Shown here piece by piece: positions 1-64,000 of a stretch of 64,000 nucleotides of DNA (the stretch's first letter is position 1; every line of letters begins with the position of its first letter). A program made the position numbers and the translations under genes. Origin of the DNA: Rhodobacter maris (GTDB taxonomy: Bacteria; Pseudomonadota; Alphaproteobacteria; Rhodobacterales; Rhodobacteraceae); the NCBI RefSeq assembly GCF_900217815.1, contig NZ_OBMT01000003.1:124001-188000 (forward strand), written 5' to 3'. The notes under the pieces were generated by a model. The model was not told the origin of the DNA, did no database searches, and was given only the letters and a program-made list of their open reading frames with translations.

Positions 1-817
1 AATCCCCGAGTTTCGCGTGCATCTCGTCGAGATCCACTTCCCCGATCGGGAACTTGTTGTCCGGGTCGTCGAAGTCATATTTGAAAAGCTGGAAATCCTT
101 TTTGTAGATCTCCCACACGAGATGGCGCGACAGGTCGTCGAAATAGTCGCTCACCTTATGCGCGCGTTTTGGCCCGTGGCCCTCGCTCTCGTTGAACTTC
201 GGGATCGCGTTCAGGTCGACCGGATGCGGTGTCTCGATATGATCGAGCACCCGTTGCATCCCTTCGTTGAACTTTTCGGTGAAAAACACCTGATCATAGC
301 GCCCGCCGTTGACGATGAAGGTCGAGATATGCCCCGACATCGCCGACCAGTGAATGTCCGGCTCCATCGGGCGGCGCCAGCGGATCGTGTCGCGGGCAAA
401 GAGCAGGAAACGGCGGAACGACTTCACCTGATCAAAGGCGAAATCATCCTCGGGGCTGCCCACTTCGATGCCATATTTCTGGATAAGTTGCGGCACGAGG
501 TTGCCGCGGTAGCGCTTGCCGTTCCTCTGGATGCCCGCGATCTTGTCAAAGAAAGAGCTGAGGATCCGCGCATAGGGGTTGCGCACACAGGTGAAGGCGT
601 AGCTCTTGTGCCCCTTCACGTTCCTTTCGATCAGTTTCTGGCTCTCTTCCTGGCTCCATTTGTGCAGCCCCGTGGTGCTGTCATGAATGTCGCCGTCAAA
701 GAATTGCCCGTGATCGGAATAGAACATGATCTGCCCGATTGAGGAGCAGGCGCATTTCGGGACGACGCGGTAGACCACGCTCTCACTCTCGGTCATCCAC
801 GTGCCGGGAAACCCCAT
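1..817 (-). CDS. Sulfotransferase family 2 protein, C-terminus cut by window edge
   Basis: The minus strand reads open from an ATG at 817 to the left edge, giving 272 residues. The start is preceded by GGAGG at an 8-base spacing. Near the N-terminus VPKCACSSI resembles the PAPS 5'-phosphosulfate loop of the Sulfotransfer_2 family, and FTCVRNPYARILSSFF matches the family's 3'-phosphate-binding strand and helix (RNPxxRxxS). Such enzymes move sulfate from PAPS to glycans or other hydroxyl acceptors. The divergent neighbour is a glycosyltransferase, which suggests a role in decorating a surface or exported glycan. The acceptor cannot be told from sequence. Confidence 0.85.
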   Translation of the reverse strand, partial: MGFPGTWMTESESVVYRVVPKCACSSIGQIMFYSDHGQFFDGDIHDSTTGLHKWSQEESQKLIERNVKGHKSYAFTCVRNPYARILSSFFDKIAGIQRNGKRYRGNLVPQLIQKYGIEVGSPEDDFAFDQVKSFRRFLLFARDTIRWRRPMEPDIHWSAMSGHISTFIVNGGRYDQVFFTEKFNEGMQRVLDHIETPHPVDLNAIPKFNESEGHGPKRAHKVSDYFDDLSRHLVWEIYKKDFQLFKYDFDDPDNKFPIGEVDLDEMHAKLGD

Positions 818-965
818 GAACTCAGCCTCCAGTTGCGATGCGTCGACCCTGCCGCACCCGATCTTGATAAATCCTTCCCGACAGGCAAGGAAGCTCTGTT
901 TTTTCAACGCCTCTTGGCGCTATTACGGCAGAGTGCAAGAAAACCGCGCAAGAGCAGTCTCCGGA
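818..965. promoter_or_regulatory. Divergent intergenic region, sulfotransferase / glycosyltransferase
   Basis: About 150 bases separate the two divergent starts and should hold both promoters. The glycosyltransferase frame stays open through this stretch back to a GTG at 801, but that extension has no family similarity I recognise and would overlap the opposing gene. No clear operator was seen. Confidence 0.4.
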
Positions 966-2540
966 ATGGCCAAAATCGCCTTCATCCTGCTGACCCACAA
1001 GGATCCCGAAGGGGTCATCGCGCAGGCCGAACGGCTGACCGCGGCGGGTGACTATGTCTCGATCCATTTTGACGCCCGCGCAAATGCGGAGGATTTCGCG
1101 CGCATCCACGCGGCGCTCGCGCCTAACCCGTCTGTCAGCTTCGCGAAGCGGCGCTGCAAATGCGGCTGGGGCGAATGGAGCCTCGTCGCGGCGACGCTCG
1201 AGGCGGTGAAGGCCGCGCTTGAGGATTTCCCGGAGGCAACGCATTTTTACATGCTCTCGGGCGATTGCATGCCGGTGAAAAGCGCCGAATTTGCGCATCG
1301 CTTCCTGGATGCGGAAAACGTCGACTATATCGAGAGCGTCGATTTTTTCGCGTCTGGCTGGATCAAGACCGGGTTCAAGGAAGAGCGGCTGATCTATCGG
1401 CACTGGTTCAACGAACGCAGCCAGCCGAAGCGTTTCTACGCTGCACTGGCGGCGCAGCAGAAGCTCGGGCTGACCCGCAAGATCCCCGACGACATCCAGA
1501 TGATGATCGGCTCGCAATGGTGGTGTCTGCGGCGGCGCACGATCGAATGGGTGCTTGAGTTCACGCGCAAGCGCCGCGACGTGATGCGCTTTTTCCGCAC
1601 CACCTGGATCCCCGACGAGACGTTTTTCCAGACCCTTGTGCGCCATCTGGTGCCGGAAAAGGAGATCCGCTCGCGCACGCTCACGTTCCTCATGTTCACC
1701 GATTACGGCATGCCGGTGACCTTCTACAATGATCATTACGACCTGCTTTTGGGGCAGGATTACCTGTTTGCGCGCAAGATCAGCCCCGATGCGCTGGCGT
1801 TGAAGGAGCGGCTTGGCGCGCTCTGGCAGCAGAAAGGCGCGCAGTTCGAGATCTCGAACGAGGGGCGGGCGCTCTTTTCCTTCGTCACCGGGCGGGGCCG
1901 GATCGGGCGGCGCTTCGGACCGCGATTCTGGGAGCGTGAGGCGAGCCTCGGACGCGAGCGCACACTGATGATCGTGGTGTGCAAGAAATGGCATGTCGCC
2001 AAGCGGCTGGTCGAGCAGGTGCATCATCGCACCGGGTTGCCGGTGGTCGAATATCTTTTCAACGAGGCGGGGGGGCTCCCCGATCTGGGCGGCATCGAGC
2101 GCACGGTGGAAAAGCGCAACCGTCACCGCCGCGCGCTTTTGCGCATGCTCTTCGATCATTTCGGAACCGATCAGATGGTGATCTGTCTTGATCCGGCCGC
2201 CATCGAGCTGATGCGCGATTTTACCGCCGACAAATGCACGACACGGGTTCTGGAAATCGCCTGCGATTTCACCGATGACTATCTGATCGGCCATGCCTGT
2301 CGCATCGGCCTTGCGGGGGAACACAGCCCGCGCGAGGTGTTGGACCGGCTCTTGCCGACGATCCGCAATGATCTGCAATATGAAAGCGAGCAGATGCGCG
2401 ATGCGCAGTTTCCGGTGTTCCTGCGGATGCGTCAGGGCGCAAGCCCGGAGGAAAATGCCGCCGCGCTTGCGGCATTCCTCGGGATCGAGCGGGAGCTTGC
2501 GCTCGAGATCGCCGCAACCGATTATCTGTTCGTCGATTGA
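966..2540 (+). CDS. Core-2/I-branching-type glycosyltransferase with C-terminal extension
   Basis: The product has 524 residues from the ATG at 966 (MAKIAFILLTHKDPE). The first 300 or so residues look like the beta-1,6-N-acetylglucosaminyltransferase family (GT14, Branch): an ILLTHKDP opening, then YMLSGDCMPVK, where SGxxxP is the family's sugar-nucleotide region, then GSQWWCLRR and IPDETFFQTL. The last 200 residues form a second domain, from about TLMIVVCKKWHVAKRL, that I recognise only as a conserved Rhodobacterales extension. Its opening resembles a nucleotide-binding fold, so it may be a kinase- or sulfotransferase-like module. The divergent sulfotransferase supports a joint glycan role. 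The ribosome site is weak, so the start is less certain than the function. Confidence 0.75.
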   Translation: MAKIAFILLTHKDPEGVIAQAERLTAAGDYVSIHFDARANAEDFARIHAALAPNPSVSFAKRRCKCGWGEWSLVAATLEAVKAALEDFPEATHFYMLSGDCMPVKSAEFAHRFLDAENVDYIESVDFFASGWIKTGFKEERLIYRHWFNERSQPKRFYAALAAQQKLGLTRKIPDDIQMMIGSQWWCLRRRTIEWVLEFTRKRRDVMRFFRTTWIPDETFFQTLVRHLVPEKEIRSRTLTFLMFTDYGMPVTFYNDHYDLLLGQDYLFARKISPDALALKERLGALWQQKGAQFEISNEGRALFSFVTGRGRIGRRFGPRFWEREASLGRERTLMIVVCKKWHVAKRLVEQVHHRTGLPVVEYLFNEAGGLPDLGGIERTVEKRNRHRRALLRMLFDHFGTDQMVICLDPAAIELMRDFTADKCTTRVLEIACDFTDDYLIGHACRIGLAGEHSPREVLDRLLPTIRNDLQYESEQMRDAQFPVFLRMRQGASPEENAAALAAFLGIERELALEIAATDYLFVD

Positions 2541-2551
2541 GGAGGTGGCCC

Positions 2552-2932
2552 GTGCCCTATGTCTATGACGATACGAACATCTTCGCCCGCATCCTGCGCG
2601 GCGAGATCCCCAACAAGACGGTGCTGGAAACCGAGCATACGCTCGCCTTCGCCGATATTGCGCCGAAGGCGCCGGTGCATGTGCTGGTGATCCCGAAGGG
2701 GCCTTACGTCACCTATGACCATTTCTGCGCCGAGGCCTCCGCGGCGGAGATCGTCGATTTTGCCCGCACCGTGTCGGAAGTGGTGAAACTTTCGGGGGCC
2801 GAGGCGCATTCGGGCGGCAAGGGCTTCCGCGCCATCACCAATGCGGGCGAGCATGGGGTGCAGGAGGTGCCGCATTTCCACATGCATATCCTCGCCGGGC
2901 GCCCGATTGGCCGGATGATCGACTTCGACTGA
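2552..2932 (+). CDS. HIT family nucleotide-binding hydrolase
   Basis: A 126-residue histidine-triad protein. It begins MPYVYDDTNIFARILRGE, the usual opening of bacterial HIT proteins, and ends with the signature HFHMHILAGR, which carries the H-x-H-x-H active site. Members hydrolyse adenosine phosphoramidates or related nucleotides in the cytoplasm. The start is a GTG at 2552, 11 bases after the previous stop, preceded by GGAGGTGG. The upstream in-frame ATG at 2537 would overlap the previous gene's stop and has no ribosome site. Probably co-transcribed with the glycosyltransferase, although the functions look unrelated. Confidence 0.9.
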   Translation: MPYVYDDTNIFARILRGEIPNKTVLETEHTLAFADIAPKAPVHVLVIPKGPYVTYDHFCAEASAAEIVDFARTVSEVVKLSGAEAHSGGKGFRAITNAGEHGVQEVPHFHMHILAGRPIGRMIDFD

Positions 2933-3019
2933 GGCAGCCTGCCGCAGCGCCGCTTGCCCCGCGCCTGCTTTTGCGGATAAATCGGGCCAAGCGTTTCAGC
3001 CCCAGACGAGGAGCCTGCC

Positions 3020-3196
3020 ATGACCAAGACCCCCGAGACCCAGACCGTGACGAGCTGGAAAGTGGCCTGTGACGGGGGATTGGGCGGGCATCCGCGGGTT
3101 TGGCTGACGATCCCGCCCGAGACGGGCGAGGTGGTCTGCCCCTACTGCAGCAAGACCTTCGTGATCGACCGCGCCCACGCGCACGCCGATCACTGA
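3020..3196 (+). CDS. Small zf-CHCC (NDUFS6-like) zinc-finger protein
   Basis: A 58-residue protein with GAGGAG just before its ATG. It carries [13 protein letters not shown], then CPYCSKTFV, then a histidine-rich end (HAHADH). The Cys...His...Cys-x2-Cys pattern and length match the alphaproteobacterial zinc-finger family PF10276, related to the mitochondrial complex I subunit NDUFS6. In alphaproteobacteria these small proteins are accessory to complex I, but the gene is not next to nuo here, so the role stays inferred. A strong terminator follows. Confidence 0.85.
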
Positions 3197-3218
3197 GCCG
3201 CATCATGCGCGGCGGAGC

Positions 3219-3247
3219 GGCGGCCCCTTCGGGCCGCCTTTTCGTTT
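3219..3247 (+). terminator. Rho-independent terminator after the zinc-finger gene
   Basis: An 8-bp GC stem (GGCGGCCC / GGGCCGCC) with a CTTC loop is followed by TTTTCGTTT. It separates the upstream small genes from polA. Confidence 0.85.
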
Positions 3248-3308
3248 CTCGGGTTCCGGCCCGCGGGCCGCTGTGGCACAACGAACCGGCAAGCGAAGGG
3301 AGAGGACC

Positions 3309-6164
3309 ATGAGTTTCGGCAAGGGCTGCCATCTGCATCTGATCGACGGATCGGCCTTCATCTTCCGCGCCTATCACGCGCTGCCGCCGCTGACGCGCAA
3401 ATCCGACGGGCTGCCGGTGGGCGCCGTCGCGGGCTTTGCCAACATGATCTATCGCTATATCGAAGAGGCGAGGGGGGCGGATGCGCCGACCCATGCCGCG
3501 GTGATCTTCGATTACAGCTCGAAGACCTTCCGCAACGAGATCTACCCCGCCTACAAGGAAAACCGCCCCCCCGCGCCCGAGGATCTGCGCCCGCAATTCC
3601 CGCTCACCCGCGCGGCGACCAAGGCCTTCAACCTCGCCTGTCTCGAGATCGAGGGTTATGAGGCCGACGACATCATCGCCACGTTGGCGCGGCAGGCGCG
3701 CGAGGCGGGCGGGCGCGTCACCATCATCTCGTCCGACAAGGATCTGATGCAGCTGGTGGGCGGTGGCGTTGCGATGCTCGACGCGATGAAGAACCTCGCG
3801 ATCGGCCCCGAGGAGGTGGAGGCCAAATTCGGCGTTCGCCCCGAGAAGGTGGTGGATGTGCAGGCGCTCGCGGGCGATTCGGTCGATAACGTGCCGGGCG
3901 CGCCGGGGATCGGGATCAAGACCGCGGCCCAGCTCATTGCCGATTACGGCGATCTGGAGACGCTGCTCGCGCGGGCGGGCGAGATCAAGCAGCCCAAACG
4001 GCGTGAGACACTGATCAATTTCGCCGACCAGATCCGGGTCTCGAAGCAGCTCGTGACGCTTTGCGATACCGTGCCGCTCGACTTTGGGCTTGAGACGCTC
4101 GAGGTGAAGGAGCCCGATCCGCAAGCGTTGATGGACTTCCTCAATCAGATGGAGTTCCGCACGCTCACCAAACGCGTGGCGGACAAGTTCGGCCTGGCCG
4201 CGCCGCTTGCCAGCGAGGGTGCCCGCGGCGACAGCGTGGCCGCGAAATGGGCCGATGGCGCCGCGCCGCAGCCGCGCATCGACCCGCAAGCGGTGCCGGA
4301 GGCGCCGATCGACCCCGCCGCCTATGCCACCATCCGCGATGCGGAGACGCTGGAGGCATGGCTTGCCGAGGCGCGGGCCAAGGGCGTGCTCGCCGTGGAT
4401 ACCGAGACCACCTCGCTGGATGAAATGCGCGCCGACCTGGTCGGCATTTCGCTCGCCACCGCGCCGGGCAAGGCCTGTTACATCCCGCTGGGCCACACTG
4501 CGGGCGGTGATGACCTCTTTGGCGGCTCGGCGCGCGTTGAGGGGCAGATGGATTTCGAGGCTGCGCTGGCGCTCCTCAAGCCCGTGCTTGAGGATGAAGC
4601 GATCCTGAAGATCGGCCAGAATATGAAATATGACTGGAAGATCTTTGCCCGCCACGGCATCCGCGTCGCGCCTTTCGACGATACGATGCTGATGAGCTAT
4701 GCGCTCTTTTCCGGGCTGCACGGTCACGGGATGGATGCGCTCTCTGAGGAATATCTCGGCCATCGCCCGATCCCGATCAAGGAGCTGATCGGCGCGGGCA
4801 AATCGCAGATTACTTTTGACAAGGTGCCGCTCGACAAGGCCACGCCCTATGCCGCCGAGGATGCCGATGTCACGCTGCGGCTCTGGCGCGCCTTCAAACC
4901 GCAGTTGTCGCGCGCGCGAGTGACAACGGTTTACGAAACGCTCGAACGCCCGCTCGTCCCGGTGCTGGCCGAGATGGAAATGGCGGGCGTGAAGGTGGAT
5001 ACCTCCGTGCTCGCGCGGATGTCGAACGTGTTTGCGCAGCGCATGGCGGGGCTGGAAGAGGAAATCCAGACCCTCGCGGGCCAGCCCTTCAACGTCGGCT
5101 CGCCCAAACAGTTGGGCGAGATCCTGTTTGACGGCATGGGCGTGCCGGGCGGGCAAAAGGGCAAGACCGGTGCTTATGCGACCGGCGCCGATGTGCTTGA
5201 AGACATCACCACGATGGACGATCACAAAGAGGCGGCGGCGCTTGCTGCCAAAGTGCTCGACTGGCGCCAGATCTCGAAGCTGAAATCGACCTATACAGAT
5301 GCTCTGCAGGCCCATCTCAACCCCGATACGGGGCGGGTGCATACCTCTTACAGCATTGCGGGCGCTAACACCGGTCGCCTCGCCTCGACCGATCCGAACC
5401 TGCAAAACATCCCCGTGCGCTCGGACGAGGGGCGCCGCATCCGCGAGGCCTTCATTGCGCCCGCGGGGCGCAAGATCGTTTCGCTCGACTATTCCCAGAT
5501 CGAATTGCGCATCCTCGCCCATGTCGCCGATCTCCCCGAGATGAAGGAGGCGTTCCGGCAGGGCATCGACATTCACGCGATGACGGCATCGGAAATGTTT
5601 GGCGTTCCGGTCGAGGGGATGGACCCGATGATCCGCCGTCAGGCGAAGGCGATCAACTTCGGCGTCATCTATGGCATTTCGGGTTTTGGCCTTGCGCGCA
5701 ATCTGCGCATTCCGCGTGCCGAGGCGCAGGGCTTCATCGACCGCTATTTCGAGCGCTTTCCGGGGATCCGCGCCTATATGGAGAGCACCGTTGCCTTTGC
5801 GAAGGAGCATGGCTTCGTGCAAACGCTCTTTGGCCGCAAGATCCACACGCCCGAGATCAACGCCAAGGGGCCGGGGGCGGGCTTTGCCAAACGCGCCGCG
5901 ATCAACGCGCCGATTCAGGGCGCTGCGGCCGATGTGATCCGCCGTGCGATGATCCGCATGCCCGCCGCGATTGCGGGGCTGCCCGCGCGGATGCTGCTGC
6001 AGGTGCATGACGAGCTGATTTTCGAGGTGGAGGAGGGCGAGGTCGAACCGCTCATCGCCACCGCGCGCGCCGTGATGGAGGGGGCCGCCGATCCGGCTGT
6101 GCGTCTTTCCGTGCCGCTTGTCGTCGATGCCGGGCAGGGCGCGAACTGGGCCGAGGCGCACTGA
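3309..6164 (+). CDS. polA: DNA polymerase I
   Basis: A 951-residue family A polymerase used in Okazaki fragment processing and repair. The N-terminal 5'-3' exonuclease domain spans about 1-300 (LIDGSAFIFRAYHAL, YEADDIIATLA). The 3'-5' proofreading domain keeps the D-x-E pair at D364/E366 (VDTETTSL), so it should be active. The polymerase domain has motif A at D727 (LDYSQIELR), motif B (RRQAKAINFGVIYG) and motif C at H900-D901-E902 (QVHDELIFEV). Length is normal. The start ATG has AGGGAGAGG upstream; earlier in-frame codons to 3273 are unsupported. The gene sits alone between a terminator and the cyd promoter. Confidence 0.98.
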   Translation: MSFGKGCHLHLIDGSAFIFRAYHALPPLTRKSDGLPVGAVAGFANMIYRYIEEARGADAPTHAAVIFDYSSKTFRNEIYPAYKENRPPAPEDLRPQFPLTRAATKAFNLACLEIEGYEADDIIATLARQAREAGGRVTIISSDKDLMQLVGGGVAMLDAMKNLAIGPEEVEAKFGVRPEKVVDVQALAGDSVDNVPGAPGIGIKTAAQLIADYGDLETLLARAGEIKQPKRRETLINFADQIRVSKQLVTLCDTVPLDFGLETLEVKEPDPQALMDFLNQMEFRTLTKRVADKFGLAAPLASEGARGDSVAAKWADGAAPQPRIDPQAVPEAPIDPAAYATIRDAETLEAWLAEARAKGVLAVDTETTSLDEMRADLVGISLATAPGKACYIPLGHTAGGDDLFGGSARVEGQMDFEAALALLKPVLEDEAILKIGQNMKYDWKIFARHGIRVAPFDDTMLMSYALFSGLHGHGMDALSEEYLGHRPIPIKELIGAGKSQITFDKVPLDKATPYAAEDADVTLRLWRAFKPQLSRARVTTVYETLERPLVPVLAEMEMAGVKVDTSVLARMSNVFAQRMAGLEEEIQTLAGQPFNVGSPKQLGEILFDGMGVPGGQKGKTGAYATGADVLEDITTMDDHKEAAALAAKVLDWRQISKLKSTYTDALQAHLNPDTGRVHTSYSIAGANTGRLASTDPNLQNIPVRSDEGRRIREAFIAPAGRKIVSLDYSQIELRILAHVADLPEMKEAFRQGIDIHAMTASEMFGVPVEGMDPMIRRQAKAINFGVIYGISGFGLARNLRIPRAEAQGFIDRYFERFPGIRAYMESTVAFAKEHGFVQTLFGRKIHTPEINAKGPGAGFAKRAAINAPIQGAAADVIRRAMIRMPAAIAGLPARMLLQVHDELIFEVEEGEVEPLIATARAVMEGAADPAVRLSVPLVVDAGQGANWAEAH

Positions 6165-6370
6165 GCGCCCGTTTCACGAGAGACTCACCCTGATGTGATC
6201 GCGCGTTGCGGGTGTGATGGTGGCGCCTTTGTGCCGGGATTTGCGCATCCGAGGATGCGACAAATTTCCCGCGTCACAATTTTTTCTGGCGCATCCGGGC
6301 TGCCGCGGGGCTGATTTGGTCGTCTTAAGCTTCATAAAATAATGATCTTTCAATGGCTTCATTTGCGAAA

Positions 6371-6383
6371 GTGACGCAGTCAC
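6371..6383. promoter_or_regulatory. Palindrome GTGAC-GCA-GTCAC upstream of cydA
   Basis: A perfect 5-bp inverted repeat with a 3-base centre, 25 bases before the FNR-type box. The same element, differing only at one central base, recurs upstream of the cytochrome c' gene at 12226-12238. Its binding factor is unknown. Confidence 0.5.
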
Positions 6384-6407
6384 CGAATTTAGCCTCCTTG
6401 TAAGCAT

Positions 6408-6421
6408 TTGATCATTATCAC
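6408..6421. promoter_or_regulatory. FNR/FnrL-type box upstream of cydABX
   Basis: TTGAT-CATT-ATCAC matches the FNR consensus TTGAT-N4-ATCAA with one mismatch. It lies 124 bases before the cydA start. Control of a high-affinity bd oxidase by an FNR-type oxygen sensor fits known biology. Direction of control is not readable from the site. Confidence 0.7.
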
Positions 6422-6544
6422 TTTTTCACATGGGACATTTTGCCCACCTGCGACAGCCCGCGCAGGCGCGACAGGCCGCCGCAGGGTCCATAGCTCGAGG
6501 AACCGCCTGCACGGGACTGGGCGGCGAACCAGTTGGAGAGAACA

Positions 6545-8128
6545 ATGGAGTTCGGATTAGTCGAGCTATCTCGCCTGCAATTTGCAGCGACAGCGATGTA
6601 CCACTTCCTCTTCGTGCCCCTCACCCTCGGGCTCTCGATCATGCTGGCCACGATGGAGACGGTCTATGTGATGACCCGTCGCCCGATCTGGCGGCAGATG
6701 ACGAAGTTCTGGGGCACGCTTTTCGGTATCAACTTCGTGCTTGGCGTTTCGACCGGCATCACGATGGAATTCCAGTTCGGCATGAACTGGAGCTATTACA
6801 GCAACTACGTTGGCGATATTTTTGGCGCGCCGCTGGCGATCGAGGGGCTGATGGCCTTCTTCCTCGAAGCGACCTTCGTGGGGCTGTGGTTCTTCGGCTG
6901 GGAAAAACTGCGCCCGCGCGCGCATATGTTTGTCGGCTGGTGCGTGGCGATCGGCTCGAACTTCTCGGCGCTCTGGATTCTCATCGCCAACGGCTGGATG
7001 CAAAACCCGGTCGGGGCGGAGTTCAACCCGATGACCATGCGCATGGAGCTGGTCGACTTCTATGCCGTGCTTTTCAACCCGGTGGCGCAGGCGAAATTCG
7101 TCCATACCGTTTCGGCCGGCTATGTGACGGCCTCGATCTTTGTCGTCGGTGTGTCCTCCTGGTATCTGCTGCGGGGCCGCCATGTCGAACTGGCGCGCCG
7201 CTCCATCGCCATCGCCTCGGCCTTCGGCCTTGCCGCCTCGCTCTCGGTGATCGTGCTGGGCGACGAGTCGGGTTATGAAGCCACCCACAACCAGAAAATG
7301 AAGCTCGCCGCGATCGAGGGCATGTGGGACACGGAAAAGGCGCCTGCCTCCTTCAACCTGTTCGGCATCCCCGATCAGGAAGCGCGCGAGACCAAATATG
7401 CGATCAAGGTTCCCTTCGTGATGGGGATGATCGGCACCCGCTCGCTGACCGAAGAGATGCCGGGCATCAAGGATCTGGTGAAGGGCTCCGAGGGCCGCAT
7501 CCGGTCTGGGCTTGTTGCCTATGAGGCGCTTTTGCAGATCCGCGCCAATAAGGGCAACGTGGCGCCGGAAGTGAAAGCCAGTTTCGAGGAACATGCGTCC
7601 GACCTCGGCTATGCGCTTCTGCTTTCGTCGATGGTCGAAGATCCGCTGACCGCGACCGATGCGCAGATCGAGGCCGCCGCCTGGAAAACCGTGCCCGGCG
7701 TACTGCCGATGTTCTGGACCTTCCGGCTCATGGTGGGCTTTGGCTTCTTCATGCTGCTGATTCTGACCTACATGTTCTGGACCACCAACTTCCGCGGCGG
7801 GCGTTATCCGCAATGGGCGCTCAAGGTCTCGGTTTTCATCATCCCGATGCCCTGGCTTGCCGCCGAAATGGGCTGGTTCGTGGCCGAATTCGGTCGCCAG
7901 CCCTGGACCGTGGACGGGCTCTTGCCCACGGCGCTCTCGGCCTCGCATCTCTCGGTCTTTGATCTCGCGGTGACTTTGGGCGGCTTTGTCGCGCTCTACA
8001 CCACGCTTTTGATCATCGAGATGAAGCTGATGCTCGCGGCGATCCGCAAAGGGCCGGTGCATGATGTCGAGGCGGTTGCCGCCTGGAACGCGCGCCACGC
8101 CCCGATTGCCCCCCAACCTGCGGAGTAA
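6545..8128 (+). CDS. cydA: Cytochrome bd ubiquinol oxidase subunit I
   Basis: A 527-residue membrane protein, the quinol-oxidising and haem-bearing subunit of cytochrome bd. Landmarks match E. coli CydA: H20 and H187 as likely haem b595 and b558 ligands, E100 and E108 in the conserved LAIEGLMAFFLEATF helix, and the GWFVAEFGRQPW motif. The Q-loop region is long, as in the E. coli-type enzyme, and no cyanide-insensitive short-loop signature is obvious. The start ATG follows GGAGAG. It heads a cydA-cydB-cydX operon and allows respiration at low oxygen or under sulfide or NO stress. Confidence 0.97.
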   Translation: MEFGLVELSRLQFAATAMYHFLFVPLTLGLSIMLATMETVYVMTRRPIWRQMTKFWGTLFGINFVLGVSTGITMEFQFGMNWSYYSNYVGDIFGAPLAIEGLMAFFLEATFVGLWFFGWEKLRPRAHMFVGWCVAIGSNFSALWILIANGWMQNPVGAEFNPMTMRMELVDFYAVLFNPVAQAKFVHTVSAGYVTASIFVVGVSSWYLLRGRHVELARRSIAIASAFGLAASLSVIVLGDESGYEATHNQKMKLAAIEGMWDTEKAPASFNLFGIPDQEARETKYAIKVPFVMGMIGTRSLTEEMPGIKDLVKGSEGRIRSGLVAYEALLQIRANKGNVAPEVKASFEEHASDLGYALLLSSMVEDPLTATDAQIEAAAWKTVPGVLPMFWTFRLMVGFGFFMLLILTYMFWTTNFRGGRYPQWALKVSVFIIPMPWLAAEMGWFVAEFGRQPWTVDGLLPTALSASHLSVFDLAVTLGGFVALYTTLLIIEMKLMLAAIRKGPVHDVEAVAAWNARHAPIAPQPAE

Positions 8129-8132
8129 GATC

Positions 8133-9290
8133 ATGATTTTGCATGAACTGCTGAGTTACGAAATCCTGCGCGTGATCTGGTGGGTGCTTCTGGGCGTGCT
8201 GCTCATCGGCCTTGCCGCCACCGATGGCTTCGACATGGGCGTGGCCGCGCTCATTCCCTTCGTGGGCAAAAGCGATGCCGAACGGCGTATCGTCATCAAC
8301 ACCGTTGGCCCGGTCTGGGAGGGCAACCAGGTCTGGCTGATCCTCGGCGGCGGGGCGATCTTTGCGGCCTGGCCGATCCTCTATGCGGTCAGTTTCTCGG
8401 GCTTTTATCTGGCGATGTTCATCGTGCTGGCCTCGCTGATCCTGCGCCCCGTGGGTTTCAAATATCGCAACAAGCGTGAGGGCTTTGCCTGGCGCACCCG
8501 TTGGGACTGGGCGCTTGTCATCGGCGGCGCGGTGCCCGCGCTGATCTTTGGCGTAGCGGTCGGCAATGTGCTGCAAGGGGTGCCGTTCTCGCTGCAAGAC
8601 AACATGATGCCGATCTATCCGGGCAACTTCCTGCTCAAGCTTCTGGGCCTTTTGAACCCGTTTGCGCTCTTTGTCGGCGTGGTCTCGCTTGCGATGCATG
8701 TCAGCCACGGCGCGTCGTGGCTTGTGCTGAAGACCGAAGGCGCGGTGCAGGCGCGGGCACGGCGGATCGGCACCTATGCCGGGCTTCTGGGCATCGTCAC
8801 CTTCCTGCTCGCCGGTGTCTGGCTCGCCTTTGGCGTCGAGGGCTACCGTTACGTCTCCGAGCCCGACCATTTCGGCCCGTCGAACCCGCTTCTGAGCGAG
8901 GTCGTGCGCGGCGGCTCGTGGATCGACGCTTACACGACGCGGCCATGGATCATCATCGCGCCGATCATGGGCGTGGTGGGGCTTGCCGGTCAGGTGCTGC
9001 TGATGCGGCTCTGGAGCGGCTGGTCGGTGGTGGCAGGCAAGGTGGGGATCTTCGGCATCATCTCGACCGTGGGTCTGACGATGTTCCCCTTCATCCTGCC
9101 CTCCTCGCTGAACCCCTCCGCCTCGCTGACGGTCTGGGACAGCTCGTCCTCGCATATGACGCTCTTCATCATGCTCGTTTGCACGATCATCTTCCTGCCG
9201 ATGATCCTTGCCTACACCGCCTGGGTTTACAAGGTGCTCTGGGGCAAGGTCACGCAAGACGAGATCAACTCCAACCCCAACGCTTACTGA
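8133..9290 (+). CDS. cydB: Cytochrome bd ubiquinol oxidase subunit II
   Basis: A 385-residue polytopic membrane protein that pairs with CydA. It shows the CydB opening (IWWVLLGVLLIGLAATDGFD) and WEGNQVWLILGGGAIFAAWP, both characteristic of subunit II, and ends with a helix followed by the WGKVTQDEI tail. It starts 4 bases after the cydA stop and is followed 12 bases later by cydX, so translation is probably coupled. The longer open frame back to 8061 overlaps cydA and is not the start. Confidence 0.97.
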   Translation: MILHELLSYEILRVIWWVLLGVLLIGLAATDGFDMGVAALIPFVGKSDAERRIVINTVGPVWEGNQVWLILGGGAIFAAWPILYAVSFSGFYLAMFIVLASLILRPVGFKYRNKREGFAWRTRWDWALVIGGAVPALIFGVAVGNVLQGVPFSLQDNMMPIYPGNFLLKLLGLLNPFALFVGVVSLAMHVSHGASWLVLKTEGAVQARARRIGTYAGLLGIVTFLLAGVWLAFGVEGYRYVSEPDHFGPSNPLLSEVVRGGSWIDAYTTRPWIIIAPIMGVVGLAGQVLLMRLWSGWSVVAGKVGIFGIISTVGLTMFPFILPSSLNPSASLTVWDSSSSHMTLFIMLVCTIIFLPMILAYTAWVYKVLWGKVTQDEINSNPNAY

Positions 9291-9302
9291 GAGGTCCGAA
9301 AC

Positions 9303-9422
9303 ATGTGGTATTTTGCCTGGCTTCTGGGCCTGCCGGTGGCGGTGATGTTCGGGGTGATCAACGCGATGTGGTTTGAGTTGCAGGAAGACCGTCGCCGTGC
9401 CGAGGGCGCGCAGGAAGACTGA
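9303..9422 (+). CDS. cydX: Cytochrome bd small subunit CydX
   Basis: A 39-residue single-helix protein beginning MWYFAWLLGLPVAVMFGVI, the typical CydX/YbgT pattern (MWYFAWxLG), followed by a charged tail. CydX stabilises the haems of the CydAB complex in the inner membrane. The gene follows cydB by 12 bases with AGGTCC before the ATG, and a terminator follows. Confidence 0.95.
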   Translation: MWYFAWLLGLPVAVMFGVINAMWFELQEDRRRAEGAQED

Positions 9423-9478
9423 GATCCGCTCCGGCGGGGCGCCGCTGCCGCCGGACCACTCGCGCTCAAGGCGCGCCT

Positions 9479-9512
9479 CCGCCCGGGTTCGCCCGGGCGG
9501 ATCTTGCTTTTT
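9479..9512 (+). terminator. Terminator after cydABX
   Basis: A 9-bp stem (CCGCCCGGG / CCCGGGCGG) with a TTCG loop, then ATCTTGCTTTTT. It lies between the cyd operon and the convergent GST gene. Confidence 0.75.
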
Positions 9513-9552
9513 GGAGGGGGGCGTTTGGTTCCGTCGAAACGCTGGGCCGTGC

Positions 9553-10224
9553 CTATGCCGGTTCGGCGGCGCGCGTTTCCCACATCTCGCGGAAGGCGGG
9601 GCGGGACTGGCACAGATCGAGCCAGCTTTTCAGCCGCGGATAGGCCGCCAACAGGGCGGCGTGCGGCTGCGCATAGCGCACCATCTCGGCCATGTTGATA
9701 TCGGCCACGGTGAAGCGCCCGCCGACCATGTGGCTATGCGCGGCCAGATGGGTTTCCAGCGCCTTGAAGGGCCGGCCAAGCCGGGCACAGGCGGCAATGA
9801 TCCGCGCCTCGCCGGTTTCCGTCGCCGCCTCGCCGCGGGCATAAGCGAAAGAGATCTCGAGTGCGGCTTCCTCGATTGCGGTGGCGCCGTAAAGCGCCCA
9901 TTGCTCCATCAACGCCTCTTCGCGCGGGTCTTTCGGTGCGAGCGGCCCGCCCGCCTTGCGCGCGAGATAGAGGTTGATCGCGAGCGATTCCGAAAGCACG
10001 AGCCCGCCATCTTCCATCACCGGAATCGCGCCCGCCGGTGAGAGCTTCAGAAATTCCGGCGAGCGGGTGTTGAAGGGCGCTTCCGGGTGGACGGGGTCGA
10101 TTCCCTGCGCCTCGAGCCTGTAGGCCTGGATCACCGGCTTCAGCGTCCAGGGCAGACCGAGTTCCATCAGTGCCCAGATATTGCGCGTCGCGCGCGAGCG
10201 ATACATGCCGTAAAGCGTGATCAT
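9553..10224 (-). CDS. Glutathione S-transferase family protein
   Basis: A 223-residue cytosolic GST. The N-terminal thioredoxin-like domain opens MITLYGMYRSRATRNIWAL, where S or R residues of YRSRATR occupy the usual catalytic region, and it contains PVMEDGGLVLSESLAI, the cis-proline and ES glutathione-binding motif. The C-terminal helical domain includes GGRFTVADINMAEMV, the conserved N-capping box. Its substrate is unknown. The start is set by GGGGAGAA before the ATG at 10224; the 28 extra upstream codons lack family similarity. Divergent from ppk2. Confidence 0.88.
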   Translation of the reverse strand: MITLYGMYRSRATRNIWALMELGLPWTLKPVIQAYRLEAQGIDPVHPEAPFNTRSPEFLKLSPAGAIPVMEDGGLVLSESLAINLYLARKAGGPLAPKDPREEALMEQWALYGATAIEEAALEISFAYARGEAATETGEARIIAACARLGRPFKALETHLAAHSHMVGGRFTVADINMAEMVRYAQPHAALLAAYPRLKSWLDLCQSRPAFREMWETRAAEPA

Positions 10225-10421
10225 GATCCGTTTCTCCCCGAAAGCGCCTGTTGCGGCCATCCTGCCCGATGCGCAGGAGGAAGGAAAGCAACGCATGGCC
10301 GCCCCCAAAGAACACGCGGCACACGAGATGATGCAGGAAGGTCAAGGCGACGAATTGACCCGCATCAAGGCGGATTTAACGCGTTTGTGCCAGCACAGAA
10401 ACGGTCAACAGGGAGGAACCG
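10225..10421. promoter_or_regulatory. Divergent region GST / ppk2
   Basis: About 197 non-coding bases between divergent starts; both promoters should lie here. No phosphate (Pho) box or other recognisable operator was seen. Confidence 0.4.
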
Positions 10422-11507
10422 ATGGAAGATCAAGTCAGCGTGCCGCAGGGCGAACCCGAGCAACTGCCCGCAGCGGCGCCGACCGAGGTTGCCGAGGTGG
10501 CTCCCGTGGAACCGGCCCCGGTGACCGGCAAGCCGTTGCCGGTCGAGCCGGAAGAACCGGCGCCCGGTGAGGGCGCGGCCCTGCAAGGCCCGCAGGCGTT
10601 TCCCTCGCTCGATCCCAATGCGATCCGCACCGCTTTCGAGAGCGGTAAATACCCCTACCCGCACCGCATGGCGCGGGCCACTTACGAGAAGGAAAAGGCG
10701 AAGCTTCAGGCCGAGCTTTTGAAGGTGCAGCGTTGGGCGCAGGAGACCGGCGAGAAATTCGTGATCCTGTTTGAAGGGCGCGATGCGGCCGGAAAGGGCG
10801 GCACGATCAAGCGCTATACGGAGCATCTCAACCCGCGCTTCGCCCGCGTCGTGGCGCTCAACAAGCCCTCGGATGAAGAGCGCGGCCAATGGTATTTCCA
10901 GCGCTACATCCGCTGGTTGCCCACCGCGGGCGAAATGGTCTTCTATGACCGCAGCTGGTACAACCGTGCCGGGGTTGAGCGGGTGATGGGCTTCTGCACG
11001 CCGACCGAATATTTGGAGTTCATGCGTCAGGCGCCCGAGTTCGAGCGGATGCTCGTCCGCTCCGGCATCCGGCTCTTCAAATACTGGTTCTCCGTCACCC
11101 GCGAGGAGCAGCGCCGCCGCTTCACCGAGCGCGCGACGGATCCGCTCAAACGCTGGAAGCTTTCGCCCATCGACATGGCGTCGCTCGACAAATGGGAGGA
11201 TTACACCGAGGCGAAGGAGGCGATGTTCTTTTATACCGACACGGCCGATGCGCCCTGGGTGATCATCAAGTCAAACGACAAGAAGCGCGCGCGGCTCAAC
11301 TGCATGCGCCATTTCCTGTCCTCGCTCGACTATCCCGACAAGGATCTCTCCATCGTCATTCCGCCCGATCCGCTGATCGTTGGCCATGCCCGCCATGTGG
11401 TGCATTCGGCCGAGCACATCCTGGGCGCGGCACAGCATCCCGAGAGCCGGCGCCAGACCCGCGCCAAGGCGCCGCGGGCCGCGACGCCCCCTGCAACGCC
11501 GGGCTGA
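10422..11507 (+). CDS. ppk2: Polyphosphate kinase 2
   Basis: A 361-residue PPK2-family enzyme that transfers phosphate between polyphosphate and nucleotides (class I members mainly ADP to ATP or GDP to GTP). The N-terminal 60 or so residues are a proline- and glutamate-rich low-complexity tail. The core has Walker A EGRDAAGKGG, the lid-type region FQRYIRWLP, and Walker B-like YDRSWYNRAGVE. The C-terminus is rich in Arg, Ala and Pro. The start ATG follows CAGGGAGGA. The single-domain length fits class I PPK2. It appears to be transcribed alone or with the methyltransferase 75 bases downstream. Confidence 0.95.
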   Translation: MEDQVSVPQGEPEQLPAAAPTEVAEVAPVEPAPVTGKPLPVEPEEPAPGEGAALQGPQAFPSLDPNAIRTAFESGKYPYPHRMARATYEKEKAKLQAELLKVQRWAQETGEKFVILFEGRDAAGKGGTIKRYTEHLNPRFARVVALNKPSDEERGQWYFQRYIRWLPTAGEMVFYDRSWYNRAGVERVMGFCTPTEYLEFMRQAPEFERMLVRSGIRLFKYWFSVTREEQRRRFTERATDPLKRWKLSPIDMASLDKWEDYTEAKEAMFFYTDTADAPWVIIKSNDKKRARLNCMRHFLSSLDYPDKDLSIVIPPDPLIVGHARHVVHSAEHILGAAQHPESRRQTRAKAPRAATPPATPG

Positions 11508-11582
11508 ACGCCTCGCCAGAAGTGCAGCTTGAATCGCCGCGCGCTTGCGGCGATTTTGCCCTCGATAGGTTTGGGGGATTGC

Positions 11583-12203
11583 ATGAATTGGGACGAGCGC
11601 TTTGCGGGCGCAGACTATTATTACGGAACCGAACCCTGCGCGTTTCTGCGCCGCGAAGCCTGGCGGCTGGCGCGCGGGGCGGAGGTGCTCTCGGTGGCCG
11701 AGGGCGAGGGGCGCAATGCGGTGTGGCTCGCCGCACAGGGGCTGTGCGTTCATGCGCTCGACGCCTCGGCCCCTGCGCTCGCCAAGCTGCAGGCGCTGGC
11801 CACCGAACGCGGCGTTGCCGTGGCGACCGAACAGGCCGATCTGACGCGTTACATCTGGCCGGTCGAAGCCTATGATGCGGTCTTGGGGCTCTTCATCCAG
11901 TTCGCCCCGCCCACCCTGCGCGCCGCACTTTTTCGCGGCATGGCGCAGGCCCTCAAACCCGATGGAATTTTGTTTTTGCACGGTTTTTCTGTCCGGCAAC
12001 TGGCCAACAGCTCGGGAGGGCCACGGGTGGCCGAGCAGCTCTGGACACTTGATGACCTGCGCGCCGCCTTTCTCGGCTGGAAGATCCTGCATCAAGGCGA
12101 TTACGACGCCGATCTGGGCGAGGGGGCGGGTCATGCGGGCCGTGCCGCGCTGATCGATTTCGTCGTCCGCAAACCCGCCGAAACCCAAGGGACTGCGCGC
12201 TGA
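11583..12203 (+). CDS. Class I SAM-dependent methyltransferase, TehB-like
   Basis: A 206-residue cytosolic protein opening MNWDERFAGADYYYGTEPC, the usual start of small TehB/thiopurine-type methyltransferases. The SAM motif is EVLSVAEGEGRNAVWLA, with an acidic residue after the next strand (VHALDAS) and YDAVLGLF as motif II. The E-x-E-x-R-N pattern replaces the more common GxGxG loop and is typical of this subfamily. Substrate unknown. The ATG at 11583 is used because upstream in-frame codons overlap AT-poor spacer without a ribosome site. Confidence 0.82.
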   Translation: MNWDERFAGADYYYGTEPCAFLRREAWRLARGAEVLSVAEGEGRNAVWLAAQGLCVHALDASAPALAKLQALATERGVAVATEQADLTRYIWPVEAYDAVLGLFIQFAPPTLRAALFRGMAQALKPDGILFLHGFSVRQLANSSGGPRVAEQLWTLDDLRAAFLGWKILHQGDYDADLGEGAGHAGRAALIDFVVRKPAETQGTAR

Positions 12204-12223
12204 TGCCGCAGGCCCGGGAGGCC

Positions 12224-12240
12224 CTGTGACGCTGTCACAG
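12224..12240. promoter_or_regulatory. 17-bp palindrome upstream of cytochrome c'
   Basis: CTGTGAC-GCT-GTCACAG is a perfect 7-bp inverted repeat with a 3-base centre, 104 bases before the cytochrome c' start. The inner 13 bases match the cydA-upstream palindrome at 6371 except at the central base. It resembles a CRP/FNR-family site, but the half-site spacing is one base short of the CRP consensus. Confidence 0.55.
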
Positions 12241-12343
12241 ACATTTCATTCCCTATCTCATAGACGGAACGGCAGTAATCGTGCGTAAAACGGCTACTCA
12301 AGTTCACGATCGCACTGACCCCAGAACTTCCAAGGAGATATGC

Positions 12344-12793
12344 ATGCGTAAAATTCTGCTCACCCTGCCGGTTGCGGCGCTGGTTCTCGGCACGGCTGCC
12401 TATGCGGACGGGATGGAAACGGTGAAAGCCCGCCAAGACTATTTCAAATCGCTCGGCGGCTCGATGAAGGCGATGATGGGCGTGGCCAAGAACTACGACG
12501 CCGAAGCCGCCAAGGCCGAAGCCGCCAAGCTCGAAACCCTGCTTGCCACCGATGTCGGCCCGCTTTTCGCGCCGGGCACTTCGGACGCCGATTTCCCCGG
12601 CGAGAGCGATGCGAAAGCCTCGATCTGGGCGAACATGGACGATTTCGGCGCCAAGGGCAAAGCCATGCATGAAGCGGGCGCGGCCGTGGTCGTCGCGGCC
12701 AATTCGGGCGATGCGGCCGCTTTCGGCGCCTCGCTGCAAAAGCTTGGCGGCACCTGCAAGGCTTGCCACGACGATTACCGCGTGCCGGAATAA
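12344..12793 (+). CDS. cycP: Cytochrome c' (c556 family)
   Basis: A 149-residue periplasmic haem protein. It has a signal peptide of about 20 residues ending in AYA, a four-helix-bundle body, and the haem site CKACH followed by DDYRVPE at the C-terminus, as in PF01322. In Rhodobacter capsulatus cytochrome c' protects against nitric oxide. Here it is followed by a terminator-like hairpin and then a cytochrome b561 gene, the same pairing as in relatives. The start follows AAGGAG; the upstream in-frame codons from 12281 are not a signal peptide. Confidence 0.93.
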
Positions 12794-12804
12794 GGCGCGA
12801 TACC

Positions 12805-12835
12805 GGGCGGGGGAAAGCCCCCGCCCGTTTCTTTT
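12805..12835 (+). terminator. Hairpin terminator or attenuator between cycP and b561
   Basis: A 9-bp GC stem (GGGCGGGGG / CCCCCGCCC) with an AAAG loop is followed by GTTTCTTTT. It may reduce read-through so that less b561 than cytochrome c' is made. Confidence 0.8.
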
Positions 12836-12852
12836 CCAGACGAGCGAGATCC

Positions 12853-13440
12853 ATGAGCACAGACCCCGAAACCGCCCCCGAAACCCGCCAGATCTGGGAT
12901 CCGCTGGTGCGGATCTTCCACTGGACCCTTCTTCTTTGCGTTGCGGGGGCCTTCGTGCTCGGCCATTTCGGGCCGGATATCATGACCTGGCATTTCTACC
13001 TCGGTTACACGATCTGCGGGCTTTTGGTCTTTCGCATCCTGTGGGGTTTTATCGGCACGAGAAATGCGCGCTTTGCCAACTTCGTGCGCGGGCCCTTCGC
13101 CGTGATCCGCTACGTCTTCACGATGGCCTCGCGCAAGCCGAGCCATACCGACGGGCATAACCCGCTCGGCGGCTGGTCGGTGGTCGCGATGCTCCTTGTG
13201 CTCATCGCGCAGGTGCTCACCGGGCTCGGCACCGATCCGGACGATTTCGTCAATGTCGGCCCGCTCGCGCAATATTTGCCCGAGGGCTGGCCTCGGCTCG
13301 CGCTCTCTTGGCACCACAAGCTCGGCTGGGTGCTTCTGGCGCTGATCGCGCTCCATGTGGGCGCGATCTATTTCTACAAGGTCTGGAAGCGCGAAGACCT
13401 CGTGACGCCGATGATCATCGGGCGGCGCCGGCGCTCCTGA
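12853..13440 (+). CDS. Cytochrome b561 family membrane protein
   Basis: A 195-residue inner-membrane protein of the prokaryotic b561 / hydrogenase-type cytochrome b family. It begins with a soluble tail, then WDPLVRIFHWTLLLCVAG, where the FHW histidine is a likely haem ligand. Other candidate ligands are in TWHFYLGY and LSWHHKLGWVLLALIALHVGA. About four membrane helices are predicted by eye. It probably passes electrons between the quinone pool and the periplasmic cytochrome c' encoded just upstream. Further in-frame codons upstream overlap the hairpin and are ignored. Confidence 0.9.
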   Translation: MSTDPETAPETRQIWDPLVRIFHWTLLLCVAGAFVLGHFGPDIMTWHFYLGYTICGLLVFRILWGFIGTRNARFANFVRGPFAVIRYVFTMASRKPSHTDGHNPLGGWSVVAMLLVLIAQVLTGLGTDPDDFVNVGPLAQYLPEGWPRLALSWHHKLGWVLLALIALHVGAIYFYKVWKREDLVTPMIIGRRRRS

Positions 13441-13481
13441 GGGCTCTGGACGGCTGGCAGCGGCTCGGCTAGCGTCCGGCC

Positions 13482-14897
13482 ATGAACCAGACAGTCAAAT
13501 CTCCGGCGGTGCGGCCCTCCGGCCTCGCCGCAAATATCGCTGCGACGCTGTGGCTCGGCCTGCCGATGGTGGGCTCGAACATCGCGCAGATGCTGCTGCA
13601 TGTCTCCGACACGATCATGCTCGGCTGGTATGGCGTGCCCGAACTTGCGGCGGTGGTGCTGGGCTCCTCGTTTTTCTTTTTCCTCTTCATCCTCGGCTCG
13701 GGCTTTTCCTATGCGCTGATGGGGCGGATCTCGGCAGCGATCGGGCGCGGCGATGCGGTGCAATTGCGCCGCGATGCGCGGATGGGGCTCTGGATCGCGA
13801 TTGGTTACGGTTTGGCCGTGATGCCGGTGATGGCCGCCGCCGAGCCGATTCTGTTGGCGCTCGGGCAAAACCCGCAGCTTGCGGCGCTGGCGCAGGAGTA
13901 TCTGAGCATCGCCATGTGGGGCCTTGTGCCTGCGCTGATCGTGGCTTGCCTGCGCGCCTATCTGAGCGCGCAAGAGCGCGCGCATCTGGTGATGTGGGTG
14001 ACGCTTCTGGGCGTGGCGCTCAATGTGCTCGGCAACTGGGCCTTCATCTTCGGCCATTTCGGCGCGCCTGAAATGGGCGTGCGCGGGGCGGCGCTCGCCT
14101 CGGTGCTGGTTCAGCTCTCCTCAGCGATCTTGCTTGCGCTTTACGCCGCCCGGGCCAAAGGCCTGCGCCAGGTCGCGCTTTTCGCGCGCTTCTGGCGGCC
14201 GGACTGGGAGGCACTCTGGGCCGTTCTGCGCCTTGGCCTGCCCGCGGGCCTCACCCATCTCTCGGAGGCGGGGCTGTTTCAGGCCTCGGCGCTGATGATG
14301 GGCTGGATCGGCACCACCGAGCTTGCCGCGCATGGGATCGCGCTCGAACTCGCCTCGCTCACCTTCATGATCCACATGGGGCTCTCGAACGCCGCGACGG
14401 TGCGGGCGGGCCACGCCTATGGGGCGGGCGATCCTGACCGGCTGCGCGCCGGGGCGAAGGCGGCGCTGATCCTGTCGCTCGTTTTCGCGGCGCTGACGAT
14501 CATCGTTTTCCTTGGCATGCCGCATCGGCTGGTGAGCCTCTTCATCGACAATTCCGACCCGATGGCCCCCGCGATCCTCGCCTTTGGCGCGCGGCTTCTT
14601 GCAGTTGCGGCGCTCTTTCAGCTCTTTGACGCGGCGCAGGTGATGGCGCTGGGGCTCTTGCGCGGCGTGCATGACACCCGGGTGCCGATGGTTGTGGCAA
14701 CAATCTCCTACTGGCTGATCGGCGTGCCAACGAGTTACGTGCTCGCCTTCCCGCTCGGGCTCGGCGGGGTGGGGCTTTGGCTTGGCCTCGTGCTCGGCCT
14801 CGCCTGTGTCGGCGTGACGCTGATCTTGCGGTTCTGGCGCGGGCCCTGGCTCGTTACCGGAACGCCTTCAGATAGTGGGTCTCGAACGCCCGCTTGA
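13482..14897 (+). CDS. MATE family efflux transporter
   Basis: A 471-residue inner-membrane protein with about 12 hydrophobic segments in two similar halves. The first half has LWLGLPMVGSNIAQMLLHVSD and the second LRLGLPAGLTHLSEAGLF, the repeated MATE pattern. NorM-type members export cationic compounds using Na+ or H+ gradients. Substrate unknown. The last 44 bases overlap the 3' end of the convergent SQR-like gene, so the final residues of both proteins share DNA. Confidence 0.93.
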   Translation: MNQTVKSPAVRPSGLAANIAATLWLGLPMVGSNIAQMLLHVSDTIMLGWYGVPELAAVVLGSSFFFFLFILGSGFSYALMGRISAAIGRGDAVQLRRDARMGLWIAIGYGLAVMPVMAAAEPILLALGQNPQLAALAQEYLSIAMWGLVPALIVACLRAYLSAQERAHLVMWVTLLGVALNVLGNWAFIFGHFGAPEMGVRGAALASVLVQLSSAILLALYAARAKGLRQVALFARFWRPDWEALWAVLRLGLPAGLTHLSEAGLFQASALMMGWIGTTELAAHGIALELASLTFMIHMGLSNAATVRAGHAYGAGDPDRLRAGAKAALILSLVFAALTIIVFLGMPHRLVSLFIDNSDPMAPAILAFGARLLAVAALFQLFDAAQVMALGLLRGVHDTRVPMVVATISYWLIGVPTSYVLAFPLGLGGVGLWLGLVLGLACVGVTLILRFWRGPWLVTGTPSDSGSRTPA

Positions 14898-15984
14898 GCC
14901 AGTGGAGCGGTCGCATCGCGGGCAGCACAAGGTTGATATTGCCGCGGCGGAACACGATCATCCCCTTGTCGAGGCTGTCCATGATGCAGATGAGTTCGGG
15001 CACGAATTCGGTGCGCGGCGGCTTGCCCGCAAGCGCGGCGGCGATATTGGCGGCCACGGCCTGCGCCTGCAAATCGGCCTGATGTGCCTGTTTGGGCAGC
15101 CATTCCGGCCCCGGATAGGAGCCCGCGTCGCCCGCGACCCAGATCCCTTCAAAGCCCGGCACGCGGCAGAGCGCATCGCCCTCGATCATCTTGCCGGGGC
15201 TGAGCGGCAGATCGGTGCCCTCGAACCATTGAAGGCCGGTCATGCCGGGCTGAAACAGGATCAGATCGGCGGCGATCTCGCCCCCTTCCGTCACGACCTT
15301 ATCGGGCTCGATCCGCACCATCTTGTGGCCGAGATGGGTGGAAATGCCCCGCCGCGCCATTGCCGCAAGCACACCGTCCACCGCCTTTTCGCCAAGCCGT
15401 TGACCGGGGCGTTTGGAGGGGGAAAAGAACACCAGTTCAAACTTCTCGCGCCGGCCCTGACGGCGCAGGAGCGTATCGAGGATGAACAGGTATTCAAACA
15501 TCGGCCCGCCGCGGATCGCACCGGGCTCGGCCGGGTTGGCCGCCATGCCGATGGCGATGGTGCCGCCCTCAAGCTTTTGCAGCCCCGCGGTGATCCGCTC
15601 CGCGGCGTCGATCCCCTCGCAGGGGATGATCGCATTCTCGATCCCCGGCAGCTTGCGCAAAAACCGTCCGCCGGTGGCGATAATGATGTGATCGGCGCTG
15701 AGCACCTCGCCGGTGTCCAGCGTCACGCTCCGGTTCGCGCCCGACATCGTCGTCACAGAGGCCTTGATATGGCGCAGCTTGTGGCGGGCAAAGAAATTGT
15801 CGAGCGGCAGCTTCAACCCCTCCCCCGTGCGCAGCCCTGCCGGGATCCAGATCGTCGAAGGCAGGTAATGGAGCGTATCGCGCGGCGAGACGAGGGTGAT
15901 CTCGGCCGTCACGCCCCGTTTGCGCAGCGCGCGCGCCGCGGTGAGGGCGGCAAAGCCCGATCCGAGAATGAGGATATGCGACAT
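14854..15984 (-). CDS. Sulfide:quinone oxidoreductase-like flavoprotein
   Basis: A 376-residue FAD protein of the SQR / NDH-2-like fold. It has an N-terminal dinucleotide motif ILGSGFAALTAARAL, ADHIIIATGG, and a second FAD motif GIWVAGDAGSYPGPEWLPK. Cysteines are at 122, 273 and 333. C122 and C333 may correspond to the first and third SQR cysteines, but nothing replaces the essential middle one: that region reads GAIRGGPMFEYLF. It may oxidise sulfide or another reductant in an atypical way. An ATTC-N8-GAAT repeat lies just upstream, supporting sulfide control. The start at 15984 (MSHILILGSGF) is preferred over an ATG eight codons earlier. Confidence 0.75.
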   Translation of the reverse strand: MSHILILGSGFAALTAARALRKRGVTAEITLVSPRDTLHYLPSTIWIPAGLRTGEGLKLPLDNFFARHKLRHIKASVTTMSGANRSVTLDTGEVLSADHIIIATGGRFLRKLPGIENAIIPCEGIDAAERITAGLQKLEGGTIAIGMAANPAEPGAIRGGPMFEYLFILDTLLRRQGRREKFELVFFSPSKRPGQRLGEKAVDGVLAAMARRGISTHLGHKMVRIEPDKVVTEGGEIAADLILFQPGMTGLQWFEGTDLPLSPGKMIEGDALCRVPGFEGIWVAGDAGSYPGPEWLPKQAHQADLQAQAVAANIAAALAGKPPRTEFVPELICIMDSLDKGMIVFRRGNINLVLPAMRPLHWLKRAFETHYLKAFR

Positions 15985-16006
15985 GGCGGCTCCGATCCGG
16001 AAATAC

Positions 16007-16022
16007 ATTCATCTTGTGGAAT
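16007..16022. promoter_or_regulatory. SqrR/BigR-type operator, ATTC-N8-GAAT
   Basis: ATTC-ATCTTGTG-GAAT, with arms extending to ATACATTC / GAATATAT (7 of 8 complementary). It lies 23-38 bases before the SQR-like start, overlapping the expected promoter. As I recall it, this is the consensus of the persulfide-sensing ArsR repressor SqrR of Rhodobacter capsulatus. The regulator gene is not in the window. Confidence 0.65.
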
Positions 16023-16076
16023 ATATTCTAGCGCCTCGACCCTTTCCGACACAAGCGCGCTGGCGCGACGGGGCCA

Positions 16077-16502
16077 TCACGCTTCGGTGTTGTCGCCCCC
16101 ACCGCCGCTCAGGAGCCGCTCGGCCTTTTTGCGCACCAGAACCGAGCGCAGATCGTGCATCGCCAGAAGCAGCGCATCGGTCACTTCATCAAGTTGCGCG
16201 CCGCTGGCTTTTGTCTGCGCCCAATGCGTTGTCAGGTTGAGATGATCGATGGTGCGCAGGATGTCATCGACCTCGCGGGCGGAGAGCAGCGCCGCCCGCT
16301 TCGCCATCCAGGCTTCGATCTCGCGCAGATCCGCGGGCGAGAGCTTGCGCTCCCCCTGCGGTTTGACCTCGCCATTGCGGATATTGACGACGGCGATCTG
16401 TTCCATCTCGATGCGGCGTTGCCGGTTCTCGGTATCCACCTTGAACACGGCCGCGCCATTCTCGCGGATCCGGAAATAATACTCCGGCAGATCGCCAGCC
16501 AT
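16077..16502 (-). CDS. Conserved hypothetical protein
   Basis: A 141-residue soluble protein. It opens MAGDLPEYYFRIRENGAAVFKVD, then a beta-rich N-terminal half that includes IEMEQIAVVNIRNGEVKP, and a largely helical C-terminal half (LREIEAWMAKRAALL, VDDILRTIDHLN). It has no signal peptide, membrane segment or metal motif. I do not recognise a named domain. It lies 42 bases downstream of the aspartate aminotransferase gene on the same strand and could be co-transcribed. Codon use and GC content look like the neighbours, so it is very probably a real gene. Confidence 0.75.
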   Translation of the reverse strand: MAGDLPEYYFRIRENGAAVFKVDTENRQRRIEMEQIAVVNIRNGEVKPQGERKLSPADLREIEAWMAKRAALLSAREVDDILRTIDHLNLTTHWAQTKASGAQLDEVTDALLLAMHDLRSVLVRKKAERLLSGGGGDNTEA

Positions 16503-16544
16503 CCAGTTCTCCCGGGGTGCGCGCGCGGCCCCTGCGTTTTACCC

Positions 16545-17916
<1,372 letters not shown>

Positions 17917-18213
17917 ATGACCGACACCACCCCCCAAACCGAAACGCCGGACGCGCGGCTCAAACGGATGCGGATGCGCAGTTGGCGGCGCGGCATCCGC
18001 GAGATGGACCTGATTCTCGGCCCCTGGGCCGATGCCGAGATCGAGCGCCTCGATCCGGCCGCACTCGATCTTTATGACCGGCTGCTCGAAGAGAATGATC
18101 AAGATCTCTATCCCTGGATTTCGGGTGCGCTGCCATGCCCGCCCCAATATGTTGAAATGTTGGATCGGATCGGCACTTTTGCCCGAACGCGGCATGGCCG
18201 GATAACGTCATAA
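17917..18213 (+). CDS. sdhE: FAD assembly factor SdhE / succinate dehydrogenase assembly factor 2
   Basis: A 98-residue cytosolic protein of PF03937. It carries the signature RSWRRGIREMDLILGPWA, containing the conserved RGxxE motif required for flavinylation, followed by DLYDRLLEENDQDLYPWISG. SdhE aids covalent FAD attachment to SdhA, or assembly of complex II. The start ATG at 17917 is preceded by AGAAGGGA. The gene stands alone between aspC and a MarR-type regulator. Confidence 0.93.
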   Translation: MTDTTPQTETPDARLKRMRMRSWRRGIREMDLILGPWADAEIERLDPAALDLYDRLLEENDQDLYPWISGALPCPPQYVEMLDRIGTFARTRHGRITS

Positions 18214-18321
18214 AGTCGCAGCAAATTTGGCATGAAGTGCGGCGCACTCAGATCTGCTTAACCCTATCTTCGGGTTTTTCCGCCAATTTGCCTCAAGGAA
18301 GCGAGGATGGCGGAGTAAGGA

Positions 18322-18834
18322 ATGACGTTTCAAACCCCGATGAAGGCGCCCACGATTGATGAGAGCGCTCCCCCCGGCATGATGGCCTGCTACCTCGACA
18401 GCCTGTCGCTGGTCGAGAGGCTGCACCGGTTGCTTCTCGATGTGATCAAGGACGAATTTGAACGGCTCGGTATTCTCGAGATCAACCCTGTTCAGGCGCT
18501 CTTGCTGTTCAACATCGGCGAGAACGAGGTGACGGCGGGGGAACTCAAGAGCCGCGGTTATTACCAGGGCTCGAATGTGAGCTACAACCTCAAGAAGCTG
18601 GTCGAAACCGGTTACATGCACCATCAACGTTGCGATATCGACCGCCGTTCGGTACGCGTGAAGCTGACGCCGAAGGGCGTGGACCTGCGCACAGCCGTCT
18701 CGGCCTTGTTCGAGCGTCACGCCAAGGGCATGGACGACCGGGGTGTGATCACGCTCGACTCTATGGACGAGATGAATCGCACCCTGCGCCGCATGGAACG
18801 CTACTGGTCCGATCAGATTCGCTACATTTACTGA
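18322..18834 (+). CDS. MarR-family winged-helix regulator, LdtR-like
   Basis: A 170-residue DNA-binding protein. A helical dimerisation segment (LVERLHRLLLDVIKDEFE) leads into a winged helix: INPVQALLLFNIG, then the recognition helix region GSNVSYNLKKLVETGYM, then the wing DRRSVRVKLTPKG. The pattern resembles LdtR, a MarR-type regulator known in alphaproteobacteria for cell-wall L,D-transpeptidase and stress genes, but no such target lies nearby. It starts at the ATG following AAGG. Its stop codon forms the first unit of an 8-bp tandem repeat. Confidence 0.8.
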   Translation: MTFQTPMKAPTIDESAPPGMMACYLDSLSLVERLHRLLLDVIKDEFERLGILEINPVQALLLFNIGENEVTAGELKSRGYYQGSNVSYNLKKLVETGYMHHQRCDIDRRSVRVKLTPKGVDLRTAVSALFERHAKGMDDRGVITLDSMDEMNRTLRRMERYWSDQIRYIY

Positions 18835-18855
18835 CCGGTTGACCGGTTGACCGGC
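18832..18855. repeat. Three tandem copies of TGACCGG(T/C)
   Basis: Three consecutive 8-base units (TGACCGGT, TGACCGGT, TGACCGGC). The first contains the stop codon of the MarR-type gene. Probably a replication-slippage product. Confidence 0.75.
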
Positions 18856-18969
18856 TTCCGGCGCTTTCCTCCTCCTGACGCTGCGGCAAGCATGGCGGGC
18901 CCGTCCCGGTGCTTGCTCCGGCGCGAGCGGCGTGGTTGTCTTGGCAATCGCGCAGCGGGGGAGGGGCGG

Positions 18970-20133
18970 ATGCGACGGAGCTTGCGATTTTTGGGGCGAG
19001 GCCTGCTCGTCATCGTGCTTGTTCTGGGCGCGATTGCGCTGGTCAAGCATCAGGAGATCACCCGGCTCCTGGCGGTTAATGCGCTCTTCTCCGAAGAGCG
19101 AATCGTGACCAATTTTTCGCATATGGACCGGCTTTTCCTGTTCCGGGTGCTCGACCGGGGCACCGGGCCGGTTTCGATGCTGCCTGCGGGCAGGCCCGAA
19201 CCGCTTGCCCCCGAAGTGGAAGACTGGATCGCCGCGCGGGATGTTACTGCGCTGGTGATGCTGCGCGACGGCGCTCTCGTGCATGAAAGCTATTATCGCG
19301 GCACCGGGCCCGAAGATCTGCGCATTTCCTGGTCGATGGCGAAATCGGTGCTTTCGGCCCTGTTCGGCACGCTGCATGACGACGGCACGATCCCCGATCT
19401 AGACCGTCAGGTGACCGAGTTCGTGCCGTCGTTGCGCGGCTCGGCTTACGACGGGGCGACAATTCGCGACGTGCTCACGATGTCCTCGGGCGTGGCCTTC
19501 AACGAAGATTATATGGATTTTTCAAGCGACATCAATCGGATGGGCCGTGTCCTGGCGCTTGGCGGTTCGATGGATGGTTTTGCCGCCTCGCTCAAGACAC
19601 GTGCAAGCGCCCCCGGTACGCATATGCATTACGTCTCGATCGACACCCATGTTCTGGGCATGGTGATTGCCGGTGCCACGGGGCGCGACCCGGTGGATCT
19701 CATGGTCGAGCGGATCATTCAGCCGATGGGCTTCGAGGCCGCGCCGGAGATGCTGCTGGATGGCGAGGGGACGGGTTTCGTGCTCGGCGGGCTCAACATG
19801 CGCACGCGCGATTATGCGCGTATTGGCCAGATGATGTTGCAGCACGGCTTCTGGAACGGGCGTCAGATCGTGCCGGAGGACTGGGTGACCGCCTCGACCG
19901 CGCATCAGGCGGCCGATGGCGCGGGGTATGGATTCCAGTGGTGGGTGCCAAAGGACAGTGCCGCCTTCGGACATGATTTCATGGCACAAGGGATCTATGG
20001 CCAGTTCATTTACGTCAATCCCGCCGCGCAGGTGGTGATTGCCGTCAATGCGGCCGATCGCGGCTTCGATGCGGAGGGCGTGACGGATCAGAACCTTGCG
20101 CTCTTCCGGCGTATGGCGCAGGCTGAGCCCTGA
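18970..20133 (+). CDS. Serine hydrolase, beta-lactamase / NylB-like fold
   Basis: A 387-residue protein with an N-terminal membrane anchor (LLVIVLVLGAIALV) placing the body in the periplasm. The catalytic Ser-x-x-Lys is in SWSMAKSVLS. The second motif appears as MHYVSIDTHVLG, and a glycine-rich GIYGQFIYVNP near the end takes the place of the KTG box. This resembles 6-aminohexanoate-dimer hydrolase and esterase EstB-type members more than true beta-lactamases. Substrate unknown. The ATG at 18970 follows GGGGGAGGGG; an earlier in-frame ATG at 18847 would add a non-signal extension overlapping the tandem repeat. Confidence 0.87.
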   Translation: MRRSLRFLGRGLLVIVLVLGAIALVKHQEITRLLAVNALFSEERIVTNFSHMDRLFLFRVLDRGTGPVSMLPAGRPEPLAPEVEDWIAARDVTALVMLRDGALVHESYYRGTGPEDLRISWSMAKSVLSALFGTLHDDGTIPDLDRQVTEFVPSLRGSAYDGATIRDVLTMSSGVAFNEDYMDFSSDINRMGRVLALGGSMDGFAASLKTRASAPGTHMHYVSIDTHVLGMVIAGATGRDPVDLMVERIIQPMGFEAAPEMLLDGEGTGFVLGGLNMRTRDYARIGQMMLQHGFWNGRQIVPEDWVTASTAHQAADGAGYGFQWWVPKDSAAFGHDFMAQGIYGQFIYVNPAAQVVIAVNAADRGFDAEGVTDQNLALFRRMAQAEP

Positions 20134-20142
20134 GGGAGAGCC

Positions 20143-20511
20143 ATGGAAAAGGACGGATCGGTCAATGTTCTGGGCGGCGCGCTGCAGCCCTGCTCGGTTT
20201 CGCCGATGACCGGGTTCTTCCGCGATGGCGCCTGCAACACCTGTTGGGAAGATCACGGCCTGCACACGGTCTGCGTGGTGCTGACGGCCGAATTCCTCGC
20301 CTGGTCACGCTATATCGGCAATGATCTGACCACGCCGCGCCCCGATCTCGCTTTTCCCGGCCTCAAGCCGGGAGAACGCTGGTGCCTCTGTGCCGGACGG
20401 TTTATGGAAGCGCATGACGAGGGCTGCGCACCGCAGGTGGTGCTTGAGTGCACGCATCGGCGCACGCTCGAAGTGGTGCCCTTCGAGGTGCTCTCGGCCT
20501 ATGCGATCTGA
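20143..20511 (+). CDS. DUF2237 family protein
   Basis: A 122-residue cytosolic protein of PF09996. It has the family pattern NVLGGALQPCSVSPMTGFFRDG, CNTCWEDHGLHTVC, MTAEFL-like VLTAEFLAWS, and WCLCAGRF. The conserved cysteines suggest metal or redox chemistry, but no function is established. It begins 9 bases after the serine hydrolase stop with GAGGGAGAG before the ATG, so the two are probably one operon. Its last 13 bases overlap the 3' end of the convergent epmA. Confidence 0.9.
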   Translation: MEKDGSVNVLGGALQPCSVSPMTGFFRDGACNTCWEDHGLHTVCVVLTAEFLAWSRYIGNDLTTPRPDLAFPGLKPGERWCLCAGRFMEAHDEGCAPQVVLECTHRRTLEVVPFEVLSAYAI

Positions 20512-21548
20512 TCGCTGACCGGGGTCCAGATCACATCGTCGATCCTTGGCGCCGAAGTGGCAAGCATGACGAGCCGGTCAAAGCCCATCGCGATGCCCGA
20601 GGCGGCGGGCATCTGCGCCAGCGCCTGAAGGAAATCCTCGTCGAGCGGGTAACGCTCGCCATAGATCTCTTCCTTCTCGTCCATCTCTGCGCGGAAGCGC
20701 GCGCGCTGGGTTTCAGTATCGGTGAGTTCTCCAAATCCGTTCGCGAGTTCAACCCCACAGGCATAAAGCTCGAAGCGCTCGGCCACGCGGGCATCGTCTG
20801 GCGCGGGGCGGGCCAAAGCGGCCTCGGCGAGCGGATAGCGGTCGAGGATCGTGGCGCGGCCATGGCCCAGATGCGGCTCGACCCGCGAGACGAGCACTTT
20901 CGAGAGCATGAGCGACCAGCTGTCCTCCGCTCCCACCTTGATCCCCGCGGCGCGGCACTGTTTCCGCAACCCCTCGGCATCGGTGATCCCGCCGCAGCCG
21001 CAGGTGGCGAGCAGGTCGATCCCGGCATGGCGTGCGAAAGCCTCCGCGACCGAAAGCCGCTCCGGCGCCGCGAAAGGGTCGCATTCGGCGCCGCGATAGC
21101 GCAGCACCCGGCTTCCCGCGGCCTCGGCGGCAAGGCGCAGCAGCGCCGCGCAATCCGCCATCAAGACCGTGTAATCTGCGCCCGCACGATACCATTCGAG
21201 CATGGTGAATTCGGGGCTGTGCAGCGCGCCGCGCTCGCGGTTGCGCCAGACATGGGCGAAGGCGGCGATCCGGCTCTCGCCCGCGGTGAGCAGCTTCTTC
21301 ATCGCGAATTCGGGCGAGGTGTGCAGGAACATCGGCTGCGGCGCCCCATCGTTGCCGATCGCGGTGGTGGCGAAAGCATGCAGATGCGCCTCGTTGCCGG
21401 GGCTGACCTGCAGCGCCAGAGGGTCGACCTCGAGAAAGCCTTCGGCCTCGAGCCAGCGTCGCAGCGCGGTCTGGATGCGCCCGCGCGCCAGCAGGGCGGG
21501 GCGGCGGTCGGCGTGGCGTTCGGGGCTCCACCAGGGGGTTTGGCTCAT
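20499..21548 (-). CDS. epmA: EF-P lysine ligase EpmA (PoxA/GenX-like)
   Basis: A 349-residue truncated class II lysyl-tRNA synthetase that attaches beta-lysine to elongation factor P. It lacks the tRNA anticodon domain and keeps the catalytic motifs: FLHTSPEFAMKKLL, FRNRERG-type VWRNRERGALHSPEFTMLEWY, and the motif 3 region IAMGFDRLVML. The start at 21548 (MSQTPWWSP) matches the EpmA opening; a further ATG at 21602 is possible. It is divergent from efp, its substrate gene, which strongly supports the assignment. The aminomutase EpmB is not in the window. Confidence 0.92.
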   Translation of the reverse strand: MSQTPWWSPERHADRRPALLARGRIQTALRRWLEAEGFLEVDPLALQVSPGNEAHLHAFATTAIGNDGAPQPMFLHTSPEFAMKKLLTAGESRIAAFAHVWRNRERGALHSPEFTMLEWYRAGADYTVLMADCAALLRLAAEAAGSRVLRYRGAECDPFAAPERLSVAEAFARHAGIDLLATCGCGGITDAEGLRKQCRAAGIKVGAEDSWSLMLSKVLVSRVEPHLGHGRATILDRYPLAEAALARPAPDDARVAERFELYACGVELANGFGELTDTETQRARFRAEMDEKEEIYGERYPLDEDFLQALAQMPAASGIAMGFDRLVMLATSAPRIDDVIWTPVSDQIA

Positions 21549-21644
21549 CTGCAGGGCTTTTTGCTGGAAATCGTGACGGATCTGGTTTAGGCGCTTCGCC
21601 ATCCGGGCGCCAGAGCCTGCTCACGACCATTCAAGGAACTCCAA

Positions 21645-22214
21645 ATGGCCAAAGTCATCGCCTCTTCGCTGCGCAAGGGCAATGTCGTCGACATGGACGG
21701 CGTGCTCTACATCGTCCTGACCGCCGAAAACATCCACCCCGGCAAGGGCAACTCGGTGACCCAGGTGGAGATGCGGCGCATTTCGGACGGGGTGAAAGTG
21801 TCGGAACGCTGGCGCACTGTGGACAGCGTCGAGAAGGCGCATGTCGACGAGGAGGAATTCGATTTCCTCTACGAGGATGCGGAGGGCTTCCACTTCATGA
21901 ACCCGCAGACCTATGACCAGATCGCGGTGAGCGAGGATGTGGTGGGCGATGCCAAGGTGCACCTGCGCGACGGCATCCGGGTGTGGATGCTCCTGCATGA
22001 AGGCGTTGCGCTGTCGATGGAACTGCCGCAGAAGGTGACGGTCGAGGTCGAGGAGACCGAGCCGGTGGTGAAGGGGCAGACGGCCTCGTCGAGCTACAAG
22101 CCCGCGCAATGCACCGGCGGCATCCGCGTGATGGTGCCTCCCCATATCGGGGCCGGCACCCGGATCATCATCAACACCGCCGACAATTCCTATGTGGAAC
22201 GCGCCAAGGACTGA
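21645..22214 (+). CDS. efp: Elongation factor P
   Basis: A 189-residue three-domain beta-barrel protein that binds stalled ribosomes and speeds formation of proline-proline peptide bonds. The modified lysine is K34 in [10 protein letters not shown], the expected position for beta-lysylation by the neighbouring EpmA. The C-terminus has the OB-fold pattern [21 protein letters not shown] with the usual [10 protein letters not shown] end. The start ATG follows CAAGGAACT. A terminator follows 27 bases after the stop. Confidence 0.97.
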
Positions 22215-22241
22215 TCCGGACCGCGATCGATGAGATGCCAA

Positions 22242-22264
22242 GGCGCCCCGCGGGGCGCCTTTTG
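22242..22264 (+). terminator. Terminator after efp
   Basis: Self-complementary GGCGCCCC / GGGGCGCC stem followed by TTTTGC. Confidence 0.8.
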
Positions 22265-22297
22265 CATCGGGTGTTTCGCTTCGGCAGGGCCGAAGCG

Positions 22298-22382
22298 ACC
22301 CAGCGGGGGGCTGCCGCCCCCCGCACCCCCTGCTTTCCAGGGGGGGCTGCCCCCCTGGACCCCCGGTGCCTCCGGCCCGGGA
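22298..22382. repeat. GC-rich inverted-repeat element between efp and irr
   Basis: This part of the 305-base efp-irr gap holds runs of G and C with several complementary segments (GGGGGGCTGCCGCCCCCC, then CCAGGGGGG / CCCCCCTGG). The segment ending GGACCCCCGG resembles the hairpin between cbbL and cbbS at 48430. It looks like a dispersed intergenic element; no gene is evident. Confidence 0.5.
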
Positions 22383-22435
22383 CCCTCCGTTTCAGCTTGA
22401 AGATACGGGGGGAAACGAGAGAGCTTTCGTGATGT

Positions 22436-22462
22436 AAAAAAAGCCGGAGGGAATCCTCCGGC
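22436..22462 (-). terminator. Terminator of irr
   Basis: On the minus strand an 8-bp stem (GCCGGAGG / CCTCCGGC) with a 4-base loop is followed by seven T residues, about 57 bases after the irr stop. Confidence 0.88.
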
Positions 22463-22498
22463 CGGTTTCATTCTCTTCTCATTCTCTGGCGGTCGATC

Positions 22499-22540
22499 TC
22501 AGACCTTGCGCAGCCGGACTCAGACCTTGCGCAACCGGAT
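22499..22540. repeat. 21-bp tandem duplication at the 3' end of irr
   Basis: Two adjacent 21-base units differing at two positions. One unit is the last six sense codons and stop of irr; the second copy lies immediately downstream and repeats the stop codon. It has no effect on the protein as read. Confidence 0.75.
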
Positions 22541-22936
22541 CACGACATCGACGCGGCTCACCTCGGTGCCTTCAGGCGCCTTTGGCACCCGCACCAGTTC
22601 CAGCTCGTCATTCGGCGCGTCGGAGATCCGGTTGTCCTCTTCCCAGAAGAAATGCGGATGATCGTCCATGCGGGTGTCAAAATAGCTGCGCCCGGCATCA
22701 ACGGTGATCTCATGCATGATCCCCGCCTCGCAAAACGCCCGCAACGTGTTGTAGACCGTCGCCAGCGAGACCTTTTCACCCGACTCAAGCGCCGAGGCAT
22801 AAAGCCCCTCCGCCGTCACATGGCGATTATGGCCGTCGCCCACCAGAAGCGAGGCGAGCGACATCCTTTGCCGGGTCGGGCGCAAGCCCCCCGCGCTGAG
22901 CCATCTGAGGCCGCGTTCCTGAGCAATCGTTTTCAT
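22520..22936 (-). CDS. irr: Iron response regulator Irr (Fur family)
   Basis: A 138-residue Fur-family regulator, Irr-type by its features. It has the winged-helix segment LRPTRQRMSLASLLVGDGHNRHVTAE, with the conserved PTRQR, then SLATVYNTLRAF, and the metal/haem region MDDHPHFFWEE. Irr controls haem and iron genes in alphaproteobacteria. The N-terminal haem regulatory Cys-Pro motif of Bradyrhizobium Irr is absent, as in many Rhodobacterales. The ATG at 22936 is better placed to its AAGG than the GTG two codons earlier. Divergent from fabA, a common arrangement in this group. Confidence 0.88.
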   Translation of the reverse strand: MKTIAQERGLRWLSAGGLRPTRQRMSLASLLVGDGHNRHVTAEGLYASALESGEKVSLATVYNTLRAFCEAGIMHEITVDAGRSYFDTRMDDHPHFFWEEDNRISDAPNDELELVRVPKAPEGTEVSRVDVVIRLRKV

Positions 22937-23087
22937 CGTCACGAACCTTCGTCTCTTTGGAACTACTATAAGTCAAGGCGGGTCATAAATTCAATGGAAT
23001 TCTGACGCACCCGCTTTAGGGGGGCGGGCCTTGCGCGTCAAGCTTGGGCGGTGATAGAGGGGAGGGGACGAAAAAGGGGGGATGCCG
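22937..23087. promoter_or_regulatory. Divergent region irr / fabA
   Basis: About 150 bases with an AT-rich stretch (TTTGGAACTACTATAAGTC, near 22957-22976) suited to the irr promoter. A GGGGGG run near 23076-23081 acts as the fabA ribosome site. No convincing FadR-, FabR- or Irr-box was identified. Confidence 0.4.
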
Positions 23088-23597
23088 ATGTCAGCCTATC
23101 CGACGAGCTTCGGCAAGGACGATCTGCTCAAATGTGCGCGCGGCGAGCTGTTCGGGCCGGGCAATGCCCAGCTGCCCGCGCCGCCGATGCTGATGATGGA
23201 CCGCATCACCGATATTTCGGCCGATGGGGGCTTGCACGGCAAGGGCCATGTGGTCGCGGAATTCGACATCACCCCCGAGTTGTGGTTTTTTGACTGCCAC
23301 TTCCCCGGCAACCCGATCATGCCCGGCTGCCTTGGCCTTGACGGGCTCTGGCAGCTCACCGGGTTCAACCTCGGCTGGCGCGGCTGGCAAGGGCGCGGCT
23401 ATGCGCTCGGCGTGGGCGAGGTGAAGCTCACCGGCATGGTGCGCCCGGATCGCAAGATGCTCACCTACAAGGTCGACTTCACAAAAGCTTTGCAGACGCG
23501 GCGGCTGACGATGGGCGTTGCCGATGGTATCGTCGAGGCCGATGGTGAGGTGATCTATGTGGTCAAGGACATGAAGGTCGCGCTCTCCGAGAGCTGA
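23088..23597 (+). CDS. fabA: 3-hydroxydecanoyl-ACP dehydratase/isomerase
   Basis: A 169-residue hot-dog-fold enzyme that dehydrates 3-hydroxydecanoyl-ACP and isomerises the trans-2 to the cis-3 double bond, the branch to unsaturated fatty acids. Active-site H71 and D85 sit in [18 protein letters not shown], equivalent to H70 and D84 of E. coli. The opening [16 protein letters not shown] is typical. The second of two ATGs is chosen because it sits 6 bases after the G run. First gene of fabA-fabB-fabI. Confidence 0.97.
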
Positions 23598-23620
23598 CCC
23601 CGAACGGACAGGAGGCCCCC

Positions 23621-24850
23621 ATGCGGCGTGTCGTCATTACCGGCCTGGGCATCGTCTCGCCCATCGGCAACAACGCCGAGGAAGTCTCGGCGAGCCTGCG
23701 CGCCTCGCGCTCGGGCATCGTTTTCGCCCCAGACTATGCCGAGCGCGGCTTCCGCAGCCAGGTGCATGGCCTGCCGCAGATCGTGCTTGAGGACCATATC
23801 GACAAGCGCAACCTGCGCTTCATGGGGCGCGGTGCGGCCTATAACTTCCTGGCCATGGAGCAGGCGATCGCCGATTCGGGGCTGGAAGAAGGCGATGTCT
23901 CGAACCCGCGCACCGGCCTGATCATGGGCTCGGGTGGTCCCTCGACCTCGAATTTCTTCGAGGCGCATCAGATCGTCGTGCAGAAGGGCAGCCCCAAGCG
24001 CATGGGTCCGTTCATGGTGACGCGCTGCATGTCGTCCACCAACTCGGCCTGCCTTGCGACGCCGTTCAAGATCAAGGGCGTGAACTATTCGATCACCTCC
24101 GCCTGCTCGACCTCGGCGCATTGCATCGGCAATGGCGTCGAGCAGATCCAGATGGGCAAGCAGGATGTGGTCTTTGCCGGCGGCGGCGAAGAACTGGACT
24201 GGACGCTGTCGTGCCTGTTTGACGCGATGGGCGCGATGTCGTCGAAATACAACGACACGCCGACCACCGCGAGCCGCGCCTTTGACGTGACGCGCGACGG
24301 CTTTGTCATCGCCGGCGGCGGCGGCGTGGTGGTGCTTGAAGAGCTTGAGCATGCCAAGGCGCGCGGCGCGAAGATTTACGCCGAGGTCACCGGCTACGGC
24401 GCCACCTCGGATGGCTATGACATGGTCGCCCCCTCGGGCGAGGGTGGCGAGCGCTCGATGCGTCTGGCGGTGGGCACGCTGCCTGAGGGCCGCAAGGTCT
24501 CCTATATCAACGCCCATGGCACCTCGACCGTGGCGGGCGACGTGACCGAGGTGGAGGCCGTGCGCCGCCTCTTTGGCGAGGGCAATGTGCCGCCGATTTC
24601 CTCGACGAAATCGCTCACCGGGCACTCGCTCGGCGCCACCGGCGTGCATGAAACGATCTATTGCCTGCTGATGATGCAGGGCAAATTCATCACCGGTTCG
24701 GCCAATGTGACCGCGCTGGACCCGGCGATCCGCCCCGAAGAAATCTGCACCGAAACGCGCGAGAATGTTGAATTCGACTCCGTGCTTTCGAACAGCTTCG
24801 GGTTCGGGGGCACCAATGCCTCGCTGGTGATGAGCACCTATCGCGACTGA
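23621..24850 (+). CDS. fabB: 3-oxoacyl-ACP synthase I
   Basis: A 409-residue condensing enzyme that elongates cis-unsaturated acyl-ACPs made by FabA. It carries the Cys-His-His triad: C162 in [11 protein letters not shown], then [11 protein letters not shown] and [12 protein letters not shown]. The C-terminal [14 protein letters not shown] is the usual KAS signature. GGAGG precedes the ATG, 23 bases after fabA. Pairing with fabA identifies it as FabB rather than FabF. Confidence 0.97.
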
Positions 24851-24865
24851 GCTTGAAGGGCACCG

Positions 24866-25654
24866 ATGGCGGATTTGATGAAGGGCAAGCGCGGGCTTGT
24901 CATGGGTGTTGCCAATGAGCGCTCGATCGCCTGGGGCATTGCCTCGGCGCTCGCAGCGGAAGGGGCAGAGCTGGCGTTTTCCTATCAGGGGGAGGCGTTT
25001 GGCAAGCGCGTCGAGCCGCTTGCGGCCTCGGTCGGCTCCACGCTCCTCGTCGATGTCGACGTGAATGACGATGCCTCGATGGACGCGGCCTTCGCGCGGA
25101 TCAAGGACGAATGGGGCAGGCTCGATTTCGTCGTTCATGCCATCGCCTATTCCGACAAGACCGAGCTGACGGGGCGGTTCATCAACACCTCGCGCGAGAA
25201 CTTCAAGAACTCGCTTGCGATCTCCTGCTTCAGCTTCATCGACGTGGCGCGCCGCGCGGCGGAGCTGATGCCCGAGGGCGGCGCGCTGATCACGCTCACC
25301 TATGGCGGCTCGAACCGGGTGACGCCGTTTTACAACGTGATGGGCGTGGCGAAAGCGGCGCTCGAAAGCGCGGTGCGCTACCTTGCCAACGACCTCGGCC
25401 CGCAGGGCATCCGCGTCAATGCGATCTCGCCCGGGCCGATGAAAACGCTCGCGGGCGCGGCCATCGGGGGCGCGCGCAAGACCTTCCGCCATACCGAGGC
25501 AAACAGCCCGATGCGCGCGAATGCCACGCTTGAGAGCATTGGCGGCACGGCCGTTTATCTCTGCTCGGAATATGGCGCCTGCACCACCGGCGATGTGATC
25601 ATGGTCGATTGCGGCTATCACGTTCTGGGCATGCCGCAGCCGGACAATATCTGA
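24866..25654 (+). CDS. fabI: Enoyl-ACP reductase (NADH)
   Basis: A 262-residue short-chain dehydrogenase that reduces trans-2-enoyl-ACP in the last step of the elongation cycle. The opening MKGKRGLVMGVANERSIAWG is the FabI nucleotide-binding pattern. Catalytic Tyr and Lys lie in FYNVMGVAKAALE with the FabI spacing, and ISPGPMKTLAG follows. It starts 15 bases after fabB and ends at a terminator. More than one reductase may exist elsewhere in the genome; this one is the operon copy. Confidence 0.96.
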   Translation: MADLMKGKRGLVMGVANERSIAWGIASALAAEGAELAFSYQGEAFGKRVEPLAASVGSTLLVDVDVNDDASMDAAFARIKDEWGRLDFVVHAIAYSDKTELTGRFINTSRENFKNSLAISCFSFIDVARRAAELMPEGGALITLTYGGSNRVTPFYNVMGVAKAALESAVRYLANDLGPQGIRVNAISPGPMKTLAGAAIGGARKTFRHTEANSPMRANATLESIGGTAVYLCSEYGACTTGDVIMVDCGYHVLGMPQPDNI

Positions 25655-25675
25655 TCTGTCAGATCAAACGGAAAC

Positions 25676-25698
25676 GGGCGCCTTCGGGCGCCCTTTTC
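25676..25698. terminator. Terminator between fabI and the convergent gene
   Basis: A GGGCGC / GCGCCC stem with a CTTCGG loop, then TTTTC. It serves fabI and abuts the stop codon of the convergent gene. Confidence 0.75.
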
Positions 25699-26293
25699 AT
25701 CCGTCTCGATCAAGTTCGCGCAGCGCCCGGCGCAGCTTTGGCGTTTGTTCGCGGAACCCCTCGGCATCGCCGAAATCGCAGAAATTGCCGTAGTAAGGGT
25801 GCACGCCCTTCACCCGGCGCGCATGTTTGATCGGGCACCAATATTGCTCGGTGCGCGCCGCCACCTCGCGGACGTAGGAAATCACCCCGTTGCCATAGCC
25901 GCAGTAGACGCAGTTGATCTTCTGCACGAGGTTCAGATAGGCGAGCATCTGCCGGTCAATCACCACATGCTCGCGCCGCTTCACCTTCGGGATGCCGTAA
26001 ACCGGAAAGCAGACCGCCTGATAAAGGCTGACGAACAGATCAAGCAGCACGAAGGGGATGAAGACGGCATAGATGAAGGGCGCTGTCAGCACCACCATCA
26101 GCCGGGTGCGGCGCAGAAATTGCCACAGCCGCACGCGGGCGAGCCGGTGCGCATCGCGCACGCCCTGATCGAACTCGATCCGCCCTTGCGTGAAGCGGTA
26201 GCGCCATTGCGCCCGGCTTTGCTCCCACGCCTCTTCGACTTGCGCCTCAAGCTCGGCCAGACGCGCCTGCAACTGTTCCAGCCGGTCGGCCAT
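25697..26293 (-). CDS. Conserved membrane protein with CxxC motif, function unknown
   Basis: A 198-residue protein. Residues 1-30 form a likely coiled coil (LEQLQARLAELEAQVEEAWEQ). About residues 65-100 form one or two membrane segments (LMVVLTAPFIYAVFIPFVLLD and following). The C-terminal part has INCVYCGYGNGVISYVREV and WCPIKHA, four cysteines that could bind a metal or form disulfides, then HPYYGNFCDFGD. I recognise this as a conserved bacterial protein of unknown function, not a named domain. It lies downstream of the NADH dehydrogenase on the same strand, 86 bases away. Confidence 0.75.
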   Translation of the reverse strand: MADRLEQLQARLAELEAQVEEAWEQSRAQWRYRFTQGRIEFDQGVRDAHRLARVRLWQFLRRTRLMVVLTAPFIYAVFIPFVLLDLFVSLYQAVCFPVYGIPKVKRREHVVIDRQMLAYLNLVQKINCVYCGYGNGVISYVREVAARTEQYWCPIKHARRVKGVHPYYGNFCDFGDAEGFREQTPKLRRALRELDRDG

Positions 26294-26379
26294 GCCCTTC
26301 TCCTGCGCCAGTGGTTGAGGCGCCCTTTAACGATCTGTCGCGCCGATGACCATGGTCCTCGGCGGCGGTTGCCGTTCGG

Positions 26380-28008
26380 TCAGCCTTCGGTCCTGTCCGC
26401 GTGGCCCGGAAGTTTCACCCCGTGCTTTTCCATGTAGGGGCGGAAGTAGTCGCGGAACGGGTCGAGCCCCTCGAACAGCATCAGGAATTCCTCGCGGTTC
26501 ATCACCAGCACCTTGGTGTCCTCGGCGGCATGCACGGTGGTGTGGCGGCGCGTGGCGCCCAAAATCATCCGCTCGCCAAAATGCCCGCCCGGGCCGATGG
26601 TGCGGGTGGTCCTGGCGCCGGTTTCCGGGTCGGTCCGCTCCATCTCCACCGCGCCCGAGATCACGGTGTAGAACCCGTCTGACCGGTCGCCCGCCTCGTA
26701 GATCCGGTCGCCCGCGCGGTAATAGATGTAGCGCATCGGCGGTTTCGGATGCGAGCGGAGCTGCACGAGGCTGCGCGCGCCCAAAAGATCGAGCGTCCAG
26801 TTGACCATCACGTTGATCCGCGTGCCCCAGCCGGGCAAGAGCGCGAGATAATAAGAGCGCCAGATGAACCACGCCGGGAAGCCGGTGAAATGGCGCCCCA
26901 TCACATCGGCGACGCCGCGTTTGGCGCCAAGCGAGGCGAGCGCGCCGCGCGATTCATAGGCAAAGGGTTGGGTCGGCTTGCCCTTGATCGCGGCGGCGAC
27001 ATTTTTCGCCAACCGCTTCGCCTCGCGCACGGCAAATTGCGCGGTGGGGGGGGCAAAGTCATTGCGGGCGCTGGCGCCTTCCTTCAGCGGTATGAGCGCG
27101 CAGTCCCCCAGTGCCCAGACATCGGGGCGCCCCTGCACCTGAAGCGAGCGCTCGACAACGATCCGCCCCTTGTCCATCGGCAGCCCCATCCGGGTGACAA
27201 CGGGCAGCGGCGCATTGCCGATCGTGGCTACCACGGTGCGGGTGTTGATCACCTCGCCATCGGTGGTGACAAGCTGACGATGGGTGCAGCTTTTCACCCC
27301 GGTTTTCAGCATCAGCTCGATATCGTGCTTCTGCAGATGCTCGCTGGCGTAATCGGCCAGCTCATCGGGCATCTCGCCCAGAATCCGCGGCGCGAATTCG
27401 ATCAGGAGCACCCGCACTTCGGAGGGTTTGATCTTCGGGTAGAAGGGCAGCGAGCGGTCGATCATCTCCTTCATCTCGCCCACGGTCTCGACGCCGGAGA
27501 AGCCGCCGCCCACAACGGTGAAGGTCAGTGCGCCGCGCTTGGTGTCGGGCAGCGCCGTCACCTGCGCATGTTCGAGCTGCTCGATCACATGGGCGCGGAG
27601 CCGCCGCGCATCCTCGAGCGTCTTCATTTTCAGCGCATGTTCCTCAAGCCCCGGCATGCGCGAGAAATCAGTGCCTTGGCCCAGAGCGATCACAAGGTGA
27701 TCATAGGGCACCTCGGTCGGGCGGCGCTGGATGCCCTGGAAGACAATCACCACCTTGCGGTCAAAATCGACGCTGTCGACCACCGCCTTGCGCACCGAGA
27801 TCCCCTTGAGGATGAAACGCAAGGGCGTGACCGCATGGGCGGGGGTGATGGAGCCCGCGCCGACCTCCGGCAAAAGCGGCTGGAACACGAAGTAGTTCTC
27901 GGCGTTGATCACCTCGATCTCGGCCTTGCGCCCGAGCGTGCGCCTGAGTGCGCGGGCCGCATACATGCCACCGAAACCACCCCCGAGAACAACAATCCGC
28001 TGCGTCAT
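26380..28008 (-). CDS. Type II NADH dehydrogenase with C-terminal cyclic-nucleotide-binding domain
   Basis: A 542-residue fusion. Residues 1-410 are NDH-2: an FAD motif at the start (VVLGGGFGGMYAARAL), YDHLVIALGQGTDF, an NADH-binding motif TVVGGGFSGVETVGEM, and DVWALGDCALIP. This part passes electrons from NADH to quinone without pumping protons. Residues 425-540 are a CAP_ED domain (YRAGDRIYEAGDRSDGFYTV) with a phosphate-binding-cassette-like HFGERMILGATRR. The ligand could be a cyclic nucleotide, or none. The start at 28008 has GGAGAG upstream; earlier ATGs overlap an AT-poor leader. Confidence 0.92.
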   Translation of the reverse strand: MTQRIVVLGGGFGGMYAARALRRTLGRKAEIEVINAENYFVFQPLLPEVGAGSITPAHAVTPLRFILKGISVRKAVVDSVDFDRKVVIVFQGIQRRPTEVPYDHLVIALGQGTDFSRMPGLEEHALKMKTLEDARRLRAHVIEQLEHAQVTALPDTKRGALTFTVVGGGFSGVETVGEMKEMIDRSLPFYPKIKPSEVRVLLIEFAPRILGEMPDELADYASEHLQKHDIELMLKTGVKSCTHRQLVTTDGEVINTRTVVATIGNAPLPVVTRMGLPMDKGRIVVERSLQVQGRPDVWALGDCALIPLKEGASARNDFAPPTAQFAVREAKRLAKNVAAAIKGKPTQPFAYESRGALASLGAKRGVADVMGRHFTGFPAWFIWRSYYLALLPGWGTRINVMVNWTLDLLGARSLVQLRSHPKPPMRYIYYRAGDRIYEAGDRSDGFYTVISGAVEMERTDPETGARTTRTIGPGGHFGERMILGATRRHTTVHAAEDTKVLVMNREEFLMLFEGLDPFRDYFRPYMEKHGVKLPGHADRTEG

Positions 28009-28121
28009 CTGGCTCTCCATCTGGCTGGCGCGTCCTAGCTGCCGCGCAGCATAGACGAAGCGCATCGATCTGCCAGACACTAATCTGGCATGGCCGCTCT
28101 TCGGGCGGGGCTGTGGCGCGG
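28009..28121. other. Short intergenic stretch upstream of ndh
   Basis: About 113 bases between the tctA stop and the ndh start, presumably holding the ndh promoter. No hairpin or operator stood out. Confidence 0.3.
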
Positions 28122-29615
28122 TTACGTCTTTTGCCGCGCCCGGCGCAGCACGCCGGCGAGCGAGAGCGCGATCAGCCCGGCGGTTGCCAGCACGAAGACC
28201 GCCGAGATCGGGCGTTCCAGAAACACCATCGGATCGCCCCGCGACACGAGGAGCGCGCGGCGCAGGTTGGTCTCGATCAGCGGCCCAAGGACGAAGCCCA
28301 GAAGCAGCAGGCCCGGGTTGAAGCGCGCCAGCGAGAGCGCATAGCCCGCAAGCCCGATCCCGGCGACGGCGAAGATGTCAAACACCGAGGCGCGCACCGA
28401 ATAGACCCCGAGGCAGACAAAGATCAGGATCGCGGGGTAAAGCCAGCGGAACGGAATTCTGAGCATCGAGACCCAGATCCCGATCAGCGGCAGATTGAGA
28501 ATGAGCAAGAGCAGGTTGCCGATGCCGAAGCTCGCCACGAGCCCCCAGAACATCTCCGGGCGCGCCTCAAGCATCATCGGCCCCGGTTGCACCCCGTGGA
28601 TGACGAGCGCGCCGAGCATCAGCGCCATGATCGGGTCGCCCGGAATGCCGAGCGTGAGGGTGGGCACAAAGGCGGTGATCGCGGCGGCGTTGTTGGCGGC
28701 CTCGGGCGCGGCGATGCCCTCGATCGCGCCGGTGCCGAAACGCTCGGGGCTGCGGCTCACGCGGCGCTCGAAAGCGTAGGAGAGGAAGGAGGAAATCGTC
28801 GAGCCGGTGCCCGGCAGTGCGCCAAAAAAGCTGCCCATCGTGGCGCCACGGAGCGCCGGGAAGGGCAGGCGGGCCAAATCTTCGCGCCGCGGCAAAAGCT
28901 CGCGCAGCCGCACCTTGGGCGGCACGCCGGTGCGCTCTGCCGTGCGGATATTGCCGATCACTTCGGAAACGCCAAAGAGCCCCATCGCGAGCGCGACAAG
29001 GTTGATGCCGTCCGAAAGTTCGGTCTGCCCGAAGGTGAAGCGCTGTGTGCCCGAGTTCACATCGGTGCCGATGCAGCCAAGGATCAGCCCGAGCACCACC
29101 ATCGCGAGCCCCTTCGCCGGGGCCGTGGCGCCGATAGTGGAGGCGGCGACAAGGCCGAGGATCATCATCGCCGCGTAATCCGCCGCGCCAAAAGCCGTTG
29201 CGGCATGGCTCAGCACTCCCGAAAGCGCGACCAGCACGCCGATGCCGAACATCGAGCCCAAAAAGCTCGCGCTCATCGAGGTGAAAAGCGCCACGCCCGC
29301 GCGGCCTTGGCGGGCAAGCGGGTAGCCGTCAAACGTGGTCACTGCCGATTGCGGCGTGCCGGGCAGGCGCAGCAGGATCGAGGCCACCGCGCCGCCATAT
29401 TGCGAGCCGTAATAGACGCCCGCGAGCATGATCAGCGCCGCCTCGGGGCTGAGGTAATAGGTGATCGGCAGCAGAAGCGAGATCGTCGCCATCGCGCCGA
29501 TGCCGGGCAGCACGCCTACGAAGGTGCCGAGCACCACGCCGAAGACGCAATAGACCAGCACACCCGGTTGCGTGACCGTGGCGAGCCCGTGCAGAAAACC
29601 CTCCCAGCCGGTCAT
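28122..29615 (-). CDS. tctA: Tripartite tricarboxylate transporter, large permease TctA
   Basis: A 497-residue inner-membrane protein with about 11-12 hydrophobic segments. It shows the TctA signatures VGVLPGIGAMATISLLLPIT, YYGSQYGGAVASILLRLPGT, and GALPGTGSTISSFLSYAFE. It forms the channel of a TTT-family secondary importer for carboxylates, working with TctB and the periplasmic TctC. It overlaps tctB by ATGA, showing translational coupling. The substrate (citrate, other dicarboxylates or aromatic acids) cannot be told. No TctD/TctE sensor pair lies nearby. Confidence 0.95.
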   Translation of the reverse strand: MTGWEGFLHGLATVTQPGVLVYCVFGVVLGTFVGVLPGIGAMATISLLLPITYYLSPEAALIMLAGVYYGSQYGGAVASILLRLPGTPQSAVTTFDGYPLARQGRAGVALFTSMSASFLGSMFGIGVLVALSGVLSHAATAFGAADYAAMMILGLVAASTIGATAPAKGLAMVVLGLILGCIGTDVNSGTQRFTFGQTELSDGINLVALAMGLFGVSEVIGNIRTAERTGVPPKVRLRELLPRREDLARLPFPALRGATMGSFFGALPGTGSTISSFLSYAFERRVSRSPERFGTGAIEGIAAPEAANNAAAITAFVPTLTLGIPGDPIMALMLGALVIHGVQPGPMMLEARPEMFWGLVASFGIGNLLLLILNLPLIGIWVSMLRIPFRWLYPAILIFVCLGVYSVRASVFDIFAVAGIGLAGYALSLARFNPGLLLLGFVLGPLIETNLRRALLVSRGDPMVFLERPISAVFVLATAGLIALSLAGVLRRARQKT

Positions 29616-30073
29616 TGCGCGCCCGTCCCGAAGCCCACGGGCCAGAGCGGCGCGGTCATCTTCAGCCCGAAATGGAAAACAAGGACGGAAAGCGCCGTGA
29701 TCACAAGCGCCAGAGCCAGCCGCCAGGCAATACGCCGGTCCGGTGCGGCGAGCGTGGCAATCAGCACCGCGCCAAAGGTCACGCCCACAAGGCCCATGCG
29801 CTCAAGCCCCGCGGCAAAAACCGCAATCGAGGTGAGCACGGCAAGCGTTTCTTTCCAGGCGAGGGTGAGTGTGCGCGCGCCCCGGCCCCAGGCCGAGAGC
29901 GCGATCACCGCGCCAAGCCCTGCAAGCCCTACTCCCAGCGCCGTGGGAAAGAAGCCCGGCCCCATCCGGCGCAGTGATCCAAGGTCATAGCTCGCAACGG
30001 CATAACCCGCCACGGCGAGGCCGATCAGCGTCAGGATCACCCCGCCGGCGAGGTCTTGCAGGTCGTGGCGCAT
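29612..30073 (-). CDS. tctB: Tripartite tricarboxylate transporter, small permease TctB
   Basis: A 153-residue membrane protein with four predicted helices, the usual size and topology of TctB. It begins GVILTLIGLAVAGYAV and has the conserved RMGPGFFPTALGVGLAGLG region. It pairs with TctA in the inner membrane. It starts 3 bases after the tctC stop and overlaps tctA by 4 bases, in the order tctC-tctB-tctA. Confidence 0.92.
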   Translation of the reverse strand: MRHDLQDLAGGVILTLIGLAVAGYAVASYDLGSLRRMGPGFFPTALGVGLAGLGAVIALSAWGRGARTLTLAWKETLAVLTSIAVFAAGLERMGLVGVTFGAVLIATLAAPDRRIAWRLALALVITALSVLVFHFGLKMTAPLWPVGFGTGAQ

Positions 30074-30076
30074 GGC

Positions 30077-31060
30077 TCAGGGCTTCGCGTCGATCCGGTC
30101 GAGCACGGCGCCCCAGATGGCGGTATCCTCGGTGATCCGGGTGGCGAGCGTCTCGGGCGTGCCGCCCGCGGCTTGCCAGCCCATGTCGATCAGCTTTTGC
30201 TGCACCGCCGGATCGGCGAGGATCACGTTGATCTCGGCATTGAGTGCGCTCACTACCTCGGGGGGCGTGCCCGCGGGCGCGATGAACGCATTCCAGAGTT
30301 CGGCGCGAAAATCGGCGGGCAGCCCCGCATGCCCGGCCATCACCGGCACCTCGGGGGTTTGCGGGAAGGGTTTCACCGAGGTCACCCCAAGGATTCGCAT
30401 CTTGCCTGCGGCCACATATTGCAGCGCCGCCGAGGGCGCCATGAAGCCCGCGTCGATCTCATGGCCGATGATCGCCGTCGTCACCTCTGCATACGAGGTG
30501 TAGGGGACATGCAGCATCTCCACGCCCGCGCGATCGGAGAACAGCTCCGCCGTCAGATGCGCGCCCGAGCCCTTGCCAACGGAGCCATAGGCCACGGCCT
30601 CCGGTTCTGCCTTGGCGAGCGCGATGAAGCCCGCCAGATCCTCGGCGGGGCTGTCGGCCGCCACGGCAAGAACCAGCGGCGAGGTGGCGATCAGCGCCAC
30701 CGGTGCAATGTCCTTGGCCACGTCATAGCCAAGATCGGGGGTGAGCCGCGGCGCGGTGGTCATCGGCCCGTTGATCGTGGTGCCGAAGGCGGTGCCCGCC
30801 GCTTTCGCATGCAGCATCTGCTGCACACCGATCACCCCGCCCGCGCCGGGTTTGTTTTCGATCACGATCGGCTGGCCAAGCTTGGCGGCCAGCGGTTCGG
30901 TGATGATCCGCGCCAGCAGATCGGGCGAGGAGCCGGCGGGAAAGCCCACAAAAACATGCAGCGGCTGATCGGGCCAGCCCTCCGCCAGAACAGGCAGGGC
31001 AGAGGTGCCAAGGGCGAGGGCAGCGGCGCCCATCAGGGCCGCGCGACGGGTCAGGGTCAT
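30077..31060 (-). CDS. tctC: Tripartite tricarboxylate transporter substrate-binding protein TctC
   Basis: A 327-residue periplasmic binding protein. The signal peptide ([15 protein letters not shown]) carries an N-terminal RR but no full Tat motif, and ends near ALPVLAEG. The mature part has [19 protein letters not shown] and [16 protein letters not shown], both typical of the Bug/TctC family, then [17 protein letters not shown]. It delivers a carboxylate to TctAB. GGAGG precedes the ATG at 31060. Divergent from mtnA. Confidence 0.95.
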
Positions 31061-31257
31061 GGGGTTCCTCCGGTCTTGCTCGTTGCGCAGAACAGATACC
31101 ACTGGGGCGGGGAATGCAATTGCAAAGGGGTGCATGGCAGGGATGCACCCGGACCCATCGTCGCAGGCCCCTTCGGGCGGGGCGTCAAATGTCATTTCGG
31201 TTTGACATCTGGCGGCTCAGCGGAAATCTTCGGCGCGAACCCGCGCAGGAGGATGAC
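31061..31257. promoter_or_regulatory. Divergent region tctC / mtnA
   Basis: About 197 bases containing both promoters. TTTGACATCT near 31200 could be a -35 element for mtnA. No riboswitch-like structure (for example a SAM aptamer) was recognised. Confidence 0.35.
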
Positions 31258-32361
31258 ATGAAGATCGACGGAACCCATTATCGCACGATCTGGCAGGATG
31301 CTTCCGGCGTGGTGCAGGTGATCGACCAGCGCTGGCTGCCGCATGAGCTGCGCATCGTTCCGCTTGAAAGCCGCGCCGATTTCGCCGTGGCGATCCGCGA
31401 CATGTGGGTGCGCGGCGCGCCGCTCATTGGCGCGGCGGCGGCTTGGGGTGTGGCGGTGGCGATGCGCGAGGATCCCTCCGATGCCGGGCTCACCGAAACA
31501 TGGGAAGTGCTGCACGAAACCCGGCCCACGGCCATCAACCTGCGCTGGGCGCTCGATGAAATGGTGCGGGTGCTGCGCCCCCTGCCGCCTGCCGCGCGCG
31601 CCGCGGCCGCGGCCAAACGCGCCGCCGAGATCTGCGACGAAGACGTGGAGATCAACCGCAACATCGGGCTCCATGGGCTTGAAATCATCAAGGCGATTGC
31701 CGCGAAAAAACCGGGCCAGACGGTGAACATTCTCACCCATTGCAATGCGGGCTGGCTGGCCACGGTGGATTGGGGCACCGCCACCTCGCCCATTTATCAC
31801 GCCCATGAGGCGGGGATTCCGGTCCATGTGTTTGTGGATGAAACCCGCCCGCGCAATCAGGGCGCCCAGCTCACCGCGTGGGAGCTCAACCACCACGGCA
31901 TTTCGCATGCGCTGGTGGTCGATAACGCGGGCGGGCATCTGATGCAGCATGGCGAGGTCGACATGGTGATCGTCGGCACTGACCGCACCACCGCGCAGGG
32001 AGATGTGTGCAACAAGATCGGCACCTATCTGAAAGCGCTCGCGGCGCGTGCGAATTGCGTGCCCTTCTATGTGGCGCTGCCCTCGCCAACGATCGACTGG
32101 CGCGTGGTGGACGGGGTGAAAGAGATCCCGATTGAGGAGCGCACCTCCGACGAGGTGACCCTCGTGCAGGGGCGCGGTGCCGATGGCAAGATCGCGCTGG
32201 TTCAGATCTCGCCCGATGGCACGCCCGCGCGCAACCCGGCCTTTGACGTGACGCCCGCGGGGCTCGTGACCGGGCTTTTGACCGAGCGCGGGCTTTGCCC
32301 CGCCGAGGCGGGCGCGATGGGCACGATGTTCGCCGATCTGAAAGCCGCGATGCTCGGCTGA
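31258..32361 (+). CDS. mtnA: S-methyl-5-thioribose-1-phosphate isomerase
   Basis: A 367-residue eIF2B-like isomerase that turns 5-methylthioribose-1-phosphate, or 5-deoxyribose-1-phosphate, into the ribulose phosphate. It has [15 protein letters not shown], the catalytic cysteine in [11 protein letters not shown], and [19 protein letters not shown] with the catalytic Asp. AGGAGG lies 5 bases before the ATG. No mtnK kinase, mtnP phosphorylase or standard methionine-salvage genes are adjacent. A SorC regulator and an aldolase/dehydrogenase fusion follow, suggesting a 5-deoxypentose or thioribose dissimilation route. Confidence 0.93.
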
Positions 32362-32389
32362 GGCCGATAAGGCCGGGCGCTCTGCGGCA

Positions 32390-33361
32390 CTACCCCGCCG
32401 CGAGCAGCGCCTCCGCTACGCGTGTTGAGGTAGCAAGATGGGTGACATAGCCGCCGCGGATCGCGGCCAGGCTTGGCGCCACCTTGTCGCGCCCCGGCAC
32501 CACCAGAAGCCCCATCTCGAGGCCGACAAGCCGGGGCAGTTCGATGCCGATCATCCGCGCCTCGGCCGGGCCGGGAAGCGCGCGCCCCTCGGCGTCGACA
32601 AAGCGCCCGCAGATCACCCCAACCGCGCCCTGCGCCACCTGCGCCGCGAGATCCGCGCGCGAGGCGAGCCCGCTTTCGACCACATGGCTCTCTGCCGTCA
32701 CCGTGCCGGCGGAAAAGAGGAGCTTGTTGACCTGACCAAGCGCCTCAAGCTGGCGCTTCAATATCGGTTCCTCGCGCAGCTCCGCGGCCAGCTCCGCCCG
32801 GCTCAGGATCGCGGGCGCATGGAGGTTGAGGCAGCGCGCGCCGAGCCGTTGCGCCAGCCGGGTCGAGCAGGCCTCGGCGGTAAACCCGTAAGGCGTTGCC
32901 ATGGAACCCACGAGTTGCAGCACGCTCAGATCGGCAATCACCTGCGGCTCAACCAGTTCGGCAAGGTCGTAGACGGTGCGGCCCCAGGCCACGCCGAGCC
33001 GGTCGCCCGGTGCGAGCAATTCGGGCAACCATTGCGCCGCGCCCCGCACCACCCGCGCGAAGGTGCCCTCCGCATCGCAGCCCTCGTCGGGCACGACCCA
33101 GGCGCCCGCGATCCCGAACCGGTCGCACAGCTCCAGCGCGAGGCGATGCGTGGTGAAGGCCGGCGCGGCAAGGGTGATGCGGATCAACCCGGTCTCCCGC
33201 GCCTCTTGCAGATAGTTCACCACCGTGGCGCGCGAGATGCCGAGCGCCTCGGCGATCTCCTGCTGGTTGCGGCCATCGTGGTAATACATCCACGCCACCT
33301 CGATCACCGCATTCTCGCCCCGCCCGCGCCCGAGACTGCGTCGTTTCGCGCCTGCCGTCAT
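32390..33361 (-). CDS. SorC/DeoR-family sugar-binding transcriptional regulator
   Basis: A 323-residue regulator. The N-terminal helix-turn-helix (QQEIAEALGISRATVVNYL) is followed by a large sugar-phosphate-binding domain with VAWGRTVYDLAELV and the family motif VGVICGRFVDAEG. SorC proteins usually respond to a phosphorylated sugar and act on a nearby divergent promoter. Here the divergent gene is the aldolase/dehydrogenase, 85 bases away, and mtnA converges from the other side. The start at 33361 (MTAGAKRRS) is chosen because further upstream codons enter the shared promoter. Confidence 0.9.
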   Translation of the reverse strand: MTAGAKRRSLGRGRGENAVIEVAWMYYHDGRNQQEIAEALGISRATVVNYLQEARETGLIRITLAAPAFTTHRLALELCDRFGIAGAWVVPDEGCDAEGTFARVVRGAAQWLPELLAPGDRLGVAWGRTVYDLAELVEPQVIADLSVLQLVGSMATPYGFTAEACSTRLAQRLGARCLNLHAPAILSRAELAAELREEPILKRQLEALGQVNKLLFSAGTVTAESHVVESGLASRADLAAQVAQGAVGVICGRFVDAEGRALPGPAEARMIGIELPRLVGLEMGLLVVPGRDKVAPSLAAIRGGYVTHLATSTRVAEALLAAG

Positions 33362-33446
33362 CGTCGCCCTCCGCTTTCGCCGTTTGACAAAGATAGGTGA
33401 CAAAAGTAAGGAAATCCAGCCGATATGCCGAGCCGGGAGGGAGACC
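33362..33446. promoter_or_regulatory. Divergent promoter with repeated TGACAAA elements
   Basis: Between the SorC regulator and the aldolase gene, TTTGACAAAG and GGTGACAAAAG occur 11 bases apart (about 33383-33408). This one-turn spacing is suited to a SorC operator. TTTGACA could also serve as a -35 element for the aldolase gene. Confidence 0.5.
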
Positions 33447-35486
33447 ATGATCCGCAACCTCTGGAACGATGCCGATGCAAGGGCCGCCGCAGGGCAGGGG
33501 CTTTTGGCCGAACGGCTCTACAGCGCAAGGCTGATCGGCTCGGACCCGGAATTGGTGCTCCATGGCGGGGGCAACTGCTCGCTCAAGACCTCGGCGCAGG
33601 ACATTTTTGGCGAGAGCGTCGAGGTGCTGCATGTCAAGGGCTCGGGCCATGACCTTGCCACGATCGACGCTGCAGGCATGCCCGCGGTGCGGCTTGCGCC
33701 GATGCTGGGGCTGAAGGCGCTCGAGACGCTGGAGGATGACGCGCTGGTGAAGGCGCAGCGGTTGAACTTGCTGGACCCTTGGGCGCCCAACCCCTCGGTC
33801 GAGATGCTGCTGCATGCCTGGATGCCGCATCCTTTTGTTGATCACACCCATGCCACGCCCTTCCTCGTGCTGGCGAACCTGCCCGAGGTGGAGGCGGTGC
33901 TGCGCGAGCTTTTTGGCGGCAAGATCGCGCTTGTGCCCTTTGTCAAACCGGGCTTCGGGCTGGCCAAGGCCGCCGCCGCGGCGTTTGAGGCGGCCCCCGC
34001 GTGCGAGGGGCTCCTGCTCAAAAACCACGGCCATTTCACCTGGGGGCCGGATGCGAAGACGAGCTATGACCGGGTGATAGGTCATGCGAATACCGTCGCG
34101 GCTTGGCTCAAGGATCGCCGCCCGGCAAAGCTCATCCCCGCCGCCGCGCTGCCGGTGGCCGAGGTTGCGCCGGTGCTTGCCAGTCTGCGCGGTGCGCTCG
34201 CCACCGCTTTGCCCGAAAGCGCCGCGCTGCCGGTTCTGGATCTGCGCGCCGATGACGATACCCGCGCTTTCTGCGAACGCCCCGATCTGGAGCGGCTCGC
34301 CACGCTCGGCGTGGCCACGCCCGACCATGTGATCCGCACCAAGGGCGAGGTGCTGGTGCTGCGCCGCGAGGCGCAAACCCCCGAGCGGATGCGGCAGGCC
34401 GTGGCCGATTGGGGGGCGCGCTATACCGCCGCTTTCGAGGCGCACAAGCACCGCTTTGGCGGCCCGGTCACGATGCTCACCCCGCTTCCGGGGCTGGTCT
34501 GGCTCGAAGGCATCGGCGCCGTCGGCGTGGGCGCCGATGCGAAAGCGGCGCGGATTGCGGCGGACATTGGCGATCAATCGGCCCGCGTGAAGGCGGATGG
34601 CGTGGCGGTGGGGGGCTTTGCCTCCATTTCCCCCGCCGATCTCTTCGACATGGAATATTGGCCGCTTGAGCTTGCCAAACTCGGCACGGCCAAGCCCAAG
34701 CCGCTCGCGGGCCGGGTGGTGCTGGTCACGGGCGGCGCGGGCGCCATCGGCATGGCGACGGCAGAGGCCTTTGCCGCCGAGGGCGCCGCGATCTTTATTG
34801 TCGACCGGCCCGGCGAGGTGCTCGATCAGGCGGTGGCGAAGCTTGGCCGCGATCATGGCGGGTATGGCTGCGACATCACCCAGACCGGCGCGCCCGCGCA
34901 AGCGGTTGCGGCCTGTGTGGCGCGCTTTGGCGGGCTCGACATTCTCGTTTCCAACGCGGGCGCGGCGATCAACGGCGATATTGCCACGCTGGACGATGCG
35001 GTCCTGCGCGGGAGTTTCGAGCTCAATTTCTTCTCGCATCTGGCTTTCGCGCAGGCGGCCATCGCCACCTATCGCGCGCAAACCGGCACACGGGGGGGGC
35101 GCGGGGCCGAGCCGGGGCAGATCCTGTTCAATGTCTCGAAACAGGCGGTGAACCCGGGCAAGGGCTTTGCCGCCTACGGCCTGCCCAAGGCCACGCTTTT
35201 CTTCCTGCTGCGCCAGCTTACGCTCGAACACGGCGCGGAGGGGATCCGGGTGAACGGCATCAATGCCGATCGGATCCGCTCGGGCCTGCTCACCCCCGAG
35301 ATGATCGCCGCGCGCTCCGCCGCACGGGGGCTTGATGCGGGAAGCTACATGGCGGGCAACCTGCTCAAGGCCGAGGTCGAGGCGCGCCATGTGGCAGAGG
35401 CCTTCGTGATGCTGGCAAAGGCGGAGCGCACCACGGGCCATGTGATGACGGTCGATGGCGGGAATATCGAGGCGGCGCTGCGCTGA
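33447..35486 (+). CDS. Bifunctional class II aldolase / short-chain dehydrogenase (RhaD-like)
   Basis: A 679-residue fusion. Residues 1-390 are a class II aldolase/adducin domain, with metal-binding HTHATPFLV and a second histidine region LLKNHGHFTWG. Residues 420-679 are an SDR domain with VVLVTGGAGAIGMATAEAF, ILVSNAGAAI and catalytic YGLPKATLFFLL. The family includes the rhamnulose-phosphate aldolase/lactaldehyde dehydrogenase fusion, which cleaves a ketose-1-phosphate to DHAP and an aldehyde and then oxidises or reduces the aldehyde. No rhamnose isomerase or kinase is present; mtnA lies close by. GGGAGGGAG precedes the ATG. Confidence 0.9.
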   Translation: MIRNLWNDADARAAAGQGLLAERLYSARLIGSDPELVLHGGGNCSLKTSAQDIFGESVEVLHVKGSGHDLATIDAAGMPAVRLAPMLGLKALETLEDDALVKAQRLNLLDPWAPNPSVEMLLHAWMPHPFVDHTHATPFLVLANLPEVEAVLRELFGGKIALVPFVKPGFGLAKAAAAAFEAAPACEGLLLKNHGHFTWGPDAKTSYDRVIGHANTVAAWLKDRRPAKLIPAAALPVAEVAPVLASLRGALATALPESAALPVLDLRADDDTRAFCERPDLERLATLGVATPDHVIRTKGEVLVLRREAQTPERMRQAVADWGARYTAAFEAHKHRFGGPVTMLTPLPGLVWLEGIGAVGVGADAKAARIAADIGDQSARVKADGVAVGGFASISPADLFDMEYWPLELAKLGTAKPKPLAGRVVLVTGGAGAIGMATAEAFAAEGAAIFIVDRPGEVLDQAVAKLGRDHGGYGCDITQTGAPAQAVAACVARFGGLDILVSNAGAAINGDIATLDDAVLRGSFELNFFSHLAFAQAAIATYRAQTGTRGGRGAEPGQILFNVSKQAVNPGKGFAAYGLPKATLFFLLRQLTLEHGAEGIRVNGINADRIRSGLLTPEMIAARSAARGLDAGSYMAGNLLKAEVEARHVAEAFVMLAKAERTTGHVMTVDGGNIEAALR

Positions 35487-35501
35487 GGCGCGACGCCCTT
35501 T

Positions 35502-36311
35502 TCAGGTCGCGATCAGAAGCTCGATCCCGCGCGCCTCGAAGGCTTTGGCATCCTTGTCGGAAATGCCGTCATCGGTGATGAAGGCATGCACCACCTCAAG
35601 CGCGCCGAGCCGAGTGAAGGAGCTTTTGTTGATCTTCGAGCTGTCCGCCACGAGGTAAACGCGCGAGGCGGCGCGGATCATCGCTTCCTTCAGTTGCAGA
35701 TCGGCAAAGCTCGGGTAGGTGAGCCCGGCATCGAGCGCCACCCCCGCCGTGGCGAGGAAGAGCTTGCCCGCAAAGATGTTGCGGAAATATTCAACCGACT
35801 TGTCGCCGGAGAGGGAAAGCGTGGGCGCCTTGAACTGGCCGCCCGGCATATGCACCGCCGTGCCCGGCACCGAGCCCAGAATGATGGCGATGTTGAGCGC
35901 GTTGGTGATCACGGTAAGATTGCGCCGCGCCACGAGGCGGGTGGCGACCTCGGTTGTCGTTGTGCCTGCATCGAGGATGATCGTCTCACCGTCGTTCACA
36001 AGGCTTGCGGCCAATGCGCCGATACGGCGTTTTTTGTCCATGTTGTCTTGATGATGCAGCACCAGCCCCTCGGCCCGGGAGGACGGCGCGTTGAGAAACG
36101 CGCCGCCATGTTCACGGGTGATGAACCCCTCGGCCTCAAGCTTTTCCAGATCCTGCCGGATCGTGGCCTCCGAGACCTGAAAGGCGGAGGCCAGATCGCG
36201 CACCCGCGCCGAGCCCTCCTCCTCGATCCAGTCAAGGATCCGGCGCCGACGCGGTTCGGAAAGCAGGCCGGTCTTGCCGTCGTCACGCATCGGGAGGGGT
36301 TTCGGGGGCAC
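35502..36311 (-). CDS. DeoR-family transcriptional regulator
   Basis: A 269-residue repressor-type protein. The winged helix spans about residues 18-75 (RRRRILDWIEEEGSARVRDL, SEATIRQDLEKLEAEGFI), followed by the DeoR sugar-phosphate domain (DAGTTTTEVATRL, YLVADSSKINKSSF). It lies downstream of the ABC permease in the same direction, 98 bases on. It likely controls the ABC and isomerase/transketolase promoters, where TTTCG repeats typical of DeoR operators occur. Start is either the GTG at 36311 or an ATG seven codons later; neither has a strong ribosome site. Confidence 0.9.
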   Translation of the reverse strand: MPPKPLPMRDDGKTGLLSEPRRRRILDWIEEEGSARVRDLASAFQVSEATIRQDLEKLEAEGFITREHGGAFLNAPSSRAEGLVLHHQDNMDKKRRIGALAASLVNDGETIILDAGTTTTEVATRLVARRNLTVITNALNIAIILGSVPGTAVHMPGGQFKAPTLSLSGDKSVEYFRNIFAGKLFLATAGVALDAGLTYPSFADLQLKEAMIRAASRVYLVADSSKINKSSFTRLGALEVVHAFITDDGISDKDAKAFEARGIELLIAT

Positions 36312-36409
36312 GGTTTCGCCTATCTGTTCGGGTCTCTCTGGTCGGGGCAGTTGCTCCGGTTAAGCGCGCGCATCGCGATCGGTCAACGAGGCGTATGCGC
36401 GCGTCACTC

Positions 36410-37468
36410 TTACCGGCTCGCCGCCGCCTCTTGTTGCAGCGCCACACGGGCTTGCAGGCGGCTTTGTGCCTGATCAATGACCACTGCGGCAACGATCACG
36501 AGCCCTTTGATCACGGTCTGCCAGAACGACGAGACACCCATCATCACCAGACCATCGGCAAGGATCGAGATCACGAAGGCGCCGACGATCGTGCCCGAGA
36601 TCTTGCCGCGCCCGCCCGAGAGCGAGGTGCCGCCAAGCACGGCTGCGGCAATTGCGTTGAGCTCGAAGGTTTCGCCGGTTGCGGGGTGGGCGGCTTGCAG
36701 TTGCGAGGCGATGATCAGCCCCACAAGCGCGGCGCAAAAGCCCGAGAACATGTAGACGAAGATCTTCACCCGGTCGACCTTGACGCCCGAAAGCGCCGCG
36801 CCGCGTTCGTTGCCGCCCACCGCGTAGATATGGCGCCCGAGCGGGGTGCGCTTGGCGATATAGGCGGCCACGAGCCCCACCACGATCAGCATCCAGATCA
36901 GGAACGGCAGGCCGAGGAAGGTGCCCGCACCGATCAGCGGGAAGGTTTGCGAGCCGTATTCCGGGTTGCCCGAAAGGTTCGGGAAGGTGCGCCCGCCCGA
37001 GGACAGGAGCGCCGCGCCGCGGGCTATATAGAGCGTGCCGAGCGTGGCGATGAAGGGGGCCACATTGAGCTTTGTGATCAATATCCCGTTGATCCACCCT
37101 ACGAATATCCCCACGCACATCACGATCAGCGCCACTTCGAAGGTGTTGAACTGGATCGACCAGCCAAGGCCGGGGTCAATGCCGTAAAGGATCAGCCAGC
37201 CCGAGACCATGGCGGTGAGCCCGACGGTGGAGCCCACCGAGAGGTCGATCCCGCCGGTGATGATGACGAAGGTCATGCCGATCGCCAGAAAGGCCGTGAG
37301 GGCTGCGTGTTTGGCAACGATCACAGTATTGGCGAGCGTCATGAAGTTGGGCGCCATCAGTGCGAAATAGCCAAACACGAGGATCAGCGCGAGATAGGTG
37401 CGGGCTTGCAGGATCGTGAGCAGGATCGACGAGCCTTGTGCGTCTTTGGGGGCGGGAACGGCGGTCAT
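36410..37468 (-). CDS. Sugar ABC transporter permease (RbsC-like)
   Basis: A 352-residue inner-membrane protein of the ribose/xylose permease family, with about 8-10 hydrophobic segments. It has the family motif ITGGIDLSVGSTVGLTAM and GTSLSGGRGKISGTIVGAF near the C-terminus. It forms the membrane channel for the sugar bound by the upstream periplasmic protein. The start overlaps the ATPase stop by ATGA. The C-terminal tail is Ala- and Gln-rich. It ends the transporter operon before the deoR gene. Confidence 0.95.
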   Translation of the reverse strand: MTAVPAPKDAQGSSILLTILQARTYLALILVFGYFALMAPNFMTLANTVIVAKHAALTAFLAIGMTFVIITGGIDLSVGSTVGLTAMVSGWLILYGIDPGLGWSIQFNTFEVALIVMCVGIFVGWINGILITKLNVAPFIATLGTLYIARGAALLSSGGRTFPNLSGNPEYGSQTFPLIGAGTFLGLPFLIWMLIVVGLVAAYIAKRTPLGRHIYAVGGNERGAALSGVKVDRVKIFVYMFSGFCAALVGLIIASQLQAAHPATGETFELNAIAAAVLGGTSLSGGRGKISGTIVGAFVISILADGLVMMGVSSFWQTVIKGLVIVAAVVIDQAQSRLQARVALQQEAAASR

Positions 37469-39000
37469 TCTGCGGCTTCCTTCGGAACTTGCGCATTGGG
37501 GGTGGTGGCGGAAATCACCTTCGCGGCATCGGTGCCTGCGGGGAATTCACCGGTCACGCGGCCCTGCGCCATGACAATGATACGGTCGGAGAGGGCAAGC
37601 ACCTCGTCGAGATCGGAGGTGACGAAGAGAATGCCCAGACCTTCGGCGGCGAGGCGACGCATGGTGCGGAACACCTCGGCCTTGGCGCCGATGTCGATGC
37701 CGCGCGAGGGCTCGTCCATCAACAGCACCTTCGGCCCGGTCATCAGCGCCTTGCCGATCACCACTTTTTGCTGGTTGCCGCCCGAGAGCGACGACACCGG
37801 GTTTTCAGGGCTCGCCACCTTGATCGTGAGCCGCTTGATGAAGTCGCGCGCGGTCTGCGCTTCCTGTTTCAGGTTGAGATGGAAGAGCTTGGTGAAGGCG
37901 GGCAGCGAAGAGAGCGTCAGGTTCTCCCGGATCGCCATGATCTGAATAAGCCCGTCGCGCTTGCGGTCTTCAGGGATCAGCGCAATGCCGCGGGCGATGC
38001 GGCCGGGCACGTCGCGCTCGGTCAGAGGCTTGCCCTCGACCCAGAACTTGCCGCTGGAATGCGGGTGCTGTGCCATCACGCATTCGAGGAACTCGGAGCG
38101 CCCCGCGCCCATCAGCCCGTAAAGCCCGACAATCTCGCCTGCGCGGATCGAGAGCGAGACGTGATCGACGGTGAAGCCCCCGCCCATGCGCGGCAGGGTG
38201 ATCTCTTCGGCGCGGAAGATCTCCGGGCCGAAATTGGCCACTTCGGAGCGGCCATATTCCTTCGAGCTGGAGCCGATCATCGCCTGCACGATCCAGGGGA
38301 TATCCACCCCTTCCATCGAGCGCGCGCCGGTGATCGTGCCATCGCGCAAGACGGTGATGTAATCGCCGACCCGGATCAGCTCTTCGAGCCGGTGCGAGAT
38401 ATAGACGATGCCCACGCCCTGCGCCGTCAACTCGTCGATGACGCGGAACAACACCTCCACCTCGGCCGCCGAGAGCGCCGAGGTCGGCTCGTCGAGGATG
38501 AGGATTCGGGCATCCTGCGCGAGCGCCTTGGCGATCTCGACGATCTGCTGCTGGCCGATCCGGAGGGTGCCCAGCAGGGTGTCGGGGGTAATGTCCTGTT
38601 CCAGCCGCTCCATCAGCTTGCGGGTTTCCACGCGCTGCTTTTCGGTGTCGATGTCAACGCCGCCGCGGGTGGGCTCATGGCCGATGAAGATGTTTTCTGC
38701 CACCGAGAGGTTGGGGAACAGGTTCAATTCCTGAAACACGATCCCGATGCCCGCCGCCACGGCATCGGCCTTGGTGCGAAAGCGCACCTCGCGGCCGTCC
38801 ATGGTGATCGTGCCTTCGGTCATGTCTTCAACGCCGGCGATGAGCTTCATCAGCGTCGATTTGCCGGCGCCATTCTCGCCCACCAGCACGCTCACCGCGC
38901 CCATGCGCACATCGAAATCCACGCCCTTGAGTGCGCGGGTGCCGGGGTAGACCTTCACGCCCCCCCGGATCGAAAGTCCGATCGGGTGCGCCTCGGTCAT
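37465..39000 (-). CDS. Sugar ABC transporter ATP-binding protein (RbsA-like)
   Basis: A 511-residue protein with two fused ATPase domains. The first has Walker A GENGAGKSTLMKL, signature RIGQQQIVEIAKAL and Walker B ILILDEPTSAL. The second has a degenerate Walker A (LYGLMGAGRSEFLE), signature LSGGNQQKVVIGKAL and VLLMDEPSRGID, as is normal for RbsA/MglA proteins. It powers import of a monosaccharide or polyol. It overlaps the permease gene at one end and the DUF2291 gene at the other by 4 bases each, so translation is coupled. Confidence 0.96.
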   Translation of the reverse strand: MTEAHPIGLSIRGGVKVYPGTRALKGVDFDVRMGAVSVLVGENGAGKSTLMKLIAGVEDMTEGTITMDGREVRFRTKADAVAAGIGIVFQELNLFPNLSVAENIFIGHEPTRGGVDIDTEKQRVETRKLMERLEQDITPDTLLGTLRIGQQQIVEIAKALAQDARILILDEPTSALSAAEVEVLFRVIDELTAQGVGIVYISHRLEELIRVGDYITVLRDGTITGARSMEGVDIPWIVQAMIGSSSKEYGRSEVANFGPEIFRAEEITLPRMGGGFTVDHVSLSIRAGEIVGLYGLMGAGRSEFLECVMAQHPHSSGKFWVEGKPLTERDVPGRIARGIALIPEDRKRDGLIQIMAIRENLTLSSLPAFTKLFHLNLKQEAQTARDFIKRLTIKVASPENPVSSLSGGNQQKVVIGKALMTGPKVLLMDEPSRGIDIGAKAEVFRTMRRLAAEGLGILFVTSDLDEVLALSDRIIVMAQGRVTGEFPAGTDAAKVISATTPNAQVPKEAAE

Positions 39001-39644
39001 GGCAGCACCTCGATGGCAACGGGGGTGACGAGCCATTTTTCCTTGGCGGATTTCAGCGGCACGACGCCGGTGAAGCGCAAGGTCTTGCCCATCGGATCGC
39101 CTTCGGGGAGCGTCAGCCCCTCGGTGGCGCGGTCATTGAGCGCGCGGCCGAGCTTGGCGAACTCGATCTGGTCGCGGAAAGAGGTGAAATCATAGATTTC
39201 GGGGGCAACATCGCGCAGCGCGGAGCCGCGCACCACCGGGCCAAGCTGGATCGCCAGATCGGCGGTGCCATCGGCATCGGTGTCAATGTCGAGTGTGCGC
39301 GCGCGACTGTCGAGCTTGGCGGCAACGACCTTGCCCTGATCTTTCAGCGCAAAGTTCACCGGCGCCCCCGCCCCGGCGCCCGAGGCGCCATGCGCGGCGC
39401 TTGCCGCGGCGAAATCTGCGTCGATCTCGGCGCGCAGCGCGGCCACGGTCTGCGCCTTCTCGGCGATCCGCGGCACGAGTTTCTGGGTGTAGCTTTCGGC
39501 CAGCAGAATGGCGATGCGCGCCGCGTCGCCACTGGCATCGGCGGCGGGGCCGGTTTCATCAGCGGCCTTGTTCGGCACAATCTTGCAACCCGAAAGCGCC
39601 ATGGCCGAAGCCAGGCAAAGGGCCGTCACGGTGAGGAATTTCAT
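38997..39644 (-). CDS. DUF2291 lipoprotein of the sugar ABC operon
   Basis: A 215-residue predicted lipoprotein. The signal peptide MKFLTVTALCLASAMALSGC ends in a lipobox with Cys20. The mature part has the PF10054 pattern: YTQKLVPRIAEKAQTVAALRAEI, a beta-rich stretch with ALKDQGKVVAAKLDSRAR, then VVRGSALRDVAPEIYDFTSF. This family is found with RbsABC-type transporters, but its role is unknown; it may assist the binding protein or act on the ligand. It sits between the binding protein and ATPase genes and overlaps the latter by ATGA. Confidence 0.9.
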   Translation of the reverse strand: MKFLTVTALCLASAMALSGCKIVPNKAADETGPAADASGDAARIAILLAESYTQKLVPRIAEKAQTVAALRAEIDADFAAASAAHGASGAGAGAPVNFALKDQGKVVAAKLDSRARTLDIDTDADGTADLAIQLGPVVRGSALRDVAPEIYDFTSFRDQIEFAKLGRALNDRATEGLTLPEGDPMGKTLRFTGVVPLKSAKEKWLVTPVAIEVLP

Positions 39645-39706
39645 GGCCTTGGTCCCGATAGACTCCGGCGCGCCAAAGGCTCTGGCGCGCCGGTCGTTTT
39701 ACTCGA

Positions 39707-42468
<2,762 letters not shown>

Positions 42469-42478
42469 CGAGGATCCC

Positions 42479-43303
42479 ATGACACCCAAACCTGAAACCG
42501 TGGATCTCATTCGCGAGAAAGCGCTCTGGATGCGCCGCACCGCGTTTTCGATGGTCCACAAGGCGCAACTCGGCCATCCGGGCGGCGACTTTTCCGCCAT
42601 CGACATTCTGGCCACGCTTTACTTTGGCGTGCTGCGCTATGACGCCAAGCGCCCCGATTGGGCCGACCGGGACCGCTTCGTGATGTCGAAAGGCCATGCC
42701 ACGGGGGCGCTTTATTCGGCGCTTTGCGCGGCGGGCTACTTCCCCGAAAGCTGGCTTGCCACCTATATGCAGCCGCGCGCGATGCTCAACGGCCACCCGA
42801 ACCGCAACTATGTGCCGGGGGTGGAAACCAACACCGGCCCGCTGGGTCATGGCTTCCCGGTGGCCACCGGCATCGCCATTGCCGGGCAGTTGACGGGGGC
42901 GGATTACCGCACTTTCGTGCTCACCGGCGACGGCGAGCAGCAGGAGGGCTCGAACTGGGAAGCGGCGATGACCGCGGGCTTCCGCAAGCTCGAAAACTTG
43001 ACGCTGATCATCGACCGCAACCGGCTGCAGCAGGGCCAGTCGACTGATGTGACGACGGGCATGGACCCGATGGACGAAAAATACCGCGCCTTCGGCTTTG
43101 AGGTTGCGGTGGTCGACGGACATGATCTGGGCGCGCTTTATGACGTGCTCTCGCAAAGCCCCAAGGGCCGCGGCAAACCGCTGTGCGTGATCGCCAATAC
43201 CGTGAAGGGCAAGGGCGTCTCCTTCATGGAGAACCAGGCGAAATGGCACCATGCCGTGCCCGATGACGCGCAATTCGCCCAGGCGATGAAGGAGTTGGTG
43301 TGA
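42479..43303 (+). CDS. Transketolase, N-terminal subunit
   Basis: A 274-residue TPP-binding half of a split transketolase. It has GHPGGDFSAIDILATLYF, VMSKGHATGALYSAL, LGHGFPVATGIAIAG and the TPP/Mg motif TGDGEQQEGSNWEAAM. With the C-terminal subunit it would move a two-carbon unit from a ketose to an aldehyde acceptor. Split transketolases of this type often serve specialised sugar pathways rather than the main pentose phosphate pathway. Its stop overlaps the next start (TGATG). Confidence 0.93.
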   Translation: MTPKPETVDLIREKALWMRRTAFSMVHKAQLGHPGGDFSAIDILATLYFGVLRYDAKRPDWADRDRFVMSKGHATGALYSALCAAGYFPESWLATYMQPRAMLNGHPNRNYVPGVETNTGPLGHGFPVATGIAIAGQLTGADYRTFVLTGDGEQQEGSNWEAAMTAGFRKLENLTLIIDRNRLQQGQSTDVTTGMDPMDEKYRAFGFEVAVVDGHDLGALYDVLSQSPKGRGKPLCVIANTVKGKGVSFMENQAKWHHAVPDDAQFAQAMKELV

Positions 43304-44265
43304 TGGCTCACGATGGTCCGATCAAGGTTGGTCTGCAAGACTGCCGCAACGCCTGGGTGGAAACGCTCGAGGCTCTGGCCGCGGAAGATGAGCGCATCGT
43401 TGCCGTGGTGAACGACTCGACCGGTTCCTCGAAGCTTGGCGGCTTCCAGAAGAAATTCCCTGACCGGCTGATCAATGTCGGCATTGCCGAGCAGTTGATG
43501 GTCGGCGTGGGGGCGGGGCTTGCCAATGGCGGGCGGATTCCCTTCGTGTCGGCGGCCTCGTGCTTCCTCACCGGGCGCTCGCTTGAGCAGGTGAAGGCCG
43601 ATGTCGCTTATGCCAATTTCAACGTGAAGCTGGTGGGGCAAAGCTCGGGCGTGGCTTACGGCGAGTTGGGCGCGACGCACCATTCGATCGAGGATTTCGC
43701 CTGGCTGCGGCCGTTGACGAATATCACCGTGATTGCGCCGGCCGATGCTTGGGAAACCGCGGAAGCGGTAAAATGGGCCGCGGCGCATCAGGGGCCGGTC
43801 TATCTGCGGCTTTCGCGCATGCCGGTGCCGGATCTGGATATTCCGGGCCGGGCCTTCACCCCCGGCAAGGCGGAACTGGTCCGTTCGGGCAGCGATGTGA
43901 CGGTGATCGCCTGCGGCACCACGGTGCATCTGGCGGCCGAGGCTGCCGATGCGCTTGCCGACAAGGGGCTCTCGGTGCGGGTGCTCAACATGGCCACGAT
44001 CAACCCGCTCGACGAGAAGGCGGTGCTGGCCGCGGCGCGCGAAACGGGCGCCATTGTCACGGTTGAGGAAGCCTCGGTGCGCGGGGGCCTCGGCGGGGCC
44101 GTGGCCGAACTCACCTCCGGTGAATGCCCGGTGCCAGTCGAACGGCTCGGCTTCCCGGGCTTCGTGCCGACGGGCTCGACGGAGTGGCTGTTCGAGGAGT
44201 TCGGGCTTTCGGTTGCCGGCATCAGCGCCGCGGTGCGCAAGGTGCTCGAGCGCGTGAAACGCTGA
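43303..44265 (+). CDS. Transketolase, C-terminal subunit
   Basis: A 320-residue partner containing the pyrimidine-binding and C-terminal domains. It has VVNDSTGSSKLGGFQKKFP, FINVGIAEQ-like LINVGIAEQLMVGVGAGLA with the catalytic Glu, and QSSGVAYGELGATHHSIEDF. The C-terminal domain has VRVLNMATINPLDEKAVL. The ATG at 43303 overlaps the previous stop, and AAGGAG sits 8 bases upstream, so the two halves should be made in equal amounts. It ends at a nested hairpin shared with the convergent mutarotase gene. Confidence 0.94.
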   Translation: MAHDGPIKVGLQDCRNAWVETLEALAAEDERIVAVVNDSTGSSKLGGFQKKFPDRLINVGIAEQLMVGVGAGLANGGRIPFVSAASCFLTGRSLEQVKADVAYANFNVKLVGQSSGVAYGELGATHHSIEDFAWLRPLTNITVIAPADAWETAEAVKWAAAHQGPVYLRLSRMPVPDLDIPGRAFTPGKAELVRSGSDVTVIACGTTVHLAAEAADALADKGLSVRVLNMATINPLDEKAVLAAARETGAIVTVEEASVRGGLGGAVAELTSGECPVPVERLGFPGFVPTGSTEWLFEEFGLSVAGISAAVRKVLERVKR

Positions 44266-44299
44266 GAAATCGCGGGGCGCCCCCCGAAGGCGCCCAAGC

Positions 44300-44383
44300 G
44301 AAAGGCACCTGCCCGCGGCATCTCCTCCCCAGCCGTGCAGGGCCAAGCCGTCCGCCTCCCTCCGGAGGCGGGCGGTGCCTTTT
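44300..44383. terminator. Nested bidirectional terminator between transketolase and mutarotase genes
   Basis: An outer stem AAGGCACC / GGTGCCTT (44301-44308 with 44374-44381) encloses an inner stem CCGCCTCC / GGAGGCGG. TTTT follows on the plus strand, and an A run gives TTT on the minus strand. A separate GGGCGCC / GGCGCCC hairpin lies at 44274-44294. Confidence 0.6.
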
Positions 44384-44386
44384 GGC

Positions 44387-44824
44387 TCAGGCCGCGGGGC
44401 GGATCACGCCTTTTTTCAGGATCAGGCAGCCGTAAAGCCGGGTCTCGCCCGTCGCCACGATGGCAAAGGCTTTTTTCGAGCGATCATAGAAATCGAACCG
44501 CTCGACGCGGCCAAGCTTTGCGTCCGGTCCCTCGTGCTTGGCAAGGATCTCGCGAAAATCCGCAAAAATCGGCTGTTCGGCATCGGGATCGCCCACCACT
44601 TCCATGTGGAAGGCGGCTTCGGGCACGAAGTCATCGAGCGGCATCACCGAGAGGATCGCATCCATCACCCGCGTGGCGGTGAGGCCGGGGAGCCGGATCA
44701 ACTCTTGTGCGCAGCTCTCGGCCGGAAAGTTCGCGTCGACGATGACGATCTCGTCGCCGTGGCCCATCGCGCGCAGGGTGTAGAGCAGATCCGCCGTCAG
44801 GATCGGGTCGATGTTCTTGAGCAT
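44387..44824 (-). CDS. RbsD/FucU family sugar mutarotase
   Basis: A 145-residue protein of the RbsD/FucU fold. It has MLKNIDPILTADLLYTLRAMGHGDEIVIVDANFPAES, the FucU opening, with the catalytic His in MGHGD, and a tyrosine near the end (ETRLYGCLILKKGVI). It interconverts sugar anomers after import, so that the isomerase receives the right form. GAGGAA precedes the ATG. It most likely belongs functionally to the ABC/FucI/transketolase cluster although it is on the opposite strand from the enzymes. Confidence 0.92.
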   Translation of the reverse strand: MLKNIDPILTADLLYTLRAMGHGDEIVIVDANFPAESCAQELIRLPGLTATRVMDAILSVMPLDDFVPEAAFHMEVVGDPDAEQPIFADFREILAKHEGPDAKLGRVERFDFYDRSKKAFAIVATGETRLYGCLILKKGVIRPAA

Positions 44825-44900
44825 GGTCTTCCTCGCTTCCGGGCGCCGCTTTGGGGCCGCCCGGGCGGATCAAAGACCCGTCCTTGCGGGAATGCAAGCG

Positions 44901-47234
44901 CTAGCGGGTGAGCGCCGCATAGAGCCCCGGCAGCCGCTCGGGGAGGCGCTCGACCTTTTCGAGCACCTGCACCTGCGCGGCGCCAAAGATCCGCCCCGCA
45001 TAGGCATCGGCGCCGGGATCGAGGGTGAGGCAGAAGGGCGTAACGCCCGCCCGCCGCGCCGCCTCCACCGCGGCGCGGGCATCGGCCCGCAAGTAATGCG
45101 GGTCGCGCACGTCGATATCGGACGGTGCGCCATCGGTGAGCACCAAAAGGAGTTTGCGCGCCGCCTTGAGGCGGGCAAGTTCCGCCGTGGCATGGCGGAG
45201 CGCCGTGCCCATCCGGGTGGAAAGCCGCCCCTCCGCCCCCATGATCCGCGCCTTCGGCCCCGCGCCCCAGGGCATGTCGAAATCCTTCAGCCGTGTGTAA
45301 AACACATTCTCTCGCCCGTCCGACTGAAAGCCGTGGATCGCAAACCGGTCGCCCACCCGGTCAATGGCTTGGGCGAGGATCAGGCAGGCCGATTGCGTGA
45401 GCGAAAGCACCGTCTCGCCGCCCGCCACCGGGTCGTTGGTGGATTCCGAAAGGTCGAGCAACACCAAAACGGCGGTGTCGCGGGTCTTGCGCACCACCCG
45501 CATCATCACGCGCGGATCGGGCTCGCGGCCCTGGCGGAGATCGCTTAGCGCACGGATCGCGGCTTCAAGGTCGATCTCATCACCGTCTTCAAGCTTGCGG
45601 ATGCGGTGCGCGCCCTGCGGGCGCAGCGCTTCCATCAGGTGCCGCAGCCGCTCCGTCACAGGGCGGTGCCGCTCCAGAATGGCCTCCGCCGCGGCCGGAT
45701 CGCCAAGGCGAGGGCGGATCTCGCGCAGTGTGGCAAAAGCCGGGCGCAGGCGCTGCAGCCGGTGGTCGAATTCCTCGTAAAGCACCGGGGGCGCTAGCGC
45801 GGGCTTGCCCTCGCGCGCGTTGAAACTGGTGCCATCATCGTCAAAGAATTCCGCCGATTGCACCCAGACCTCCTGCGCATCCTCGCCCGCGGTTTCCACC
45901 TCGACCTCGTTCACCATCTCGCTCACCGAGACAAAACGGCGCGTTTGCGCGGGGGCGGGGCCGAGGTTCTCCCAGTCGATCTCCTCGAAGGCCCAAAGGA
46001 TCCGGTTATCACAGCGATAGGGGCAGGAGGGCAGGTCGCGATGCGCCGAAAAAGGCATTCCGCGCAGCCGGTTGGCGAGTGCCAGGCCGAGATCGCGGCT
46101 GCCCCCGCGCGGCGCAAGCTCGAGCGCGGCGAACCGCTCCAGCACCCAGCCGGAGAGGGCATCCTCGGCCTTGCCCGTCAGCAAGGCGCGCGCGATGCGG
46201 TCGAAATCGCCCGCGATCCCCTCTGCCGTGGCGCCGTGAAACCGCGCCCAGAGTGCGCGCAGGTTCGGGAAGCGCCGGATCGCCAGCGCCTCGGCACGGG
46301 CGTCTTCGATCAGCCCGATGCAGGCGAGATCGAGCGCAGAGCGCCCGTCCGTCGCAATTGGCGCGGTGAGGCTTGCGAGATGGGCGGCGAGATGCGCCAC
46401 CTGCGCGCGATAAAGATCGAGCCCGCCCTCCCAATCGTCGAGCGCATCGGGCAAATGCAGCATCTGCCCCTCGGCAAAGGGGCGCAGCCCGGCGCGGGCC
46501 TCGAAATCGCCCGCCGTGGGCACAAGCACGAAATCGCGCCCCCAGAGCGCGCGCAGATACATGGCAAGGCGGCGCTGCACATCGACCAGAAGCGTGCCTT
46601 TGCGTTCGGCCTGCAGCGCGGCTCTTGACGCTTCAGAGGCGAGCGCAAACCACGCCTCCAGCGCGGGGGGATCGGTGCGGTGCGCCTCGATCCCGCTTTC
46701 GGCCCAGCGGCGCAGACCGCCCAGCGTGAGCACGTCGAAGATCTCGCCCAGATGATCGAGCATCGGGCGGATCGCGCGGGGGGCGCGGGCGAGCAGATGC
46801 TCGAGAAAGCGGAGGTAAGCGCGGAACAGCCCGGCATCGCCGAGCCGCCGCGCGGCCAGGGGGGCGGTGTCGAGGATGCGCGCGATCACCGCGCCGGAGG
46901 TGCGCGAGGCAAAGCCAAGGCAAGCGGTGGTGGTCTCGGCCAGAAGCTCCTCGCCCAGATCGCGCGCAACCGGCACGAGGGCGCGGGTATAGGCGACAAT
47001 CGGCCCCGGCCCGCGGCCCATCTGCGCCAGCGCCGAAACGCCTCTGAGCCAGGTGTCGAGCCCGCGCGGGGAGAGACGGCGCCGCGCCTCCGGCAGCATT
47101 TCTGCGAGGGCCTTCGCCGCCTCTGCGGGCAGGGCATAGGGAAGCCCTGCATGCTCGGTGGGAAGGCCCTCAGGCCCGGGGGAGGAGCACCCAGACAGAT
47201 CAGAAGAAGGTGGCAACGGCCGCGTCGAGAGCAT
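44901..47234 (-). CDS. cbbO: RuBisCO activation protein CbbO
   Basis: A protein of about 777 residues with a C-terminal von Willebrand factor A domain. The MIDAS motif is [13 protein letters not shown] (DxSxS), with [17 protein letters not shown] later. The helical N-terminal two-thirds matches CbbO/NorD. With the AAA+ protein CbbQ it removes inhibitory sugar phosphates from form I RuBisCO, docking through the VWA domain. The gene overlaps cbbQ; the start is taken as the ATG at 47234, but no clear ribosome site exists, and it may depend on coupling from cbbQ. Last gene of cbbLSQO. Confidence 0.93.
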
Positions 47235-48003
47235 CGCGCATATCCATATCGTCGGTGATCGGGCGGGTGATCGCCATGGTGCAGGCCGCGATGGGGGCAA
47301 CGCCGCGGGCGATCAACTGGCCGGCATGCACCAGCATGCGGGTCGAGACCCCCTCATCGAGCCCATGGCCCTTGAGATTGCGCGCCCTTGCGCCGATGTC
47401 GACGAGTTTCTCGGCGGTTGCCGTCTCGACCCCGGCCTCATGGGCGACGATCTCAACCTCCACGCGCGCCTCTGGCCAAGAGAAATCGAGCGCGCCAAAG
47501 CGCTGCTTGGTCGATTGCTTGAGGTCTTTCATCAGCGACTGGTAGCCGGGGTTGTAGCTGATCACGAGATGAAAATCGGGGTGCGCCTTGAGTAATTCCC
47601 CCTTCTTTTCAAGCGGCAGCACGCGGCGGCCATCGGTGAGCGGGTGGATCACCACGGTCGTGTCCTGCCGCGCCTCGACGATCTCATCGAGGTAGCAGAT
47701 CGCACCATGCCGCGCGGCAAAGGCGAGCGGCCCGTCCTGCCAGCGGGTGCCGCTCGCATCGAGCAGGAACCGGCCCACAAGATCGGAGGCGGTCATGTCT
47801 TCGTTGCAGGCGACGGTGACGAGAGGCTTGCCGAGCCGCCAGGCCATATGCTCGACAAAACGGGTCTTGCCGCAGCCGGTCGGGCCCTTGAGCATCACCG
47901 GCATCCGCGCCGCATAGGCCGCCTCAAACAGCGCCACCTCGTCCGCAAGCGGGCGATACCACGGCTCCGCTATCACCCGATGATCCTCGATCATGTCTTT
48001 CAT
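47200..48003 (-). CDS. cbbQ: RuBisCO activase AAA+ subunit CbbQ
   Basis: A 267-residue MoxR-group AAA+ ATPase. Walker A is GPTGCGKT at residues 40-47, Walker B is [11 protein letters not shown], and SYNPGYQS is the sensor region. CbbQ forms hexamers that bind one CbbO and remodel RuBisCO. It is also close to NorQ, but the position directly after cbbS settles the assignment. GGAGGAAG precedes the ATG. The presence of cbbQ-cbbO marks the non-carboxysomal form IAq type of RuBisCO operon. Confidence 0.96.
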
Positions 48004-48048
48004 CGCTTCCTCCCTCGGGGAGGCCCGCCGGGGGCGGGCCCGGCATGC

Positions 48049-48405
48049 TCAGACGGCGGCACCGCGATAGACGACCATGTTCGCGCCTTGGCTCTGGGTG
48101 AAGTTGTCGTAGCCGATCAGGCGCACGTGGTGGCCGGGATTGGCCTCGTGGCAGGCCTTCAGCTCGGCAAGGATCGCATCGACATCGCTTTCGCCAAACA
48201 TCGGCAGTTTCCACATGTACCAATAGGTGCCCCGCGCGAAGTCCGGCTCGGTATGCTCGATCGCCGGGTTCCAGCCGTGCTGGACGATCCAGGCGACCTG
48301 AGCGCGGATCTGCGCGTCATCCATCGGTGGCAGATAGGAAAAGGTGCCCATCTTGCGGCTTTCGGGGGTGGAGAGGCGGGAAGCGTAATCCTGAACCTGG
48401 GTCAT
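48049..48405 (-). CDS. cbbS: RuBisCO small subunit
   Basis: A 118-residue small subunit. It has [20 protein letters not shown] near the N-terminus, the form I opening, and [14 protein letters not shown] in the middle. Eight copies cap the CbbL octamer. AAGGA precedes the ATG. It lies 83 bases after cbbL, and a strong hairpin sits in the gap. Confidence 0.97.
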
Positions 48406-48429
48406 GGTCGGTCCTTTCGGTCAAAGGTG

Positions 48430-48458
48430 CCCGGGGGCGCTGCGCCCGGACCCCCGGG
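48430..48458 (-). other. Intercistronic hairpin between cbbL and cbbS
   Basis: An 8-bp GC stem (CCCGGGGG / CCCCCGGG) with a 13-base loop that is itself partly self-complementary. There is no T run on the minus strand, so it more likely stabilises the cbbL message or adjusts the L:S ratio than terminates. The sequence resembles a GC-rich element near 22340-22370. Confidence 0.6.
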
Positions 48459-48488
48459 ATATTTGTGCCAAGGTGAAACGGGGCCGGG

Positions 48489-49919
48489 TCAGCGGTGCTG
48501 CACATCGAGCTTGTCGACGGTGTCGAATTCGAACTTGATCTCTTTCCAGGTCTCCATCGCCACCTTGAGCTCGGGGCTGTGGCTGGCGGCTTTTTGCAAG
48601 ATCTCCTTGCCTTCGCGCTCCAGATCGCGCCCCTCGTTGCGGGCCTGCACGCAGGCTTCGAGCGCGACCCGGTTCGCCGCCGCCCCGGCCGCATTGCCCC
48701 AGGGGTGGCCCAGCGTGCCGCCGCCAAACTGCAGCACCGAGTCATTGCCGAAAATCGCCACAAGGGCGGGCATGTGCCAGACATGGATACCCCCCGAGGC
48801 GACCGGGAACACCCCGGGCATCGAGCCCCAATCCTGATCGAAGAAGATGCCGCGCGCGCGGTCTTCGGCGATGAAGCGATCGCGCATCAGGTCGATCCAG
48901 CCCAGCGTCGCCGCACGGTCGCCCTCGAGCTTGCCCACGACCGTGCCCGAATGCAGATGGTCGCCGCCCAGCAGCCGCAAGAGTTTCGCCAGCACCCGGA
49001 AGTTGATGCCGTGGTTCGGGTTGCGGTCGATCACCGCATGCATGGCGCGGTGGACATGCAGCAGCATCCCGTTGTCGCGGCACCATTTCGAGAGCGAATT
49101 ATGCGCCGCCCAGCCGAGCGTGATGTAATCCGACATGATGATCGGCGTGCCGAGTTCCTTGGCGAATTCGGCGCGGCGGAACATGTCTTCCACCGTCGGC
49201 GCGGTGACATTCATGTAATGGCCCTTGCGCTCGCCGGTTTCGGCCTCGGATTTGGTGATCGCTTCCTGACAGAACAGGAACCGGTCGCGCCAGCGCATGA
49301 AGGGCTGGGAGTTGACGTTCTCGTCGTCCTTGGTGAAATCGAGCCCGCCGCGCAGGCATTCATAAACGGCGCGGCCATAGTTCTTGGCGGAGAGGCCGAG
49401 CTTGGGTTTGATCGTGCAGCCCAGAAGCGGGCGGCCGTATTTGTCCATCTTGTCGCGTTCGACCTGAATGCCGTGCGGCGGACCAAAGCAGGTTTTGACG
49501 AACCAGATCGGGAAGCGCACGTCCTCAAGCCGGAGCGCGCGCACCGCCTTGAAGCCGAACACATTGCCCACAAGCGAGGTGAAAACGTTGACGACCGAGC
49601 CTTCCTCGAAGAGGTCGGCGGGGTAGGCGATGAACGCATAAAACGCCTCGTCATGGCCCGGCACGTCTTCCACTCGGTAGGCGCGGCCCTTGTAATGATC
49701 AAGATCGGTCAGAAGGTCGGTCCAGACCGTGGTCCATGTGCCGGTCGAGCTTTCGGCGGCGACCGCGGCGGCGGCCTCCTCGCGGCTCACGCCCGGCTGC
49801 GGGGTCACCTTGAAGACGGCGAGAACATCGGTGTCCTTCACCGTGTAATTCGGCTCCCAGTAGGTCGCGCGATATTCCTTCACACCGGCGTCATAGGTCT
49901 TTCTCGGTTGGGCATTCAT
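48489..49919 (-). CDS. cbbL: RuBisCO large subunit, form IA
   Basis: A 476-residue catalytic subunit that carboxylates ribulose-1,5-bisphosphate. Active-site features are intact: K171 in GCTIKPKLG, the carbamylated K197 with D199 and E200 in [19 protein letters not shown], the loop-6 lysine in [10 protein letters not shown], and [21 protein letters not shown] lies before the ATG. Linked cbbQ and cbbO and the divergent cbbR point to the form IAq class seen in the R. capsulatus cbbI operon. It is the first gene of cbbLSQO, so CO2 fixation is under one LysR-controlled promoter. Confidence 0.98.
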
Positions 49920-50018
49920 CGACTGGTCCTCCTCCCGTTTCTTGAGAGAAACCTACCCGGTTGCAAGACTATGCAAAAATGAATAGTTTTTAGAGATATA
50001 CTTCATGAAAGGATATTC
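49920..50018. promoter_or_regulatory. cbbR-cbbL divergent promoter with ATGAA/TTCAT half-sites
   Basis: Around 49971-50020 the DNA is AT-rich. It holds ATGAA at 49979, the palindrome TTCATGAA at 50002-50009 and TTCAT at 50016, forming two overlapping inverted repeats. These are good candidates for CbbR binding, since LysR-type operators carry T-N11-A symmetry. The last half-site overlaps the cbbR start codon, which suggests autoregulation. Confidence 0.6.
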
Positions 50019-50906
50019 ATGCGGGCGAGCCTGCGGCAGTTGCAGATCTTCGAGGCGGTGGCGCGGGAGCTGTCCTATACCCGCGCGGCCGAAAGGTTGC
50101 ATCTGACCCAGCCCGCCGTCTTCACCCAGGTGCGCACGCTTGAAGAGCAGATCGGCGCGGATCTGATCGAGCGGATCGGCAAGCGGCTCTATCTCACCGA
50201 AGCGGGCGAAACAGTACGCGCCGCGGCGCGCGAGATGCTGGGCGAAATCGAGCGGATGGAGGCGCGGCTGTCCGAGTTGAAGGGGCTCTCGGCCGGGCGG
50301 CTTCGGCTCGCCGCTGTCTCCACTGCGCAATACGATGCGCCCGCGCTTCTGGGCACGTTCTGCCGCGCCCATCCCGGGATCGAAGTGGCGCTGAAGGTCG
50401 GCAACAGGGGGGAATTGCTCGCGCGTTTCGCCGCAAACGAGGACGATCTCTACATTCTCGGCACGGTGCCCGAAGAGCTTGACGCGGAGTCTTTCGCTTT
50501 TGCAGAGAATCCCCTCGTGCTGATCGCGCCGCCCGAGCACCCGCTGGCCAAACTGCACACGATCGCGCCTGCCCAGCTCGCCGGCGAGCCCTTCGTGATG
50601 CGTGAGACGGGCTCGGGCACCCGCATCGCCACCGAGCGCTACCTCGCCGCCCATGGGCTCGCGCCGAACCTGCGGCTCGAACTTGGCGCGAATGCCGCAA
50701 TCAGGCAGGCGGTGATCGCAGGGCTCGGCATCGCGGTGCTGTCGCGCTCCACCGTTGCGCTCGAACTCGAACTGGGTCGGCTCGTAGCGCTCGATGTCAG
50801 CGGTTTTCCGATCGTGCGCGCCTGGCATGTTGCCTGGCCGCGCGGCAAGCGGCTCGCGCCAGCAGCGCAGGCGTTCCTCGCGCAGCTCCGCGGCGCGTTT
50901 TCGTAA
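50019..50906 (+). CDS. cbbR: LysR-type regulator CbbR
   Basis: A 295-residue LysR-family protein. The N-terminal helix-turn-helix is in LSYTRAAERLHLTQPAVFTQVRTLE, followed by the linker helix and an effector domain with LGTVPEELDAESFAF and FVMRETGSGTRIATERYL, typical of the CbbR/CysB-like subgroup. CbbR activates the Calvin-cycle operon in response to metabolites such as RuBP. It is transcribed divergently from cbbL with a 99-base shared promoter, the usual arrangement. No good ribosome site other than AAAGGA is seen. Confidence 0.94.
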   Translation: MRASLRQLQIFEAVARELSYTRAAERLHLTQPAVFTQVRTLEEQIGADLIERIGKRLYLTEAGETVRAAAREMLGEIERMEARLSELKGLSAGRLRLAAVSTAQYDAPALLGTFCRAHPGIEVALKVGNRGELLARFAANEDDLYILGTVPEELDAESFAFAENPLVLIAPPEHPLAKLHTIAPAQLAGEPFVMRETGSGTRIATERYLAAHGLAPNLRLELGANAAIRQAVIAGLGIAVLSRSTVALELELGRLVALDVSGFPIVRAWHVAWPRGKRLAPAAQAFLAQLRGAFS

Positions 50907-51001
50907 CAGCTCCCTGACAGATTTGTCTTGTCACATGCGGTTTTCTGCATGACACTTTCCTGGCGGGAGGGGAGCCCGCGCTGGGAGGGAGGCCATCAGA
51001 C
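50907..51001 (+). promoter_or_regulatory. Upstream region of the HDAC-lip operon
   Basis: A 95-base gap with an inverted repeat CATGC-N8-GCATG at 50934-50951, flanked by TGTCA and TGACA, then GGGAGGGAGG before the start of the hydrolase gene. The repeat is a candidate operator; no regulator can be assigned. Confidence 0.45.
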
Positions 51002-52138
51002 ATGACGACCCATTTCATTACGGCCGCCTGTTTCAGGCAGACCGGCTATTCGGGCAATCATCCGCTGGCGATTCCGCGTGTGGGCACGGTCGAGAGGCTC
51101 TGCGCGGCACTGGGCTGGTTCGGGCCGGGGCATGCGCCGCTCGAATGCTTGCCCGCGAGCCGCGCGGAGATCGCGCGATTCCATGCGCCCGACTACATTG
51201 ATGCGATCTGCCGCGCCGAGGCCGCGGGCGGGGCGAGCGCAGAGGACCGTGCGCGCTATCAGATCGGCACGCTCGAGAACCCGGTTTTCGAAGGGCTCTG
51301 GCACCGCGCGGCCGTTTCGGTGGGCGGGGCGATCCTCGCGGCGCGGCTCGCGCATCGGGGCGCGGTCGCCTTCCATCCGGGGGGCGGCGCGCATCACGGG
51401 CTGCGTGAGCGCGCAAGCGGGTTTTGCTTCTTCAACGATCCGGTCTTCGCGGTGCAGACCTTGCTCGATCTGGGCCGCGCCCGCGTGCTCTATGTCGATC
51501 TGGATGCGCATCACGGCGACGGGGTGGAGATCGCCTTCGCGCAGGAGCCCCGGGTGATGACGCTGTCGCTGCACGAAACCGGGCGCTGGCCCTTCACCGG
51601 GCGGATCGACGATCAGGCGCCGGGGATCTGCAACCTGCCCCTGCCGCCCCGGCTCAACGACAGCGAATTCGACGCGGTGATTGCCCGGGCCGCGCTGCCG
51701 ATCGGGCGCGCCTTTGCCCCCGACGCGGTGGTGGTCACGGTCGGCGCCGATGCGCTCAAGGGCGATCCGCTGTCGTCGCTGGCGGTCTCCAACACCCGGC
51801 TCTGGGCCGCCACTGAGGCGTTCTGCGCGCTTGCCCCCGCCCGCGTGGTGCTCGGCGGCGGGGGCTACAACCCCTGGACGCTCGGGCGTGCCTGGGCCGG
51901 GCTCTGGGCGCGTCTGTCCGGTCAGGCGATTCCGGCACGGCTGCCAGCGGAGGCGCAGGCGGTGCTGACGAGCCTCGACTGCGATCTCGTGGAAGAGGAA
52001 GATCGCGATCCCGACTGGTTCGTGACGATCGCCGATCCGGAAACTCCCGGGCCGGTGCGGCGCGAGGTCGAGGCGCTGATCGCAGCGGCGGGCTGGGCAC
52101 CGAGGTCAGGGAGGATGACCGAATGGGCGACTGGATGA
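51002..52138 (+). CDS. Histone-deacetylase-family (AcuC-like) zinc hydrolase
   Basis: A 378-residue amidohydrolase of the HDAC/AcuC/acetylpolyamine hydrolase superfamily. Catalytic residues are intact: tandem His131-His132 in HPGGGAHHG, zinc ligands D168 and H170 in VDLDAHHGDG, and D250 in VGADALKGDPL. GGGGYNP supplies the usual Tyr region. The enzyme should remove acyl groups from lysine or polyamines in the cytoplasm. Its last 16 bases overlap lipS1, whose ribosome site lies inside this gene. This coupling suggests a role in lipoate or octanoate metabolism. That role is inferred. Confidence 0.88.
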   Translation: MTTHFITAACFRQTGYSGNHPLAIPRVGTVERLCAALGWFGPGHAPLECLPASRAEIARFHAPDYIDAICRAEAAGGASAEDRARYQIGTLENPVFEGLWHRAAVSVGGAILAARLAHRGAVAFHPGGGAHHGLRERASGFCFFNDPVFAVQTLLDLGRARVLYVDLDAHHGDGVEIAFAQEPRVMTLSLHETGRWPFTGRIDDQAPGICNLPLPPRLNDSEFDAVIARAALPIGRAFAPDAVVVTVGADALKGDPLSSLAVSNTRLWAATEAFCALAPARVVLGGGGYNPWTLGRAWAGLWARLSGQAIPARLPAEAQAVLTSLDCDLVEEEDRDPDWFVTIADPETPGPVRREVEALIAAAGWAPRSGRMTEWATG

Positions 52139-53157
52139 GCGCTCTCGCCCGGATCGAGGCGCTGGAGGATGCGGCGTTTGACGAAGTGCTGGTGGCCGAG
52201 ATGCAGGCGCATGCGGCGGGCGCCCGGGCACGCGATCTTCGCTTTTCCACGCCTTCTTTCAAGGAATATGACAGCCAGGAGATCAAGGGCTGCGGAAAGA
52301 ATGCTTTTCCGGCCTTCTCGATCACCGGCGCGGCTTGCGCGCTCGATTGCGATCATTGCCGGGCGAAGATCCTCGAGCCGATGATCCCGGCCACCCGGCC
52401 CGAAGACCTCGACCGCAAGGTGCGCGACCTCGTGCTGTTGCAGGGATTGCAGGGGTTCCTGCTTTCGGGCGGCTCGAACCGGCGCAACGAGATCCGTTAC
52501 GAACGGTTCTACCCCGTCATCGAGAGGCTCAAGCGCGACTTCCCCGGGATGCGGATCGCGATCCATACCGCGCTCACCGATGCGGCGGGGGCAAAGCGGA
52601 TGGAGGCGGCGGGCGTCGATACCGCGATGATGGATGTGATCGGGGCGGAGGAGACCATCCGCGAGGTCTATCATCTCGACCGGCCCGTGGAGGATTTCGA
52701 GGCGACGCTTGCGGCGCTTTCCGCCACGGGCATGGAGATCTCGCCCCATATCGTGATCGGGCTGCATTACGGGCGGCTCAAGGGCGAGGCGCGCGCGCTC
52801 GAGATCGTGGCGCGTTATCCCACCAAGGCGCTGGTGCTTGTGGTGGTGATGCCCTTCTACGCGACACCCGGCACTTTCGCGACCGTGCCGCCTGCCGATG
52901 TCGGGCGGATTTTTTTGCGCGCGCGCGAGGTTTTGCCGGACCGCGATCTGCTTTTGGGCTGCGCCCGGCCCGCGGGCATGCACAAGCGGGTGACCGATGC
53001 CTATGCCGTGATGGCCGGGCTCGACGGGATCGCCTTTCCGGCCGAGGGCGCGGTGGGAGTGGCACAGATGGTGGGGCGGCGCTGGGATCAGGCCCATGCC
53101 TGCTGCTCGATCAAGCTTGGTACGGGTGCGAGTCTGCGAGCGGGGTGCGCGGCATGA
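52123..53157 (+). CDS. lipS1: Radical SAM lipoyl synthase component (LipS1-type)
   Basis: A 344-residue radical SAM protein with the cluster motif CX3CX2C at C72, C76 and C79 (CALDCDHC). Other cysteines include C57, CARPAG and the C-terminal HACCSIKLG, which could bind a second Fe-S cluster. In the pathway described by Tanabe, Dahl and co-workers, LipS1 and LipS2 together insert sulfur into octanoyl groups on carrier protein. Position before lipT-lipS2-ligase supports this over biotin synthase. AGGGAGG lies 8 bases before the ATG. Which of the two proteins is S1 is assigned by gene order. Confidence 0.8.
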   Translation: MGDWMSALARIEALEDAAFDEVLVAEMQAHAAGARARDLRFSTPSFKEYDSQEIKGCGKNAFPAFSITGAACALDCDHCRAKILEPMIPATRPEDLDRKVRDLVLLQGLQGFLLSGGSNRRNEIRYERFYPVIERLKRDFPGMRIAIHTALTDAAGAKRMEAAGVDTAMMDVIGAEETIREVYHLDRPVEDFEATLAALSATGMEISPHIVIGLHYGRLKGEARALEIVARYPTKALVLVVVMPFYATPGTFATVPPADVGRIFLRAREVLPDRDLLLGCARPAGMHKRVTDAYAVMAGLDGIAFPAEGAVGVAQMVGRRWDQAHACCSIKLGTGASLRAGCAA

Positions 53158-54275
53158 ATGAAGATCTCGACGTTCTGGTGATTGGTCTTGGCCCGGCGGG
53201 GGCCTCGGCGGCGGCGGCGGCGGCACGGGCGGGGGCGCGGGTGTTGGCGGTGGACAGGCGCGCGACCCCCGGAGACCCCGTGCAATGCGCCGAATTCGTG
53301 CCGCGCGCGCTGGGCGCCGAGACGCGGGCACTGCGCGCGGCGGCTGTGCAGGAGATCGCGGCGATGGAGAGCTATGTCTCGGGCACACATCTGCGCAGCG
53401 ATGACTTCCGGGGCATGATGATTGACCGCGCCGCCTTCGATGCGGCGCTGGTCGCGGAGGCGCGCGCCGCAGGGGCCGGGATTGTCACCGGCGTTGCGCT
53501 CGAGGCCCTCACCGAGGCAGAGGCGCGGCTTGGTGACAATCGCAGGTTCCGCGCGCGGGTGGTGATTGGCGGCGACGGTCCGCAATCGCGCGTGGGCGCC
53601 GCGGTGGGGCTTGTGAACCGCGATTTCTGCGAGGCACGGCAGATCACCGTGCCGCTGCGCCAGCCCCATGATGCGACCGACATCTTTCTCGCCGCCGAAA
53701 TTCCCGGCGGTTATGGCTGGCTTTTTCCGCGCGGGGCGGAGGCCAATCTCGGCCTTGGCGTTGCATGGGCTGAGCGGGCCTGTCTCAAGCCGTTGCTGGA
53801 GGCGCTTCATGCCGAGCTTGTGGCCGAGGGGCGGGTGGGCCGCCAGCGCCGTCGCCTGACCGGCGGCATGATTCCGGTGGGCGGGCTTGTGGGGCCCCTC
53901 GGGCATCTTGGTCGGCTGCCGGTGCTGCTGGCGGGCGATGCCGCGGGGCTCACCCATCCGATCACCGGCGCCGGGATTGCGAGCGCCTGCCTGTCGGGGG
54001 CGATGGCGGGGGAGGCGGCGGCGCAGATCGTTGCGGGCCGCGCCGGGGCTGCTGCGGATTATGCCGAGGAGATCGCGGATCTGTTCGGCCCGACCCTGCG
54101 CCTTGCGCTCGCGCGGCGCGCCGAGCTGATGGCGCACTATGTCACCGGAGCGCCCGACACGGCGGCCCTGCGCCGCGCCTGGGTCGCCTATTCCGACTAT
54201 CGCGACGCTCCGCTGCCCTCCGCGGGGGGCTCGGACACGGCCGCCGTTGAGGCCCGCATCGAGGAACCCGCATGA
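53154..54275 (+). CDS. lipT: FAD-dependent oxidoreductase LipT (geranylgeranyl-reductase-like)
   Basis: A 373-residue flavoprotein with an N-terminal dinucleotide motif VLVIGLGPAGASAAAAAARAG, MIDRAAFDAAL, and the second FAD motif LLAGDAAGLTHPITGAGIASA, as in the geranylgeranyl reductase/FixC group. In sulfur oxidisers such a gene lies between lipS1 and lipS2 and was named lipT. It may supply electrons to the radical SAM proteins, but no biochemistry I know fixes this. It overlaps lipS1 and lipS2 by ATGA at each end. Confidence 0.78.
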   Translation: MNEDLDVLVIGLGPAGASAAAAAARAGARVLAVDRRATPGDPVQCAEFVPRALGAETRALRAAAVQEIAAMESYVSGTHLRSDDFRGMMIDRAAFDAALVAEARAAGAGIVTGVALEALTEAEARLGDNRRFRARVVIGGDGPQSRVGAAVGLVNRDFCEARQITVPLRQPHDATDIFLAAEIPGGYGWLFPRGAEANLGLGVAWAERACLKPLLEALHAELVAEGRVGRQRRRLTGGMIPVGGLVGPLGHLGRLPVLLAGDAAGLTHPITGAGIASACLSGAMAGEAAAQIVAGRAGAAADYAEEIADLFGPTLRLALARRAELMAHYVTGAPDTAALRRAWVAYSDYRDAPLPSAGGSDTAAVEARIEEPA

Positions 54276-55549
54276 GCTGCATCAAGACCGAGACCCCGGC
54301 GCAAGGCGCGCCCACCGGCTTCAATGCGCCCGAAGTGATGGTGCCGCGCCCTCCCGCTCCGGTGCCCGAGGCGCGCCGCAACGGTGCGGCGGTCCGGCTG
54401 GCCGGGGTCAGCCCGGAGGGCCTCTACCGCCCCGATTACCGGGTGATGACGCCTTCGATGCGCTCGCCCGATTATGTGCAGATGTCCACCGCGGCGGCGA
54501 TCACGCTGGGGCTCGTCGAGGGGCAGATGTATAACTGCGCCTGCACCCGTTGCCTGAACCTGCTGCTCACTTACCCGGAAGGTTGCCGGGCCAATTGCGC
54601 CTATTGCGGGCTCGCGCGTCACCGCGAGGCGGAGCGCAATTATGCCGATCGCAATTTCATCCGTGTCGACTGGCCCGCGGTGCCGATGGCAGAGGTGGTG
54701 GAGCGCGTCGCCGCGGATCCGGAGACGCCTTTCCACCGCATGTGCATCTCGATGATCACGCATCCGAATTCGGATGCGGACACGTTCACCGTGCTTGAGC
54801 GCTGGACCGAGCGGATCGACCCTGACCGGATCCCGGTTTCGATCCTCTCCAACCCGACCACCATGACGCGCGCCGATGTGATGCGCCTGCGCGACATGGG
54901 ATCGGACATTTTCACGGTTGCGCTCGATGCCGCCACACCCGGGATCTTTGAGCGCACGCGCGGCAAGGGCGTGCAATCGCCGCACAGCTGGGCGGGCTAC
55001 TGGGCGGCCCTGGATTGGGCGCGCGAGGTGTTCGGAGCGCAAAAGTTCGGCGCGCATCTGATTGTCGGCATGGGGGAGACGGAAGCCGAGATGCTTTCCG
55101 TGGTGCAGCGCCTCGTCGACATGGGGGGCCACAGCCACCTGTTCAGCTTCTACCCTGAAAAAGGCTCGTTGATGGACCATCTGCCCGCCACGCCGCGCGA
55201 TCAATGGCGCCGCGTGCAGCTTGGCCGCTATCTGATCGACTATTGCGGTGTGCGGGTCGAGCAGATGCGGTTTGATGACCGTGGCCGGGTCGCCGATTTC
55301 GGCCTGCCGGAGGGGGAGCTTGACGCGATCATCGACGCGGGCATCGCCTTTCGCACCTCGGGCTGTCCGGGCAAGTTCGCCGAGGATATTTCCGCCTGCG
55401 ACCGGCCCTATGGCGACAGCCCGCCCTCCGACATCGCCTCCTATCCTTTCGCGCTCCGGCCCGTCGATCTGAGGCGCGTGCGCTCGCAGCTCGGCCGGGT
55501 GCGGCCCGGAGAGATTTATGAGCCGGGCGAGGAATTCGAGCATGACTGA
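54272..55549 (+). CDS. lipS2: Radical SAM lipoyl synthase component (LipS2-type)
   Basis: A 425-residue radical SAM protein. The SAM cluster motif is C105-X3-C109-X2-C112 (CRANCAYC), and a second set, C89-X-C91-X2-C94 (CACTRC), lies just upstream and may hold an auxiliary cluster that donates sulfur, as in LipA. Two more cysteines occur in SGCPGKFAEDISACDRP near the C-terminus. With LipS1 it would convert protein-bound octanoate to lipoate. It overlaps lipT by ATGA and the ligase gene by 8 bases. The S1/S2 naming follows gene order. Confidence 0.8.
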   Translation: MSCIKTETPAQGAPTGFNAPEVMVPRPPAPVPEARRNGAAVRLAGVSPEGLYRPDYRVMTPSMRSPDYVQMSTAAAITLGLVEGQMYNCACTRCLNLLLTYPEGCRANCAYCGLARHREAERNYADRNFIRVDWPAVPMAEVVERVAADPETPFHRMCISMITHPNSDADTFTVLERWTERIDPDRIPVSILSNPTTMTRADVMRLRDMGSDIFTVALDAATPGIFERTRGKGVQSPHSWAGYWAALDWAREVFGAQKFGAHLIVGMGETEAEMLSVVQRLVDMGGHSHLFSFYPEKGSLMDHLPATPRDQWRRVQLGRYLIDYCGVRVEQMRFDDRGRVADFGLPEGELDAIIDAGIAFRTSGCPGKFAEDISACDRPYGDSPPSDIASYPFALRPVDLRRVRSQLGRVRPGEIYEPGEEFEHD

Positions 55550-56627
55550 GCCGAAGAAGGCGCCGAAGACGTTTCGGGTGATCGATACCGGCGTGCGCCC
55601 CGGGCGCGCGCAGATCGCCTTTGATCAGGCCCTGATCGAGGCGCATAAGGCAGGCCAGATCCCCGACACGATCCGTTTTTTGACTTTTCCGCCCACCGTG
55701 CTGGTAGGGCGCCACCAGTTGATCTCGCAGGAGTTGAACCTGCCCGCCTGTCGTGCCGCGGGTGTCTCCATCGGGCGGCGGGTGACCGGGGGCGGGGCGC
55801 TTTATCTCGACGAGGGCCAGTTCGGCTGGGAACTTGTCTTCCATCGCGCGACGCTCGGCCTGCCAAGCCTTGGCGATGTCGCGCGCGAGATCTGCGAGGC
55901 GGCGGCGGAGGGGCTGCAGAGCCTCGGAATCGCGGCGTCCTACCGGCCGCGCAACGACATTGAAGTAGAGGGGCGCAAGATCTCCGGCACCGGCGGGTTC
56001 TTTGACGGTGACACGATCTTTTATCAGGGCACGGTGCTGATGCAGATGGACGGGGCGAAGATGGCAGGGCTTCTGAACATCCCGGCCGCGAAGCTCGCGC
56101 GCCACGGCGCGCAGGAGGCTGTGAGCCGGATCGTTACGATGGCCGAGCTTTTTGACGGCAAGCCACCGCCGGTGCGCGCGGTGAAGGCGGCGTTGCTCGC
56201 CGCTTTCGCGCACCGGCTCGGTATTCGACCCGAACGGGGCGCGATCAGCGAGACCGAAGAGCAGCTTGCGCAGCGGTTTTACGATGACGAGATCGGCACC
56301 GATGATTTCGTCTACGGGCTCGACGCCCCGGCCGGGGCCGCCGATGTGCGCATCGCCACCCATGCGGGCAAGGGCGGCACGATCACCGCGCATCTGCGGC
56401 TCGAAGGGGCGGGGCAGGACCGGATCCGCGAAGTGCTTTTCACCGGCGATTTCTTTGTCGCCCCGCCGCGGGTCGTGCCCGATCTGGAGGCGGCCTTGCG
56501 CGGGGTGGAGCTTGCGGCGGCCGAGGCGGTGGTCGAGGATTTCTTTGCCCGCGCGGGGGCGGCGCTGATGTCGGCACCAGGCAGCGATTTTGCCCGCGCG
56601 CTTCTGGCGGCGGCGGGGCGGGCCTAG
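55542..56627 (+). CDS. slpl(AB): Lipoate-protein ligase sLpl(AB)
   Basis: A 361-residue ligase of the LplA/LipB superfamily. The lipoyl-binding loop RRVTGGG is at 79-85 and the catalytic Lys is K146 in GRKISGTGG. The large N-terminal domain is followed by a smaller LplB-like C-terminal domain (about 250-361, TDDFVYGL onward), matching the fused A+B architecture. It attaches octanoate or lipoate to carrier proteins, here probably the LbpA carrier of the sHdr pathway. The ATG at 55542 overlaps the lipS2 stop, with GAGGA upstream. Last gene of the lip operon. Confidence 0.88.
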   Translation: MTEPKKAPKTFRVIDTGVRPGRAQIAFDQALIEAHKAGQIPDTIRFLTFPPTVLVGRHQLISQELNLPACRAAGVSIGRRVTGGGALYLDEGQFGWELVFHRATLGLPSLGDVAREICEAAAEGLQSLGIAASYRPRNDIEVEGRKISGTGGFFDGDTIFYQGTVLMQMDGAKMAGLLNIPAAKLARHGAQEAVSRIVTMAELFDGKPPPVRAVKAALLAAFAHRLGIRPERGAISETEEQLAQRFYDDEIGTDDFVYGLDAPAGAADVRIATHAGKGGTITAHLRLEGAGQDRIREVLFTGDFFVAPPRVVPDLEAALRGVELAAAEAVVEDFFARAGAALMSAPGSDFARALLAAAGRA

Positions 56628-56643
56628 GCCTTCCTGTCCGGCG

Positions 56644-57525
56644 TCAGGGCGCGGTTTCGGGGAGCGCGAGGCGGAGAAAGGCGCGGGCGGCTTCGGTCAG
56701 GTGCCGCTCGGGATGGAGCAGGAGCCGGAATTCGCGCGTGGCGGGCGGGGCGGTGAGGCGCAGGAGCCGCCCGTCGGCGAGGTCGGCGGCGACGGCGAGA
56801 TGCGAGATCAGCGTCGCCCCGCCGCCCGCGATCACTGCTGAACGCACCGCCTCGTTCGAGGGGAATTCGAGCCGCCCGCCCGGCTCCGGCACCCCCATAT
56901 CGGCCAGCGCCTCATCCATCCGCGCCCGCGTGCCCGAGCCTGCCTCGCGCATGATCCAGGGGCCCGCGGCAAGATCGGCGGGCGTTGGCGTGCGCTGTGC
57001 CCAAGGGTGGGTGGGGGCAACGACGAAAAAGAGTTCATCCGCGCCGAAGGGCCGGTCGATCAGCCCCTCCTGAACCGCGCCGCCCTCGATGAAGCCCAGA
57101 TCGGCGGAGAGCGCGGCGACTTCGCGACTGACGGTTTCGGAATTGGCGGTGAGCAGGTCCAGCGCGATCCCGGGATGGCGGGCGTGGAAGCGCACGACGA
57201 GCGGCGGCAGCCAATAAGTTGCGAGGGTCTGGCTGGCGGCGATCCGCAGCGAGCCGCGCGAAAGCCCCGCGAGATCATCCAGCACCCGCTCGGCGGCGGC
57301 GGCGCGGGCCAGCACCGCGCGCGCCTCAGGCAAGAAGAGCCGCCCGGCTTCGGTGAGCTTGATGCCGCGGCCGATGCGGTCAAAAAGCTTGGTGCCATGG
57401 CGCGCCTCAAGCGCCGAGATTGCCGCCGAGACGGCCGATTGCGTGAGATGCAAAGCCTCTGCCGCGCGCGTCACATGTTCGCGCTCGGCCACGGCAAGAA
57501 AGATGCGCAACTGCTCAAGGGTCAT
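56644..57525 (-). CDS. LysR-family regulator, YeiE/CysB-like
   Basis: A 293-residue LysR regulator. The helix-turn-helix is in VTRAAEALHLTQSAVSAAI, followed by an effector domain with ADLGFIEGGAVQEGL and WIMREAGSGTRARMDEAL. This effector pattern is the same as in CbbR/CysB-type members. It follows the YeiH-type exporter by 9 bases in the same direction, so the two form one transcript. In enterobacteria the analogous pair is yeiE-yeiH, with YeiE reported to respond to sulfite. Control of sulfur genes here is an inference. Confidence 0.88.
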   Translation of the reverse strand: MTLEQLRIFLAVAEREHVTRAAEALHLTQSAVSAAISALEARHGTKLFDRIGRGIKLTEAGRLFLPEARAVLARAAAAERVLDDLAGLSRGSLRIAASQTLATYWLPPLVVRFHARHPGIALDLLTANSETVSREVAALSADLGFIEGGAVQEGLIDRPFGADELFFVVAPTHPWAQRTPTPADLAAGPWIMREAGSGTRARMDEALADMGVPEPGGRLEFPSNEAVRSAVIAGGGATLISHLAVAADLADGRLLRLTAPPATREFRLLLHPERHLTEAARAFLRLALPETAP

Positions 57526-57534
57526 GCCTCAAGG

Positions 57535-58518
57535 CTAGAAGAGCCCGGCTCCGATGACCAGCACGAAGGTCAGCCCTGCGATGAAGATCGAGGCGATGAG
57601 GCCGAGCGCAAGCGGCCGCACGCCCTTGGCGCGGAGTTTGGCCACATCGGTTTGCAGCCCCATCGCCGCAAGGCCCATCGCGAGCAGCACCTGGGTGAGC
57701 GGCCCGGCGGCCTTGGTGACGGGGGCGGGCACCCAGCCGGTGGAGGCCAGCCCCACCATGGCGACAAACCCCAGAACGAACCACGGGAAGGGCGCACGCC
57801 CGGTCGAGCCGACATGGCGCGCCATGATCAGGATGAGCGGCGCAAGCAGGGCGACGCGGGTGAGCTTGGCGATGGTGGCGAAGGCGGTGGCTTCAGGGCC
57901 GCCCTGCGCGCCCGCGGCGACGACCTGAGCAACCTCATGGATCGAGGCGCCGGCCCAGAGCCCGTAATCATGCGCGCTCATGCCCGAACCCAGCATCGGG
58001 AACAGGACCATCGCCAGCGTGCCAAAAATGGTGACCGAGGCGATGGCATAGGCAACGTCTTCATCGCTCTCGCGGCCCACGGCATTGGCGGCCAGCACCG
58101 CCGAGGCGCCGCAGATCGAGGTGCCGGTGGCAATGAGCCGGGTCAGCCCCGCCTCGACGCCCAGCCAGCGCCCGGCGGCAAGCGTGAAGAAATAGGTGGA
58201 AAAGAGCGCAATCAGGATCGTGGCCAGCCCGATGCCGCCGACGGAAAGCACCTGCCCCAGCGTGAGTTGCAGACCAAGCACGACGATGCCCGCGCGCAAG
58301 AGCCTGCGCAGCGAGAAGGCGAGGCCGGGCACCGCGCCTGCGGGCAGCCCGTAGGTGTTGCGCACGACCACCCCGATCAGGATCGCGATGATCAGCGGGC
58401 TGAACATGCCCACGCCGGGCAGAAGCCGGAGCAGGAAGGCCGCCGCCACGATTGCCGCCACCAGCGAGACCCCGGGCCAGATCGAGATGCGCGGGGCAGG
58501 GCTGGCAAAAGCGGTCAT
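57535..58518 (-). CDS. yeiH: YeiH-family putative sulfate/sulfite exporter
   Basis: A 327-residue inner-membrane protein of PF03601 with about 9-10 hydrophobic helices. Family landmarks are LIIAILIGVVVRN, GIVVLGLQLTLGQV, SICGASAVLAANAV and WAGASIHEVAQVVAAG. These proteins are annotated as putative sulfate exporters, but the true substrate is unproven. Between the lip and shdr genes the likely cargo is sulfite, the product of sHdr, or sulfate formed from it. The ATG is preceded by AAGGAG. The gene heads a two-gene operon with the LysR regulator. Confidence 0.9.
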   Translation of the reverse strand: MTAFASPAPRISIWPGVSLVAAIVAAAFLLRLLPGVGMFSPLIIAILIGVVVRNTYGLPAGAVPGLAFSLRRLLRAGIVVLGLQLTLGQVLSVGGIGLATILIALFSTYFFTLAAGRWLGVEAGLTRLIATGTSICGASAVLAANAVGRESDEDVAYAIASVTIFGTLAMVLFPMLGSGMSAHDYGLWAGASIHEVAQVVAAGAQGGPEATAFATIAKLTRVALLAPLILIMARHVGSTGRAPFPWFVLGFVAMVGLASTGWVPAPVTKAAGPLTQVLLAMGLAAMGLQTDVAKLRAKGVRPLALGLIASIFIAGLTFVLVIGAGLF

Positions 58519-58703
58519 GGCGGCTCCTTGCTTGCGGTGGCTTGGCAGTGAGGTCTCTCACTTGAGGGCAGTCTGCTCCTGTGAGATCAATCATTCAAAC
58601 GAAATGAAATGAATGAAGCAATCGAAAATATAAAACGGTTATGCGGGCGTTGACTTGATCGCCGGCCGTGCTCTGATGGGATCGGCCGGACCGGGAGGGG
58701 GCG
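58519..58703. promoter_or_regulatory. Divergent region yeiH / amidotransferase-like gene
   Basis: About 185 bases, AT-rich from 58585 to 58640, against GC-rich surroundings. A weak -35 element TTGACT is at 58650 facing the plus-strand gene. An inverted repeat at 58591-58616 is listed separately. GGGAGGGGG serves as the downstream ribosome site. Confidence 0.5.
58591..58616. promoter_or_regulatory. Inverted repeat TCATTCA-N12-TGAATGA
   Basis: Perfect 7-bp arms containing ATTC and GAAT cores, with a 12-base AT-rich spacer. ArsR-type regulators of sulfur oxidation (SqrR, sHdrR, SoxR) use ATTC/GAAT repeats, but the spacing here is longer than the SqrR consensus. It could instead be a LysR operator. 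Confidence 0.5.
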
Positions 58704-59381
58704 ATGAAGACGATCTGGGTGATGCAGCACACCGAGGCAGAATATCTGGGGCTGATCGAGGACCATCTTGAGGGGCGCAATCTTCGGTTTCGCTATTTTC
58801 GACCTTTTGCGGCAGGGGGGATGGTACCCGAAGGGGCGGAGGCGGATGGGTTGATCCTTCTTGGCGCGGGGCCTTACGGGGTGGTTTCGGGGCATATCCT
58901 GCCCTCGCTCGGCCCGGAATTGCGGCTCACCCGCGCCTTTCTCGCGGCCGAAAAGCCCGTGCTCGGCTTTGGTCTCGGCGCGGTGATTCTGGCCGTAGCA
59001 GGGGGCGGAGGCGCCGAGGAGGCGCCATTGCGATTCGCCGTCGAGGCGGTGGAGATCGCCGGGCTCGGCCCCGCCGCGCCGCAGCATATGCCCTTGGTCT
59101 GTTACTTGCGCGACCGCCCCGTGCTCGGCCCGGAGATGGCGCCGGTGGCCACCGGGACGGGGGGGGAGATGCTCGGGTTCCGCCTCGGCACGTCGAGCCT
59201 CGGCCTGCTCGGTCACCCCGGCATGAAGCGCGGCATGGCCGAAGATCTGATCATAGAATTTGCCGAAACCCCGCCCGACACGGTGGCCGCGCTGGAGGCG
59301 CTGGGCCACGCGCAGCGCGCCATTGCCGAGAGCCTCGGCCCGCTCATGGTTTCGCTCATGCAGCGCACCGGCTGGATGTGA
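58704..59381 (+). CDS. Class I glutamine amidotransferase-like protein lacking catalytic residues
   Basis: A 225-residue protein with the class I amidotransferase fold: an opening MKTIWVMQHTEAEYLGLIE, then ADGLILLGAGPYGV as the oxyanion strand, and KPVLGFGLGAVILA as the nucleophile elbow. The elbow Cys is replaced by Gly90. The usual His-Pro-Glu is H171-P172-G173, so the Glu is lost as well. The protein cannot hydrolyse glutamine by the known mechanism. Its conserved place beside dsrE3C-shdr suggests a binding or scaffolding role. Length and codon use are normal, so it is not a decaying gene. Confidence 0.85.
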   Translation: MKTIWVMQHTEAEYLGLIEDHLEGRNLRFRYFRPFAAGGMVPEGAEADGLILLGAGPYGVVSGHILPSLGPELRLTRAFLAAEKPVLGFGLGAVILAVAGGGGAEEAPLRFAVEAVEIAGLGPAAPQHMPLVCYLRDRPVLGPEMAPVATGTGGEMLGFRLGTSSLGLLGHPGMKRGMAEDLIIEFAETPPDTVAALEALGHAQRAIAESLGPLMVSLMQRTGWM

Positions 59382-59412
59382 CCGCCGCGGCGCGGCGGAA
59401 AATTCTTTTGAC
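59382..59412 (+). terminator. Possible weak terminator after the amidotransferase-like gene
   Basis: CCGCCG-CGGCG-CGGCGG directly after the stop codon, followed by AAAATTCTTTT. The T run is interrupted, and a promoter overlaps it. Confidence 0.35.
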
Positions 59413-59436
59413 ATTCCAAAAATTAAATCTGACGAT
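59408..59436 (+). promoter_or_regulatory. Candidate sigma-70 promoter for dsrE3C-shdr
   Basis: A perfect -35 TTGACA at 59408-59413, a 17-base AT-rich spacer and a weak -10 GACGAT at 59431-59436. It lies about 77 bases before the dsrE3C start. Confidence 0.5.
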
Positions 59437-59512
59437 TTACGCATCCAAGCGGCGATGGGAGCGCCGCACGGAACCTTCGGGCAATGTGGTCACGGTCGTT
59501 TGGGAGGGCGCC

Positions 59513-59893
59513 TTGGCAAGCAAGCTAATCATTCTCATGGTCAATACCGATCCGCGCAACGGCGAGGAACTGGGAGCCCCGTTCTTTCAGGCCACAGTCG
59601 CCGCGGCGATGGATTACGAGGTGGATGTGGTCTGCACCGCCACCGCCGGGCGCTTGATGAAAAAGGGCGTGGCCGAAAGCCTTGTCGTCAAGGAAGGGTC
59701 ACCAAAAACGGTCTATGATTTCATCAAGGACGCGCATGAGGCGGGCGCCAAATTCTGGTGCTGCTCGCCCAATCTCGATCTCTTCGATATGACCAAGGAC
59801 GACCTGATCCCGGAGTGTTCCGGCATCGTCGGCGGCGCCAAGGTGATCGAGGATATCATGGAAGACGACGACGCCAAGGTGCTGACTTACTAA
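59513..59893 (+). CDS. dsrE3C: DsrE3C-type sulfurtransferase
   Basis: A 126-residue DsrE-family protein that shuttles persulfide sulfur in the cytoplasm. The start is a TTG at 59513 (MASKLIILMVNTDP) with GGGAGGG four bases upstream. The frame is open back to 59378, but that extension is AT-rich promoter DNA. From the TTG start the adjacent cysteines fall at positions 83 and 84 (WCCSPN), the positions I recall for Hyphomicrobium denitrificans DsrE3C. It would pass sulfur from a rhodanese/TusA relay towards the LbpA carrier. First gene of the shdr operon. Confidence 0.88.
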   Translation: MASKLIILMVNTDPRNGEELGAPFFQATVAAAMDYEVDVVCTATAGRLMKKGVAESLVVKEGSPKTVYDFIKDAHEAGAKFWCCSPNLDLFDMTKDDLIPECSGIVGGAKVIEDIMEDDDAKVLTY

Positions 59894-59943
59894 GAAAATT
59901 CTAGCCGAAACAGGTTCGCGCCAGCCCGGGGGAGGGGCCAGCC

Positions 59944-60696
59944 ATGACCGTGCATTCGAAACTGCCGCAACCTCCGGTTGCCGATCCGGTATCGGCAAAG
60001 CCGGTGGTGGAGTATGAGACGCTCGAAGCGATCTTTGACGATATCCGCGGCCATCCGCTTTACGATCACGAGATCCACGGTTGCCTCAACTGCGGCATCT
60101 GCACCGCGACCTGCCCCTCGGCGCAATATTACGACTACAGCCCCCGCGAGATCGTGCAACTGCTCTGGACCGAGAATCTCGAGGGCATCTATGACGCGAT
60201 GCACGAAAAGATCTGGGCCTGCGCGCAATGCTATACCTGCGCCGCGCGCTGCCCGTTTGAAAACTCGCCGGGCGGGCTTGTGATGATCCTGCGCGAGGTG
60301 GCGATCAAGCACGAACTGCCCTCGGTGAAAGAGGTGCTGCGCCCGTTCTCGCGCGTGCTTCTCAAGGTGGTTTCCACCGGCAACCAGTTGGCGCCGAACA
60401 TGATCACCCGCGAGGCCTTCCCCGATTGGGGGCCCAATGTCGCGAAGGTCGATGCGCCGCTCATGGTGCTGCGCAAGGCGATCCCGATGCCGACGATGCA
60501 CACGCTCGACACCGCCTGGGAGGTGAACCTGCGCACCTCGGTCGAGCTTTACACGATCTGGGAGGCGAGCGGCGTGCTCAAGCAGCTCGAACAGGTCGAT
60601 GAAAACCTCTTCGACGTGGTCTCCGACGTGATGGAGGAGAAGCGCGACGAATGGGAGGAATGGCTCGAGGAGCAGGAAGAGGATGACGACGACTGA
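59944..60696 (+). CDS. shdrC1: sHdrC1, iron-sulfur subunit of the sHdr complex
   Basis: A 250-residue HdrC-like protein. Two ferredoxin-type [4Fe-4S] motifs are clear: C47, C50, C53, C57 (CLNCGICTATCP) and C93, C96, C99, C103 (CAQCYTCAARCP). It carries electrons between sHdrA and sHdrB1. The last 25 residues are strongly acidic (WLEEQEEDDDD at the end), longer and more acidic than in methanogen HdrC. GGGGGAGGGG precedes the ATG. It is followed by shdrB1 after 46 bases. Confidence 0.95.
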   Translation: MTVHSKLPQPPVADPVSAKPVVEYETLEAIFDDIRGHPLYDHEIHGCLNCGICTATCPSAQYYDYSPREIVQLLWTENLEGIYDAMHEKIWACAQCYTCAARCPFENSPGGLVMILREVAIKHELPSVKEVLRPFSRVLLKVVSTGNQLAPNMITREAFPDWGPNVAKVDAPLMVLRKAIPMPTMHTLDTAWEVNLRTSVELYTIWEASGVLKQLEQVDENLFDVVSDVMEEKRDEWEEWLEEQEEDDDD

Positions 60697-60742
60697 CCGT
60701 CGCCGCCACCGATCACCGCGACTTTAGGGAGGAGTGCGGAAG

Positions 60743-62107
60743 ATGGCCGAGGACACCGAGGGAAAGGGCGCCTACAGGGGCTTTGGCGCGGATTGGGCGC
60801 CCACGCAGCTGAGCGAGACGGAAGCGCGGCGCGCGACCGGCTGGGTCGAGGCAAAGATCGACAAGCGCTTTCTTCTGACCGGCAAGGACCGCAAGGAGGA
60901 TGTGCGCGCGCTGATGTGGCAACTGGAGCGCGAGGGCGAGATTGTCGTGCACCGGGTGGGCGAGGCCCAGGCCCCAGAGATGGCCAAAACGCTCTACGGC
61001 TGGGACAAGAAGATCCCGACCACGAACCTTTGGCATCACAAATCCTGCGGCCAATGCGGCAATATTCCGGGCTATCCGTCCTCGGTGCTCTGGATCATGA
61101 ACGAGCTTGGGCTGACCTATCTCGACGAGACCGATCAGACCTCCTGCACTGCGTGGAACTACCACGGCTCGGGCATCGGCAATGTCGTCTCCCTTGCCGC
61201 CGTGTTTTTGCGCAACATGCATCAGGCCTATGTTTCGGCCAAGGCGCAGGGGCTGCCCGAGGGCACGTTCTACCCGCTCATCCATTGCGGCACGAGCTTT
61301 GGAAATTACAAGGAAATCAGAGGCTTCCTGCTGCATTCGGCAGAGCTTCGGGCAGAGGTGAAAGCGATCCTCGGCAAGCTCGGCCGGCTTGTCGATGGCA
61401 AGCTCCTGATCCCCGAAGAGATCGTGCATTATTCCGAATGGCTCCATGTGATGCGGCACCGCATCAAGGAACGCCAGCAGATCGACGTGTCCAACATCCG
61501 CACCACGGTGCATCCGGCCTGCCATGTCTACAAGATGGTGCCGGAGGACGTGATCTATGACGACACGGTCTTGAATGGCGACCGCGTGGCAGTGACGACG
61601 GGGCTGTTGCAGAGCCTCGGCACGCAGGTGATCGACTATTCGACCTGGTATGATTGCTGCGGCTTCGGCTTTCGCCACATCATCGGCGAGCGGGAATTCA
61701 CCCGCTCCTATGCCATCGACCGCAAGATCAAGGTGGCGGTCGAGGAGGCGCGTTCGGATGTGATGATCGGCCATGATACCGGCTGCATCACCACGCTCGA
61801 CAAGAACCAGTGGATCGGCAAGGCGGTGGACAAGGTCTATGCGCTTCCGGTGATGGCCGATTGCCAGTTTGCCGCCCTCACCATGGGCGCCCACCCCTAC
61901 AAGCTCGCGCAGCTTCACTGGCATGCAAGCCCGTTCGAGGGGCTTCTGGAGAAAATGGGGATCGACTGGGAAAAGGCGAAGGCCGAGTTCGAAACCTACC
62001 TTGGCGAGGTCAAGGAGGGCCGGATCGAAACGCTTTATGACCCGAAGCGCGCGATCACCTCCGGCCCCGGCCACGTCAAACCCCCGAAAAGCCTTCAAGG
62101 AGCGTGA
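60743..62107 (+). CDS. shdrB1: sHdrB1, catalytic-type CCG-domain subunit
   Basis: A 454-residue HdrB-like protein. The C-terminal CCG domain is complete (C260, C305-C306-G307, C348) and could bind a noncubane [4Fe-4S] cluster. The N-terminal copy is altered: C102 and C105 in KSCGQCG, C135 in TSCTAWNYHGSG where CCG is expected, and C182. So only one canonical site is present, as expected for the B1 type. With sHdrA and sHdrC1 it should oxidise sulfur bound to the lipoate carrier. The ATG at 60743 is 8 bases after GGGAGGAG; the in-frame GTG at 60734 overlaps that site. Confidence 0.94.
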   Translation: MAEDTEGKGAYRGFGADWAPTQLSETEARRATGWVEAKIDKRFLLTGKDRKEDVRALMWQLEREGEIVVHRVGEAQAPEMAKTLYGWDKKIPTTNLWHHKSCGQCGNIPGYPSSVLWIMNELGLTYLDETDQTSCTAWNYHGSGIGNVVSLAAVFLRNMHQAYVSAKAQGLPEGTFYPLIHCGTSFGNYKEIRGFLLHSAELRAEVKAILGKLGRLVDGKLLIPEEIVHYSEWLHVMRHRIKERQQIDVSNIRTTVHPACHVYKMVPEDVIYDDTVLNGDRVAVTTGLLQSLGTQVIDYSTWYDCCGFGFRHIIGEREFTRSYAIDRKIKVAVEEARSDVMIGHDTGCITTLDKNQWIGKAVDKVYALPVMADCQFAALTMGAHPYKLAQLHWHASPFEGLLEKMGIDWEKAKAEFETYLGEVKEGRIETLYDPKRAITSGPGHVKPPKSLQGA

Positions 62108-62110
62108 TGC

Positions 62111-63166
62111 ATGCGTGACAAACCCATCCTGATCGTGGGCGGTGGCCCGGCGGGGCTTTCAGCGGCCCATGCGGTCGTGGCCTCCGGGCGGCAGGCGGTG
62201 CTGGTGGACAAGGCCGACCGGCTTGGCGGGGCACCGATTTTGCAAGGCTATGCAAAGCTCGTGCCGAGCCACGAATGGGCGAAGGATGCGATTGGCGCAA
62301 TGGTGCGCCGGGTGGAGCAGAACAAATCTGTCACTGTTTACACCGGCGCGCAGGTGCAAAGCTTCACCGGCGATCCGGGCGCTTTCACGGCCACGCTGAA
62401 GGATGGCACCAGGATCGCCGCCGATGCCGCGATCCTCGCCACTGGCTTCACCCATTTTGACAGCCTCAACAAACCTGAATGGGGGTTTGGCACCTATCCC
62501 GACGTGGTGACGACGGTGCAGGTCGAGCAGATGATCTCTTCGGGCAAGGGCATCCGCTGCCCCTCCGATGGCCGGGTGCCGGAGCGGGTGGCGATCCTCC
62601 TGTGCGTCGGCTCGCGCGACCGCCAGATTGGCCGCGAATGGTGCTCGAAGATCTGCTGCACCGTTTCAGCAAACATGGCGATGGAAATTCGGGAGCTCTC
62701 GCCCCAGACCAATGTCTATATCTATTACATGGATATCCGCACCTTCGGCCTTTACGAGGGCGAGTTCTACTGGAAAAGCCAGGAGGAGGCGCGGGTCAAA
62801 TATATCAAGGCGCGCATCGCCGAGGTCACCTCGGACGGCAAGCGGCTGGTGGTGAAGGGCGAGGATACGCTCGTCAAACGGCCAATCACCATCCCCTTCG
62901 ACATGGTCGTCCATGCGATCGGCATGGACCCGAATGTCGACAACATGACGCTCGCCTCGGTCTTCGGCGTGAAGCTCTCGGGCTATGGCTATATCGAGAA
63001 GGCCGCCGCCTATGTCACCACGGGCCAGACCTCGCGGCCCGGGGTCTATGTGGCGGGGGCGGCCGCCGGGCCGGAAACGATTGACGATTCCATCGCACAG
63101 GGGCAGGCGGCCGCAATCGCGGCGCTCTCGCTTGCGGGTGTCGGCGTCGCCGAGGCGGCGGAGTGA
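62111..63166 (+). CDS. shdrA: sHdrA, flavoprotein subunit
   Basis: A 351-residue FAD protein, much shorter than methanogen HdrA, as in the sulfur-oxidising type. The N-terminal FAD motif is ILIVGGGPAGLSAAHAV, with the iron-sulfur region CVGSRDRQIGREWCSKICC in the middle and YVAGAAAGPETIDDSIAQGQ at the C-terminus. The complex yields sulfite and passes electrons to NAD+ or a quinone-linked acceptor. AAGGAG lies 8 bases before the ATG, 3 bases after shdrB1. Its stop overlaps the shdrH start (TGATG). Confidence 0.95.
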   Translation: MRDKPILIVGGGPAGLSAAHAVVASGRQAVLVDKADRLGGAPILQGYAKLVPSHEWAKDAIGAMVRRVEQNKSVTVYTGAQVQSFTGDPGAFTATLKDGTRIAADAAILATGFTHFDSLNKPEWGFGTYPDVVTTVQVEQMISSGKGIRCPSDGRVPERVAILLCVGSRDRQIGREWCSKICCTVSANMAMEIRELSPQTNVYIYYMDIRTFGLYEGEFYWKSQEEARVKYIKARIAEVTSDGKRLVVKGEDTLVKRPITIPFDMVVHAIGMDPNVDNMTLASVFGVKLSGYGYIEKAAAYVTTGQTSRPGVYVAGAAAGPETIDDSIAQGQAAAIAALSLAGVGVAEAAE

Positions 63167-64000
63167 TGCGCGGGCGCGCAACACCACCCGGGCCTGTGCT
63201 CGATCTTTCGGGCGACCGGTTGCGCCGGGCGATGGCAGATCTTGCCGCCTCGGCGGAGCCCACCGGCGGCGTGAACCGCTATCTGACGGCGCTGCATCTG
63301 AAATCTGCGCTGTTCAAAGAGGTTTTGGGGCAGGGCGCGACGGGGCTCAGCGAGACCGAGTTTTTGGACCTCGTCGCGTTCATGGCCCCGGTGCGCCGCC
63401 GCATCGGCCCGGTGATCGCGCGCCTCGGTGTTGAGGAGCTGGGCCGAAGGATCGAGGCGCTTTTGCACGGCGAAGGCGGGGTTGACGCGCGTCTGGCCCG
63501 CTTCATTGCGGCTTTCCCGAACGGCAAGGAAATGCGCTGGGTGCGCGACCTCGGCGCGGAGCTTTTGCACTTCACCCAGCCCTCGGTGCCGCTGATGGCG
63601 CGCTGGGTCTGGGATGCGCGGGTCTCCACCGGCGTGCTGCGCGAGATCTGGCATGCGGCGGATGTCGATATGGCAGAGATTTCCGTGCCCGACGACCTCG
63701 CCACCTTCACCACACTCTATGCCGAGTTGGAGGGTTTTCTGGAGGGCGAGGGGGTCTGGCGCGACCGGATCTGGATGGTCGATCTGCTGATGGCCCATAT
63801 CTACGCGGGTTATATCAACGACCGCGGCGGGCAATATCTGCGCTCTGATTTTACGCAGGATGTCGATCCGATGCTGCACACGCGGCGCATGCTCGGGCTT
63901 GATGCCGTTGATACCGAGACCGGCCGCACGAGGCTGCGCCTGATCGACGGCAGCGCGCATGAATTTGGGGGCGGACGTGCCGCCCGCCTGGACGTGACGA
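63166..64000 (+). CDS. shdrH: sHdrH, conserved protein of the sHdr cluster, cut by window edge
   Basis: The frame is open from the ATG at 63166 to the right edge, 278 residues so far. It overlaps the shdrA stop by one base. The visible part is mainly helical (LKSALFKEVLGQGATGLSETEFL, VRDLGAELLHFTQPSVPLMARWV, IWMVDLLMAHIYAGYINDRG) with no cysteine and no recognised catalytic motif. In shdr clusters a gene of unknown function named shdrH follows shdrA, so the assignment is mainly positional. Its role is not known to me. Confidence 0.75.
   Translation, partial: MRGRATPPGPVLDLSGDRLRRAMADLAASAEPTGGVNRYLTALHLKSALFKEVLGQGATGLSETEFLDLVAFMAPVRRRIGPVIARLGVEELGRRIEALLHGEGGVDARLARFIAAFPNGKEMRWVRDLGAELLHFTQPSVPLMARWVWDARVSTGVLREIWHAADVDMAEISVPDDLATFTTLYAELEGFLEGEGVWRDRIWMVDLLMAHIYAGYINDRGGQYLRSDFTQDVDPMLHTRRMLGLDAVDTETGRTRLRLIDGSAHEFGGGRAARLDVT

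Follow-up and report, generated by a model that had tools for sequence, protein, structure and literature searches.

The locus examined here raises the question of why a lipoate-assembly operon should begin with a gene for an HDAC-family deacylase. It lies in a stretch of 64,000 nt from Rhodobacter maris (GCF_900217815.1, contig NZ_OBMT01000003.1, positions 124,001-188,000, forward strand), the whole of which is called the window below. Positions 51002-56627 hold a five-gene unit with overlapping ends, deacylase-lipS1-lipT-lipS2-slpl(AB). The LipS1-LipS2 route is already known; the new element is the deacylase as first gene. A preliminary description placed the unit at 52123-56627. The four overlapping genes that it described there are all confirmed as open reading frames (lipS1 52123-53157 and slpl(AB) 55518-56627 exactly as given) and its bounds stand for them, but the coding train opens one gene earlier, at 51002, with a deacylase gene that had been overlooked.

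A lipoylation line for LbpA

The features of the locus are as follows.

51002..52138, + strand: predicted HDAC/AcuC-family Zn-dependent lysine deacylase (PF00850, 219 bits; nearest solved structure HDLP, 1c3r; adjoins lipS1 in many other genomes)
52123..53157, + strand: lipS1, radical SAM lipoyl synthase component (NF053742, 187 bits; RS Cys 72/76/79, candidate auxiliary Cys 280/327/328, His209)
53154..54275, + strand: lipT, FAD oxidoreductase of the geranylgeranyl-reductase superfamily (TIGR02032, 182 bits; start ATG 53154 read from the sequence)
54272..55549, + strand: lipS2, radical SAM lipoyl synthase component (NF053743, 180 bits; RS Cys 105/109/112, candidate auxiliary Cys 158/365/376)
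55518..56627, + strand: slpl(AB), fused LplA/LplB-type octanoate/lipoate:protein ligase (PF21948, 145 bits; TIGR00545, 136 bits; LplB-domain match)
56644..57525, - strand: LysR regulator, best match YeiE (NF040889, 209 bits, below its cut-off of 480)
57535..58518, - strand: YeiH-family putative exporter (PF03601, 249 bits; TIGR00698, 177 bits, below its cut-off of 233)
58704..59381, + strand: lipX, putative glutamine amidotransferase (NF005458, 51 bits, below its cut-off of 250; name from PMC10332631)
59378..59893, + strand: DsrE-family sulfur carrier, labelled DsrE3B in this analysis (PF13686, PF02635)
59944..60696, + strand: shdrC1 (HdrC models, Fer4 domains)
60734..62107, + strand: shdrB1 (HdrB NF041780, 110 bits)
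62111..63166, + strand: shdrA (HdrA models)
63163..64000, + strand: hypothetical protein of the shdr operon, without a Pfam match, running past the window edge (L007:663-1541)

The 3' end of the deacylase gene overlaps lipS1 by 16 nt, and lipT and lipS2 each start within the stop codon of the preceding gene (ATGA). Two starts are possible for slpl(AB), one at 55518 and one at an in-frame ATG at 55542, and both lie inside lipS2. Downstream, lipX is followed by shdrC1B1A and, just beyond the window in the same shdr operon, by shdrC2B2-lbpA, in which lbpA is a lipoate-carrier gene with an ESGKW lysine motif. The LysR regulator and the YeiH exporter form one insertion, present in few relatives.

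The radical SAM pair was assigned to LipS1 and LipS2, in preference to LipA or BioB, by family models rather than by a tree. The best model for the lipS1 product is LipS1 (E 3.9e-55; next model 22 bits) and for the lipS2 product LipS2 (E 5.5e-53; next model 39 bits, BioB 22 bits). Both matches fall below the NCBI equivalog cut-offs (230 and 270 bits), as does every LipS1 match in samples of 385 alphaproteobacterial and 398 Pseudomonadota genomes, so the LipS1 cut-off appears to exclude the whole clade. LipS1 residues C72/76/79, C280, C327, C328 and H209 are invariant in an alignment of nine rows, and LipS2 C105/109/112, C158, C365 and C376 are present in 76 of 76. The CX3CX2C motifs, auxiliary cysteines and LipS1 histidine agree in kind and order with those of Thermococcus kodakarensis LipS1/LipS2 (PMC9585515), cysteines being paired by the order and spacing of published residue numbers rather than by direct alignment. 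R. maris LipS2 differs in its extra conserved Cys3, 89, 91 and 94, whereas the archaeal protein has six cysteines in total, and in the spacing of the last two auxiliary cysteines (11 residues, against 3). By analogy with the archaeal pair, LipS2 would insert the first sulfur, at C8, and LipS1 the second, at C6. A search of solved structures returned no match to either protein at 0.001. Open frames of 714-716 aa in three genomes resembled a LipS1 fused to another domain; the extra length is an out-of-frame reading over the upstream gene.

The flavoprotein and fused ligase of the preliminary description are likewise recognizable. In family scans, the slpl(AB) product matches LplA-B_cat (PF21948) and TIGR00545, and residues 286-363 match the LplB-domain model NF053749 (E 1e-9; 38 bits, cut-off 65); it thus combines an LplA catalytic domain with a fused LplB domain. 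LipT is a geranylgeranyl-reductase-like flavoprotein found in 48 of the 72 loci that hold lipS1, lipS2 and slpl(AB). Its absence from the other 24 speaks against a constant partner, and in 15 genomes searched, out of the 24 with lipT-less loci, there was no LipT match at 1e-20 with the query that had found 63 LipT-bearing loci by phmmer.

The lipS1-lipT-lipS2-slpl(AB) part is an already known kind of system, whose ligase and lipoyl-synthase roles have been established in relatives by others. In Hyphomicrobium denitrificans, the same lipS1-lipT-lipS2-slpl(AB)-lipX order lies near shdr and lbpA, the start and stop codons of lipS2/slpl(AB)/lipX overlap, and slpl(AB) is required for LbpA2 modification (PMC10332631). 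R. maris differs in the YeiE-like regulator and YeiH exporter between slpl(AB) and lipX and in the deacylase gene overlapping lipS1, the comparison covering the H. denitrificans genes from lipS1 onward. Thioalkalivibrio sp. K90mix has the same enzyme set in a different order, and its lipS1-slpl(AB)-lipT-lipS2 modifies LbpA in E. coli (PMC10332631). As the preliminary description had proposed from the adjoining shdr genes, a separate lipoylation line dedicated to LbpA is well supported, since canonical lipA, lipB and gcvH are encoded elsewhere in the genome; enzymatic LbpA lipoylation in R. maris is itself a prediction.

The deacylase and its association with lip genes

The best solved-structure match of the deacylase profile is HDLP of Aquifex aeolicus (PDB 1c3r, 331 bits), which nevertheless forms a long branch in trees. 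H131, H132, D168, H170, D250 and Y289 are invariant in 50 aligned rows and, with the single exception of a Gln at 131, in 66; following HDLP/HDAC8, we take H131/H132 to be the catalytic pair, D168-X-H170 and D250 the Zn ligands, and Y289 the catalytic Tyr. All 50 rows retain Glu92, which lies at the peptide-contact site. The foot-pocket motif [AGS]GG[TAM]HH occurs in 66 rows, with the first His replaced in one. In the deacylase, GG-x-HH and GGGY replace RPP and XGGY, and this substitution has been linked to the removal of longer acyl chains (PMC11532494). Bacillus subtilis AcuC, among the cluster 2c bacterial deacylases, belongs to the same family, shares the GGGXHH and GGGY motifs and the acidic peptide-contact residue, and is slow on all peptides but best on an octanoyl-lysine peptide (PMC11532494). 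The foot-pocket motif was rejected as a marker of the lip-associated type, being common to AcuC-type proteins of LipS1-negative genomes.

Lip-type deacylases and the AcuC-type proteins of this class stay apart in the tree: one branch separates 68 lip-type from 22 AcuC-type rows (SH-aLRT 99, by a quick method without bootstrap). The AcuC-type rows are exclusively alphaproteobacterial and were labelled in this analysis, with B. subtilis AcuC outside the tree. Removal of rows more than 85% identical reduced the lip-type from 74 to 62, to which six from genomes with the gene away from lipS1 were added, and the AcuC-type from 24 to 22. Two of the AcuC-labelled proteins, L107 and L109, belong to genomes that do encode LipS1 (G231 and G001), on contigs other than that of lipS1. 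The types also differ in that lip-type proteins occur with lip genes and have Thr246 (or Val/Cys) for Gln, Ala103 for Pro and Phe149 for Leu. The trees used leave out three distant HDACs, whose inclusion in a first tree had produced long-branch joins (AcuC-side support 90). Score alone fails as a test of type, since one lip-type (G724) and one AcuC-type protein (G184) both reach 515 bits; the tree separates them.

Genomic context was surveyed in 89 other lipS1 loci of Alpha- and some Gammaproteobacteria, chosen by likeness to the window's LipS1 and so favouring its kin. A deacylase homolog lies within the cluster in 71 (65 upstream on the same strand, four elsewhere in the locus, two just past a short flank). 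The distance from deacylase stop to LipS1-match start is -17 to +158 nt in 59 of the 65 upstream cases (median 42; five overlap). Where the gene has been relocated, in L069, L078, L080 and L088, it follows the lip genes and still lies less than 8 kb from lipS1. The 72 loci with lipS1, lipS2 and slpl(AB) include 60 with the deacylase. The gene is missing from the stretch examined in seventeen loci. Six of these genomes encode a lip-type deacylase at another site, which in two is the opposite end of the shdr island, on the contig that bears lipS1. Eleven of the 88 informative lipS1 genomes yielded no lip-type deacylase (L009, L010, L012, L013, L047, L048, L068, L074, L075, L085, L091). In G385 (L147), a gammaproteobacterium with K90mix-type gene order, no deacylase lies within the 18 kb examined around the lbpA-lipS1-slpl cluster, and no match was found genome-wide at 1e-120. 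The deacylase is therefore not essential for the lipoylation route.

Among the 385 alphaproteobacterial genomes, deacylase scores of at least 561 bits occur in 6 of 10 LipS1-positive and 0 of 375 LipS1-negative genomes (Fisher 5e-11), three of the six high scorers being from one genus and three being rows of the profile itself. The top seven deacylase matches among the 398 Pseudomonadota are seven of the eight LipS1-positive genomes. Context and phylogeny tie the deacylase to the lip system, and it looks like a regular member of lipoate-assembly operons. Among the literature matches listed, no paper links a deacetylase to these lip genes, and the word "deacetylase" is absent from the main text of each of PMC10332631, PMC6067878, PMC11582611, PMC6382920, PMC6397845, PMC13384644, PMC12423496 and PMC10451225.

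Possible roles of the deacylase

We give an even chance to the reading that the deacylase helps make or manage the lipoyl group of LbpA, as a Zn-dependent lysine deacylase dedicated to the editing or removal of octanoyl/lipoyl groups on this carrier. In the proposed scheme, sLpl(AB) would use ATP to attach free octanoate (or lipoate) to the lysine of LbpA, after which LipS2 would insert sulfur at C8 and LipS1 at C6, with LipT, where present, as probable electron supplier. The deacylase would most likely hydrolyze the acyl-lysine amide on LbpA, its putative substrate. Removal of octanoyl, half-sulfurated or wrong acyl chains could allow the carrier to be reloaded, or LbpA could be switched off. 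A wider proposal has the same even odds: in proteobacteria that oxidize sulfur, this distinct HDAC-family group would be devoted to protein lipoylation, whether by erasing it, proofreading it or supplying the acid.

Two alternatives are each unlikely, though worth weighing. The deacylase may instead free octanoate or lipoate from proteins loaded by LipB/LipA, such as GcvH, thereby feeding sLpl(AB). The chemistry expected of the family would be the same as for LbpA editing, LipB and LipA are encoded in this genome, and characterized sLpl(AB), which lacks octanoyltransferase activity, accepts octanoate or lipoate solely as the free acid (PMC10332631, PMC6067878). However, essential enzymes would be stripped, and in 9 of the 11 lipS1 genomes without the type the ligase gene still adjoins lipS1. 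With a similarly small share of the probability, the deacylase may serve sulfur oxidation rather than lipoylation, deacetylating sHdr, DsrE or other proteins according to energy state, much as B. subtilis AcuC regulates the acetyl-CoA synthetase AcsA (PMC11532494). An antisense dsrE3C is its other neighbor in 30 of the 89 loci, in L036, L046 and L086 it adjoins dsrE3C and not lipS1 (with lbpA near in two), and in the class sample the type tracked sHdr as well as LipS1. Against this, its commonest site among the genes scored is directly before lipS1 (65 of 89 loci), it follows the lip genes in the four rearranged loci, and the type is missing from G281, the only genome in the class sample with sHdr but no LipS1, which is a single case.

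It is improbable that an ordinary AcuC has hitch-hiked, functionally unconnected, on a horizontally moved cluster. HDAC-family genes are indeed common in Alphaproteobacteria (some match at 1e-30 in 205 of 385 genomes), but the lip-type lies on its own side of a well-supported branch, is tightly spaced to lipS1 in 59 loci, stays near the lip genes after rearrangement and is commoner in the complete clusters than lipT (60 against 48 of 72). The weakest alternative, a biotin-synthase-like radical SAM pair in an operon with no role in lipoate synthesis, draws on the faint BioB match of LipS2 and can be set aside almost entirely, given that the LipS1/LipS2 models lead the next model by about 140-165 bits, the auxiliary-cluster cysteine pattern is kept, and slpl(AB), lbpA and shdr share the context.

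For comparison with the proposed lipoyl-managing role, E. coli CobB is an NAD-dependent sirtuin whose fold is unrelated to the HDAC family. CobB is a lipoamidase and thus shares lipoyl removal with that role (PMC5596343). In E. coli carrying helper genes, LbpA stayed at the mercaptooctanoyl stage (PMC10332631), and a deacylase from the same operon could bear both on this stall and on the free-acid need of the ligase. Expressing the protein should be straightforward, and it could link the HDAC family to bacterial cofactor maintenance. If the proposed role is correct, LbpA lipoylation would be a reversible, edited modification, and the deacylase would be a zinc-dependent equivalent of the sirtuin lipoamidases already described.

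Extent of the lipoate assembly operon

The preliminary description had proposed four overlapping genes encoding two radical SAM proteins, a flavoprotein and a fused ligase. The ORF list and a reading of the junctions show all four with their overlaps, but the operon's start had been set one gene too late, overlooking a gene for an HDAC/AcuC-family deacylase.

51002-52138, + strand, deacylase
52123-53157, + strand, lipS1
53154-54275, + strand, lipT
54272-55549, + strand, lipS2
55518-56627, + strand, slpl(AB)

The deacylase gene reaches 16 nt into lipS1 or, with an alternative lipS1 start at 52135, shares an ATGA overlap with it. ATGA also spans the lipS1 stop at the lipT start (53154) and the lipT stop at the lipS2 start (54272); slpl(AB) starts within lipS2. 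Since 95 nt separate the deacylase start from the upstream LysR ORF (50019-50906), this gene is probably the first of the train. NCBIfam and Pfam scans returned LipS1, LipS2, a geranylgeranyl-reductase-like flavoprotein (LipT) and an LplA/LplB ligase; LipS1 and LipS2 scored below the NCBI equivalog cut-offs, as did all LipS1 matches in our samples of 385 alphaproteobacterial (class sample) and 398 Pseudomonadota (phylum sample) genomes. The deacylase falls in PF00850 (219 bits, Pfam). For Hyphomicrobium denitrificans the order lipS1-lipT-lipS2-slpl(AB) is reported as identical, and modification of LbpA2 as requiring slpl(AB) (PMC10332631).

The three radical-SAM cysteines and auxiliary ligands described for T. 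kodakarensis LipS1/LipS2 are matched here by order and approximate spacing, although the two C-terminal LipS2 ligands lie 11 residues apart rather than 3 (PMC9585515). LipS2 carries further conserved cysteines N-terminal to the radical-SAM motif (Cys3, 89, 91 and 94; 75-76 of 76 proteins), which are absent from archaeal LipS2 and possibly form a third cluster or sulfur-donor site. Cys89 is absent in four loci (L091, L147, L148, L149), and L147 retains only Cys91 and Cys94 of the set.

Distribution and type of the deacylase

We compared 18 region proteins with 89 lipS1 loci, many of them from metagenome-assembled genomes: nine come from the class sample (whose tenth LipS1 genome is that of the window itself), and 80 are the top-ranked of 265 named-genome matches. 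By tblastn, 65 loci have the deacylase upstream of lipS1 in the same orientation, and four have it at another position in the locus; with L016 and L017, where it sits just outside the short flank, it belongs to the cluster in 71 of 89. Of the 65 same-strand upstream cases, 59 have -17 to 158 nt between the deacylase stop and the start of the LipS1 match (median 42, five overlapping), and the remaining six have 1.1-2.8 kb. An antisense dsrE3C flanks its other side in 30/89 loci. L041 ends too near lipS1 to be scored, and 17 loci have no deacylase within the available stretch. For six of these 17, a deacylase grouping with the lip clusters (lip-type) occurs elsewhere in the genome (547-621 bits): on the same contig but at the distal end of the shdr island (L157, L158), 3' of lipS2-slpl(AB) on a contig seemingly continuing a broken cluster (L161), adjoining dsrE3C (L160), or with no scored neighbor within view (L159, L162). 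No lip-type deacylase was found in the genomes of the other 11. In the phylum sample, the deacylase precedes lipS1 in seven of eight LipS1 genomes, two of which (G000, G070) also belong to the class sample.

LipT is less frequent. Among 72 loci with lipS1, lipS2 and slpl(AB), lipT occurs in 48 and the deacylase in 60 (both in 40, deacylase alone in 20, LipT alone in eight, neither in four, one of them L041, where the contig stops short of the deacylase position). LipT as a general requirement of the route is thus ruled out by the 24 complete loci without it. Across all 89 loci, lipS2 directly follows lipS1 in 24 (L011, L035, L039, L042 and 20 more), and all 15 searched genomes of lipT-less loci gave no LipT match.

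Trees of 91 and 90 rows place 68 lip-type and 22 AcuC-type deacylases on opposite sides (SH-aLRT 99), using a quick method without bootstrap and HDLP, a long branch, as the only outside row. Twenty AcuC-type rows come from LipS1-negative genomes; the other two (L107, L109) are unlinked genes of LipS1-positive genomes. Deacylase scores of at least 561 bits occur, within the class sample, in 6/10 LipS1-positive against 0/375 LipS1-negative genomes (top score of the latter 515 bits), the six not being independent because three are from a single genus and three are profile rows. Across 51 rows having all four genes, window included, deacylase distances track those of LipS1 (Mantel rho 0.44, against at most 0.26 in 999 permutations), while LipS2 (0.63) and slpl(AB) (0.50) track them more tightly.

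Lipoylation lines and sulfur-oxidation context

A separate lipoylation line for the sulfur carrier LbpA had been proposed, and the genome search agrees. Within the 3.83 Mb genome (window at C51:124001-188000), lipA lies on contig C23, lipB and gcvH lie on C30, and lbpA, preceded by shdrC2 and shdrB2, lies 2.1 kb beyond the window end; a general LipB/LipA line therefore coexists with a dedicated LbpA line. Among named genomes, Rhodobacter aestuarii and Rhodobacter sp. TJ_12 come closest in LipS1, with 87% and 85% identity. A MAG titled Exiguobacterium profundum SSD5 (L023) has a LipS1 with 82% identity to the Rhodobacter-like protein of the window, and its assembly name looks wrong.

In the class sample, sHdrB1 and LipS1 each occur in 10 genomes, nine in common, and the lip-type deacylase is confined to genomes with both, so that these data do not separate a lipoylation from a sulfur-oxidation role. 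G231 (L151) has lipS1-lipS2-slpl(AB) and no sHdrB1 match at 1e-80; G281 has sHdrB1 and no LipS1 match at 1e-30. A gene of the shdr operon from window position 63163 onward (L007:663-1541, own contig) is retained in many loci and has no Pfam match.

Upstream, 44901-50906 presumably encodes RubisCO subunits, CbbQ/CbbO-like proteins and a CbbR-like LysR apparently directly 5' of the deacylase gene, and the region appears to be a CO2-fixation and sulfur-oxidation island. The same LysR precedes the deacylase in L018 and L019. Antisense genes for a YeiE-like LysR and a YeiH-family exporter (56644-58518) separate slpl(AB) from lipX (58704-59381), an insertion common to L018 and L019 only among the 89 loci (85-90% identity); YeiH-like matches (30-35%) occur at other positions in L033, L084 and L097. 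As H. denitrificans YeiH is described as a candidate sulfite exporter (PMC11582611), the insertion may be a sulfite-response module.

Proposed role of the deacylase

HDLP (PDB 1c3r) is the nearest solved structure; its source, Aquifex aeolicus, has an LbpA, aq_402 (PMC6067878). The catalytic residues are conserved in alignments, GG-x-HH stands where deacetylases carry RPP, a motif making their foot pocket narrower, and GGGY replaces XGGY. Such replacements are associated with longer acyl chains, and B. subtilis AcuC, thought to serve AcsA, reportedly preferred octanoyl-lysine among the peptides tried, yet was slow on all (PMC11532494). Mapped via HDLP, acidic Glu92 occupies the site of the Asp/Glu in peptide-lysine deacylases such as HDAC8. 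Together with the operon, the foot-pocket motif and Glu92 make an eight-carbon acyl-lysine the obvious candidate substrate of the predicted activity, with LbpA as the candidate carrier. The deacylase may edit the carrier, switch it off or supply the acid.
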